A DNA stretch of 64,000 nucleotides from Combretum micranthum. Lineage: Eukaryota > Streptophyta > Magnoliopsida > Myrtales > Combretaceae. Below are positions 1 to 64,000 of this stretch, in pieces. How positions within the stretch are numbered: the first letter of the stretch is position 1; every line of letters begins with the position of its first letter. A program made the position numbers and the translations under genes. The notes below the pieces were generated by a model. The model was not told the DNA's origin and ran no database searches. It saw only the letters and a list, made by a program, of their open reading frames with translations. The stretch covers positions 310,001 to 374,000 of the forward strand of contig JAMXBD010000390.1 of the NCBI GenBank assembly GCA_024138025.1, given 5' to 3'.

Positions 1-928
1 TGTACACTGGCTTCAACACTGCCAACGTTGGATCAAACATCACTGGCGTATGTCTATGTGGCTTAGGCAGCATTGAGCCAGCGTTAATTTCGCAAATTGT
101 GACTAGAATGTTATACACCGCCAGCTTTTGTATGTACATTGCTGGTTTACATGCTGACTTACACTTGAAGAAAAATGACCCGAGATGAATGGCAAACTGA
201 TGTGCTACCAGTGTTAACGTCTACACCACAGATGTACATTATAAAAACTGTTAGCGTACGTTTTCGAAGGAGATGAAAAGTTACACGAATTTCCTTATAT
301 CCATCCTATGTTTTCCTTATCAAACATACTTCTAAACCTAAGAATTTCCCTCTGTGAGTGTTCATATCATCCAAGAAGATTTGGAAGATCGGATTAAGGT
401 AATCAAACCTATAAGATCTATCATTTTCCTTAGGGTTTTTTTTTTTTTTTTGAAGGAGAATTTGGAGAAAGCCCTTATTCTCTTGGAGATCTGGATAGTT
501 GGTGATTGTGAAGGATTAAGGGTCAATATTAGGTGTAATATACAAATAACTAATCTATAATGAAGGGTAGTATTGTAATATAAGATTATTTAATAGGTTA
601 ATTTTGTCCTTTGACAAACGGTGTTGGACCCGAGGATGTTGTTCAAGAAGAATATGAAAGAAGGGATTTAAGCTGGCTTTAAGCTGCCAGCTTTGAATAC
701 AAGGCTACCATCTTTGTATCAACTTTGGAGTTTTGGATGATTTGCGAACAAAATTGTAAAGATGGTAGCATATAGGCGAAAGCCGGCCGAAGGCCGCCGG
801 CTTACACATGAAGGCCACGGGCCTATATGCTATTGTCCCTTGTTTTGATTTTAAGCCACCAGCTTGGTTCCAACCTATATGTTACACGGATTAAAACGTC
901 TATCTTGGAGTTAGGGTTCCCTAATACA
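1..928. other. Unassigned AT-rich DNA upstream of an LTR-like promoter
   Basis: No gene is visible. GCCAGCTT, GCCGGCTT and CACCAGCTT words recur at about 660-860 together with local GC-rich patches. Because a TATA box and leader follow at 929, this may be the U3 part of an LTR whose R/U5 part is the repeat at 985-2409. That link is inference, and I could not fix a left end. The small ORF at 354-560 is low-complexity and has no recognisable domain. Confidence 0.3.
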
Positions 929-936
929 TATATAAA
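929..936 (+). promoter_or_regulatory. TATA box of LTR-like repeat
   Basis: TATATAAA is followed by a pyrimidine-rich leader and then by AGGTAAGGATT at about 985, which looks like a splice donor. This is the usual order in a plant LTR promoter (TATA, start site, 5' leader). There is no coding sequence downstream, so it reads as a retroelement promoter rather than a gene promoter. Confidence 0.4.
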
Positions 937-984
937 CATCAAGGTCATTAGTTTTCTCTCCATAGTTCAACCTACGACGAGATT

Positions 985-2409
985 TAGGTAAGGATTCCTC
1001 TCAAAACCCTTTTGGTTGAGTTTATGATTTGATATTGTTCTCTAAAGGTTGTTTCATCTTGATTTTGGAGGAATCAAGTGGCTGGAGACGATTACGATGG
1101 AGAACCCAAAACCCTAAGTGTGATTGGAGATATTGGTTCTACAGTCAAGAAGGTGTGAAATCCAAAGTTTTAGGTAAATATTGAATCCTTTCAATCTTTG
1201 TTATGTTAAAAGATGCAATCTTGTCTGATAATTGTGCTATTTCTGATTGAGGATTTAAAGTTTTTTGAGGAATTTAGAGAAATTGACATTCTAGGGTCTT
1301 ATTGTTTGGTGATCTTAAAAACAGGTATGTGGATATAATTTTATAAATCTTATGTTTTGAAATTGTGAAATTAGAGTTAGGGTTTAATTATGAATGTGGA
1401 ATTGAATTATGAATTGATGTATGTTGTTATTCAGATTTTGGTGAATTAGGGTTTATATATGTGGTAAAGGATTTGTGATATTGAAGTTGCGAAAGAGCTG
1501 AAAAAGGTATGACCTTACTTTATCTGCTGCTTGTACGTGTAGGTTTAGAAAATAATTTGACTAAATCATATCCGGCATATAAATTGTAAAGAGTGTTGTT
1601 TATGTATGGTTTTGGTTAGTAAAGACCATGCAGAGTGTGATACTAATGATGCGCCTTGATGATCCTTGTATGGCACTTTCCCTAGCGAAGTTACACTTGG
1701 AAATGATTATGACAGATTAGGAGTCATTCTGGTCCGTATGGCAGAGCACAATGATGTGTGGGGAGTACCCAACATCAATATATATGTATACACTATTTTA
1801 TAAAAAGGTTATGAATCGGGGTCATGAGTTACTCCAAGTTTAGAACTAGACACATATGGTTCTAAACTGTGCTGCTTGTTTCACTAATCAAAGATAATAA
1901 TTTGTCTCTATTGCATTAGCTTTAGGACTATACGTAAATTATGTTGACATGTTCATGCGTGTTTGGTTGTGGTATTGCATACTAGGGGTTTTCGCTCATT
2001 TTTTTAATTTTTCAGGTACAGATGAAGATGATGTTGTTTATGATCTATATGTAGATCATGGGGATGGTGATGGTGGACTTGTCTATCCAATTGAGGACTT
2101 GTAGATCTTGAGCATTGGATATAGTGGAGAGATATGGAAGACTTATTGGATTTTATGTTTGAATGTTATTAGTTGTTAGAAATCTTATGAGACTAGTTTG
2201 TTAGGTTTTCATTTGTTTTAATGACATGTAGTTTCGGATTTTGTTAGTTCATGATTTCAAAGAGATTATTTTTATGGGATAAAAACAAACTGTGAGTTTT
2301 GGTGATTATATTTGTTATAATTGTGATATAGTGATTTATAGCCTTAGCGTTTTCTCAATAAGAGAATGACACGTAGTGAGTTGTAATGCCTTCAATTTAG
2401 GGCGTTACA
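985..2409 (+). repeat. LTR/leader-like repeat, copy A of a tandem pair
   Basis: It ends in GGGCGTTACA, a typical retroelement LTR terminus. Landmarks recur in the same order in copy B: TGGTTAGTAAAGA near 1613 and 2851, CCCAACATCAATATAT near 1770 and 2996, GAGTTACTCCA near 1826 and 3056, GATCATGGGGATGG near 2057 and 3297, and TGTAATGCCTTCA near the end. No long ORF is present. The copies are well diverged, so the duplication is old. Confidence 0.6.
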
Positions 2410-3665
2410 TTAGGTAAATTCGGATTTTTTTAATCTCTATGAATATATGGAAATGTTTTTCTGTTGAATTTATGGTCTGAAATTGTGATAAATGGATTCT
2501 AGGGTTTGGAAAGATCTGTTGAGGAGATTTGTTGTTTTGGAGGAGTTTTGAATTTCGATCAAGAAGAAAGGTGTGGATTTCTATTTTTGTTGAAATAATG
2601 GTTTTAGATGAAATCTAGATTAGGATTATGTCATGAAAATTGTATTTTGAAATCTGCATGTTTATGTGATTAGGGTTTTGGTGATTTAAAATCCTGTTAT
2701 TTGAAAATTGATTCAGGTACGACCTTACCTTGGTTGTTGTATGTGCTTGTAAGTTTAAATTTCCTTATTATATGTGCTGTAGGGTTAGAATTCCAAATTA
2801 ACTTAATTTTATTTAGCTTATTAAATTGATTTGTTGCTTATGATTGGCTGTGGTTAGTAAAGATCATGCAAAGTGTGATACTAACGCTGACAACCTAATG
2901 ATCCTTATGTGGCGTTGTCCTAAGTGGAGTTGCACCTGGATATGATTATGATAGAATAGGTTTTGACAGTATGGCTATGGGTATGTGGGAGATTCCCAAC
3001 ATCAATATATGTATATACTATTTATTTTCAATACTGAGTGTTTTTACGGAGTTATGAGTTACTCCAGATTTGGGACTAGATGCATTTGGTCTCGAGTTGT
3101 GTTGTTTGCCAACTAATCACAAATAATAAATTGTGTTTGTTGCATTAGTAATAGTTGCATGTGAATATGTATGTTGTGTGTACATATGCATTTGTATATG
3201 GTTTGGCGTACTAGGCTTTTTGACTCATTCTATTCATTTTTGAAGAACAGGAGAAGATCAGATGATTTATGATCTTTCTGGTTATGACATCTTTGTTGAT
3301 CATGGGGATGGCGATGGTGAACTTAACTTTCTACTAAGGACCAATAGACTTTGGATTTCTGGAGATAAGAAGAAGATTTGAGATTATATGAAGTTTTATT
3401 TGAGACTGTTTTGAAAGATTTTATATGTTTTATGAATTTAAGATTTTTTTATGGGATTTTCGTTTAAGTTATAAGTTTGGATTATGTTGGCTATGGTTTA
3501 CGTTGACAAGGTTATTTGAATATTTTGTTATTGAAAGTTTTTCAAACAGTTACCCTTTATGTGAGTATTGGAGATTTATATTATTAGAATTTCATAGCCT
3601 TGGCTTGTTCTTATAAAGAGAAGGACACGTAGCAGGTTGTAATGCCTTCAGATTAGGTCGTTACA
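2410..3665 (+). repeat. LTR/leader-like repeat, copy B of a tandem pair
   Basis: This is the second, diverged copy of 985-2409, displaced by about 1.25 kb. It ends in GGTCGTTACA after the same TGTAATGCCTTCA motif. It opens directly at the splice-donor-like GGTAAATTC, so it lacks a promoter region. That suggests a duplicated R/U5-like part rather than two whole LTRs. The ORF at 3425-3616 lies inside it and is not credible as a gene. Confidence 0.6.
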
Positions 3666-3703
3666 TTAGTAATGAGAAATCTCTACAAATACTCTATCAT
3701 AAT

Positions 3704-3870
3704 CAGGGACGGACCGAGAGGGGGGATGATAGGGGCCCTAACCCCCCTTTACTCGGAAAAAACTTAATTATCATGATATATTTTATAAAGAAAAAAATTA
3801 TATTTTATATTTATATTTATAATGAAGCAAATTCAGCCCCCTTAGTCATTTGGTTTTATGTCCATCCTTG
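3704..3870. mobile_element. hAT-type MITE, 167 bp
   Basis: The ends form imperfect terminal inverted repeats: CAGGGACGGAC at the left and the complement of CAAGGATGGAC at the right. The flanks are ATCATAAT (3696-3703) and ACCGTAAT (3871-3878), an 8-bp duplication with two transitions, which is the size expected of hAT elements. The interior carries the G-run and C-run typical of CAGGGGCGGA-type plant MITEs and has no ORF. Confidence 0.65.
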
Positions 3871-4480
3871 ACCGTAATGACAGGTTTTGTAAGATCTACA
3901 ATATTATGATTTATAGATGATGAGTAGAGGGATATATCTTACTTATTTCTTGTGAAAGGTGGGTAAGCCCTGCTGTCACACCCTAAGGGGTACCTTAAAC
4001 GTAACAGTCCGCCACACTCAATATTAAAACTTAAGTATGACAACCTTAGTCATTCTCAGAAGCTTTGATATTAAGTGTAAGGCGTGCTCTCACAAATTTA
4101 AAGGACCATACATGGAATTATGAAGCTTAAGAAGATATAATAACAAATTAAGAAAAGAGGATTCATAATATTCATTTGTTCATATCAATAATCTTACAAA
4201 ACTTAGAGGCATTCCTCAGTCACAAATCTATTACAAGAGTATTTCTACATCTTAACCAATACTAAACTTCATCTTGAAATTCCTTAACCAAAAGGGAAAA
4301 TACCTAACTGCAGGGTCCACGTGGCATCAACCACAAATATGTGAACTGCAAAAGATATCTATAGAGGTATAAGCTAATAGGTTTAGTGAGTACTATTTCC
4401 ATAAATGACTTCTTATAATGAAACATAAACAAGTTATTTAAGCAAACATATGAATGCAACATACACGTGGACAAACATGG

Positions 4481-4505
4481 CATATAGTTTTCTAGGAACT
4501 ATATG
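4481..4505. promoter_or_regulatory. Conserved dyad in L1 (perfect 9-bp arms)
   Basis: The arms CATATAGTT and AACTATATG are perfect inverted repeats around a 7-base spacer. Other family L copies have CATATGATT/AATCATATG at this place. The changes on the two sides keep the symmetry, so the dyad rather than the primary sequence is conserved. It may be a protein-binding site or an RNA stem; its role is unknown. Confidence 0.6.
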
Positions 4506-6743
4506 TTGAATGAATTTACGCCCTCCATTCGAGGTTTGGTGATACTTAACCTCAAAATAAGTAGTTTTAGTTAAAAAGATTTATGCTTTCGATGAATATC
4601 ACCAAGCATATTAAGTCTACTTGAATTGAGCCTTGCTTTCGAACTTTTCGCCAAGCATTTCCTTCATGTCGCCAAGCAATCATTTTCGGTCACTCCGCCA
4701 AATGTTGCTTTCGACCTGAGCTACAATCATTCTGACCTAGGGATAATAACCCAATGCAATGTGACTCACTTCATGGTATGCATGAATCCATTTATTTATG
4801 ATATCATAGCATCATTATTGTCAAATTTAAGGTGATCATAGAATCTCATACAAATCAAGTGTTATACTAAAACAAACATTAAATCAATTCCTGTCTCGAT
4901 ATTCTTAGGATTCTTTCAAAAAATTATCTTACATACATATCCATTTGTCTTTTCTTAATTCTAATGCAACTAGACTACAAGCATAATCAAGTAAAGCATT
5001 TTAAGGAAATAAACTCACGATGCCATGCCAACAAATCTTCTACACGGATGAATCACTCACACAATCCTCGGGGTATAGGTATTCTTTCTCGGAATCACTT
5101 AGTTAGAGAAAATACCAAAAATGAGTATTTCTTGATGATTTTCTTGAATTTTGACAAAACAATGTCATGAGAACATCAAAGTTCGTATAAAGGAGAATTC
5201 CGATTTAAAATAGCCACAACTTGGTCATTTTAACTCGGAATCGCGTATATAATATACCGATACTACCTACTCGAAAAGATCTATCCATTTCTAAAACTAA
5301 TTCTATCAAACTAAACCATTTAGGCCCCAAAATAGTTGTGATCAGATTCACCACGAATTTTCTATCTCAAAAACAATTTTGTTTCAAACTTTAAATCATT
5401 CAAGAGTTGTTTGATAAATACTTAGTTATCTATATAGTTGAAAAATTCTCTTTTATGGTTACTTAGCTCATATTTGATTTATGCTCAAATGTTTGTTGTC
5501 CAATCATGTTTCTTGAGTAAAACTATTAGGAGTTTAGAAAACTATGGGTTACAAAAAATCCATTTTGTAAATCTTTTGAAATGATTATTTTGATTATTTT
5601 GTTTTCAAAGAACTACTTTATGTTTGACTTATTATTTTTCCTAGATGATTTTTTGAAAAGAAATTTTTTCTTCTTTTCTAAATTCTCTATATTAATGATA
5701 CTTTTTCTATTTATTTCCTATAAAATTTTCCTTGACTATTTGTTTGAAATGATCAAAATTTGAAAATTCTCATTACTTTCTCATAAGGTTTCCTTTATGT
5801 TATGTTTTTATAGAACTCGTTTTTTTGTAAAAAAATCATTTCCTTTTTGAAAAACAAAGTGATATAGAAAAGATTTAAAAAGCTTTTAAAAAACAATAGT
5901 TTCAAAATTTGTAGTGTGTTCTTCTCAAAACTTGAAAAGGAATAACTTTTACTTTTGTTAAACTATAGATTTTATATTTCATATAAACTTATTCCTAAGT
6001 GACAAAATCTCCTTTTTGTCAAGTATTTTTAGAGCTTAGAAAAATTTGGACAACAATCTTAATGGCATGATTTATGAGAATATTCTTAGCAAGCAAAAAT
6101 AACATAAATAATAAATAAAGTCAAGTATTGGGAGTCTTAGCTTCTTCAAGGCTCTCGGGACTAAGAAGTAGACTAGTCCTAAAAGAAAAATAAAATGAAA
6201 GAAAGAAAATATTGTTTTGACTTGATGAGGACAAGTCTAAGACTAGAGACTAGTCTTAAAATAGCAAGAAGTAAATAAATTGCAATGAAATAAATAAATA
6301 AATTACTTTGCATGGAAATAAATAAATTACAAGGGAGTTATATGCTCTAAAGAATATATATATATATATAGATACATAATACTTAGATATAGCAACAATA
6401 ATATGAACAAAATATCAACATAAACATAAATAGATTTCCATGAACAAAAACAATACATGAACATAGTGTAGCTTCCATAACATTTAGTTTTTGAAAACTC
6501 AAACCATGGTCATGTAAAGTTACATGACATGAGAAGAAGAAATTATAAAGAAAAGTTTACCTAAAGAAGGTTTTTGAAGTGTTATGTGGTTATGAGTTTT
6601 TGTAGGTAGAAAGTGGTTTTGGGATTATTTTGAGAGAGTTTTAGGAGGATATTTGGAGAGAGTTTTGAGAGGAGAATTTGAGAGAGTTTTTGTAGAAAAT
6701 TTGTGAGTAGTAATTGTGTGAAAAAAGTGAAAGAGAAGGAGGG

Positions 6744-6751
6744 TATTTATA
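6744..6751 (-). promoter_or_regulatory. TATA box of L1
   Basis: The complement reads TATAAATA in the context CCTATAAATACCC, followed on the minus strand by a C/T-rich leader. It lies 709 bp from the TGTAAACCTC end of the unit. The same box occurs at about 690-710 bp in L4, L9 and L10, which fixes the transcription sense of the family. Confidence 0.65.
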
Positions 6752-7460
6752 GGAAATGAGGAGTGAATTTTTGTGTGATTTAAATAAAGATAAATTAAAA
6801 CAAATTAAGAGAGATTGAAGGGGGAGGGGCACCGGCCATGTGATAGAGGACAGAGAGGAGAGATTTGCTTTTGTATTTTTGTTAAATAATTGTAATATTA
6901 AGTAAGGTAGATGTGAAATAAAGTTATGGGAAAGGCAAAAAGTAAAGGTTATAGATTATGGTGTTTGTAAGAGTAGGTGTAAGAAAAAGTAAAGATAAAA
7001 GAATAGTATAGAATAGTAGTGAATAGTGTAATGTAAGGTAGATATGACTAATAAAGTACCGGTAGTAAGAAAATACGCGTATAATTACGATATCTGTTAT
7101 TTTTACTTACCGAAAAATTATAAAACTGATATTTTTGAATTCCTTATATTTTTATGAGTCTAAAGGTATATTCGGAATATTTTTACTATTTCGAGTCCCA
7201 AGACACGTTTTTCAAGAACTGTGCCCGATTGGGTTCAAAACGATTCGTGGTTTTACTAATCTGATCTTTTTAAGCTTCCTTATGTAATTACGTATTATTC
7301 TACATATTAAACTCTTACTTACTTTCTCTGGGTTGCTTATTTGGGATTGTCGGACTCAAGCTATTACGTCTAACTAGGGTTTTGTTGACTTTAGGGTTCT
7401 GGTTGACTTCCAGATTAGGGTTTTTATGCTAAACCGATTGCAAAAATTTAGAGGTTTACA

Positions 7461-7832
7461 CCTGGCATGTTATTGGCCGTAGGTGATGGGACACAATTCC
7501 ACCATGTCTAACATGTGAAGGTCAAATCATTATGAATCGCAATTGTTGAGGTTATATTATGCGAATCACCAAATAGCATATCTTGATGAATTTGTGTTTG
7601 GTATCTAGTAACTGTGCACATTGTGGCATATGTCTGTTCATACATACAATCATTATGTATTGGATTTTGTGACTCAATTATTTATGATTTTATTTTTACG
7701 TTTATATATTTGATTGGATCGTTCGATTGAGATAAGAGCGATGGTAGTGCAAATATTAGATATAAATGGATAAAATAGATCCAATTTGATAAACCTTCCA
7801 CAATATTTATATAAAATTGGTAAAGCTTGTAG
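7461..7832. other. Intervening DNA, nothing recognised
   Basis: AT-rich DNA between the L1 target-site copy and a CACTA-like end. No ORF, repeat end or RNA gene was seen. Confidence 0.3.
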
Positions 7833-8400
7833 CACTACAAAATTTAATGTCTGGTAGTGTTTAGCAAATGTTACTATAACTAGAGAAAAAACTTACAAAA
7901 TCTTTATTGCAACATTTAATAAACATCACTACTAAACATTACGATGAGTATGTTATAAAAGGTATTATGTAACATTTTGAAGGTAAACATTACAAAAAAT
8001 ATAAATTTTACAAATGACCTTACTTTTGGAATCATTTGTTACTAAACTTTAAGAATAAATCTAAATCTATGACATAAACATTACTTATATAAAAGTAATG
8101 GTAATGTTTAATCGTTACTAAATAGTATTAATAATTTTAAATTTAATTATAATATAAACATTATGAAAAGATAATATTTTATAATGTTTAAACGTCACTA
8201 GAAAGTAAATACAAGTATTGTTTAAACGTTACTATTCTTTAACCAAAATGTATAAATAATGAGAGAACGTTACTAAAAACTATATGTTGCTACATTTAAA
8301 GATATTAATGTGTAAACACCACAAAATATATGTCGTTACATAATGAGAGTAACATTACTAAGAGTCTTATGATTATTTATAAAATTATGGATTTTCTAAC
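7833..8400. mobile_element. CACTA-like transposon end with subterminal repeats
   Basis: The segment begins CACTACAAAA, matching the terminal inverted repeat of plant CACTA (En/Spm) elements. It is followed by many copies of a short motif in both orientations (forms of AAACGTTACT, GTAATGTTTA, AACATTACTA), for example near 7925, 8090, 8180, 8220, 8266 and 8340. Such motifs are transposase-binding subterminal repeats in CACTA elements. No convincing opposite end (TTTTGTAGTG) and no transposase ORF were found, so this is a fragment or one end of a non-autonomous element. Confidence 0.45.
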
Positions 8401-9300
8401 AAGTTTTAAATTTGTATGATTTGTTAAGAAACAAAATACACGATGGGTTGAGAACATCTAATTGTTTATGGACATTTAAAAGATGGAAATAGTATTAAAT
8501 AGTGGATACTCAAATTAATTTTATATAAATTTATATAAAAAAGGATAAAAAAAATCTTCGCTAAACCTATCAAACAAAAATCCACGAACAATTATTATCA
8601 AAACCTAAATATGGACGATATTTATAATGTTGTTCAGGACTAAAAATTGGTGAGAGATCATATTTGAAAATAGATGATGCTTCCATCATTTTGTTAGACA
8701 TATCTATGAATAGAAAGAGGACATAATATTAGACATATCTAATTGTATCTTTCAAGATAAGTTATTTAGCTTACGTGATGGTATATTACCCTAAAAGATC
8801 TTTTCAAATCTTTTCAAAACTAAGGGTTAGAAAGTAATTTAGCATTCATGTTTTCCTTTACAAGTTTATAAAAAACCCTAAACCATAGAGACTTAAAGCT
8901 CTCTAACTTTTCTTACTTCCCTACTACTGCTTATCTCTTTCCCCGTACCAATTTTGCTTCCTTCTCTTGAATATAAGTGGCAATACTTGGGCTTATGAAT
9001 AGTGTAGTGCATTCCATCCCATAGAAGAGGAAATTAATATTCTTTAAATCCAATTATTTTCCCTTGGTTGTTATCAATTAATACAATAATTGATAAGTCT
9101 ATTTTACTCTATTCTATTAATTGGAATTTAGGCTTAACTTGACGTATTTTTTATTAAATACCTATGAATCTGGTGTTTTTAATGTTAAATATCATTTTTC
9201 AACTCCTAGAATCGAAAGAAGAAGAATTGAAGTGTTTGAAATAAGATTTGGAGCAAAACAACAGCAAAACTTAAACTCAGATTCTGTCAAGCCCTGCAAA
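8401..9300. other. AT-rich DNA, nothing recognised
   Basis: No supported feature. A GTGTAGTG near 9002 could be a decayed CACTA end, but the subterminal motifs do not extend to it. The ORF at 9121-9312 has no recognisable domain. Confidence 0.25.
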
Positions 9301-10665
9301 AATACTTGTTGAGGCCTAAATGTTAAGGCAAAACAAAGAAAATTGATTTATTGTGTCCTAGATCGAGCCCTCGACGAATGATTTGAGGAGATCAAGCCTT
9401 GGAGGTGAAGAACAGCTTCTGTTGCGTCACACTATCAAGGCCTAAACTTGACCCATGACGAAGACTGAATAAAGAATAGACCTTGCTAAGAAGCACAAGT
9501 TGAGTCAAGCCCAATGTATCGAGTCCTTGACGTCCTCAATTTACCCCTCAATGGAAAGATGAACAAAAACTCATGCGTTTTGGCAAAATGCCTTAACTCA
9601 AGTCGAACCCTGACCTTCATGTATCATCTAAGTGCTCGACCTATCATATGGCAAGTATCTTTATGAACTGGCTTTTTAGACGCACACGTGAAGAAGGAAA
9701 ATGCATTCTATTATAATAGAATCTGCCACGTTAGTAATAAATCATCATGCTTTTCATGCCCTTAGCCTATAAATAAGCATGCACATGCTTTGTGTAAAGT
9801 ATTTATCATATGTAATAAATTCCCTAAAATATAGTTTAGAGAGAGAATTCTATGGCAAAAGAATTAGTTTCTTCTTTAAAAGTCTCGGGTTTTCTAGGTA
9901 AAATCAATTTAACCCATTATTTATTATTTTTGCAATTCCAAATGCTATTTCAAGTAAATATTGATTGGATCTTTGTAATTAATAACTTGATTTTATTTTC
10001 ATGGGTCAAATTACATGGTGCACTTGTTAGATTCATATTTGATTTCATTAAAATAGGCAGAGAGGTCATTTTAATGAATAGATCTATGGATACTAATAGA
10101 GTTGATCCTAAACACCTTGAGAGATAAATGATGAAAACTTTCTATCACTTGTTTTGAAATTCATTTATTTGGTTTTAAAAATAAATGATTCTTGATCTTT
10201 ATGTGGGTTTTAGTACCATTGATAACTTGAGAAGATATTCTGGTAGTTTGGTAAGGTCTAGACTTAGAGCTATTGACCTTAAGAGAGGCTTTAGCTTACA
10301 CGAGTGAATTGATAGTGCAAATATACCAGCAAACAACTCTCTTAAAATTTTGTCAAGAAATCACATGATAAGGAATTGATGAAGCAAATCCTGGGCTTTT
10401 GTCTTGCATTTTTACATAACCATCTTCTATTTTGCCCTGAGAACATATGTGAATATTCATTAACATAGCATAGCATATGTTTTTGTTATGATTTTCTAAA
10501 TTTTCTTTCGCTAGATAATAGATAAAATGGAAGTAACGTAGATGCCACTGATCCCTTGGGATCTGATCTAATATTTTCTATGCTACTTTGGTAGGTGTGC
10601 TTGCCTAGTATCGGTAATTACTATCTAAAGTTGAACATAACCTGTTAATTTTACAAATTTTTGAA
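9301..10665 (+). repeat. LTR-like fragment, Tat/Athila-type appearance
   Basis: This segment has a TATA box at 9768, a leader, and a right-hand tail reading GATCCCTTGGGATCTGATC then CTATGCTACTTTGGTAGGTG near 10545-10600. Tails of this kind (a CCCTGTGGGAT-like word, then CTAxTTTGGTAGGTG) close many plant gypsy LTRs. The minus-strand LTR at 52896-54355 has a related tail (CTATGCTATTTGGTAGGTG). I could not fix either terminus or a TSD, and no PBS follows. The 91-aa ORF at 9852-10127 follows the TATA box but resembles nothing known. Both boundaries are approximate. Confidence 0.4.
9768..9775 (+). promoter_or_regulatory. TATA box in LTR-like fragment
   Basis: TATAAATA in the context CCTATAAATAAGCATGC, followed by a short leader. 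It is a good plant TATA box but has no credible gene behind it. It is most likely the promoter of the LTR-like fragment around it. Confidence 0.5.
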
Positions 10666-11368
10666 AACCTCAACTTCTTGGTCTTCAAAATGGTTTAAAC
10701 GTCAATTGCAAACCAAACCAATAATAGACTAACAAAAAATTATTATGGGTACATATGACATGGTGATTTTGATTTATAAGGATATCTTATAGAAATGCAC
10801 AAGAAATTATAACTAAAACTAAGTATTCTTTATTAAATTGTGACCTTCTATCTAGGAAATTAATTATATTTATCTTCCCATGAAATGATTTGTTTAGGAA
10901 GTGATTAAATTAAGGTAATCAAACATGATTGTTGAATTATAAGCTGTGACTATGACAAACATTAGATTTCCTCTTTTCTTAAAGACCCAACATTTATGAA
11001 TATTGATTAACCAAGAGGCCACGTAAACCCTAGAATTGATCTTTGGTAATGGAATGGTAAAATTAGCTCTAATAGACAGACTAAAACAAGAATTAAGATG
11101 ATGAGTATGATGTTACTAGTATTCACAATAAGAGGAGATGTTGAATTGGAGATTAAAAAACCATGGATTGCAACTCAATGATATAACCAATGAGAAACTT
11201 AGAGAAAAGTTAGCTAGCAAAATGTTTTTGGAAATGTGTTAGAAGATGGTATAATTAGCTCATAAAAACCCAATGTCCATAGGCTCAAACATAAGATGGA
11301 AGACCATACAATAGGACAATAGATTGCCCCTGAACCTTAGTTGAATGGTCTTGTAGTGAGGTTAATCA
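10666..11368 (-). repeat. Probable start of the 3' LTR of the Ty3/gypsy element
   Basis: Just left of the decayed gypsy pol there is a purine tract on the minus strand (AAGAAAAAAGGAGGGA, complement of 11369-11384). It is followed by TGATTAACCTCAC, which I take as the LTR start at 11368. The distal end of this LTR was not found, and no matching 5' LTR is visible beyond 15345. The left boundary is therefore arbitrary and the call rests on the PPT and on position. Confidence 0.4.
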
Positions 11369-11494
11369 TCCCTCCTTTTTTCTTATCCAAGTTGACTACC
11401 ATAGGTCCCTCGGGCCTATAGTCGGTACATAAATATGAGAAATAAGTACATACTTAATTATGATCTATGAGTACTTTTAAAGAAAGTTTTGTCC

Positions 11495-11988
11495 TCAAAA
11501 CTTAAAATTAGTACCTGATTCTTCAAAGAGATTCGAGTATTTCTTTCGGATCTCCTCTTCGGCTTCCCAAGTAGCCTCTTCTCGTGAATGATTCTTCCAT
11601 AATACCTTGACATATCGGATTTCCTTGTTTCTCAACTTTTGAATCTTTCGATCCAGAATTTGAACCAGTTGTTCTTCATAAGTCAAGTTCTCCCTTAATC
11701 TTATTGGTTCAAGTTCCATAATTTGATCAGGGTTGGGCATATGCTTTCTTAATACTGAGACATGGAAGACATTATGTACTCCTAACAGGTTTGGTGGCAT
11801 CGACAAGTGATAAACCAAATCTCCCACTTGTTTGAGAATCTCAAATGGTTTGATATATCTTGGGCTTAGCTTTCCTCGTCCCATACACGATGAATACTCT
11901 TTATCGGATTTACTTTTAGATACACATGATTGCCAACTTCAAACTCAAGGATTTGGCGTTTTTGATCTGCCCAACTTTTTTGTCTATC
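11495..11988 (-). pseudogene. Gypsy integrase C-terminus and chromodomain-like tail
   Basis: The 129-codon open stretch 11495-11884 begins GRGKLSPRYIKPFEIL, the typical post-integrase motif of plant chromoviruses. Its tail YVKVLWKNHSREEATWE is the beta-strand core of the lineage's chromodomain. In the family this tail is thought to steer integration to chromatin. The upstream part (11885-11988, reading SWADQKRQ and VYLKV) is in another frame, so a frameshift lies near 11885. The protein would be the end of a Gag-Pol polyprotein, not a separate gene. Confidence 0.85.
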
Positions 11989-12891
11989 CTAGGCCTCTTT
12001 CATCCTTTGTTGAATAATCCAGACTTTATCCGAGGCATCTTGGATGAGATCTGGTCCAATTGTCAACTTTTCTACATCATCCCAAAATAGAGGTGATCTG
12101 CACCGTCTTCCATACAAAGCTTCATATGGTGGCATCTTAATTGTTGAATGATAGCTGTTTTTGTAAGCAAGTTCTACCAAAGGTAGATGTGCTTCCCAGC
12201 TTCCCTTGAATTCCATAACACATGCTCTCAACATGTCTTCTAAGGTCTGTATAGTTCGCTCTGACTGTCCATCGGTTTGGGGATGATAAGCTATACTGAA
12301 ATGTAACTTAGTTCTCATACACTTCTGAAGACTTGTCCAGAATTTTGACACGAATCGGGGATCTCGATCCGATATAATTCCCGCTAGAACTCCATGTAGT
12401 CTTACAATCTCTTTTACATATAGCCGAGCCAACTTCTCCATTGAGTAGGTCATGTTGATGGGGATGAAGTGTGCTGACTTAGTAAGTCGATCCACTATTA
12501 CCCATATGGCATCATATCCAGCTGATGTTCGGGGCAAACCACACATGAAATCCATTGTAATTTGATCCCATTTCCATTCTGGTATGGTCAATGGTTTCAA
12601 AAGTCTTCCTGGCCTTTGGAGTTCAATCTTTACTTGTTGGCATGTGGGACGCTTCATTACGAATTCAGCTACATCTCTTTTCATACCATTCCACTAAGAG
12701 TGACTTTTAAGATCTTGATACATCTTGGTACAACCGAGGTACATGGTATATCCTGAGTTATGTGCCTCACTCATAATTTCCTTTTTCTTCTTCTCATCAT
12801 CTGGCACACATAATCTTCCCTTCATTCTTACTACATCCTCTTGATCTATCTCAAAATCATCATACTTTCCTCCTTGTTCCTCACATTTCAA
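11989..12891 (-). pseudogene. Gypsy integrase, zinc-binding remnant and catalytic core
   Basis: The core is open for 231 codons (11989-12684). The three catalytic acidic residues are visible: D in TMDFMCGLP, D in SDRDPRFVSKFW, and E in GQSERTIQTLEDML. This is the best preserved part of the element. The N-terminal zinc domain (12694-12891 plus the start of the core ORF) is damaged: the second His of the usual HHCC set is Tyr in SGYTMYLG and the first Cys is Arg in KRPTCQQVK. A stop and frame change separate the two parts. Integrase inserts retroelement cDNA into the chromosome; this copy would not be functional. Confidence 0.88.
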
Positions 12892-13560
12892 TTTTTGTTA
12901 ACTTCGTCATATCGTTGAGATTCCTTGATCCTATCTATCAGAGTCGGCTCCATCACCAAATGGGAAATTTCTGCTTCTACACTCTGTCCCATAAATTCCA
13001 TGCTCAATCTCTTGAATTCCTTTATAAGTTCTTTTTGGGTTGTAAGCATGGTTGCAACTTCTCCGTGATTCTTTTGACTCAAAGTGTCTGCTACCACATT
13101 CACTCTTCCAGGGCAATAATTTATCCCGAGATCATAATCCTTGATCAACTCCAACCATCTTCTTTGCCTCATATTCAATTCCTTTTGGGTGAATAAATAC
13201 TTAAGGCTCTTATGATATGTGTATATCTCACATCTCTATCCATATAGATAATGCCTCCAAAGCTTGAGGGCAAAAACAACAGCAGCTAACTCAGATCATG
13301 TGTGGGGTAATTCTGTTCATGTGGTCTCAATTGTCGTGAAGCGTATGCAATTACCTTCCCTTCTTGCATAAGTACACATCCCAAGCCATTCCTTGAAGCA
13401 ACACTATGGATGGTATATGGCTTTTTCGGATCTGGTAAGGTTAAAATTGGGACAGATACCAATCTTTGGTTTAACTCTTGGAAACTTTGTTCTCACTTCT
13501 CATTCCAGATAAACTTCTCATTCTTCTAGGTCAACTGAGTTAGCGGCTTGGCTATTTTCG
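12892..13560 (-). pseudogene. Gypsy RNase H region, degraded
   Basis: Hand translation of the minus strand shows the RNase H landmarks [13 protein letters not shown] near 13320-13365 and [15 protein letters not shown] near 13130-13175. The latter continues to a decayed ADTLSQK (usually ADALSRK). Several in-frame stops interrupt it. The last 96 codons (12888-13178) are open and run into the linker before integrase. RNase H removes the RNA strand during reverse transcription in this family. Confidence 0.75.
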
Positions 13561-14245
13561 AGAAATCTTGCATGAACTTTCTGTAATAGCCAGCTAATCC
13601 AAGGAAACTTCTAATCTCAGTTACTGTCTTTGGTTGTTTCCATTCCATTACGGCCTTAATCTTTTCAGGATCTACTGATATTCCGCTCTTTGAGATAAAC
13701 ACTTGGATAGTTTGGCATATAACTTGTGCTCCCTTAATGTCTGTAATGCCATTCTCAGATGTTCTTTGTGTTGCTTTCGTGTCTTGGAATAGACCAAAAA
13801 ATCGTCAATGAAGACAATCACGCACTTATCCAAGAGCGGCTTATACACTCGATTCATCAAGTCCATGAAAGCAGTTGGTGCGTTAGTCAATCCAAAGGGC
13901 ATAACCATGAACTTATAGTGTCCATACCGAGTTCTGAAAGCGGTCTTTGACACATCTTCTGGTTTAATTCTTAGCTGATGGTTATCCCGATCGTAAATCA
14001 ATGCATGAGAACACACTTTCTCCTTATAGTTAGTTAAAGAGATCGTCAATCCTTGGCAATGGATACTTATTCTTTATAGTGACCTTATTGAGTTCCTAAT
14101 AGTCAATACATAGCCTCATCGATCCATCCTTCTTCTTTACGAATAACACCAAAGCTCCCCAAAGCGAGACACTTGGTCTAATGAATCCTTGGTCAAGTAA
14201 TTCTCATAACTGCTTTTTAAGCTCTTTAAGCTCAACGAGTACCAT
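13561..14245 (-). pseudogene. Gypsy reverse transcriptase, degraded
   Basis: The open stretch 13672-14049 carries [13 protein letters not shown] and the active site FIDDFLVYS (FIDD codons at 13801-13812). FIDD/YxDD holds two of the three catalytic aspartates. Upstream, hand translation of 14050-14240 gives [13 protein letters not shown] and [14 protein letters not shown], the first RT motifs, interrupted by an in-frame TAG and a frame change. Downstream, [18 protein letters not shown] near 13540-13600 marks the thumb. All standard RT blocks are therefore recognisable but broken. Confidence 0.85.
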
Positions 14246-14911
14246 TCAATATGGTGTCTTGGATGTGGGTTCCGTCTTTGGCATCAAATCAATCTCGAAA
14301 TCAATTTCTCGTTTTGGAGGTAATCTAGGCAATTCTTCTGGAAAAACATCGAAGAATTCATTAACGATAAGGATGTCGTCAATGTTAGGTCTTTCCTTCT
14401 CTTCTTCCGTGCTTCCTACATAGCTTTCTATTCCTTCCTCCACTTCTTCAATTAACTCGAATGAGCTTAACTCCAATCTTTTAGAAGCCTTGGATTCTCC
14501 CAAAAGTGTAGTTTTCATCCCATCCTGTCCCATGAATTCGATTTTCTTACTTCTATAATCTACTTTCGCTTTTACCATGGACAACGAACTCATTCCGAGA
14601 ATCACTTCGTACTTACTGATTTCTACTACTATAAGATCGGTGGTTATATCATAGCCTTGTATCTTCATGGGGAAATTCCTTATTACTTCTTTGGTAGTCA
14701 CCACACTACCCATGGGGGTTTCTATATGAAAACTTGTTGTGGTTGTGGTGATGGGTAAATTGGTCTTCAAGGCTATACTAACGACGATAAAGGAATGTGT
14801 CACACCGGTGTCGAAGAGGTTATAAGCAGTCAGGTCCCTTATTTGTATGGTTCCTACATTCAAGACGCGTGTGTTACTAACCTTATGGTCTTTATAGGGT
14901 TTCCTAAGCAT
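14246..14911 (-). pseudogene. Gypsy aspartic protease and linker to RT
   Basis: This 221-codon open stretch holds the retropepsin active site as LFDTGVTHSFI and the second flap-side motif VILGMSSLS. It ends in FFDVFPEELPRLPP, the conserved bridge into reverse transcriptase. In the family the protease cuts the Gag-Pol polyprotein. The DTG triad is intact. A stop separates it from gag (14992) and from RT (14245). Confidence 0.85.
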
Positions 14912-14991
14912 TTATCGTTTCTCAACACATATCATATATTATCACTTATATTCAATAGATATCAAAACAAGCAGATATTTATGGGTTGAGG

Positions 14992-15345
14992 CTAACCTGT
15001 AACCAAGCCATAGTCAAACTCCTCTCCATGGTCCTGGGCAGCCAATTCCTCTCCTTCTTCAGCATCTTCTTCACAAACCCATTGCCCTTCAAGGTTGTAG
15101 ATTCTCATCCCATGCATAGATGATGCCAAGTGACTACCACTTCCGTTCCTACTCCTTGTCGGAGTAATTCCTCTTGAAGATCCAACAGGTCGATCCATTG
15201 TAGATTTCCTCTGAGGACATTTATTGGCAAAATGTCCAGTTTGTTTGCACACGAAACAAGTCGTAGAAGCTTTCTTTGGGCAATCACTTGATTTTGCACC
15301 ACCTCTCCTTGTTCCAACTACAACTTCAAATGAGGCCTCAATTTT
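14992..15345 (-). pseudogene. Gypsy gag C-terminus with zinc knuckle, 5'-truncated
   Basis: The open stretch 14992-15378 contains CFVCKQTGHFANKC, an intact CX2CX4HX4C knuckle that binds genomic RNA in this family. After it come a Ser/Gly/Arg-rich linker and an acidic tail. The upstream capsid-like retrotransposon gag domain, normally 200 or more residues, is absent. Beyond about 15345 the minus-strand translation breaks into stops and no longer resembles gag. Confidence 0.75.
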
Positions 15346-16759
15346 CATAAGAACTTGAATTTTAACTACCCAAAGCATATACCATGTTCCTAAGTCAATT
15401 TCTACAACTAAAAATTCATAAAGCTCTCAATAATACACTTTAAATCTATGGCCTTACTTTATTATGAATTTGGTTGAGTTTAATTAAGTTTCTTCCTCCT
15501 CTTCTAATATTCTTTAGAAGTAATTAGGGCTAATCTTTCATTAATCAAGCTTAATTAACACTAAAAAGTTAATATGGTTTAAGGTTTAAGCTTACCCTTT
15601 TAAGACCTTGAGAGTGTTCTAGAAGAGAGGAAATGAGAGTATAGAAAATGAGGTAAGAGAGAGAAAGGGAGAGGAAAAACATGCTATAAAATAAAAATTG
15701 AAAGGGTCTAAGGTTTTTTCTTACTTCACCACAAGGTGTCATGTGGTACCATCTAGACCATCCAATTTTACATATGTTGGAAATTTGACAATGTAACTAG
15801 TTTAGGGTTTAAAATCCATCTTAGGTATAAATTATGGATCAATTATTCAAATAAGTTAGTCTCATCTAATTTTACTAAAATTCAAATTTTAATTCTTGTA
15901 AAATTTTTATCCAAAAACAATTTCAAACTCTAATAGTCTTAGTTTAATATATTTTTAATTGTTTTGAATTTTCAATAATCTGGGTTGTTGGTTTAGAGAA
16001 AAATAGCAAATGTTAAGAGCTCCCATGTTTAATTGATTTCATATAGCTTTAATTCTTGATGATCACTATTCTAGTCATTTTATGGGTTTTCAATTTCCCC
16101 AATTTACCAATTATGTATTGGAAATTAAAATCCACATATCAAGTGATATATCCATATTAGTTTCTTCATAGCATGGGCTATTACTAGTCGACAAATTAAC
16201 ATTTTAATTAATCTAGAACATCACATGAAAAATTATCCCAACAAAAAATCTCATATCCACTAATTCATCTTAGTTTGCTAAGAATTTCATGTCCATATTT
16301 CCAATTGCATTTATACTAACTCGTTATTATACTTGAAATTTATCATCTAAACTCTCTTAATACCATATTATAATTTCAAGATTTAATGATAATTTCCTAC
16401 TTCTTACAAGTTACGTCATACACAAGTACTAATTTCACACATTCCACATCTAATTTTGCAAATTCAACTAATACTACATCCAATATCTAATTCCCATATT
16501 AACATATTCTCCATAAATTCAAATAAACATCAACCAAACATTCATTATTAAAACAAATATTTCCTGTAGCTCACGTAACCAAAGCCTAACTTTACATACC
16601 ACCAATCCCACTTTAATAACTGCAAACTCCCAATGCTATATGCTAGTTTAACATCTTATCTTACTTAAATGTGCAACATCTTCACTTATTTTAGTTGTTG
16701 TAGCAAAATGATACCTTCAAAACACTCAAGTACTTAACTTTAGCTACCTTAAACATATA
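15346..16759. other. Unassigned DNA between truncated gypsy and L2 fragment
   Basis: No ORF of note. On the minus strand a C/T-rich stretch (complement of about 15610-15680) is followed by GGGTAAGCTT near 15595, resembling a leader plus splice donor. A TATAAAATA lies at 15685 on the plus strand. It could be an LTR or a leader of another retroelement, but it shares no visible sequence with the gypsy 3' LTR start at 11368. Both borders are approximate. Confidence 0.3.
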
Positions 16760-18460
16760 CCTTTACGCCCATGTCAAAGATGGCTAAATAGGAGTCTGAA
16801 AGAACTATTTAAGGATGGGTAAATAGGAGCCCGAAAAAATTATTTTAGGATGGAGCAAGTAGGAGTCTGAAATAAACTACATCACCGGATTTCAAAGTTG
16901 GTTTTTAAAGAGCATGAAACACCTAACCCTAAATGGAGGGGTAAATGTAAACCCCTAGATTTTTCGACAATTCTTAAGTTCAAACCCTAGAATCGGAAGT
17001 CAACTAGAAACCCTAAAGTCAACAAAAACCTATGCCAAAACCCTAAAGTTTAGATCCGACAATCCTGCGCTCTTAAACCTTACACAATGAAATTGAGTTA
17101 ATAATCTATAATAGTTCATAATAATATAAAGAAGCTTAAAAAAATCAAATTCGCCAAATTCTAGTGTCTTTCGGATCCGAACGGGATCAGTTTTTGAAAA
17201 CCATTCCTCGGTATACCGAACGGTAAAAATATTCCGATGACACCATTAGATTAGTATTAATATAAGAAATCTAAAAATATCAGTTTCGTAATTTTTCGAT
17301 AATTAAAAATTATAGATATCGCAATTGTACACGTATTTTCTTTACTACCGATAACTTATTAGTCTTGTTTACTATTCATTATCCTATCTTACTATTCATC
17401 TATTTCTACTTTTTCTTATAACCTATTTTTACTACCTATATACCTATTTTCTTTTTTTTTTTTTTACTTAATTTTCTCTCCCTCTCCCTCTCTTGGCCGG
17501 TACTACTCCCTCTCTCTCCATCCCGATTATTTTTTTTTTTCAATTTATTTTATTACATCAAATTTTCCTCTATCTTCAACATAAATACCTTCTTTCCCTC
17601 CACTTCTTTCACACCTTCATTTTACATAACAAAACTCTCTCAAATTCACTCCACAAATTCTCTCTACAATTCCTCTCTACAACCAAATTCTCCTAAAATC
17701 CTCTCTACATAAACCATTCACCACATATTACTATCCACATAATATCACACTTGTAAACCCCTAAAATTTTTTGTTAATCTTAAGTTTGATCTTAGAATTA
17801 AAAGTCAACCGAAACCCTAAAGTCCAACAAAAGTCTAGTTCAAACCCTAGAATTTAGATCCGGCATTCTCGTATTCTTTAGCCTTAGAAAATGAAGTATA
17901 ATTAATTAGTGATAATAGTTCGTAATGTCTTGAGGAAACATAAAAACATCAGATTTACGAATTTCAAGTGTCCTTTGGACTCAAACGAGATCAGCTCTCG
18001 AAAAGTATGTCCAGAATCCCGGAATGATAAAAATATTTAAATAACACAGTTATGACCGATTTAATATAACGATTTCAAAAATATTAGTTTCATAATTTTT
18101 TGATAACTAAAAATAATAGATATCGCATTTATATGCGTATTTTCTTACTACCGGTATTTTACTAGTCACATCTACTTTACATTACACTATTCATTACTAT
18201 TCCACACTATTCTTTTATCTCTACTTTTTCTAACACTTACTCTTACAACACCATAACCTATTATCTTTACTTTTTACCTTTTCCATAACCTTATATCATA
18301 TCTACTTTACAAATTATTACTTTTAATACACAAAAATCCAAAAAATTACATCTCTCTCTCCCCTCTCTCTCCTTGGCCAGCACAATCCCCTCTCTCTCTT
18401 CCTCTATTTATTTTCAATCTTTCTTTAATTAAATCACTCAAAAATCACTCATCATTTTCC

Positions 18461-18468
18461 TATAAATA
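18461..18468 (+). promoter_or_regulatory. TATA box of L4
   Basis: TATAAATA in the context CCTATAAATACCCCCTCC, 709 bp from the start of the unit, the same distance as in L1. A long C/T-rich leader follows. With U3 only about 0.7 kb, the R+U5 part is about 2.9 kb, unusually long. Confidence 0.7.
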
Positions 18469-18590
18469 CCCCCTCCTCTTTCACCTCATTCACACATTTT
18501 CTACTCACAAATTTCACTCCAAAAACTCTCTCCAAATTCCCTCTCAATTACTATCCCAAAACTCTCTCAAAATTCCCTCACAAAACGCTC

Positions 18591-18612
18591 TTCTTCTTCT
18601 TCTTCTTCTTCT
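18591..18612. repeat. (TTC)n microsatellite in the L4 leader
   Basis: About seven TTC units lie in the C/T-rich leader downstream of the L4 TATA box. The other copies lack this expansion, so it arose after insertion. Confidence 0.8.
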
Positions 18613-20028
18613 ACAAACACTTTAGATAAAAATTCTCTTTAAATTTCTCTTACCATGTCATGTAACTTTACATGACCATAGTGCGAGTTTCCTAAACTTA
18701 ATGTTATGAAAGCTACACTATGTTCATGTATTGTTCTTGTTCATGAAAATATATTTATGTATTTCTATGTTGTTATTTTACTTTTGCTCATTTTATGATA
18801 GATTTTATGTTAATCTCTTATATATATGTAACTAGATATAATTATGTACTTGTATATAATTTTTAGAGCATATAAGCTCATTGTTATTTATTTACTTCCA
18901 AGTAATGCAATTTATTTAATTATTTCATGTTATTTTAACATTAGTCTCTAGTCTTAGGCTTGTCCTCATCAAGTCAAAACATTATTTGTTTTCTTTTTCT
19001 TATTTCTTTTTTGGACTAGTCCATTCTTAGTCCAGGAATACCTTGATGAAGCTAAGATTCCCAATACTTGATATATTTCTTTACTTGCTTATTTTATTAC
19101 TTATTATGTATTTCTTATGTTTTTACAATTCTATATTCATGATCATGCATGAACATATTGATTTTGTCTCAATAAGATAAAGAAGGAAAAGTTTTCTTTA
19201 AAAAATAGAAGTTCATATCTAAAATAAATGTTGTTATGAAGGAAATAATTTTTCATGAAAACTTAAGAATTTATCTTAACAAATCTCTTCTAGAAGTCTA
19301 GATGAGTTCATTATAAACATATGAACTTTTAAACAATACATACATACACTTTATAAAGTCATAGAATGGAAAGGAACTCTTGATTAAACAAAAGTTTTAC
19401 TAAACTTTACTTTTCATCAATATTTTAATTTCAAATAGACTAGTTTGACAAAAACCAAGAAATCCCCTTTCATAAAAAAATAGAAATGATCTTAAGAAAT
19501 AAGATTAATAAACAACTTAGAGAATCATTTATCTAAATATAGAATTATCAATATTTTCAAAAAGTATTAGAAACTAAGCTATAAGAAGTTTAGAAAATAA
19601 AAATCATTCTTTTAAAATTTAAAAAGACTAAGAAAATGAAATTAAGGAAAAGAAAAATGCTCATTCAAAATAACTTGAGAAAGTTTCTAGTTAAAAAGAA
19701 ATTTTCAAAAGTTTTACTTTTCCAAAGTTTTTAAGAACTTTAATTTTACCAAAAATTCATGGTTGAGACAACTTCATAAATTTCATGCATTTAACATGAG
19801 TAAATGAATATATACATATATATACGCATTTCTAAGGTCTTACCAACTATTATAATATCTATCTCTTTGATTCAAGTTTTTATAAAAAGAGAAAAAGTGA
19901 GTTTTGCAAAAATTCGTGGTGAAACTGATCACCACTGTTTCAGAGCTCAAATGACTTAGTTTGATAAAATAGTTTTAGAATTGAATAGATCTTTTCGAAT
20001 AGGTAGAAAACGGTATATTATATGCGTA

Positions 20029-20073
20029 ATTCCGAGTTAAAATGATCAACTTATGCCCATTTTAAGTTGGAAT
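20029..20073. other. Conserved hairpin block of family L (best example in L4)
   Basis: The arms ATTCCGAGTTAAAATG and CATTTTAAGTTGGAAT pair over 14 of 16 positions around a 13-base loop. The same hairpin, followed in family sense by its flanking TATAATATACCG and TCGAAAAGATC block, is present in every family L copy that covers the site (L1, L3-L8, L10, L11). It lies in the R/U5 part. Its role is unknown; a leader RNA structure or a nucleoprotein site is plausible. Confidence 0.55.
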
Positions 20074-21612
20074 TATTCTCTATACGAATTTTAACGATCT
20101 TATGACATAGTTTTTTTATAAAAACCCTAGAATAAAAAAGAAATACTCATATTGGGTATAGATTAGGTGATCTCGAGGAGGATTGTCCATACCCAGAAGA
20201 TTATTACGATTAGTGAAAATCCCGAATGACTCATCCATTAGAAGAAAGGTATCATCATGGCTGAGTGAGTCTACTCTCCTTTATTTTTCATACTTATGAT
20301 TGTGCTTGTAAATTTAGTTGCATTAGAATTTAGGCAAAATAAAATGGAAGTTGCATGATAGTATGTTGAAAGAATATTAAGTATATCGAAACATGATTTG
20401 TTTGTAATAAAGTTGTATGTATATTATTACATTGAAGTGTTTGAAGTTGGTTGCTCACTTAAAAGAAATTAAATATAATGACTAGATTATGATTAAGAAA
20501 TTATGCATGCACTTCATATGTTAAGTCACATTGCATTCACTATTATACAACTGGTGCGACAAGTGTATGATAGTGGTGGTAGGCATAACTGGTATATCAT
20601 GTATGTGGCCAATAGGAACCGGTAAAAACTACATAAGTTGGTGGCTAGTAGGAGCCTGTAATAATTATATATTTTTGATGGTGTATAGGAGCCAGTAAGA
20701 TCTATAAAAATATTCTCAAACGAAATTGTGGCTGTAATTGGCCGGAATACCTAACCCCGAATGAAGGGCATAATTCATTCAACATATGATTCCCAAAAGT
20801 CATATGTCTTGTTTGCTCACGTGTTTGTTGCATTTTATTTGCTTACCTAATAAACTTGGTCTATATTTTACTTCAAGTATGAATTTTTGGGGATTTACTC
20901 ACTAAGCTCATAAGCTTACGCTCCTATAGGTATTTGCATTATTAGGAACACCTATTTTTGTACCCAAGGTCTCCTCATATCCACGTAAGTATTTTTTTGA
21001 AGCTTTTGGAGGAAATCTACTTGAAGATTTAAATTAGAATTCCTTTGAAATCTTTGATGTAGTATTTAAATATTGTAAAGACTATTTCAATCTTTGGGAT
21101 TTAGTGGGAGTATGCCCCTAAGAATCATGTAATAGACTTTTGGTTATTAATATTATGATCTATGTTATTTCTAGATCCTTGTATGTTCATTTTTACTTGC
21201 TTAGACCACACTTCCCAAAAGCGTCTCCTATTACCGTGCTAAGCGCCTTACATGTAATACTAGGACTTCCGCATGACCAAGACGGTCATTCTTAAGTCTT
21301 GATATTATATGTGGCGGGCTGGAACGTTTAGGGTACCCTTCGGGGTGTGACAATACTCATCTACCAGCTTACTTCAACTCAAAAACACTCTTAGGTAAAC
21401 TTCTACCATTATTCATTTTTCCATGTCATGTAACTTAGCATGACTATGGTGTTGTTTCTTGAAACTCATATGAGTTGTAGAAGCAACAACATGTTCATAT
21501 TTTGTTCTTGCACATGCCAAGAAATTCCGATTTTATTATCTTGTTACTATGACGATATTATGTTGTTATCATTGCTATTATGCTCTTGACTTAACTATAT
21601 ATATATATTATC

Positions 21613-21622
<10 letters not shown>

Positions 21623-21643
<21 letters not shown>
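21623..21643. repeat. (TA)n microsatellite in L3
   Basis: A run of TA repeats lies in the second piece of L3, at the same place where other L copies have shorter TA runs (for example near 6357 and 58555). Confidence 0.7.
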
Positions 21644-22164
21644 GTTTCTTAAAGCCTAAATGCTCATAACTCTTTTAACTTGCTTTTATTATTCTTAATG
21701 CACTTATTATTGCTTTTCTTTTCTTTCTTTTCTTTTTCTTTTGGGACTAGTTTATTCTTAGTCTCGGGTTACCTTGATGAAGCTAAGATTCCCAATTCTT
21801 GATATTATTATCTTGCTTATTATTTGTTTCTTATATATTTCCTATATTTTCATCATTTTCATACTATATACTCATGTACATGCATAATCATAATGATATT
21901 GTCTCAACAAAATTTAAAGTGGAATTTTCCTTAATAAAGGAACATGAAACTATACTCTTTTGTTATGAAACTTGTCACTAAATAAAGAAGTTTGTCATCA
22001 ACAACTTAGAAAATGGATTTTTACATTTCCTAAATGTCAATAAGGATAATTTTACCGAGGAAATAAACACTCTCTTTTCATGATAAGCAACCTAAGGCTT
22101 AGTATTAATAATTTGTGATATATAAGTCTTTCATAAATAGCTTAGGATTGGAATCTTTTCAACT

Positions 22165-23833
22165 TGTTAGTCCTGTTAAAATAATCAAGAGGGAGGTGAA
22201 TTGATTATTATATGAAAATTTTCGCCTCTTTTAAATAAAAACAAAATATTATTGAAAAGCGTGAGAACAACTAAATAAATAAAATACAATAATTAAAAGA
22301 TCAGAGTTAGAAGATTAGGCAGCAAAATATAGTGGTTCCGCCTTATGCGTCAGTCCACTCTTCTAGCTTCACACTGGGGTCCCGGTTGTCTTTACCGGTG
22401 GTGTTTCACTATATCAAAATTCAAATGAGAGTACAATCAAGCCACCGTATTGGCAAAGTCTCACTATTGAGTCTCTTTAGCATAAACTCTAAGCGAACAC
22501 TCAACTATAGTGATAGCTAACTCTCACACACTTCTCAAGAAGTAACAAATCTTTGAGGATGAAGAATATAAAGTTCCTCTAAAAATTAGACTCAATAAAA
22601 TATATGAGTAGGCTGATTTTTCTAGGAGAAGAAATTCTTCTTTTTATGCGAATCTGAATGCATGTTCTTGTCTTTGCTTCTGATTCCTTAAATATATCTC
22701 TTAATCACCAACGACTATTTTTGCAAAATTCAAAAAACTTCTTCTATTAAGAAATGATGGATAAATATGACGTGATCTTCTCTTCCTTTTCTGTTGTAAT
22801 TTTAATTTTAATTTGAAATGATATAAACTATTATGATCTTCATCCAAGATATTAGATGTACCGACATCTTCTCTTGTAATCCTAACTTTGGATAAACTTG
22901 AAGAAATATTGTTATAACCACTGTGATCTTCTCTTCATATTTGAAACTGAGGTTATCATTCTTCACGGGATTTTCTGAAATGAAAAAAAAAAACTAACAA
23001 TATCTTTGTTTTTATATATCTTTGCCGAAACGTAATCTTACAGGTGAATTTTCAAAAATCAAATCTTTCTTATCTAATGTATGATGTGATAAGCTTCAGT
23101 GGTTACCAAGATATTCTTGTCATAAGCTTCTTGATAGATTTGAATAAATAAACTTGATATTGTAATCTTTATCAAAAAAGTTGGTTGTGATATTAAAAAA
23201 AAAATTTGAAGACCTATTCTCTTGTAACAAACCTTATCCTTCATATCTTTACTTGTATAACAAATCTTATCATAGAAAAACATCATGATAATTTTGTCAT
23301 AAAAAATAATTCATGCATTTTGGTAAAAATAATTTGAAAAATCAAATTATTTTATCTATATAGAAAAACTTGAAAATATCTTGATGTGATTTGATCCCCA
23401 TGATATTAAATCCATCTTTAGTGTAATACATCAAGTATATTACTCAAATATACTTTCACGAACAAAGCTGGGTCTTGACAAATATTAAAACAAAGTTTTA
23501 ATCACTTTTAAGATCAACAAAAAAAAATCGTATCCAGCTTTAAAGGTTCTAAAATAGCTTCTGTTAACTTCATCTTTCTATTGAAGAAGGTTCTGAAATT
23601 GCCTCTGACTAGCTTGATAAGCATATTTGTCTACTAACGTAAATTCTGAAAATGCTTCGGAAAGACTTTCTTTAGATACCAAAGCTTAAACGAACCTTCT
23701 AAAATAACTTCTGACTTTATAAAAGCTCATTTATACAACTATCAAAGGTTCTGAATAAGCTTTTGTTCAATCATACCTAGAAACAATTAATCTTCCTTTT
23801 GTTATCATCAAAATATTATTAGAGAACTTAATA
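22165..23833 (-). repeat. 3' LTR of the copia element
   Basis: On the plus strand it starts TGTTAGTCCTG and ends GAACTTAATA, so in element sense it begins TATTAAG rather than the usual TG. Both LTRs share this. It is 1669 bp; relative to the other LTR it lacks about 44 bp near 23655, probably lost between two short direct repeats (AAAATGCTTC). ORFs at 22332-22520 and 23074-23286 lie inside it and are not genes. Confidence 0.88.
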
Positions 23834-23848
23834 TTCTCCTCCTTTTTG
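23834..23848 (-). other. Polypurine tract of the copia element
   Basis: The complement reads AAAAAGGAGGAGAA immediately before the 3' LTR, preceded by GTTATCATC. This is the usual primer site for plus-strand DNA synthesis. A second similar tract (AAAAAGGGGGAGAAA, complement of about 23943-23958) lies about 110 bp farther inside the element. Confidence 0.75.
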
Positions 23849-23935
23849 ATGATAACAAAACATCTCTATCACTTAAAATTTATTATCATAGCAGCACATA
23901 AACACATTGTATAACAGCACATAACATATATTTCA

Positions 23936-25864
23936 TTAAACTTTCTCCCCCTTTTTGTTGTCATCAAAAATTAAACTCCCCATGAATTTGTGCTTAAGAG
24001 AATTGAAAACATTAAAAGAAAACAAAAACAGAAAGTATTTAAAGATAAAGAGTTTTAGAAAGCAAAAAGTTATTGAAAATACATAACAGATCAATTTTTT
24101 TTTTGTTTTTCGAGGAGAGGATGAAGAGACTAAAGGCTTGACTGAAGGCTTTTCGGGTAAGGATTCCAAATCTATGACATGAGCTCCCTTTCGAATATAC
24201 TCTGGAAAATGAGCTTTAAGGAATAGTTGAATTTCTCCTTGAACATTCTTTCCAGCCTTGATATTTTGATCTATCTTTGAATCAAGATGATTAAACCGTG
24301 ATGTAATAGATTCTCTAACTTTCCACAGTTGATCTACCAAGTGATTAAAATTTGTGACACTATGATCAAGATACTTTTGATATTTTCACTAAATTCATCA
24401 TAAAGAATCCTATAACTTTTGAAATCAGTGAGGAGTTTCTTGGAATCATCTCTGACTTGTTTGATCAAATCAAGGTTATTCTTTTGTTCCATTCCTTGAA
24501 AAGCTCTTAGCTCGTCCTTCATAGAATTATGGATAAGATCTTTCAACTCACCCTTGATGGATTCTTGAATCATATTCTTAAGTTCATCAAGGTTCAGAGA
24601 CTTAGTGTCTAATAAAGAAGAGCTTCCACTTTCATCTATTTTTCGTTTCTTTGATTTTTCAGCATTAACATCCACACTAGCCTCTGGATGTTCCTCTGAC
24701 ATTTGAACAGCTGGTGTTGAGGATCCGAAAGGAATTTTTTTAACCCTATGTTTCTCATCAATATAATGTGATCCATCATTAGCATACCACAAACAATCTT
24801 TCACATAGATTGACATATGATGAACAACTTCTTTCCCAATTCTTTTCAACTTAACAGGTTCTGTTGAACTAGAAGGTAACCCAATACCTTTAAACTCAAA
24901 GAGTTTCATCAACAAGCTTCCAAAAATCATACTTTCTTGATTCTTCCAAATTGATCTATAATCCAAGAGGGAATATCTAATTTCTTCTTTTTCATCATGG
25001 CATATATAATATGAGCATGATCAATAGACATGGAGGTAAAACTTCCTTTTCTTGGACATATACACTCGATTATAACTTTGTGTAGTATCCTAGGAAATAA
25101 CTCAAAGTCTATGATCATTGCCTCCTTGCGATAATTTATATCTAACCCTCCATTTACAGCGGCAAAAAGTTCATTCCTACTCATATTGATTGTCTCAGGG
25201 TCATCATTAGCATCATGCATATTAAAGCATTTAATAATGTCTATCCTGGAAATTGTAATTTCTTCATAACAAACAATAGAATCTAACTCATTATCATTGG
25301 TAATCGCCAAAATTCCAATAAAATTGCTTCACGCATTCGCCAAAAAACACTAATTGCAAAGAACATAGATTCATGCATCCAATTGGCTCCAGCAACTCAT
25401 CTTAATAAAACCCATTACTTGTAAAGTAATTAAAATCGATCAAACTGCAACCACAAACCTCATTTTTGTGACGGTTGATAGAACTTTTGCCAGAACTTTT
25501 TCCAGAACTTTGTGAAGGAGTTTTGGGTAATTTCTTGGAGGTAGCCAACTTTGCTCCTGAAACTTGTGTCCTTAACTTCATCAACCTTTTCTTTGCCCTT
25601 GGAAGATGAAGAAAGATCCTTTCTTTTTCCCTTTGACGTTTTTGAGGAATCTAGATTTGGAATAGTTTTAGGGTCTGAAGGGTTTACTATCGGTGTATCT
25701 TGGTCAGAATCGGAAGTTTCGTCATGTATTGTTAATGGTGTGGTTGAGGGTTTTGTTTTGAATCCTTTTTTACGAAGACGTTCGGATTTCTTGGGCACCA
25801 TTGATGTTTTGAAAGATTTTGCAAAACAGAATAAGAGAAGTTGAAAGCATATTTTTTTTGCCAA
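23936..25864 (-). pseudogene. Extra ORF region of the Sirevirus-like copia, downstream of pol
   Basis: In the sense direction four open stretches follow one another in different frames: 25460-25864, 24927-25310, 24334-24966 and 23936-24340, together about 600 codons. The first is basic and Ser/Lys-rich (KKSERLRKKGFK). The second has CPRKGSFTSM followed by HIIYAMMKKKKLDIPSWII, resembling the putative plant transposon protein domain that accompanies many plant retroelements; this match is from memory. The third and fourth are helical and coiled-coil-like, ending in a Ser/Lys-rich tail. The position matches the env-like ORF of Sireviruses, but no signal peptide or clear transmembrane segment was seen. 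Frameshifts make it a pseudogene. Confidence 0.6.
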
Positions 25865-25989
25865 AAACGAAATGCATGTATCATTTAAAAATCATTTCTT
25901 TTAAAGTTGTAGAGAACCGAGAAAAAGTAGGGGAAAGTTTTTAATGTTACATAAAGGAGGAGATAAAACACAATTTCCAAAAAACTTTT

Positions 25990-26578
25990 TCAAAATGGAT
26001 AACAAATTCCAATTTCATTTCTTATAAATTCAAATTTTAATTTTTCAAGGGGTTTAGTAAAAATGTCTGCCAATTGATTTTCAGTCGATACAAATTCAAC
26101 ATTAATATTTCCATTATTTACGTGATCTTTAATAAAGTGATGTCTGATTTTTATATGCTTTGACCTAGAATGATGCACTGGATTTTTTGTCAAGTTAATT
26201 GCACTTGTATTATCACATTTAATAGGTATATTTTTATAAAACCATAATCTTGTAATTGTTGTTTAATCCAAAGCATTTAAGCACAACAGTTACTAATAGA
26301 AATATATTCTACTTCTGCTGTAGACAAGGCAACAGAATTTTATTTCTTAGAGGACCAAGAAACTAATTTGTCACCTAGAATTGACAAGTACCAGATGTGC
26401 TTTTTCTATCAATTTTACAACCAGCATAATCTGCATCTAAGTAACCTATCAAATCAAAATTTTGATTTTTATGGTACCAAATGCCCAATTTTGAAGTATT
26501 TATCAAGTATTTGAAAATTCTTTTAACAACTGTCAAATGTGTGTTTGTTGGTGTATTTGAAATCTTGCACACAAACAT
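25990..26578 (-). pseudogene. Copia RNase H, interrupted
   Basis: 26375-26578 reads TVVKRIFKYLINTSKLGIWY and then GYLDADYAGCKIDRKSTSG, the copia RNase H core with its aspartates. 25990-26193 reads KHIKIRHHFIKDHV and QLADIFTKPLEK, the conserved C-terminus of copia Pol. The stretch between (26194-26374) contains stops. It is the end of the polyprotein; the extra ORF begins about 130 bp beyond. Confidence 0.85.
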
Positions 26579-27680
26579 ACACTGAATAATATATCAGGTA
26601 TGGATGCAGTTAGACATAATAAAGAACCAATGAAACTTCTGTAGAGTTTCTCATTTACCTTTTTCCCATTTAAATCAGAATCTAACCTTGTTGAAGTACT
26701 CATGGGAGTGGCAGCTTCTTTACATTCTTCATACCCGAATTTCTTTAAATTTGTTTTGTATACTTTTCTTGATAAATGAAAATTCTTCTCTAGATTGTTT
26801 GATTTGAAGTCCAAGAAAGAATGTCAATTCACCCATCATTGACATTTCAAATTCTGCCTGCATTTCTTTAGCAAAATCTTGACAATATTTCATTAGTAGA
26901 ACCAAATATAATATCATCTACATATATTTGCACAATTAATATATCTTGTTTATAGGTTTTTAAAAATAAAGTTGTGTCAATTGCTCCTCTTCAAAAACCT
27001 TTTGTAATTAAAAATAGACTTAATCTTTCATACCATGCCCTTGGGGCTTGTTTTAAACCATATAAAGCTTTATTTAATTTAAAAACATAATCACTTTTAA
27101 AAGGATCTTCAAAACCAGGAGGTTGTTCAACATATACCTCTTCTTTAATAAATCCATTTAAAAATGCGCTTTTTACATCCATTTGAAAAACTTTAAAATT
27201 TTTGTAACATGCATATACAAGCATTAGTCGAAGTGCTTCTAATCTAGCGACAGGAGGATAAGTTTCATCAAAGTCAATACCTTCTTCTTGTGAATAACCC
27301 TTAGCTACTAATCTAGATTTATTTCTAACAATTTTTATCCAACTTGTTTTTAAACACCTATTTAGTTCCTATTATAGTTATTTTTAGGTTTAGGAACAAG
27401 ATTCCATACATTATTTCTTTAAAATTGATTTAACTCATCTTACATGGCATCAATCCAACTATTATCTTTTAAAGCTCTATCAATATTATTAGGTTCAATT
27501 TCAGATAACATAGCAAAATGATTTTCAAAATCTTGTAACTTACCTCTTGTTTGAACACCAGTCTGTATATTACCAATTATTTGTTCAGAAGAATGAGTGG
27601 ATTTATATTTCCAAGCTTTAGAAGTTTCTGGTTCAAACCTTACAACTTCCGAAGTACCTTCTATTCTTGCTTCTGACTTA
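26579..27680 (-). pseudogene. Copia reverse transcriptase, interrupted
   Basis: 26991-27224 contains [20 protein letters not shown], then PPGFED and [17 protein letters not shown]. An in-frame TGA (26991-26993) follows. Hand translation beyond it gives YVDDIIFGSTNE, with the catalytic YVDD codons at 26913-26924, and FFLGLQIKQ at about 26800. 26533-26814 continues with the connection region. Upstream to 27680 several stops and at least one frame change occur. All RT motifs are present but the frame is broken. Confidence 0.88.
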
Positions 27681-27712
27681 ACTTCTGGAAGGTTAGATAT
27701 TTCAGATATAGG

Positions 27713-28879
27713 TTATGTACCAGTTTCTACTTTAGGATTGAAATCCTTTTCTTCATCTGATTCGTCATCCTTTGTATCTTCAACAAACTTAACATTAATT
27801 GATTCCTCAACAATATTTGATGATTTTTTACACACACGATAAGCACGACTATTTAAAGAATAACCTAAAAATATTGCTTCTTCAGATCTTTCATCGAACT
27901 TACCAAGATTGTGAGTAGTCTTTTTCACAAAACATTTAGATCCAAAAACATGAAAATAAGAAACAGTAAGCTTCTTACCTCGAAATAGTTCATAAGCAGT
28001 CTTTGATGTCATGGGTCGAATATACACTCGATTGATAATATAGCAAGCTGTAGATACTACTTCTTCCCAAAAATACTCAGCAATACCACTCTCATTTAAC
28101 ATAGATCTAGTCATTTCTTGTAAGGTTCTATTCTTGCATTCTACAACTCTATTTTGTTGAGGTGTATATGGAGCTAAGAAATTATGAGAGATACCATGTT
28201 CTTCACAAAAATTTATAAACTTTGTATTTTGAAATTCTGCTCCATGATTAGTTTAAAGACTAATTATAGAAATTCCTTTTTTGTTTTGTATCTGTTTTGC
28301 AAATTTTTGAAAAGAATCAAAGGTGTCCTTTTTATGTCGTAAGAACATAACCCAAGTATATCTCGAAAAATCATCAACAACAACAAATCCATATTTACAT
28401 CCACCCATGCTAAGAGTTCTAGTAGGTCCAAAAAGATCAAGATGCAACAACTCAAGAGGTTTTTTAGTTGATATTCCATTTTTACTTTTATGAGAAACAA
28501 ATACCATTTTATTTTTTAAACATGTATCATATTTCACATCTTGTTTAATATTTATTTTAGGTAATCCTCTTATTATATTCTTTTTAGCCAATTTTTCTAA
28601 GTGATTAAAATTAACATGTCTTAAATGTTTATGGCATACAAAGATAAGATCATTCATAGATAATAGACAGCATGCATCTTCAACTTTATTAGGTTTTATC
28701 ATATAAATATTCTTCTTTCTAAAGCCTTCAAATAGTTTTACACAATTTTCATTAAAAACAAAACATTTATCTTTTTCAAAAACCATTGTATATCCTTTAT
28801 CACATAGCTGACTGATACTTAATAAGTTATGTTTCAAGACTTTTACTAAGTAAACATTTTCTATAGTATGAGGAGGCAT
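27713..28879 (-). pseudogene. Copia integrase, interrupted, catalytic Asp lost
   Basis: 28253-28879 carries the pre-integrase zinc region (CHKHLRHVNF, then DTCLKNKM with the first Cys replaced by Tyr) and the first catalytic Asp in LHLDLFGP. An in-frame TAA lies at 28253-28255. Directly after it the second catalytic Asp of the usual SDxGxEF motif is Asn (codon 28247-28249, TNHGAEF). The Glu in PQQNRVVECKN is kept. 27713-28114 continues with the C-terminal part (FHVFGSKCFV, FLGYS) and ends at another in-frame TAA. It could not be active. Confidence 0.85.
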
Positions 28880-29060
28880 ACCAATTGTCCCAGTTGCTAC
28901 AATTTTACCTCTACTGTCATCGCCAAATATCCTTTTTCTTCCAATGTAAGGCTATTGAACAATGAAGCATTTCCTGTCATATGTCGGGAACATCCACTAT
29001 CAAGATACCATATTCCTTTGATTTTAGCTTCATGTTCCTGCAAAAACAAAAAGGATTAAA
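28880..29060 (-). pseudogene. Copia protease region
   Basis: Hand translation gives WYLDSGCSRHMTG, the copia retropepsin site; the DSG codons are at 28993-29001. A frame change near 28930 separates it from the integrase ORF. The plus-strand ORF at 28868-29059 is a shadow of this region. Confidence 0.75.
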
Positions 29061-29255
29061 TCTTTTAGGAACCCAAACAAGTTTGGGTCCTTTATAAGAC
29101 AAGCTCGTTTCATTTCTTTGTTTTACTTGTTGAGTACTGAGCTTGTTTCTTTTATAATAACAGTACTTTTCTATGTGACCATGTCTATTAGAAAAGAAAC
29201 ATATATATGTATTATTGTTATTCCAATACCTGTTGTTTACCTGTCTCCAACTGTT

Positions 29256-29469
29256 TTATCTTAGATAACTTCTGATATACCTTCTGGTATTGTATTGATA
29301 ATATCCATAAGAATGATTTTTTCTTTCTGAGTAACTTCTGATATACCTTCTGGTATTTGAAACAAACTTTCCTTTTTCACTATGCACTTTATGATCATTC
29401 TTTTTCACGTCAGATTCAACATTCACAACAGTTTTAGCATTCACATTCGATTTAGCTTTCATAGACACA
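29256..29469 (-). pseudogene. Copia gag-pol linker with short in-frame duplication
   Basis: The minus-strand ORF 29256-29636 ends with two copies of NTRRYIRSY. The DNA shows the word TAACTTCTGATATACC at 29266 and again at 29332, a period of 66 bp (22 codons), so this duplication keeps the frame. The linker is rich in Lys, Ser and Asn. Confidence 0.6.
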
Positions 29470-29815
29470 GTTTTCTTAGATGCATTTGAACTAGAACCAT
29501 GTTCATATCCTAAACCATGCTTGTCACAGGATAATCTTTGTGAAGAAATCAACATGTTTAATTTTTTATCACTTTCATTGAATTTATTGATGGTGTTCTT
29601 TACCAAATTAGATAACCCATCAATTTTTACTTTCAAAACATCAGTTTCTTATATGCATTTGAACTAGAACCATGTTCATATCCTAAACCATGCTTGTCAC
29701 AAGATAATCTTTGTGAAGAAATCAACATGTTTAATTTTTTATCACTTTCATTGAATTTATTGATGGTGTTCTTTACCAAATTAGATAACTCATCAATTTT
29801 TACTTTCAAAACATC
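29470..29815. repeat. Tandem duplication of 173 bp within copia gag
   Basis: The word TGCATTTGAACTAGAACC occurs at 29481 and 29654, and the sequence around it is nearly identical in both copies for about 170 bp. The encoded text FNESDKKLNMLISSQRL therefore appears twice, in ORFs 29256-29636 and 29633-30835. As 173 is not a multiple of 3, the duplication itself breaks the reading frame. Confidence 0.85.
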
Positions 29816-31138
29816 GGTTTCATTTTTTAACATGCTATTATCTTTTCTTATCTTTTCATTATCTTGATAAAATTTTTCATTGTCATGTTTTAAGATATCA
29901 TTTTCATCAGCAAGCAAAGCATTGGTTTGTTTCAAAGCATCTTTTTCATTCTTAGGAGACTTTATTTCATTATCATACTTAGCAACTTTTGTATCAGCCT
30001 TTTTAAGAGCTTTCAAAAGTTTTTCCATTTCAGCAATCATATCATCTTCAATTGATTCATCATCAGTTTTAGAAGTTACCTCAGAAGTAGCCATGAGACA
30101 AAGGTTTGCTTCTTCTTCATTATCACTTATAGCCTCTGAATCAGCTTTTGACTCATCCAAATCGCTCCAAGTTGCCATCATTGCTTGACTTTTCTTCTTG
30201 AATTTTTCAATCTTTTTTATTAAAACAAGGTACTCATATTTAATATGTCCCGGTTTTTTACATTTGTAACACACAATTTCTTTCTTCTCTTTCTTTTCCT
30301 CTTTGTCCTTATAGCTTTTTCCTGCATCAAATTTGTTAGATCTATTGAAACTTTTGAACTTTTTACCTTTCTTTTTCTTCAAGAATTTTTTGAATCTCCT
30401 TGTAAGCGTGTTAATATTTTTGTCATCACTGTCCTCTTCTGAATCAGATTCAACAACTCTTTTGGCTTTGAAAGCTATTGCCTTTGAACTATTTTCTGGT
30501 TCTTCAGTTGTATCATGATGTGACTCGTATGCCATCAGCTTTTCCCTTAACTGACTAAGTGTCAGGTTATTTAAATCTTGAGCTTCTTCTATAGCTGTCT
30601 TTTTGGCATCCCACGATTTTGGCAAAGTTTGAAGCATTTTCCTAACAAGATCAGAATCATCTAATTTCTTTCCAAGTAAGGTTAGCTCGTTAGTAATAGC
30701 AGTGAATCGATTAAAGGCATCTTTAGTTTTCTCATCAGATTTAATTTTAAATAATTCATAACGTTGAAGTAAAGCATTGATTTTTGTTTCCTTAATTGTG
30801 TTAGTTCCTTCATAAGTTTTTGAAAGAGTATTCAAAATTTCCTTTGCTTATTCACAGGAAGAAATTAGATAAAATTCAGAAGGAGCTATGGTTGTGAGTA
30901 AGAGATTCTTAGCCTTATTGTTCTTCTCAATCAACTTTAGCTCGTCATCTGTGAAACTAGCATCATCAGATATTGTTATTGGATTGTCTCCAAATTGGAT
31001 CACCTGCCAAGAAGCATAATCATTAGCTTTTATATAAGTTGACATTCGCATTTTCCAGTAAAGAAAATTTGAATCATCAAAATATGGAGCTCTATTGATT
31101 GCAATATTGTTCTCAGTCATTTTGTTTGGATCACTCAA
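29633..31138 (-). pseudogene. Sirevirus-like copia Gag, one internal stop
   Basis: The ATG at 31138 opens a copia Gag: RAPYFDDSNFLYWKMRMSTY is the N-terminal capsid motif. An in-frame TAA at 30848-30850 stops it after 96 codons. The same frame then stays open to 29633 (400 codons from the next Met), with LRSQLREKL-like helices, an acidic DSDSEED-type patch, the basic run KFLKKKKGKK, and a long coiled-coil C-terminus. The zinc knuckle at 30230-30273 reads CYKCKKPGHIKYEY, so its last Cys is Tyr. Gag packages element RNA; this copy is disabled twice. Plus-strand ORFs 29880-30188, 30245-30442 and 30333-30518 are shadows. Confidence 0.88.
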
Positions 31139-31155
31139 TTAGATAAAGGAGTATA

Positions 31156-31168
31156 GCTCTAATACCAA
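31156..31168 (-). other. Primer-binding site of the copia element
   Basis: The complement reads TTGGTATTAGAGC one base from the 5' LTR. Apart from one C-to-T change it matches the initiator tRNA-Met primer site TGGTATCAGAGC used by most plant copia and gypsy elements. Confidence 0.85.
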
Positions 31169-31169
31169 T

Positions 31170-32880
31170 TGTTAGTCCTGTTAAAATAATCAAGAGGGGA
31201 GGTGAATTGATTATTATATGAAAATTTTTGCCTCTTTTAAATAAAAACAAAATATTGTTGAAAACCGTGAGAACAACTAAATAAATAAAATGCAATAATT
31301 AAAAGATCAGAGTTAGAAGATCAGGCAGCAAAATATAGTGGTTCCACCTTATGCGTCAGTCCACTCTTTTAGCTCTACGCCAGGGTCCCGATTGTCTTTA
31401 TCGATGGTGTTTCACTATATCAAAATTCAAATGAGAGTACAATCAAGCCACCGTATTGGCAAAGTCTCACTATTGAGTCTCCTTAGCTTAAACTCTAAGC
31501 TAACACTCAACTATAGTGATAGATAACTCTCACACACTTCTCAAGAAGTAACAAATCTTTGAGCATTAAGAATATAAAGTTCCTCTACAAATTAAACTCA
31601 ATGAAATATATGAGTAGGCTGCTTTTTCCGGAAGAAGAAATTCTTCTTTTTATGCGAATCTGAATGCTTGTTCTTGTCTTTGCTTTTGATTCCTTAAATA
31701 TATCTCTTAATTACCAACGACTATTTTTGCAAAATTCGAAAAAATTCTTCTATTAAGAAATGATGGATAAATATGATGTGATCTTCTCTTCCTTTTCTGT
31801 TGTAATTTTAATTTTAATTTGAAATGATATAAACTATTATGATCTTCATCCAAGATATTAGATGTACCGACATCTTCTCTTGTAATCCTAACTTTGGATA
31901 AACTTGAAGAAATATTGTTATAACCACTGTGATCTTCTCTTCATATTTGAAACTGAGGTTATCATTCTTCACGGGATTTTCTAAAATGAAAAAAAAACTA
32001 AAAATATCTTTCTTTTTTATATATCTTTGCCGAAACGTAATCTTCCAGGTGAATTTTCAAAAATCAAATCTTTCTTATCTGATGTATGACATGATAAGCT
32101 TCAGTGGTTACTAAGATATTCTTGTCATAAGCTTCTTGATAGATTTGAACAAACAAACTTAATATTGTAATCTTTATCCCAAACGTTGGTTGTGATATTA
32201 AAAAAAATATGAAGACCTATTCTCTTGTAACAAACCTTATCCTTCATATCTTTACTTGTATAACAAATCTTATCATAGAAAAACATCATGATAATTTTGT
32301 CATAAAAAATAATTCATGCATTTTGGTAAAAACAATTTGAAAAATCAAATTATTTTATCTATATAGAAAAACTTGAAAACATCTTGATGTGATTTGATCC
32401 CCATGATACTAAATCCATCTGTAGTGTAATACATCAAGTATATTACCCAAATATACTTTGACAAGTAAAGTTGGGTCTTGACAAATATTAAAACAAAGTT
32501 TTAATCACTTTTAAGATTAAAAAAAAAAAAATCGTATCCAGCTTTAAAGGTTCAGAAACAGCTTCTGTTAACTTTATCTTTTATTGAAGAAGGTTCTGAA
32601 ACTATCTCTGACTAGCTTGATAAGCATATTTGTCTACTAACGTAAATTCTGAAAATGCTTCTGACTAGCATATATGAGTTTCACTGAAAGTTCTAAAAAT
32701 GCTTCTGAAAGACTTTCTTTAGATAACAAAGCTTAAACGAATCTTCTGAAATAACTTCTGACTTTATAAAAACTCATTTATACAACTATCAAAGGTTCTG
32801 AATAAGCTTCTGTTCAATCATACTTAGAAATAATTAATCTTCCTTTTGTTATCACCAAAATATTATTAGAGAACTTAATA
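31170..32880 (-). repeat. 5' LTR of the copia element
   Basis: It starts TGTTAGTCCTG and ends GAACTTAATA on the plus strand, 1711 bp. It aligns with 22165-23833 along its whole length with scattered substitutions and one 44-bp difference (TCTGACTAGCATATATGAG and following, near 32660). ORFs 31338-31526 and 31929-32114 lie inside it and are not genes. Confidence 0.88.
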
Positions 32881-33581
32881 TGACTTCTTAATAAAACCAA
32901 GAAGTAAACTAGTTTTCGAAGTTAAGATAAAATCAACTCACAATGTATAAACCCACTTAGAAAAATAAAGGTTGCCAAGTTTCTAAATGATATACCCGTT
33001 TTCAAAGAAATAAAAAGAATATAAAATTGATAAATTTAAAAAAAAATGGATATTATCCACAATATAAGAAAATATTGAAACATCATTTTCCTTCCAAGTA
33101 AAATTAGTAAAAGACTTAAAAGACCAGGTTTTTGAAACAAAATTTATTTTTGAAGAAGTTAGAAAATGAAAATATAAGAAGAAAAAGAATTTTTTATCAA
33201 AGCTATTTTTTTCTAGAGGAAAAAATATACAACCCAAATTATTATAGGTTTTCAACAACTTAATAACAATTTTAGAAATTTCATTTCTTATCACTAGAAG
33301 TAAAATTTTGTAGAAAATCAAAGTTAAGAAAAATTAACTTATTTTAGAAAAGAAATTGGAAAATAAAATAAGAATATACTCATTTATAACAACCCAAGAA
33401 TTTATGAAGTTCTTTCAAAACAATTAGAAAAGAAAATGGTAAATTCTATTTTTCAACACCATGAGATAAATTGCTTTATGGAAAATAATCGTTGAGACAA
33501 CACCATTAAATTTTGCATACAATATGAGACTATATATATGTATTCAAAAAATATTTTCAATCATATAAATATCTATATTTT

Positions 33582-36500
33582 TGTCACGCCCCAAAGGATA
33601 CCTTAAACGTAACAGTCTGCCACATATGGTATTAAAACTTAAGAATGACTTCCCGAAGTCATGCGAAAGTTTTCAACACCATATTTAAGGCATCTATCAC
33701 AACAATAGGAGACACCAGTGGGATGTATAGTTCGAGATAGTAAATACAACATACAAGAATCTAAATAATCATCCAATTTATCATTAAGAGAATATAATCC
33801 TTACATCATCTTAGGGTTTTTCCCTTATAATTCTCCAAACAATCATAATATCAACTTAATCTTTCTCACAACAAAACAATACCAACACCAAAAGAAATTA
33901 AAGGATATTTAACCTAAGATCTTCAAAAGATATCCAGGAGCTTTTCTAAAACATCATCCCACTCGAGTATATGAAGTCTTCTGGTATAAAAGACATAGTC
34001 TTGTTACAACAAAGGTCTATCGAAGTATAAGCATAACTAGCTTAGTAAGAATATTCCTGAATCAACGTACTTGTATAAATAATTTCAAACAAGTTATTAA
34101 ACAAGCATATGAATGCATCAAGCAAGTGATCAAGCAATACATATGATCTACCGGAAATCATATGTTTGAATGGATTTACCCCTCCATTCAGGTTTAGGTG
34201 TTTCAGGCTCTTTAAAACCCATCTTAAAATCCAATGCATGTAGTTTCTTTCAGGCGCCTACTCGCCCATCTTAAAATAGTTCTTTCAGGCTCCTAATCGC
34301 CCATCTCACAAATTTATGGCTCCTGCAAACCCGGCTACTATACTTTTATCCCATCGAGTATAGCAGCTTATGCAATGAAACTAACTATGTGATATACATG
34401 AATTAATTAATATAACTCATAGTATATGATTAGCGTAATTTAACGGTGATAACAAAATTTGCACACACTTCAATAGAATAATAGTAAAACATAAGTTAAT
34501 TAACAATGATTCATGCCTCGATATGCTTAGCATTCTTTCAACCAGTATTATCATACATAATTCATTTTTATCTTTTCCTACTTCTAGTGCCTCTAGCTAC
34601 AAGCACAACCAAGTATGAAAAAGGTATGAAATAAACTCACTTGGCCATGAGTATCTATCTTTCTTACGGATGAGTCGATCGGTAAATCCACTAATGAAAA
34701 TAATCCTCCGAGTATGAATACTCCTCTTTGAGATTACCTAATCAAAAAGAATATCCATAATGAGTATTTCTTATTGATTCTATGGTACTTATTAGAAACT
34801 ATGTCATAAGATCGTTAAAATTCATATAGAAGGTAATTTCAACTTAAAATAGCCATAACTTGGTCATTTGAACTCGGAATTGTGCAAATAATATACCGTT
34901 TTCTACTTACTCGAAAAGATATATCCATTTCTAAGGTTATTTTTGTTATAAAAAGCAATTTGGGTTGGAAAATACTACGTTACAGAATAGTTACGAATTT
35001 ATAGTTCACAAAATATGATTTTCCAAACTTCTCTTTACTCAAAAATCCTTAAGCAAAATATATGATATATATATAGCTGAAAAATCGTTTGAACATATAT
35101 TTATACTCATATTGTATGCATGATTTTTGTAGTGTTGTCTCAATATTGATATTTCATAAACAATTGGTCTTTGATGGTTTTAAAAGGTAAAACTTTTGAA
35201 AATTTCTCCTTTTTGAATTGTTAGAAAGAAAACAAAAATATATTTGAGTTGTTATGAGTAATTGTTTTTCTATTATAATTTCATTTTCTCACTTTTCAAA
35301 AGTAAATTCATTTTCAAAAATTTGGTTCTTTAAGTTATCTACTAACTTTATTTCTAGTGATTGAAAAATAAGTTTTTCAAAATATCTTTTAAGTTTTTTT
35401 TTTTTTATGTTGTCAAATATTTGAAGTTGTGTTAAATGTATGTTTTCTCTTATTTTTATATCCTTTCTCTTCTTTAGGAAATAAGTTTACCTTTAAACTT
35501 TACTTACTTGACAAATTTTATATTTCTAAGTTGGTATTCTAAAATAGTGAGTTGATTTTATCTTGGTTTGAAAAACTTGTTATATTCTTAATATTTGTTA
35601 AATGGTAGAATAATTCCCTTAGACAAGTTTATAAGAAAAGCTTTCTTAATAAAGAATTGTTAACATTATAACTTAACAAAATTTTCATTTTAATTTTGAA
35701 AAGAGAATAACAACATATAAAAATTAAGTTTTGAAGAGGCTTTCTTAGTATGTGATTTTCAAAGTCTATAATGAACCTATTTAAGTCTTATAAAAGATAT
35801 GGTTGAGTTAAAATCTTTCACTGCTAAAAATTCTTCCTTTATGGGGTATTTCGTTTTGATTTAGAAAAGAAATGTGTTCTTTTTATTATTTTGAAGAAAT
35901 CTACATTACTACTTCTTCTAGAATTTATGATTAGCTTATTTTTTTGAAAAGATTTTGTTAAAAAGAAAACTTAGATCTTTTTGTTGAAAATTCCTTTTGT
36001 TAAGAAATCTAGTTTACTTTTCTTTATTTAAGAAAGAACCCATTTTTTATTTTTATTTAAGACAACAACATTCGTAATCATGCATGAATATGATTATGTA
36101 GCAATATAAAAATAAAGATAATAGATAAAAAGATAGAAAGAAATACTTGTAAGTAAATAAACATAATAAAATAGTCAAGCATTGGAAACCTTAGCTTCAT
36201 CAAGGCAGCCCGGGACTAAGAATAGACTAGTCCCAAAAGAAAAGAAAAGAAAGAAAATTGTTTTGACTTGATATGGATAAGTCTAAGACTAGAAAGACTA
36301 GTCTTAACAAATTGCATAAAAGTAAATAAATAAATTACAAGACATGAAAATAAATAAATAACAAATGAGCTTATATGCTCTAAATAAATATATATACATA
36401 GTATACATAACACTATATAAGTTAGATTAGAGCAAAAATAATAATAACGATAATAACAACAACATAATAACACAATGTAAAATAAGAACATGAATAAAAA

Positions 36501-37697
36501 CAAAACATGAACATATTGTTGCTTCTTTAACTCATATGAGTCTAAGAAACATGCACTAAGCTCATGCTAAGTTGTATGAACATGATAAAGAATATAGGTA
36601 GGATTTTTACCTAAGGTTTAATGGAAAGTTTGAAAAGAGATGAATGTGTTTGTGTTTGTTATGTTCTTCTTGAAGTGTAGTGAATGGTAGAGAGTATTTT
36701 GAAAGAGATTTGTTGGAGAGAGGTTTTGAGAGGAAATTTTGGTAGAGTTTCGTGGATGTGTGAAAGAATGAAGGAGGAAGAGGGTATTTATAGAATTTTT
36801 AGAGTGAATTTTTGATGTAATAAAATAAATTGAAAAAGAAATATTATAGAGAAAAGAGAGAGGTGGTCGGTGGTTTCTAGAGAGAGAAGAGAGAGTATAT
36901 TTTGTTTGTTTTGTAATTTTTGTAAAGAAAAGAAATAATGTGTAAGGTTTAATGTGAATAAAGTTGTATTGGAAATGTAAAAAGTAGGAAAATAGATATG
37001 TAGATAGCAAGAAATAGGTGTAAGAAAAAATAGAGATAGTGAAATAGTAATGAATAGTAGGAATAATACTATAAATAGTAGACTAGATATATAAAATACT
37101 AGTAGTAATAAAAATACGCGTAAACGAGCTATATCTGTTATTTTTAGTTACCGAAAAATTCTAAAATTGATATTTTTGAAATCCTTATTTAATTACGAGT
37201 TTTTAGTGTTATTGGAATATTTTTATTATTCTGAGCTCTGGGACATGCTTTTCGAGAATTGATCCCGTTTGAGTCTAAAGGACACTCGAAATTCACGAAT
37301 ATGATATTTTTATGTTACCCTATATTATTATGAACTATTTTAAGTTATTAACTTAATTTCGTTTTCTAGGGTTTGAGAATGCGGGATTGCCGGAGCTGGA
37401 ATTGTTTGATTGTCTTGACCTTTGTTGACTTTTGAAACTCCGGTTTGACTAGGGTTAGGGTTTAATCCAACTTTACCCTAGAAATTGAGGGGTTTATATT
37501 AGGGATCGAATGGGTGTTCCTTCTCATGTTCGGGTTTTCGAATCGAATGATTATTGAACTTTCCATTTTTGTTTTTGAAGATTCTCTTATGAAATCCTGT
37601 GATCGAAATTGATTAAGGTCCTGTTTCAACTTGGGTAAGACTTTAGTGTTTCGATTCTATATTCCAAAACCATTCTTGAAAAATTCGAGGGCTTACA
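33582..37697 (-). mobile_element. Family L unit L5, nested in L3, with an extended end
   Basis: On the plus strand it starts TGTCACGCCCC and ends GAGGGCTTACA. Perfect TSDs ATTTT lie at 33577-33581 and 37698-37702. At 4116 bp it is the longest copy. The usual family end (GGGGTTTATA) occurs at 37488-37497, but about 200 further bases follow before the TSD, so the terminus differs from its relatives. ORFs at 32983-33321 (antisense, in L3), 34042-34239, 36216-36503 and 36618-37010 lie in non-coding repeat DNA and are not credible genes. Confidence 0.78.
36785..36792 (-). promoter_or_regulatory. TATA box of L5
   Basis: The complement reads TATAAATA in CTATAAATACCC. It lies 905 bp from the outer end, about 200 bp more than in L1, L4 and L10, which fits the end extension of this copy. 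Confidence 0.65.
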
Positions 37698-39269
37698 ATT
37701 TTTGCTAAAGGATTTTTCCCTTGGAATCATAACAAGTTTAGAAAATTGTATTTCAAAGGTTGGGATTTTCGTGGTAATTCTACACCAACCTTTTTTCATG
37801 ACCCAAAAGACTTTTTATGAAAAAATAGCTTTAGAAATAGATATATCTTTTTGAGTAGGTAGAAAACGGTATATGATATACGAAATTCCGAGTTAAAATG
37901 AGCAAGTTATAGCTATTTTAAGTTGGAATTTTCCTCTATACGATTTTTTGACAAACTTAGAGACGTAGAATTACAAGTTTAAGTAGAACTTCCAAGAAAT
38001 ACTCATTTGGGGTATTTCTCTTGTTTAGATGACGTGGAGACCGAGTTCCCATGTCTCGAAGATTACCTTAATTAGAAGTATTCACGCAAATGGCTAAGTG
38101 AGTTTATTTCTTACATTTTTGCACTTATGAATTTGCTTATAAAATTAATAGCATTAGAATTAGGAAAAGATAAAATGGAAAGATGTATGTGCTTTACATA
38201 CTTAGTTAAAATTACGATTAAGTGTATCGAGGTGGGAATTTTTTATAATAGATGTTTGATCTAACGTAAGAATGATTGTCTGCAAATTCTATGATCACCC
38301 ATTAAATATTTAATCATTTCATGAGTACTTAATTAAATTGATTCATACATATCATTGGGTTGGTTCATTGCATTTATTACTATACCTTTAGTGGGACAAA
38401 GGCTTAGTAAGGAGATTCGTAGAGTCTGTAAATTCTATAAGGTGGCGAAGGGTCATCTGAATTAAATGGCGGCGAGAAAACTGTTACACCCCGGAGGGTA
38501 CCCTAAACGTGGCAGTCCGCGGTATATAATATTAAAACTAATGAATGACAATCTTAGTCATGCAAGAGCTTCGATATCACATGCAAGGCGTACTTCCAAG
38601 ATAGTAGGAGACTCACAGGGGTATTACATTTAAGTAGATAATAAAAGCAAGCAAGAACTTATATCGATAAACATGAAACCTTCATTTAAATAATAATTCC
38701 TTACATCATCTTAGGGGCATTCCCTCGTTCTTAAAAGTCTATCAACAAGATAATAGCAACTATAACACAAGCCTACTATAGAGATTTTCCTAAAAGCCTA
38801 TGTTCGAAACTTAAATACATATGGCTTCTCCCAAAAACTCATAGTAGCTTAAACTCATGCTTGGAAAACGAGGCTCCTTGGGGCCAACCAAAGGTAATCA
38901 TACTGTAACAAAAAACTATAAGGGTATAAGCAATCTAGCTTAGTGAGATAATTCCATCTACAAGACATTTCCATAATTCAAACAAGTATTTACACAATCA
39001 TATGAGAATGCACCAAACATATGAGCAAACAAAATACACATGATTACTCGGAAATCAAGTGTAGCATGGATTTTATGCTCTCCATGTCGAGGGTTGGGAG
39101 GTTACAGGCCCATACGACCATCAATATCTGCAGATTTACCTGCTTCTGCTCGCCCTGTAGACTTCCTGGCTCGTACTAGCCCATATAAACTTTCCGGCTC
39201 CTACTAGCCACCATTACCATTTCCTCGTTTCCCCACATGAAGAGTAGTAGTGAAATAAATGTGACTCAC

Positions 39270-42200
39270 TGTCACGCCCCAAAGGGTACCCTAAACGCGA
39301 CAGTCCACCACACCCGATATTTAAACTTAAGTATGACAACCTTAGTCATCCCATAAGTTTACATATCGAGTGTAAGGTGTACTCACACAACTTTTAGGAT
39401 CACACTTTGATTCGAGTAGTCTTAAGAAAGCACACATAGCATTAAGAATATAAATCACAGCAAGATAAATAGTCAAACTTTACAAAAGTCAAGGGGGCAT
39501 ACCCCCGTCAAAATAATAAGAGTCTACATCGTTTAGCTCCAATTACATATATCTGAATCTACAATAAAGAGATTTTCCAAGAAGTCCATGCCTATACTAG
39601 GTACCGACTTCCTCAAAAGCTCTTTAATCCAATGTGATAAACCTGCACAAAGTGTCCTCTTGGAACATCCAAAAATAGGAACACTGCAACAAAAACTATT
39701 CGGGTATAAACTAATTGCTTAGTGAGATTCATTTTCCAAGTAACATACTCGATCAAGCTAAAATATCTATACAAGCAAGTTATAATTAAGCAACCATATG
39801 AATGCACAAGCAAATGAGCAAGTAAGCATATAACTTTCCGGTAGTCATATGTGAATGGATTTACGCCCTCCATTCGGGGTTTGGGGTAGTTCATAAGTCA
39901 TGCAACTACAGTTCCAATGTTGGTCCATAAGACATGCAACCATAGTCCCGATCTTAAGTGGGGTGGTCCATAAGACATGCAACCACAATCTTAATGTTGG
40001 TTCATAAGTCATGTAACCATAGTTTCATTATTTGAATGGGTGGTCCATAAGTCATGCAACCCTAGTCCCCTTCATTAAAGACCCGCTGCCTCCCAAATAC
40101 ACCTTTGTCCCACCAAAGGCATACTCGACAATGATATGTGACTCACTACGTGATATACATGTACAATTTATTCATATAATCATGGTATATTAATTAGATA
40201 ATTTAAAAGTGACCATACAAATTTCAGACACTCCAAATCTATACTAGCTCATACAAGGTTATTGCAACAAAGCTTGCCTCGATATACTTATCGTTCATTC
40301 ATGCAAGTTTAGATCACCATTCAATCACAATTTTATCTTTTCCTAAGTCTAATGCCACTACTACTACAAGCACACCCAAGAGCATAATTAATTGAGAAAT
40401 GAACTCACTTGTCCATATAGTGAAATCCACTAGTCGTAATAGTCCTCGGGAATGGGTAACCCGTCCTCCAATTCACCTAAGTACAAAGAATACCCTCAAT
40501 GAGTATCTCTTATGAAGTTCTATTAAACATAACAATTTTATTTACTAAGTTCGTCAATTTTCGCCTAGGTTGAATTCTTAACTTAAAAAGGTCATATCTA
40601 ACTCATTTTAACTCGGAATTGAGCTTATAATATATCGATTTCTACCTACTTCGAAAGAGCTATCTATTTCCAAAGTTAATTCAAACATTTAAGGTCATTT
40701 AGGGGTCGGAAACATACTGTAGAGTAAGGTTGCGAAAATCTAGGATTTGAGCCTTTGTGAAAAATTGCCATATCTACTCTATTTAACTACTTAGACCAAC
40801 TTATTTTAGTCCTAAACTTGCAAGGAGATTCTCCAAAAAAAAAAAATTAAGAGATTACACACTTATCTAATCCCAAAGATAAAGTTCAAATGAAACTTCT
40901 AAAAATCCACTTTTATAAAACCGAAATTTACAAGTTGAAACTCATTGTCTTGTTTTGAGTAATTCCTTTCCTAAAACTTACTTAGTTCAATGAAAATAAT
41001 TTTCCTATATTATTTATCATCAAAGCATTCCATTTTCAATATAAAATACTTATTTTGAGATCTAAAAGAAGGTTTTCAAAATTGGTCTCCCCTCAATTAC
41101 GAATTTCCTCTTTGAAATTTACAATGAAAACAAAACCTAAATTTTGTCTTTTACAAAGCACTTGATTTAAGCAATACTTTTTAGGAAAACTCATTTAAAC
41201 TTATGAAAATTCATTCCTTAAGATATCTATACCAAGAGCCCTTTATATTTTTGTCTAAATCTTCATTTTAAAGTTGAATGATGGGTTCCAAAAATGGGTC
41301 TTGGTCTAGATCCGAATTTTCATAAATTCATTTTGAACATATCTCTTGAGAAAATTCATCAAAACTCATGAAAAACAACCCATTACATATTATATCTTAA
41401 GAACCCTTCATTTCTTGAATAAAATCCTCATTTTTGAGTTGGAAAACATGTTTTCATTTTAGATCTTTGTCTTGATCCGAAAATTGTATTTTTGTTTTTG
41501 AAAATAAACTTTGAAAATCAACTTTGATTCTTGTAAGATGAAGTCTTGATGATACACATCCATCAAACCTTCACTTTCTTAACAAAAACTTCCATTTTAA
41601 GACTTGGAAGAGGGTTTTTAACATGGTGCCTTGACAAGTTACGAATTTTACTTTTTTCATTCCAACTCAAATTTAAGATCCACTCAAAATACATCCATGA
41701 AAACATAAGAAAAGCTTGGTAGTAGGCCTTAAACTTCTAGATCTACACATAAACATAACTAAAGCTTTGTAAAACTCTAGATCTACAAGTTATCACAAAA
41801 ACAAGAAGATAAACAAGCCTTCAATATAACAAAATACTAAGAACAAAAGAGATCATCATCTAGAGGAGTGTTTCAATTTTTGGCATCATCATCCATAGCT
41901 TTTTAAGCTTGTGGAATGTCCTTTGATGCATGAAACATCCATAATATCATCCTATAACATCTTATGAGAGCTAAAAGAGAATGATTACCTCAAATATTTG
42001 CAAGAAAAGTATGTAAGAGTATGGGATGGAAATGATGGCAGCTTGTTTCTTAAGAAGACAAAGCCAAGAAGAAGAGAAAAGAAAGGGAAAAAGAGAGAGG
42101 AAAAGTGTAGGGTTTGTAAAGGTGGAAGAGAGATGGAATGAGATACTTAAATAGAGAGGAAAGTGTATTAAATAATTGAAAAAAAAAATAAAACCAATAG

Positions 42201-42988
42201 CTGCAAGGAGGGGGGCTGGCGTGATTTGCATTGTGTGGGGGAGGGTGTGTAGTTTGGTTTTAACTTGTATTTTTGAAAGTGTAACTAATTGCTTCCATAT
42301 CTAACTAAAAGAGACTTTAAAATATCAAATAAATAATTAAAAATAAGGAAAAAGTGGCTAATTTTTGGGGATGGTCAGCTGCCATCTTGGGAATTGGAGT
42401 GTAAGAAAAAGCAAAAGAAAACATAATAATGTAGTAATGATAATAGATGTGTACTTAAGGTATGGGTTGATAAAGTGCCTTTTGACTAAGAAAATATATA
42501 AAATAAATTAAGAAAAATATTTTTAATTAAGTGGCAGAATTTTTATGATTTAAATAAAATAATAAAATAAATTATTTTTAGAAATTTAACAATTAAGTTA
42601 CCGGTAAGAGTAAAATAAGCTTATATGAGCTATAACTGATATTTTTAAAATCCAAAAAATTATAAACTTGATATTTTTGAAATCCTTATAAAAATACGAG
42701 TGTAAAAATATTAAAGATATATTTTTAATTTTTCGAGCCCCAGGACACGCTTTCCAAAGCAGTATCCAAACGGTTCGAAATAAGCCGAAAATAAACCAAT
42801 CTGATATTTTTAATAAATCAAATATTATTACGGACTATTCTAAACACTTTAATTATTTTTCGACTCCTCGATTTACGAACTCAGGTTTGTCGGATCTAAA
42901 CTGTAGGGTTTTACTCAAGATCCGTTGACTTAAGATCTCCGATAGACTTTCCGGCTTAAGGTTATGGCTTAGAAAACAGAGGTTTACA
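39270..42988 (-). mobile_element. Solo LTR-like unit L7 (family L), nested in L6
   Basis: It starts TGTCACGCCCC and ends GAGGTTTACA, 3719 bp, with perfect TSDs CTCAC at 39265-39269 and 42989-42993. Removing it restores GTGACTCACAATTATG, as in L10 near 56333. It is nearly identical to L11, which lies inverted at 59756-63464. Minus-strand landmarks include a TATTTAAG box near 42150, a C/T-rich leader and a minisatellite at 39890. The ORF 41971-42231 has a counterpart in L11 (60474-60755) only because the DNA is shared; it has no known domain. Confidence 0.82.
39890..40070. repeat. Minisatellite in L7, alternating 34- and 43-bp units
   Basis: Units beginning TCCATAAGACATGCAACC alternate in length 34, 43, 34, 43, giving a 77-bp higher-order period, with a partial fifth unit. 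The array occupies the place where other L copies carry AGGAGCC-type or 31-bp repeats. Confidence 0.8.
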
Positions 42989-43422
42989 CTCACAATTATG
43001 ATATGCATGAATTAATTTCATTATATATTTAACCAATTAGTGTTAAGTTCAAGTTAAAGTTGACCAACACAATTTTCACCATATCAATACAAGAATCACA
43101 ATATATTGATCAAACCTTCTTTCGATATTCTTAATTTATATTCAACCAATCATAATTCTAAATCACATAACAAATATTCATTTATCTTTTTCTTAATTGC
43201 TAATGCTACTACTTACAAGCACAAACAAGGAAATGTAACTTAGTAAAGGATTAACTCACTCCATGTCGGTAGATCCTAATCGAAGTAATCTTCTCGGAAA
43301 GTGATCTCGGGTCCTGCTTCACCTAAACAAGATGAAAGACCCAAAATGAATCTTTCATGAAATTTCTATTCTTGAAGATTCTAAATCTTTCTCAAAATCG
43401 CGATAAAATCGTATAAGAGGAA

Positions 43423-43467
43423 ATTCCAACTTAAAATGGCCATAACTTGCTCGTTTTAACTCGGAAT
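43423..43467. other. Conserved hairpin block of family L in L6
   Basis: The arms ATTCCAACTTAAAATG and CGTTTTAACTCGGAAT pair at 14 of 16 positions if one G-U pair is allowed, around a 13-base loop. It is followed by the family block ATATAATATACCG and GAAAAGATCTATC. It is the L6 equivalent of 20029-20073 in L4. Confidence 0.5.
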
Positions 43468-44738
43468 TTCGCATATAATATACCGTTTTCTACCTATTTG
43501 AAAAGATCTATCTATTTCTAAACTTATTTTCATCAAACTAAGTCATTTGGGTTCCAAAAAAGTAGTGAACAGATTCACCATGAATTTTTATAAACTTATT
43601 TTCCTTCTTTTATCCAAAGCTCATTTTGAAGAGATAGGTAATATAATAGCTTGTAAAACCTTTGAAATGTATAAACATATATTAAGTGACTCATATTGAA
43701 TGTATGAAGTTAATGAAGTTGTCTCAAACTATGAAAAGTAAAGTCTTTTAAATATTTTTGCAAAGTGAGAACTTTTGAAATATTCCTTTTTATTTTGTTT
43801 TGAAAATATCTTAAGTTATTTCAAATGAGTATTCTCTTTTCCTAAATTTAAATTCCTAAGGAATGATTTTATTTTCTAAGCTTAGTATTTCAACACTTTT
43901 TGAAAGTAATAACAATTCTATGTTTAGAGAAATAATTTCTTTGTTTCTTGAAATTATTCTATTTTGATGAAAATAATTTCTAATACTTGATAAAAGTGAA
44001 GTTTTAGTAAAACTTTTGTTTATTTCCAAAAAGTTCTTTTCTATGTATGTTTATGATCTTCTCTAGATTTCTTAGAAAAGTTTGTTTAAGAAAATTACTT
44101 CTTATTTTTAGAAAAGAATCTTTACTTTCAAGAAAACATTTCCTTCATTTATTTTGTTGAAACAAAAATCATTATGTTCATGCATGAATATGAATCATAA
44201 AGTTATGGAAACATAAAGAAACATAATAACTTGAAAGAATAAGTTAATAAGAAAATAAATCAAGTATTGGAACCTTAGCTTCATCAAGGTATCCCGGGAC
44301 TAAGAAAAGGCTAGTCCCTAAAAGAAAAAGAAAATGTTTTGACTTGATGAGGACAAGTCTAAGACTAGAAAGACTAGTCTTAATAACAATATGAAAGTAA
44401 ATAAATTGTAAGGAAGTAAATAAATTGCAAAACAAATGAGCTTATATCCTCTAGAAGATATATATAGCTATATAGATATATTAGATATAAAAGCAACATA
44501 AAGGAATTAGATGATGAACAAAAACAAAGTATGAACCTATTGTTGCTTTTTTTAACCTTCATGGTTTAGAAAACACACACTAAGCTCATACTAAGTAGAT
44601 GAACATAAATAAGACTTGAAGAAAAATTACCTAAAAGAACTAAACTAGAGAGAACTTCTTGGGAGAGAATTCTTGAAGAATTTTGGGAGAGTAACTTTAG
44701 TATATGAGAGGTGTGAAAGAAGTGGAAGTAAGAGGGGG

Positions 44739-44746
44739 TATTTATA
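44739..44746 (-). promoter_or_regulatory. TATA box of L6
   Basis: The complement reads TATAAATA in CCTATAAATACCCCC. The C/T-rich leader follows on the minus strand. The position is equivalent to the L1 and L4 boxes once the nested L8 is removed. Confidence 0.65.
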
Positions 44747-45286
44747 GGAAAATGTGGGAGATAATTTGTGTTAATTAAATAAATAAAAATGAAACAAATT
44801 GGAGAGAAAGAGGAGAGGGGCCGGTGCAATTTTGAGAGAAAGGGGGAGAAATTTTTTTTTTTTTTTTGTATTTTTGTTACTTAAAAGTAAGATATGAAAG
44901 ATGTGAAGTTGTATTGGAAAAAAAAAAGTATAAGAAATAGAGGTATGGGTTGTAAAAGTAGGTTGTAAGAAAAAGTAGAGATAGATAAATAGTGTAGAAT
45001 AGTAGTAAATAGTGTAATGTAAAGTAGATATGACAATTTAAGTACCGGTAGTAAGAAAATACGCATATAAATGTGATATATGATATTTTTAGCTATCGAA
45101 AAATTATGAAATTGATATTTTTGAAAATCTTATATTTTTACGAGTTTAACGGTATATTCAGAATATTTTTACTATTCCGAGCCCTGAGACACATTTTTCA
45201 AGAACTGTGTCCGATCGATTTCAAAACGAGTTGCGGTTTTACTAAATTGATCTTTTCAATCTTCCTTAGATAATTAAACTATTTTA

Positions 45287-48200
45287 TATCACGCCTTATA
45301 GGGGTATCCTAAACGTAACAGTCCACCACATATTATATAAGACTCGAATTTCTATCGAGCCCTTCGGGAGTCTTGTATAGATGTAAAGCGTCCCTTTACG
45401 ACAATAGAATACTCTGTTCAATGGAGTTAAGAAGTTTAATGTGGCATTCGATAGCCATAGATAATAAACCAAAACACATACATAAATTACAAAGTCTAAG
45501 GGGCATTCCCCCGCAAAAGAATATTAAGTCCATTACAGTCATCTAGAGTCTTTTGGTTTCCTATGAAAATCTAAACAAAATCGAAATAAACTTCTAAGGG
45601 AAACTCCTAGCTCCAGTACCTGAGCTATAGCCTGCCTTGGCCTAAGCCAAATGAATTCGTAATGCAACAAGTAAAAACTATAGGGGCGTAAGCTAACTAG
45701 TTTAGTGAGTGAAAACTTCCATATCGCAATCAAGACAAATCATTCAAGCAAGTGATTATTCAATCAAGTGAAATGCATCAAACAAGTGAATTTAGCAAAC
45801 ATATGACCAGCCGGAAATCATATGTGGATTGAATTGCGCCCTCCATCCCAGGTTAGCAGATTAACGAATCTTGTGGTATGACGCCGTTTAAGCTCATGGT
45901 CAACTGAACAATAATTCATTTTATGGATCACGATTAACCAACATATTCGTTTTATGGATCACGATTAACCAACATATTCGTTTTATGGATCACGAAAAAC
46001 CAACATATTCGTTTTATGGATCACGAAAACCAACATATTCATTTTATGGATCACGATTAACCAACATATTTGTTTATGGATCACGAAAAACCAACAAATG
46101 CAAATGCTCCATCCCCATCGTGATATGAATGAGTTCAAACTCGCAACAATCAATTATAGCTCCTATCTATACAACAATGAATTATCACCCGACTTCGATG
46201 TTCTTTAATTCCGACTTCACATATCAACAGCAGTCACATATAATTCCCAAATACCCCATCATGCGTATTCATTTTTATCTTTGCCTAAGCAACAAATGCC
46301 ACTATCATTACAATCATAAGCAATAATTGAAATAGAAAGTAGTACTCACTCTATCATGTTACGCCGGTCTCTTAATAGTAGTAGTCGGGTGGTAGAGTAT
46401 CATCGTTCTTGGGATCACCTACCAAATAAGAATAACCTAATGAGAGCTTTATGACTTAACTAATTCAAGCTATGCATCTAAGCTAGACAAAATCGTGATT
46501 CTCGCTATTTGCGGAAGTTCAAACTTAAAACGGCTATAACTTAGTCATTTTAACTCGAAAATGCACAAATTTTATATCGATTTCTATCTAATTCAAAAGA
46601 TCTATATATTTCTAATATTATTTTCAAGTTTTGAAAACATTAAGGTCACAGAATAGAGGGATCAGATCTGTTCTGTAACTTTTCCATTTCCGAAAAATTG
46701 TTTTGCACTTAATCACAATGTTCCTAGTTGATGATTCATGTACAGATGGAATATGAATGACATGTAATGAGTTCAATATATACATGGTCTTGATGATTTT
46801 TGATAATGAAACCTTTAAGAACTTCTAATTATAACAAAACTCCACAATAGTCACTTAGTTAAAATCCATTCTTTCAAATTTTGCATCTCCTAGTGTTTTA
46901 GGATCTTATTCTTAGAATTTACTAGTTATCTAAATAAAAATGAGTCTTCATCATCTATACTATCCAAGACCTTCATTTCTACATAGAAATTCACATTTTT
47001 CACTTTGCAAATATGTTTTTAAACAAGCTTTTCACAAAAATCCGAATTTTGGGAAATTTCATTTCTTGCATATTTCTTATGAGAAAACTTGTTTAATGCA
47101 TTAAAATTTGAAGCTTTACTATACCTATTGTCTAAGGACTTCATTTAACACATAAAACTTGCAATTTGAGCTCAAATACTAGGTGATTACATATGCATCA
47201 TCTCAAATTACGAATTTGACAATTTGATCACTAACTCAAAATTTTCCATTTCAATTCCATTACTTGTTTTACACATTACTCATGCCTAAACTCATTTTAG
47301 CTTGTAAAAATCATTCCTTAGAGATACCTATCACATATACCTTTCATTTTTCAAGAAAAATATGAGTTTCAAAGTGGTTTCAAGGGTTTTTAAAATAGGT
47401 CTTGAAGTTCATCCGAATTTTCCACTAGACATTTCTAACAAAAATATTTTCTTTTCAAGTTCCTTGTCCTATAACCATAAAGATCTATCATCTAACACAT
47501 TTATATATATGCAAGGTTAAGCCTATATGATCATTAATGCATGAAAGCTCAAAACATCTATATGAACATAAATGTCAATAAAAATATGAGTGTCTAAACA
47601 CTAGAGCTATACCTTATAGTGCATGAACATGGGTTTAATGACATGAACATAAACTTTCCATGCAAGATCTCTACTTTATATACATGAACATGATATTATT
47701 CCAACAAAAAACTCATTAAACATAAGATTTACTTCTTGTGATGACTTGATATTCTTGTATTAGTGTTTTCCTATCCCTAGCATTTGCTCATTGGAATTTA
47801 AGGTGAAAAACACACAAGAATGGTCTTGCCATTACAAGATTGTGTAAGAACAAAGCTTGGAATCATCACTTAAATGAAGATTTGGAGTAGAAAAGAAGAT
47901 GAAATAAGCTTGTGAATGTGTGTGTGTGTGTGAGGAGGGTGTCATGGCACACTAAGGAGAGGAAGAGAGAGTTTTAACCTTTGTAAAAATTTTGAAGGAG
48001 TGAAAATGAGGAGAGAGAGAGAAAATGAGCTTATATATTAGAGGAATTAGGGTTTAATTGAATAAAAGAAGTAAAAATAAAACAAAAAGAGGGGAAATGG
48101 GGAGGGGGTGCGTCGACCATATGAGTGAGAGAGAGAGTGAAATTTGAATTTTTGATAAAATTTGTAATTTAAGTAATAAAATGTAATAAATGTAATAATT

Positions 48201-48749
48201 AATTAGGAAACAAAATTTTCTTAGAAAAGAAAATATAATGAGTAGTTGTAAGGATGTAAAAACAGGGTATGGGTAGTGTGTAGTGTAGGTTGTACTTGTG
48301 AATGGTGGTAAATAGTGGTAAATAGTAGACAAGACATCTACTTTATCGGTAGTAAAGAAAATACGGGAAAAAGGCTATAACTGTAATTTTTATAGCCCAA
48401 AAAATTATAAAATTTATATTTTTGAAATCCTTATAAAATTTTGGTTCTAATGAATATTATGGAATATTTTTATGAGTTTCTAATCTCGGGGCACGTTTTT
48501 CGATAATTGAGCTCGGGAAGGCCCAGAATAGAAATTTTTCCAAAATTAAAACTTTTTAAGGTTTAAAATATACTTTAAAACAATAATTTATATTCATTTA
48601 TTTTATAAAAATTCTTTTGTTATGAAACCGAAGGAAAGCCAGATTTAGGGTTTCTTAGCTTCTCTCACTAAGCTGGAACTAGACCGATTTAGGGTTTTGC
48701 TTTTCAATTCCCAGAGTTTACTTGACTACTAGGAATACCGGGGTTTACA
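45287..48749 (-). mobile_element. Solo LTR-like unit L8 (family L), nested in L6
   Basis: It starts TATCACGCC (the usual TG changed to TA) and ends GGGGTTTACA, 3463 bp. The flanks TTTTA (45282-45286) and TTCTA (48750-48754) are a TSD with one mismatch. Family landmarks are present: CTAAACGTAACAGTCC, the CATATGACC/AATCATATG dyad at 45800-45824, the hairpin block near 46540, and ACCGAA words near the end. ORFs at 45539-45733, 46129-46326 and 48054-48332 are inside non-coding repeat DNA. Confidence 0.78.
45915..46098. repeat. 31-bp tandem repeat in L8, six units
   Basis: Six units of 30-31 bp built on TTTTATGGATCACGATTAAC begin at 45915, 45946, 45977, 46008, 46038 and 46069. Two variants (GATTAACC and GAAAAACC) are mixed. 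There are no spacers between units, so this is a minisatellite and not a CRISPR array. Confidence 0.88.
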
Positions 48750-49096
48750 TTCTATCCACTAAACTCTTTCTTACTTTCCTAGGGTTTCTTAAACAGGGAT
48801 GCCAGATTTAAGCAGTTACGGTAGATTAGGGTTTTGTTGACTTTAGAAATCCGGTTGACTTCTAATTAGGGTTTAAGCTTTAAATTGATCGCAAAAGTCG
48901 GGGGTTTACGAAAACACCCAGCTAAAACATATCTGATAGCTAAGTAGTGGCTTGGAAATAAAACTATAAATAAGTTGGATTATATTTTGGCAACTAGGTA
49001 GTGGCTTAATTAAAAACTACCATGGAATTATGTTTATGATAGCGGTCTATATAGTCTGGAACACCTAACCCCGAATGGAGAGGTAAATCCATTCAA

Positions 49097-49121
49097 CATA
49101 TGATTCCTGGAAAATCATATG
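49097..49121. promoter_or_regulatory. Conserved dyad in L3 (perfect 9-bp arms)
   Basis: CATATGATT and AATCATATG flank a 7-base spacer with perfect symmetry. It lies about 560 bp from the GTGACA end of the unit, next to the word ACCCCGAATGGAG that marks this place in all copies. Confidence 0.6.
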
Positions 49122-49693
49122 TATTGTTTGCTCACGTATTTGTGCATCTCATATGTTTGCCTAAATAAACTTTTTTTGATTATTGGTTGTCGAGTGTTAA
49201 TTGTGGAAATAAATCTCACTAAGTATGTAGCTTATACTCTCTTAGATATCTTTTGTAGTTCTCATACCTTTGGTTGGAACTAAGAGGTTATTTTACTCAT
49301 GTAATGCTTTCGAGCCTAGATCTTTTAGATAGAAGTACAAGTTAGAAGTAGACATGGAATTCCAAGAGAAGTTTCAAAAGTGTAAATTATTTCAAGATAG
49401 ACTTTATTAGACTTAGCTATCTTTGATAGGGAATGCCCCTTAATGATGTAAGACTCCTTATATGTTTTTATGAAACCTTGCTTATATTGTTATGATTTAT
49501 TTTCTTAATTGCTATTATGCATAACTACTTAAACCGCATGATCAAAAGTTTGATCTACTACGATCGTGAAACTTACACCCGATATTGAGGCTTTTGGGAT
49601 GGCTAAGGTTGTCATACTTAAGTCTTAATATTGAGTGTGGTGGGTTGTCACGTTTAGGATACCCTTTGGAGCGTGACAGTATATCCATTCAAA

Positions 49694-49718
49694 CATATGA
49701 TTTCCGGTAAATCATATG
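49694..49718. promoter_or_regulatory. Conserved dyad in L2 (perfect 9-bp arms)
   Basis: CATATGATT and AATCATATG with a spacer centred on CCGG. It is the same element as at 49097 and 4481, here in the surviving right part of L2. Confidence 0.6.
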
Positions 49719-50278
49719 TATTGCTTGCTCACTTGCTTGATGCATTTTATATGCTTGTTAATAACTTGTTTGAATTTGTTGAAACTAGTATGCTAATCTG
49801 AGAATATTCTCACTAAGCCAATTGAGCCTACACCCCAATAAACTTTTGTTGAAACTAGATCGATATCTCTTTTAACGATGACTCCATATATCTGGATGGA
49901 ATTATATTTTGGAAAGCTTTTGGGGGAAATCCTTTTTAAGATCTTAGAATAGATTTCCTTCAAAATTTTTTGGTTCTAGTATTGTTTCTTTATGTAAAAG
50001 ATTAAGTTGATATTTGTTCATTAGAGATTTATCAGGGGAATGCTCTTAAGATGATGTAAGGATCATATTCCTATAATTTTGAAGTTAAAGGTTTATCTAG
50101 GTTCTTGTATGCTATATTTACTATCTCGAACTACGCATCCCACTGGTGTCTCCTATTGTTGTGATAGACGCCTTACATATGGTGTTGAAACTTTTGCATG
50201 ACTTCGAGAAGTCATTCTTAAGCTTTAATGCCAAATATGGCAGACTGCCACGTCTAGTGTATGCTTTGGAGCAGGACA

Positions 50279-51029
50279 GTTTTGGTATGTAAAAGAAGTG
50301 TGTGAAAGAAATTGAGGGAGATGAGGTATTTATAGAATTTTGTGGAGGGAAATTAGATGTAATAAAATAAATTGAAAAAAATATAGAGATAGAGAGAGGG
50401 GTGGCCGATGCATAAAGGAGGGAAGAGAGGGAGTGAAATTTATTTAATTTGTTGTTTTGTAATGAAAAGTGATTGAGATGTGAGATCTGAGAGATGTGAA
50501 GTTGTATTGGAAATGGAAAAAAGGAAGAAATAAGTGTATAGGTAGTAAGAAAAATTAGAGATAAATGAATAGTAATGAATAATAATATAGGACAATTAAT
50601 AGTAAATAAAACTAATAATCTACTAGTAGTAAAGAACATACGTGTGTAAATGCAATATATGATATTTTTAGCTATTGAAAAAAATATAAAACTGATATAT
50701 TTGAAATCCTTGTATTATTATAAATCTAACGATGTCATCGGAATATTTTTATTATTTTGAGCCCTGAGACACGTTTTTGGAGAACTGATCTCGTTCGGAT
50801 CCTAAACATACTAAAAATTAACGAATCTAATATTTTTAAGCTTTCTTATATTATTACGAACAACCATCCACAATTATCTGAATTCCATTACTTAGGTTTT
50901 AAGAGCGTAGGATTGCTGAATCTAATCACTAAGGTTTGTTGTAGTCTTTCGTTGACTTTCTAAGGTTTCTAGTTGATCTTTAATTCTTGGGTTTAAGCAT
51001 AAACATAGCATAAAATTCAAGGGTTTACA
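50279..51029 (-). mobile_element. Family L fragment L9
   Basis: A minus-oriented end of a family L unit, from mid-leader to the terminus GGGTTTACA at 51029. It has the TATA box at 50327-50334 (complement TATAAATA), the CTAGTAGTAAAGAA block near 50621, and the GAGCCCTGAGACACG block near 50759. The upstream 2.8 kb is missing; it abuts the end of L2 directly, so L2 may have inserted into it. The ORF 50121-50639 crosses the L2/L9 junction and is an artefact. Confidence 0.65.
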
Positions 51030-51960
51030 ACAACCCTATGACAAACATCGCAATAGATTACTTAGAAATTTCGATAATTTGGCTTCACACCATGAGAATC
51101 TCAAACTCCTGAGTATACTCCACTACAATTTATCTACTTTAATGCAGTACATGTAGTCGCATCAAGAGTTCTTGATTATAATACTCCAACACAAATTACC
51201 GTTGTAGTAATCCTTTCACATCTTCCCATGTAGTCACATCATGCTTACCATTCGTTCTTTTATTAGCCAACACATTCTTCTACCAATGGGTGCCATACCC
51301 TTTAAACTCAATGGTGGCAAACTTAACTCACCATGCATCTTCATAATCACAATAATTGAAAAGCCTTTCAACATGATCCTCCCAATCAAAGTATTGATCT
51401 GTTTTACCACTTCCATCAAAAGAAGTCATCTTAAGCTTCATCGTATCAATACTCTTCAGTGGAGTATGGCACTATTCTTCATGACTATCATCATAATCAC
51501 CCTCATAATCATCAAGACACCTACCTCACACAACATGATGCATAAACTCCCAACCTGTACCACCATTTCTCCTATAGCCTACCATAGCACCATGTGCCTT
51601 TAACGGCTGCACTCTTAGGTCAGCATTCAACTCTTCTTTCACTTCACGTTCAACCCTCAAATGTTCTTGCATGTTCCCCCTTAAGGTCTCTTCAAAACTT
51701 CAAAGCGTTCCCTATTGTTGTTGCATCAAGGTTGGCATACCTTGCATCATCATCATCTTCATGAAGTCCATGCAATCCCCCATACTAGGTTCAACCTTTC
51801 CCCTTAGGGTTTACTAAACAATTCAGCTTCCCATTGCTATTATTTGAATCGTCTAACATATCCCATATAGATGATAACTTGTTGCACAAGAAGCAAACCC
51901 TTACTTAACTTCTTCCATAAGTAACCTCTACAAAGCCCTAGATTCCTTTCATAACCTCAA
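51030..51960 (-). pseudogene. Ty3/gypsy gag remnant
   Basis: Hand translation of about 51316-51430 on the minus strand gives FDGSGKTDQYFDWEDHVERL followed by FNYCDYEDAW, the opening of the plant gypsy capsid-like gag domain. VTTWEDVK follows near 51220. Stops and frame changes interrupt it, and the 3' part (rest of gag and all of pol) is absent. The text upstream to the PBS is a degraded Met/Gln-rich N-terminus. The plus-strand ORF 51241-51603 is a shadow. Confidence 0.6.
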
Positions 51961-51973
51961 GTTCTAATACCAA
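51961..51973 (-). other. Primer-binding site of the gypsy remnant
   Basis: The complement reads TTGGTATTAGAAC, a tRNA-Met-type PBS with small changes. It is two bases from TGGTATGACATGG, taken as the LTR end. This orders the element on the minus strand as LTR, PBS, gag. Confidence 0.65.
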
Positions 51974-51975
51974 GA

Positions 51976-52895
51976 TGGTATGACATGGAATTATGTATAT
52001 GTTTTTATAGTAAGAGTCAACTATGGCTTATTAACAATACGTTATTGTTGTATTTGGATTAAGGGAAACAAAATAATAAAGGATATAAATGATTCATTTT
52101 AAGGATATTACGTACCAAGAAAAGAACCGAGCTAGTTGTTTTAATTCATCGGTATGGCATACAATTAATGAATATAATGAAGCTTTCACTCAATCCATGA
52201 GATTGATAGAATTAGAAGGTTGAGAAAACTCTCAAAAGTGTATTCAATATCCAAAGTGTCAAAAAGATTTCTAAATGATGAGATCTGATTGTAATTCTAG
52301 AGTAGGATAACAAGGATCTTCTATAATTAATTAGGATCTCTCCTTAATTAACATTAACCTAATATCACATTAAGAAATATCTAAGAGCCCCCTTTTATAA
52401 CCCACAACTAGGGTTAAGAGTAAAATAGTAAATCGATAACTTAATATAATAAAATAATAAGTGATAAAATAAGAAAATAATGGATTAGACCATCCCATGC
52501 GCTATGGGATCCTTGGGTTACACTCCTTGCTTGACTTTAAGTTAACATAACCTGCCATAAGGGCTGTATGGTAGAACATGGTCTTCTCAGATTTCTCCTC
52601 CTTTGAAATCTGGGCTCGCTTAGCCTAGACCACTAGCTATGGAACAAGCTGTTGTGCCCTCTAGGCTATTTTGAATCTTTCGTCATGGGTTAATACAGTT
52701 GTTGACACAGGCCGTGGCATAAGAATATGACTTTCCATATGGGACATGGCTATTATCACGTAGATTAAAGTTCTTCAATATCTTGGACATAGAACACTCC
52801 ATTGTCTTCAACATGATTGGTAAGCCAGGGCGTGTGGTGTTTTATGATTGACCAAGTTGTAAAATATTTGTATCTCTAAGTTCTCTTCAAAAATA
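51976..52895 (-). repeat. Probable 5' LTR of the gypsy remnant
   Basis: It begins TGGTATGACATGG next to the PBS and has a minus-strand TATA box at 52393. The right boundary is set only by the start of the next LTR-like unit and is uncertain. No second copy is in the window. Confidence 0.45.
52393..52399 (-). promoter_or_regulatory. TATA box of the gypsy-remnant LTR
   Basis: The complement reads TATAAAA in GGTTATAAAAGGGGGCTC, a strong plant TATA context, in the same orientation as the gag remnant. Confidence 0.55.
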
Positions 52896-54355
52896 TGGTC
52901 AAACAAGAAAGAACACCTACCAAATAGCATAGAAGAAGAATGTGGGTCGTATTCCATGGGAAAGTTGGCGATTACCCTTACTCACTCTTTTCCTACTATC
53001 TAATATATAAAAACATAGGTGATTAACTAACTAAGTTCTAAGCTAAGCCTAAATTGACTAGGTTCGCAACAATCATAAAAGAATTAAGGCAGATCAATTC
53101 ACAAAGTGCTCAGGTCATGCTTTACCTTAGGTTTGTTCATGTAACTCGAGAAAACCTCAATAAGTTTTGCACTGATTTCTTGAACTGTGAATTCTCTAAA
53201 GCATTTGAAAGCCCCTTTCGAGATCATTAACATCTAACCCTAAGTTTAACAATCGTAATCTCTTCCATATCATTAGAAACCTTGAATTGCATTAAGAATT
53301 AGAATTAAAGGATTAAATAATCACAGTGTAGAAGGATTTCACTACTCTATCTCTAGATGTAATTAGCAATCCTCTTCAATAGCTTATATTTAATTGTTAT
53401 AATGACCTCTTAATCTATTTTAACAAAATCAGACATGGATCCATATCATGCATTATACAAATTCAAGACTATTAAGCTTAAGCTATTGAATAGAAGAAAT
53501 CAACATTGGTTCATTTATAATCACATGAATTTAACCTAAGGATCCATTAGAGCTAAGCTAAATCAACTACTCTTCCATGGATGTAACAGCACAAACCAGT
53601 AATTTAGAGAATTAATTGAAGAAAATATTGAGATAAAGTAATAAAATCATAATCCTTTGGTAAATTGAGGCAATGAAGTCTAAGAGCTATTGTGAAACCT
53701 AATAAGTCTACAAAAATCTACAAAACCCTCTTTAAATTCTCTCTATTGTACAAGCTAACTATTTTCAGTCCTATTCTCAAAATATATTCATTATATTTTT
53801 AGTGTATGGTGTCTAAGGTTTTATGAAAAGTGAGTATTTATAACATAAAGGATGCTAGCATGGCAAAAGATATAAAAATCACATAAAACACATCAATTGT
53901 TGAAACCCAACATCATCTATGGCCATAGACTAAGCCACAATTATAATATTGCACCTGAGTTCACTCTATTTGTGGGCATGATCTAAGACATGTTCTCAGT
54001 TGTGGAAGTACTCTTAAGTAAAGCTCAAATGCAATTGCGACCGTAGACGTAGCAACGTTCTCGACTATGACTTCATGTTCTTTAAACTTGGTCGCAACTT
54101 TAATAGTGTACACAACCTTGGAGCTTCTTCGAATTTAATTGATCTTCCTCCTAAACACAGCCACAATTCCAGCTGTGTCTCTAGTTTTTCATTAATTTGT
54201 TAATCTTTATGCTATCTCTTCCCATTTGATACTTTGCACACCCTAGATCAACAAGTGAAGAAAATAAGTGCTAAATTCAAAGGATCATTAACAAAATATA
54301 TATCAATCAAGCTTAAATAATCCATGAATATATATATGATAATTGAAAACTATCA
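52896..54355 (-). repeat. 3' LTR of a Tat/Athila-like gypsy element
   Basis: In element sense it begins TGATAGTTTTC at 54355, directly after a purine tract, and ends near 52896 after CTATTTGGTAGGTG. That tail and the minus-strand TATA box at 53835 are typical of long gypsy LTRs of the Tat/Athila group; the lineage name is inference. No ORF is present. The left end is the best TG on the plus strand, not proven. Confidence 0.5.
53835..53842 (-). promoter_or_regulatory. TATA box of the Tat/Athila-like LTR
   Basis: The complement reads TATAAATA in GTTATAAATACTCAC, in the sense of the LTR. Confidence 0.5.
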
Positions 54356-54372
54356 AAATTCTCCACACTTAA
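54356..54372 (-). other. Polypurine-tract region of the Tat/Athila-like element
   Basis: The complement reads TTAAGTGTGGAGAATTT just before the LTR. It is preceded by GCTTAAAGACAAGCAAAGC, a motif that commonly precedes the 3' LTR in Tat/Athila-type plant elements (GACAAGCAA then AAGTxTGGxG). This identifies the element side and sense. Confidence 0.55.
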
Positions 54373-55567
54373 GCTTTGCTTGTCTTTAAGCAAATAGTTG
54401 AAGAGTACAAGATGAAAATTAAGACACAAGACTTAGGAAAAACAAATCCTTAATGGCACCCATAATCAAATCAACAAATTTCAGTTTTCAGCTCCTTACA
54501 CTCATCTACTCAAGTTGTTAGTAGTATCAAGGATCACCGTGCATTTTGCTCAATTCAATCCTACTATTATATGTATTCAAGTTACTAATGCAAGAATTTC
54601 AAAGCTAATCAAGGAAATTAACATTTCAACCTATTTCGTCCATTTATATTAAAAAGTATAAACTTCCTTAGTTACTTCTGTAAGCATTACACTTCAAAGT
54701 GAAGGCATATTCATTAATTTATACCCTAAATCTTTCTCCCCATTTGCACTTTCAACTTTCTTCTTTGTTTTTTTTTTTAAGATAGATAACATAGTTAATA
54801 ACGGGGTCGAATCATGTTCTTCTCATGAGCCAAGACACGCCTTTATGAACCAATCTTTTTTAGCTCATTTCCTTCTTGTTTTAGATATTGATTAGTAGTG
54901 GAGTCGAATCTTACACTTTTGAGTGATCGAAACCTACTCATACTAATTGAAACTTCTCTATAATACTTGCTTTTTAATTGATAGAAGGATCAAACAATCA
55001 CTCTTCTGAGGAATTGACACCCGCTTGAGCCAACTCAAGCATTCAATTTCGTATTTTCTATATGGTTATTTTCAATACAAGGGAAAAATCATCAAGTTAC
55101 AAATCTCATTTATACCTTTACAAACAACTATAAAGCTCTCAAAGCAACTAAATTGAAGAGTATATGAACCATTTAAGCTTAAAAATCAATTGAGTAAATC
55201 CTACTTAGGATCTTAAGTTAATTCTAAATCTAGACTCTTAGGTTGAATAACAAGACTAAACCACGTAGATTTTGCAAGGAAATTCCAACAAGGTAATAAT
55301 AATCTAAACATAAGAGATCAAAGATTAGCTTTAAGACTATAATCAACTAATTAACATTCTATTTCAATGAAGTGTGAAGTATAAACAACATCTGCTCTTG
55401 TGCCATTTCAAAGTTTTTCCAAAGTAGCAAACTTTGCTCAAGTGGGAAAAATTATAAAAATTTGGGTCATGTTCCACTATTCATTCATTTCTTTTCATGT
55501 ACTTCATTCATTTAATGCCCTTTCTCAAACTTTGCAGCTCATCGTAAAGGAAAAATAGAATTTTATC
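54373..55567 (-). other. Non-coding 3' internal region of the Tat/Athila-like element
   Basis: No long ORF. The stretch about 54640-54840 recurs at 63480-63660 (GGCATATTCATT, TAAGATAG, GAATCATG). Such long non-coding DNA between pol and the 3' LTR is usual in Tat/Athila elements. L10 is inserted at 55568. Confidence 0.45.
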
Positions 55568-57820
55568 TGTCACATCCTAAAAGGTATCCAAAATGTAGCA
55601 GTCCGTCACACATAACATTAAAGTTTATGAATGATAACATTAGTCGCGCAAGAGCTTTGATATTATGCACAAGGCGTGCTTCCAAGATAGTAGAAGACTC
55701 AAAGGAGTATTATGTTTAAGCAGATAATAAAAGCATGTAAGAATTTATAAAGATAATTATATAATAATCATTAAATTCAAGTTCTTACAACTTCTTAAGG
55801 GCATTCCCCCATTCTCAAAGTCTTGCTATTCTAAGCCAATCTTAAAAACATACATAAATATAACAAAGCCTACTATAGAGATTTTTCTTAGAAGTCTACA
55901 ACCAAAACTAAATATGTAAACTTCTTCCAAAAACTCCGAGTAACTGTGGCTCATACCTGACAAAAGGGACTCCTTGATGCCAATCATAAGTAATCAAACT
56001 GCAACAAAAAGCTATAAGGGTATAAGCAAAACTAGCTTAGTGAGATAACTCCCTTCTTCAAAACATTTTCATAAAACATACAAGTATTTTAGACAATCAT
56101 ATGTGAATGTAACAATCACATGAGAAATCAAGATACACACGATTAACCGAAAACTATTTGTAGCATGGATTTTACACCCTCTATGTCGAGGGTTAGGTGG
56201 TTACTGGCCTATTCGACAATCAATATTTGCAGACTTACTGGCTCCTACTTACCTATGTAGACTTCCCAGCTACTACTAGCCAACACTACAATTCCTCATT
56301 TCCCCACAAGAAGAATAGTAGTGAAAAAATAAATGTGACTCACAATATGCCATGCATGAATCATTTTTAATAGTGGTTTATCCAACTATTTTTAATTTCT
56401 AGTTAAAGGTTACCAAAACAATATTCGTTATACCATTGCAAGAGAACATAAATTATTCATCAAACCTTCTTTCGATATACTTAGCTTCTTATTTAACAAC
56501 CACTTCATTCAATCATGCATTCAATTCATACAACATTTATTCTTTTATCATTCTTTAATTTCTAGTGACACTACTTACAATCACATTCAAGGAAATGTAA
56601 TTAGTAAGGGATTAACTCACTCCATGACGATCACTCCTAGTCGAAATAATCTTCCACGATGGCGATACCGGTTCCTTCTTCACCTAAACAAGATGAAATA
56701 CCCAAAATGAGCCTTTTGTAGAATTTCTACTTAAAGATTCTAAATCTATCTTCTAATTTGAATTAAAAATCGGATTGATGGAAATTCCAACTTAAAATGG
56801 CCATAACTTGCTTATTTTAACTCGGAATTTCACATGTTATATGTCGTTATCTACCTACTCGAAAAGATCTATCCATTTCTAAGGTTATTTTTATTATAAC
56901 AAGTCATTTGCAACTCGGATCAGAGGGGTATAGATCTACCACGAAAATTCCCTTCTTTAGAAACAACTTTTTCTAATCCTTTCTTCACTCAAAGCTTGTT
57001 AATCAAAACTTAAATATGTCTATGGTTGAAAAGCAGTCCTTTGATACATAAATAGAATCATAATTTATGCATGATGCTATAGGTGTTGTCTTATTTAATT
57101 AATTTCCATACAACAAATTTTCCTAGGTCTTAAAAAAATTGGATTTATGGATAAACTTTTCTTTATGTGGTTGAAATAATCTTATAAATTCTTGGGTGAT
57201 CATAATTTAGTGTTCCATATTTTTATTCTTTAGTTTATCAAAAGTGAGTTGGAATAAAGTTTGGTCTTTTAAGTTTTATACCAATTTTATTTCTAGGAAT
57301 AAAAAAAAATAGTGTTTCAAAAATTTTCTTTGGTAGTACATATTGAGTTTATTCTTTTAAAAATTACTTTCTTGGATTGTTGACAACTTTCATTTTTCTA
57401 AGTGGGTTTCTAAGACTTATAAGTTGATTTTTCTTGAAAACTTGTTTAGCTCTTAGTTTAGAAATTTGGTAAAAATTTTGTCATAGTATCAAGTTATCAT
57501 CTATTTATCAAGATTTCCTATGTTGTCATTTGAAAAGAAATATCTTTAGACTTTGAAGAAATTTCTTCATCAATAGTTTGAAATTTCATGACGAGCTTAT
57601 ATAAACTTTTGAAAGGATTTTGTTAAAAACATCTTTTTAAGTTTTGGTGAAAAACATTTGTTAAGTGACAAAATTTTAAGAGTTCAGTCTTTCATAGAAA
57701 GATCTCTTTTTATTTAGACAACAATACATTAGCCATGCATGAATATGATTAGGTAGTTTATAAAAAGACAAGAATATCACAAAATAAGATAATAAAGAAT
57801 ATAAGAAACAAATAATAATT

Positions 57821-57898
57821 GTCAAGCATTGGGAGCCTTAGTTTCATCAAGGCTTCCTGGTCAAGCACTGGGAGCCTTAGCTTCTTCAAGGCTTCTCG
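57821..57898. repeat. 39-bp tandem duplication in L10
   Basis: GTCAAGCATTGGGAGCC at 57821 is repeated as GTCAAGCACTGGGAGCC at 57860, with the following CTTCAAGGCTTC words also doubled. Other L copies have the segment once (for example near 6122). Confidence 0.8.
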
Positions 57899-57914
57899 AG
57901 ACTAAATATAGACT

Positions 57915-58357
57915 TGTCACACCCCGCCCCCTCAAGCGACGGCGATGCGATGCCAGCGCAGGCAAACCCATCACTGCTCCTTAGTGATAATGGCCGACAC
58001 CACCATTGCATCATGGTGACCCCAACCAACGCATGCCCCGCAAGGTACCACGGGCACTATAGGTATTGTTACCCTAGGCAGAGTTGAACCCAGTCTGCAG
58101 CTCAATTGGTAAGAGGTGCTGCCTTTGGGGCAGGCAAAAGCCTTAGGTTTGGGGTTCGAATCCTAGAGGTTACAGACTGAGTTCAACTTTGCCTAAGGGT
58201 AACAATACCTATAGTGCCTATGGTACCCTATGGGGCATGCTTTGGTTGGGGTCACCATGATGCAATGGTGGTGTCGGCCATTATCACTAGGGAGCCAGTG
58301 ATGCGTTTGCCTGCCCTGGCATCACATCGCCATCGCCTGAGGGGGCGGGGTATGACA
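57915..58357. mobile_element. Foldback element with tRNA-like cap, 443 bp
   Basis: The element starts TGTCACACCCCGCCCCC and ends GGGGGCGGGGTATGACA. The left arm (57915-58097) and the right arm (58173-58357) are inverted copies, about 90% alike by eye, with roughly 20 differences, mostly transitions, and two single-base indels. The loop (58098-58172) is tRNA-like. Perfect 5-bp TSDs AGACT lie at 57910-57914 and 58358-58362. L1 (near 6172) and L5 (near 36225) show the empty site as TAGACTAGTCC. It is clearly GC-richer than its surroundings. TG...CA ends plus a 5-bp TSD indicate integrase-type insertion. There is no ORF. Confidence 0.85.
58091..58179 (+). other. tRNA-like sequence in the loop of the foldback element
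   Basis: The 7-bp acceptor-like stem CAGTCTG/CAGACTG is perfect and continues outward as the palindrome. A D arm (GCTC, loop AATTGGTAA, GAGG; 3 of 4 pairs) follows after two bases, as in a tRNA. The anticodon arm has 4 of 5 pairs and the loop CTTTGGG (anticodon TTG in the standard register). The B box GGTTCGAATCC (58153-58163) is an exact match to the Pol III consensus, and CAGCTCAATTGG (58098-58109) is a near match to the A box. The T stem is weak, the variable region is about 15 bases, and 6 extra bases precede the 3' strand, so it is not a working tRNA gene. Confidence 0.75.
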
Positions 58358-58796
58358 AGACTAGTTCCATAAGAAAAAGAAAATTATTTTGACTTGATGA
58401 GGATAATTCTAAGACTAGAAAGACTAGTTTTAAAATAGCATGAAAGTAAATAAATTGCAAGGAAGGTATTACAATGAAAATAAATAAATTGCAATAACAA
58501 GTGAGTTTATATGCTCTAAAAGATATATATAACTACATAGATATATTTAGTTAGATATATATATATATATATGAACAACATAATGGAAAATAGATTTATG
58601 AACAAGAACAAAGTATGAACATATTGTTGCTTTCCTATGCTCCATGGGTTTAGAAAACATACGCTATGTTCATATTAAGCAAATGAACATATAGAAAGCT
58701 TAGATTATTACCGATGGAAAAAGAGAAAAGTAGAGAGAACTATTGGAGAGAGTTTGTGAGAGTTTTGGTTTTGAAGGAAATGGAAGAAAGGGGTGG

Positions 58797-58804
58797 TATT
58801 TATA
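58797..58804 (-). promoter_or_regulatory. TATA box of L10
   Basis: The complement reads TATAAATA in CTTATAAATACCACC, 693 bp from the unit end, consistent with L1, L4 and L9. Confidence 0.6.
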
Positions 58805-59497
58805 AGAAAAAGTGGAGGATAATTTGTGATAATTAATTAAAAAAAATTAAAACAAATTGAATGTAAAAGAGGGAGGGCCGAGTGCAAATATTGAAGAGAG
58901 AGATGAGAAATATATATATATATATATTTTTTTTTTTTGTTAATGAAAAGTGAGATATAAGAGATGTGAAATTGTATTGGAAATGGAAATTGTAAGAAAA
59001 TAGGTGTATAGGTTGTAAGAATAGGTTGTAAGGAAAAGTAGAGATAGATGCATAGTGTAGAATAGTAATGAATAGTAAACAAGATAATTAAATTACCGAT
59101 AGTAATAAAAATACAAGTAAAAATGTTGTATTTGATATTTTTAGTTACTGAAAAATTACAAAACTGATATTTTTGAAAACCTTATATTTTCACGAGTCTA
59201 ATAGTATGTCCGGAATATTTTTACTATTCCGAGCCCCGATACACGTTTTTCGAAAACTATATCTAATCAGGTTCAAAACGAATTGTGGTTTGACTAATCT
59301 GATATTTTTAAACTCTCTTATGTTATTACGAACTATTCTAGATACTAATCTCTTACTTACTTACTTAGGTTTGCAAACACGGGATGGTCAGACTTACACT
59401 ATTGTGTCTAGCGAGGGCTTTGTTGGCTTTAAGGTATTCGGTTAACCTTCTAATTAAGGTTTAAGCTTAACTGATTGTAAAACTTTAGGGGTTTACA

Positions 59498-59755
59498 CTA
59501 TCAATAACATTTATATGAAGCACAAAAATTAAGGGTTAGAGGTGCTTTGTTAAAATCTTGGCATTTGGAGATGAAGTTCTTGCACTTAGGAGTTGAGCAT
59601 CATCATCCATTGTCGCGCTGTGAAGAACCCAATCTAAGATGTGGAGTTTAAAGTCATTAATGAGCATTTAAAGACCACAACTACACTAGGGAACACAACC
59701 AGAATCTAAAGTAAAAATTATCTAAAAGATCAATCAAAGTAGGAGAGACTCAACT
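59498..59755. other. Short host segment between L10 and L11
   Basis: A 258-bp stretch of the pre-existing host DNA, probably the same Tat/Athila-like element as 54373-55567. It ends in CAACT, the left TSD copy of L11. No ORF. Confidence 0.35.
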
Positions 59756-62700
59756 TGTAAACCCCTGTTTTCTAAGCCTTAACCTTAAGTCGGAAAGTCA
59801 ATCGGAGACCTTAAGTCAATGGATCTTAAGTAAAACCCTACAATTTAGATCCTGCAAACCCGAGTTCGTAAATTGAGGAGTCGAAAAATAATTAAAGTGT
59901 TTAGAATAGTCCGTAATAATATTTGATTTATTAAAATATCATATTGGTTTATTTTCGCTTATTTCGAACCCGTTTGGATACTGCTTTGGAAAGCGTGTCC
60001 CGGGGCTCGAAAATTAAAAATATCTTTAATATTTTTAGACTCGTATTTTTATAAGGATTTCAAAAATATCAAGTTTATAATTTTTCGGATTTTAAAAATA
60101 TCAGTTATAGCTCATATAAGCTTATTTTACTCTTACCGGTAACTTAATTGTTAAATTTCTAAAAATAATTTAATTGATTATTTTATTTAAATCATAAAAA
60201 TTCTGCCACTTAAATAAAAATATTTTTCTTAATTTATTTTATATATTTTCTTAGTCAAAAAGCCACTTTATCAACCCATACCTTAAGTACACATCTATTA
60301 TCATTACTACACATTATTATGTCTTCTTTTGCTTTTTCTTACACTCCCATTTCCCAAAATTGCAGCTGACCATTCCCCATAAATTAGCCACTTTTCATTA
60401 TTTTTTATTATTTATTTGATATTTTAAAGTCTATTTTAGTTAGATATGGAAGCAATTTGTTACACTTTCAAAAATGCAAGTTAAAATCAAACTACACACA
60501 CTCCTACACCACATGCAATTCACGCCAGCCCCCTCCTCCCTACAGCTGTTGGTTTTATTTTATTTTACCAATTATTTAACACACTTTCCATTCTATTTAA
60601 ACATCTCATTCCTTCCCTCTTTCATCTTTACAAACCCTACATTTTTCCTCTCTCTTTTTCCCTTTCTTTTCTCTTCTTCTTGGCTTGTCTTCTTAATAAA
60701 CAAGCTGCCCCATTTCCATTTCACACTCCCACATATTTTTCTTGCAAATATTTAAGGTAATCATCCTCTTTTAGCTCTCATAAGATGTTATAGGATGATA
60801 ATATGGGTGTTTCATGCATCAAAGGACATTCCACAAGCTTCAAAAGCTATGGATGATGATGCCAAGAATTGAAACACTCCTCTAGATGATGATCTCTTTT
60901 GTTCTTAGTATTTTTGTTATATTGAAGGCTTGTTTATCTTCTTGTTTATGTGATAACTTGTAGATCTAGAATTTTACCAAGCTTTAGTTATGTTTATGTG
61001 TAGATCTAGAAGTTTAAGGCTTACTACCAAGTTTTTCTTATGTTCTCATGGTTGAATGTTGAGTAGATCTTAGATTTGAGTTTGAATGAAAAAGTAAAAT
61101 TCGTAACTTGTCAAGGCACATTTTAAAAACCCTCTTTCAAGTCTTAAAATGGAAGTTTTTGTTAAGAAAATGAAGGTTTGATGGATGTATATCATCAAGG
61201 CTTCATCTTACAAGAATCAAAGTTGATTTTCAAAGTTTATTTTCAAAAACAAAAATTGTATTTTCGGATCAAGACAAAGACCTAAAATAAAAACATGTTT
61301 TCCAACTCAAAAATGAGGATTTTGTTCAAGAAATGAAGGGTTCTTAAGATATAATATGTAATGGGTTGTTTTTCATGAGTTTTGATGAATTTTCTCAAGA
61401 GATATGTTCAAAATAAATTTATGAAAATTCGGATCTAGACCAAGACCCATTTTTGGAACCCATCATCAACTTTAAAATGAAGATTTAGACAAAAATATAA
61501 AGGGCTCTTGGTATATATATCTTAAGGAATGAATTTTCATAAGTTTAAATGAGTTTTCCTAAAAGGTATTGCTTAATCAAGTGTTTTGTAAAAGACAAAA
61601 TTTAGGTCTTGTTTTCATTGTAAATTCAAAGTGGAAATTCGTAATTATGGGGAGACCAATTTTGAAAACCTTCTTTTTGATCTCAAAACAAGTATTTTAT
61701 ATTGAAAATGGAATGCTTTGATGATAATAATATAGGAAAATTATTTTCATTGAACTAAGTAAGTTTTAGTAAAGGAATTACTCAAAACAAGACAATGAGT
61801 TTCAACTTGTAAATTTCGGTTTTATGAAATGATTCTTAGAAGTTTCATTTGAACTTTATGTTTGGGATTAGATAAGTGTGTAATCTCTTAATTTTTTTTG
61901 AGAATCTCCTTGCAAGTTTAGGACTAAAATGAGTTGGTCTAAGTAGTTAAATAGAGTAGATATAGCAAATTTTTCACAAAGGCTCAAATCTTGGATTTTC
62001 GCAACCCTACTGTACAGTATATTTCCGACCCTTAAATGACCTTAAATGTTTGAATTAACTTTAGAAATAGATAGCTCTTTCGAAGTAGGTATAAATCGGT
62101 ATATTATAAGCTAAATTCCGAGTTAAAATGAGTTAGATATGACCTTTTTAAGTTAAGGATTCAACCTAGGCGGAAATTGACGAACTTAGTAAATAAAATT
62201 GTTAAGTTTAATAGAACTTCATAAGAGATACTCATTGAGGGTATTCCTTGTACTTAGGTGAATTGGAGGACGGGTTACCACTTCCCGAGGACTATTACGA
62301 CTAGTGGATTTTCACTACATGGACAAGTGAGTTCATTTCTCAATTAATTATGCTCTTGGATGTGCTTGTAGTAGTAGTGGCATTAGACTTAGGAAAAGAT
62401 AAAATTGTGATTGAATGGTGATCTAAACTTGCATGAATGAACGATAAGTATATCGAGGCAAGCTTTGTTGCAATAATCTTGTATGAGCTAGTATAGATTT
62501 GGAATGTCTGAAATTTGTATGGTCACTTTTAAATTATCTAATTAATATACCATGATTATATGAATAAATTGTACATGCATATCACGTAGTGAGTCGCATA
62601 TCATTGTCGAGTATGCCTTTGGTGGGACAAAGGTGTATTTGGGAGGCAGCGGGTCTTTAATGAAGGGGACTAGGGTTGCATGACTTATGGACCACCCCAT

Positions 62701-63464
62701 TCAAATAATGAAACTATGGTTGCATGACTTATGGACCAACATTAAAAATTGTGGTTGCATGTCTTATGGACCATCCCACTTAAGATTGGGACTATGGTTG
62801 CATGTCTTATGGACCAACATTGGAACTGTAGTTGCATGACTTATGAACTACCCCAAACCCCGAATGGAGGGCGTAAATTCATTCACTTATGACTACCGGA
62901 AAGTCATATGCTTGCTTGCTCATTTGCTTGTGCATTCATATGGTTGTTGAATTATAACTTGCTTGTATAGATATTTTAGCTTGATCGAGTATGTTACTTG
63001 GAAAATGAATCTCACTAAGCAATTAGCTTATACCCCAATAGTTTTTGTTGCAGTGTTCCTATTTTTGGATGTTCCGAGAGGACACTTTGTGCAGGTTTAC
63101 TACATTGGATTAAAGAGCTTTTGAGGAAGTCGGGACCTAGTATAGGCGTGGACTTCTAGGAAAATCTCTTTAATGTAAATTCAGATATGTGTAATTGGAG
63201 CTAAACGATGTAGACTCCTATTATTTTGGCGGGGGTATGCCCCCTTGGCTTTGTAAAGTTTAACTATTTATTGTTGTGATTTATATTCTTAATGCTACGT
63301 ATGCTTTCTTAATACTACTCGAATCAAAGTGTGATCCTAAATGTTGTGTGAGTATACCTTACACACGATATGTAAACTCATGGGATGACTAAGGTTGTCA
63401 TACTTAAGTTTAAATATCGGGTGTGGTGGACTGTCGCGTTTAGGGTACCCTTTGGGGCGTGACA
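59756..63464 (+). mobile_element. Solo LTR-like unit L11 (family L)
   Basis: It starts TGTAAACCCC and ends GGGGCGTGACA, 3709 bp, with perfect TSDs CAACT at 59751-59755 and 63465-63469. Read in reverse complement it matches L7 (39270-42988) almost base for base along its length. It shows the hairpin block near 62060-62160, the minisatellite at 62665-62847 and the dyad at 62886-62910. The 93-aa ORF at 60474-60755 spans the promoter/leader and has no recognisable domain; the ORF 63337-63528 crosses its end. Confidence 0.85.
62665..62847. repeat. Minisatellite in L11
   Basis: This is the reverse complement of the L7 array at 39890-40070, with the same alternation of 34- and 43-bp spacings between GGTTGCATGACTTATGGACC words. 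Array length is unchanged between the two copies. Confidence 0.8.
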
Positions 63465-64000
63465 CAACTAACTTCATCCCCTCATATTTATACGTATAAA
63501 CTCCCTTAGCCACTTCTCTTAGCATCACACTCTAGAGTGGAGGCATATTCATTGAATAATCCCTTAAATATTTTCCTTTATTTGTGCTTCCATATTTTCA
63601 TTTTCTTTCTTAAGATAGCATGGTTAATAGTGGGGAATGAATCATGCTCTTCTAAGAGACCAAAATAAATGTCACGGCCTAAAAGGGGGGCCTAGAAGGA
63701 TTGACTTATAGTAATCGTATCAAGTATGCATCCAAGATATAAAAGTCGTTTTGCAAGTTAGAGATTGCAAAACTCTACTTAGTGTTTACTACATAAATTT
63801 TAATTTCATAAAAACATTTTTATAGCTAAGGAAATATGGATTCCCACAGTCCACAAAACCATAGAAAATCGATATCCCCTATCAATTAGCAAGATAAGAT
63901 AGATAACTATAGATTAATTATTTTCAAACAAATGTACTACTAATCTAATTCATTCTAAGCTTATCTCATACATTACATAACTTAAACTTTAACTTTAAAC
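63465..64000. other. Tat/Athila-like internal DNA at the window edge
   Basis: 63480-63660 repeats the order of words seen at 54640-54840 (GTATAAACT, GAGGCATATTCATT, TTAAGATAG, GAATCATG, TCTTC). From about 63674 the sequence changes to TGTCACGGCCTAAAAGG, which could be the start of another LTR, but its other end lies outside the window. Confidence 0.4.

Follow-up and report, generated by a model that had tools for sequence, protein, structure and literature searches.

Helenus elements (TRIMp3; tRNA-containing TRIMs; Kojima 2024, PMC10886601) are short, non-coding units with a tRNA-like Pol III promoter, which show 5-bp target-site duplications (TSDs) in fungi and plants and are thought to be mobilised by proteins of LTR retrotransposons. 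They possess two direct LTRs, a PBS and a PPT. The only plant family in the main text of that paper comes from Selaginella, and the same text makes no mention of palindromic, inverted, foldback, self-priming or hairpin forms. Cassandra is a Pol III TRIM with a 5S promoter, whose LTRs are predicted to be mutually complementary in a super-hairpin; given this prediction (PMC7215508), it comes closest to a palindromic Pol III element among the systems compared. Furthermore, tandem TRIMs form arrays of units under one 5-bp TSD, among them a maize array of two inverted TRIMs (PMC4717578). The family described here shares with Helenus the 5-bp TSD and the idea of a Pol III promoter, whereas the LTRs of Helenus are direct and the ends of our family are inverted copies of one unit. 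With Cassandra and the arrayed TRIMs it has in common a putative Pol III-type promoter and arrays under one 5-bp TSD. In contrast, those elements follow the order LTR-internal-LTR with PBS and PPT, and their arrays are direct and include an internal domain. Arms re-made from a single template, variable fold-back sites and a palindromic spacer are not described for them in the relevant parts of the two papers (PMC7215508, PMC4717578). In the literature listed for the sequence strings, and for LTR-type elements of a palindromic, inverted, snapback or Pol III kind, no title or abstract opening describes such an element.

The copy from which the analysis started is located at 57915-58357 of the window, i.e. 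the whole stretch of 64,000 nucleotides of Combretum micranthum DNA that was analysed. It is a palindrome of 443 bp with arms of about 183 bp that are 90% complementary. When the window was compared with its reverse strand by BLAST, the palindrome was recovered with E = 7e-123, which confirms the near-perfect palindrome proposed by the sequence-only reading. The TG...CA ends (TGTCAC...ATGACA) and the perfect TSD AGACT, present on the left at 57910-57914 and on the right at 58358-58362 as read from the letters, likewise agree with that reading. The monomer unit, termed U, spans 58097-58357 on the plus strand (261 nt) and consists of a tRNA-like cap followed by an arm with the 3' end ATGACA; its boundary U1 is based on the head-to-head centres across the family. 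The cap itself (58097-58173, plus strand) contains no recognisable functional tRNA. Near its start lies CAGCTCAATTGG (58098-58109, plus strand), which we take to be A-box-like from its presumed consensus and which belongs to a region weakly conserved in the family. The exact B box GGTTCGAATCC follows at 58153-58163 on the same strand. The right, sense arm occupies 58174-58357 (plus strand, outer end GGGGCGGGGTATGACA), and the left arm at 57915-58096 is the antisense copy of the U arm on the minus strand (outer end TGTCACACCCCGCC). Two 7-mers close the cap: the acceptor-like 5' strand CAGTCTG (58091-58097, plus strand), where left arm and cap meet at the fold-back junction, and the acceptor-like 3' strand CAGACTG (58173-58179, plus strand), which is the family's hot spot of fold-back sites. 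The window copy may be regarded as one palindrome folded at this acceptor-like stem, and it resembles a tRNA with a closed acceptor stem because the hot spot coincides with the acceptor-like 3' strand.

The element sits inside a degenerate LTR-like repeat on the plus strand, one of several in the window, whose approximate limits (55567-59498) are based on piecewise self-BLAST matches, on its ends and on the empty sites. For the latter, the insert and one AGACT were removed from the locus and the remaining sequence was compared with paralogues in the window. Five paralogous LTR copies near 6.1, 19.0, 21.8, 36.2 and 44.3 kb have a single target at this point (AGACT, GGACT, AAACT, AGACT and AGGCT, in that order). 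Since all five hold only one target copy at the insertion point, the element moved as a unit, as had been claimed from the letters.

The genome to which the window belongs (1.86 Gb, 5442 contigs) was searched for further copies. This search, suggested together with the initial claims, gave 1407 first-look candidates, of which 40 were scored. Many of these are full-length at 85-90% identity; therefore, the window copy is more than a chance arrangement. We analysed 40 loci, namely the window copy (L001) and 39 fetched stretches. Among the 1407 candidates these match the full palindrome best, a choice that favours palindromic copies, and they stem from one genome. These loci contain 41 arrays, one of them a fragment in L025. 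A phage collection searched with the element gave no match, and the spacer pattern with its flanks had 0 exact matches in viral contigs.

Mapping arm and cap separately across the 40 loci revealed only caps, spacers and further arms between the terminal arms. The copied unit U comprises about 260 nt, cap then arm, and ends with GTGACA. Each palindrome is built head to head from an antisense U followed by a sense U, and holds either a single cap, whose orientation varies, or a head-to-head pair of caps. Where palindromes are joined tail to tail, the sole sequence separating them is an 18-bp palindromic spacer, TAAAAAGGCGCCTTTTTA. Such joints are lacking in 16 of the 41 arrays, single in 19 and double in six, so that 25 arrays have one or two. 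The flank pattern GACA + TGT identified 23 spacers, 11 of them exactly TAAAAAGGCGCCTTTTTA and the others close variants; truncated or altered joints occur in L012, L020, L036, L046 and L047. In L010, L018 and L028, for example, cap number and fold-back site are not the same in neighbouring palindromes of the array. Mini-palindromes of 40 bp, made of arm ends only, are spacer-joined to a full palindrome at L017:1471-1510 and L039:981-1020. The palindrome at L028:1467-1982 has 516 bp and is 99.6% self-complementary. Its halves differ only beside the centre, where U position 5 is C in one and A in the other, and this position also differs between the halves of several other double-cap palindromes.

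For 30 of the 41 arrays both ends were set automatically: TGTCA/TGACA was sought close to where the arms end, allowing one mismatch at most, and the end motif is therefore partly present by construction. Among these 30, 21 have an exact 5-bp TSD (mean of 0.72 after shuffling) and 25 have one with at most one mismatch (1.46), and exact duplications of 3, 4 and 6-9 bp were not enriched. A hand check of 19 loci added L039 (TSD TTACA) and L017 (one mismatch), both with mini-palindromes. In total, an exact 5-bp TSD is found in 22 of 41 arrays, and five more have one mismatch (27 of 41); the TG...CA ends and 5-bp TSD of TRIMs and Helenus are thus seen in these 22 exact and five one-mismatch cases. 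The sequence-only reading had proposed a mobile family with these properties and had named TSDs of other sizes as an argument against it; such sizes did not occur, the 5-bp length being the only one enriched. No 5-bp TSD within one mismatch was detected in the remaining 14 of 41 arrays (L010, L012, L014, L015, L019, L026, L029, L033, L036, L037, L042, L043, L044 and the L025 fragment), of which five (L012, L019, L026, L036 and L042) have one side where no integrase end can be recognised. The TSD encloses the whole array even when it consists of two or three blocks (L024, L027, L028, L047). Therefore, arrays were inserted in one step. A single TSD per array and the recurrent spacer also rule out two independent head-to-head insertions, and an assembly artefact is ruled out by the average difference of about 9% between arms and by the intact TSDs of most arrays.

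The hairpin had been taken for the mobile unit. This holds as far as whole arrays lie under one TSD, but the smallest copied unit, as judged from the mapped arrays, is not the hairpin but U, one cap plus one arm. The idea that the element is reduced from an LTR element found no support, as no usual direct LTR pair, PBS or PPT was recognised.

The relationship of the arms is informative on how palindromes arise. Between loci the mean arm identity is 0.879 (n = 8851); it is 0.885 for arms on either side of a spacer (n = 23) and 0.914 for the arms of one palindrome (n = 60), with no difference between same-side and opposite-side pairs. On a tree of 135 arms, left and right arms form no separate lineages, and cherries unite the arms of one palindrome in 20 of 60 cases, compared to 2 of 23 across a spacer, 0 of 7 for direct neighbours and 1 of 588 for random pairs. 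Two kinds of arm end could be distinguished: type B is found in palindromes twice as BB and twice as AB, whereas across spacers 6 of 24 typed pairs are AB and the rest AA; in L037 two palindromes mix arm-end types. From the cherry rates and arm-end types it follows that palindromes often derive from a single template at insertion, which gave both arms in at least a third of them, and that the templates linked by a spacer joint are mostly different ones. In adjacent palindromes, the same-side arms have a mean identity of 0.882 (n = 40), compared to 0.902 within these palindromes and 0.879 between loci. The within-palindrome advantage over same-side pairs amounts to 0.020 and is positive in 13 of 20 cases (P about 0.04). 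Other pair types in the same array exceed the background by 0.011 to 0.019 (same-side pairs by 0.011), versus 0.035 within palindromes. Some palindromes have arms as unlike as unrelated copies (0.80-0.86), and in L028 the perfect palindrome (99.6%) stands beside one at 0.911. Consequently, some joins were made between molecules or were inherited. Gene conversion between arms is disfavoured as the cause of their likeness, because no homogenisation is seen across the 18-bp spacer.

For the join points, 66 head-to-head palindromes were aligned to one real, young copy. One half begins at U1-7 in 56 of the 66. In 51 the palindrome is asymmetric, and 41 of these 51 keep a complete half (25 right, 16 left), while both halves are incomplete in 10 of the 66. 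The partner half of the 41 begins anywhere between U11 and U170, in 25 of them at 70-80. A complete half with a variable partner is as expected for a cDNA that reaches the 5' end of its RNA and then primes on itself, since its 3' terminus would be constant and its landing site would vary. A central deletion of an older symmetric palindrome is disfavoured, since it should trim both halves. The two halves overlap by at least 2 nt in 22 of the 41 asymmetric joins and by at least 4 nt in 12, compared to 8% and 1.8%, respectively, of U positions that exactly match the cDNA 3' end over these lengths, two measures that are close rather than identical. Seven joins have no overlap and eight contain extra bases; in all these counts the cases are not fully independent, as some junctions may be inherited. 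The fold-back hot spot, GTCTGC|AGACTGG, corresponds to the cap's acceptor-like 3' strand. In the nine direct joins, where one sense U follows another, the upstream boundary lies in or just after the spacer in seven and the downstream boundary at U1-6 in eight; six show both features. Such joins would be given by end-to-end jumps between RNAs. Taken together, the asymmetric junctions, the kinship of arms and the direct joins point to an RNA whose cDNA would snap back on itself.

We consider it somewhat probable that a Pol III-type RNA is reverse-transcribed, folded back and inserted by an LTR-type integrase. The family would then be a non-autonomous retroelement in which U has a tRNA-like head and, at its 3' end, the sole integrase-type end GTGACA. 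U would be transcribed from its internal promoter, and transcription would stop in the T run of TAAAAAGGCGCCTTTTTA; the junctions suggest RNA-like 5' and 3' ends of U. The self-complementary 3' ends of two such RNAs could pair and prime reverse transcription, in which case DNA synthesis starts beside TGTCAC. At the 5' end of U the cDNA 3' terminus (...CTGC-3') would fold back, anneal to a short matching stretch, of which the acceptor-like GTCTGC is the most frequent, and copy its own strand; alternatively, it would jump to the 3' end of another RNA. For this step the junctions and the shared arm ancestry are seen in the arrays, and the enzyme is presumed. The product would be one or more spacer-joined palindromes with an integrase end on both sides, which an LTR-type integrase, provided by a putative helper, would trim to TG/CA and insert with the 5-bp duplication; both the ends and the duplications are those observed. 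Counting against this model are the 14 arrays that lack a 5-bp TSD within one mismatch, the 10 palindromes with two incomplete halves, the 15 joins with no overlap or with extra bases, the palindromes with arms as unlike as unrelated copies, the weakly conserved A-box-like region and the caps that the Rfam tRNA model does not match.

Several features bear on whether U could give a Pol III-transcribed RNA. The B box, noted in the loop from the letters alone, is exact in 55 of 69 U copies and ranks 17th in conservation among 249 11-mers of U, whereas the A-box-like region ranks 193rd of 249. The sense strand contains TTTT in 2 of the 69 complete U copies and the antisense strand in 67 (expectation from composition 35.6), counts that are descriptive as the copies are related and not independent. 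The spacer supplies a T run to either neighbouring U. For the spacer RNA, an intermolecular dimer is predicted at -22.5 kcal/mol, compared to -1.3 kcal/mol for the hairpin, and this predicted dimer fits joints that link different templates. On this reading, U would be transcribed by Pol III. Pol III usually starts about 10-20 nt upstream of the A box. Since U begins at the A-box-like stretch, an RT stop or a processed end must be assumed there, and U1 may be either.

The cap, described as tRNA-like from the letters, is only loosely a tRNA. ARAGORN found no tRNA in the window, and the Rfam tRNA model has no match to the window copy at E<=10, nor, in 15 of the 39 fetched loci, to any cap at E<=1, so a functional tRNA is not supported. 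Among the 39 fetched loci, ARAGORN assigned tRNA-Pro to the cap in seven and tRNA-Gln or tRNA-Ser in two more. The cap fold is unremarkable (z = -1.56). A tRNA-Asp-like sequence (ARAGORN; Rfam tRNA 35.4 bits) at L030:655-729 lies in the flank, outside the element. As for a miRNA precursor, Rfam MIR matches score under their curated thresholds and in many cases appear on both strands, which would be true of any palindrome; they were not accepted as real. One example is MIR477 with a score of 64.8 against a cut-off of 65 at L021:1176-1269, and similar matches lie at other double-cap centres, often on both strands. These near-matches are probably a generic hairpin effect.

The main rival of the foldback model is a TRIM with palindromic LTRs and a Pol III promoter (TRIMp3, Helenus- or Cassandra-like) that uses ordinary LTR reverse transcription. 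The LTR would be the whole palindrome of about 443 bp and the internal region the 18-bp spacer, so that arrays correspond to L2I1 and L3I2 and single palindromes to solo LTRs. TG...CA ends and a 5-bp TSD are as expected for such an element. According to the accounts cited above, a tRNA-like promoter is present in Helenus (PMC10886601), tandem TRIM arrays are known, including one in which a single TSD encloses two inverted TRIMs (PMC4717578), and the predicted super-hairpin of Cassandra RNA with its mutually complementary LTRs (PMC7215508) provides a precedent for a palindromic LTR. We nevertheless regard this explanation as rather unlikely. The 'LTRs' of one array should be near-identical at birth, yet same-side arms reach only 0.882, versus 0.902 within palindromes and a background of 0.879, an objection that is not absolute as same-side pairs keep an excess of 0.011. 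Adjacent palindromes are also unlike in cap number and fold-back site (L010, L018, L028), and neither the direct U-U joins nor the 40-bp mini-palindromes are predicted. The two direct terminal repeats that are co-born at insertion in TRIMs and Helenus are absent here, the terminal arms being inverted. A PBS for tRNA-iMet, using what we take to be its sequence, was found in 0 of 41 arrays.

Long terminal inverted repeats could also indicate a foldback/MITE-type DNA transposon with an integrase-like transposase, whose arms are kept alike by gene conversion. Ginger-type elements indeed have TGTNR ends, with duplications of 4 bp (Ginger1) or 5 bp (TDD-4/5), according to the part of PMC2836005 concerned with them. 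This origin seems quite improbable to us, because left and right arms form no separate lineages and gene conversion should act at least as strongly across the 18-bp spacer, where only 2 of 23 pairs are cherries. The RNA-like ends of the direct joins and the overlaps at fold-back sites are not explained by it, and nothing but caps, spacers and arms lies between the ends in the 40 loci. Unlike these transposons, our family has arms that are often re-made per insertion. The alternation of head-to-head and tail-to-tail joints, both palindromic, would be in line with a linear DNA that has hairpin ends, either a replicon or a strand-displacement intermediate, and that concatenates in both ways and then integrates. 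In that case, arms across a spacer should be as alike as those within a palindrome, which contradicts the observed 0.885 versus 0.914, and the variable fold-back sites and direct joins would still need template jumps; we consider such a replicon highly improbable.

SINEs have TSDs of variable length and A/T-rich tails. As in tRNA-derived SINEs, U has a tRNA-like head and an unrelated tail, is about 260 nt long and shows almost no TTTT in the sense strand. It differs from them by exact 5-bp TSDs and TG...CA ends, and it is at least partly inverted-dimeric in the loci sampled; a variable TSD together with a simple 3' tail was not observed, only the 5-bp length being enriched and the CA end being defined. 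Foldback/MULE elements, hAT elements and PIF/Harbinger MITEs duplicate 8-11, 8 and 3 bp, respectively, and these sizes do not agree with that of our family. As far as the features tested tell, the family is neither a SINE nor a foldback/MITE DNA transposon, and it lacks the co-born direct repeats of a TRIM. Judged by its ends and duplications, it works like a client of LTR integrase and would stand among the non-autonomous clients of LTR retrotransposon machinery.

Tentatively, and with somewhat less than even confidence, we propose a separate class of retroelement, distinct from both SINEs and LTR elements. Its one-ended RNA with a Pol III head would become competent for integrase only via foldback of the cDNA. 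The palindrome would be a product of mobilisation and not inherited, the acceptor stem would serve as primer site for the second strand, and two RNAs paired at the palindromic terminator would start the first strand. Single palindromes would then be dead ends, and only arrays that keep a spacer would be active. If the foldback model is true, a SINE-like RNA with one integrase end parasitises an LTR-type integrase by foldback instead of LTR strand transfer, and each genomic copy records template jumps of reverse transcription, so that the sequence by itself reveals in which order the strands were synthesised. It would also explain how plant genomes can come to contain long near-perfect hairpins flanked by 5-bp duplications. 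Long near-perfect hairpins are strong sources of small RNAs.

With regard to a possible helper, the terminus TGTCACRCCCC is exactly common to the element and the start of an LTR family, four in the window and one in the flank of L042. These five sites compare to 0.05 expected in 144,133 bases, although copies of one family count as one event. This large LTR family starts with TGTCACGCCCCAAAGGGTACCC. Two of its solo LTRs, each of 3.7 kb, at 39270-42988 and 59756-63464, are in opposite orientation, 94.6% identical and flanked by the TSDs CTCAC and AGTTG. They contain tandem repeats of 77-78 bp at 39882-40061 and 62674-62855. A decayed Ty3 chromovirus at 11495-15378 (minus strand) retains pieces of zinc knuckle, protease, RT, Tf2-type SH3 and chromodomain; its integrase is below the Pfam cut-off, and no LTR pair flanking it was found in the window. 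An LTR retrotransposon at 22164-32881 has direct LTRs of about 1.7 kb that start with TGTTAG and are 92% identical, and the open frames between them look copia-like by eye. In addition, a 31-bp tandem repeat with six copies (ATTCGTTTTATGGATCACGATAAACCAACAT) is located at 45914-46096.
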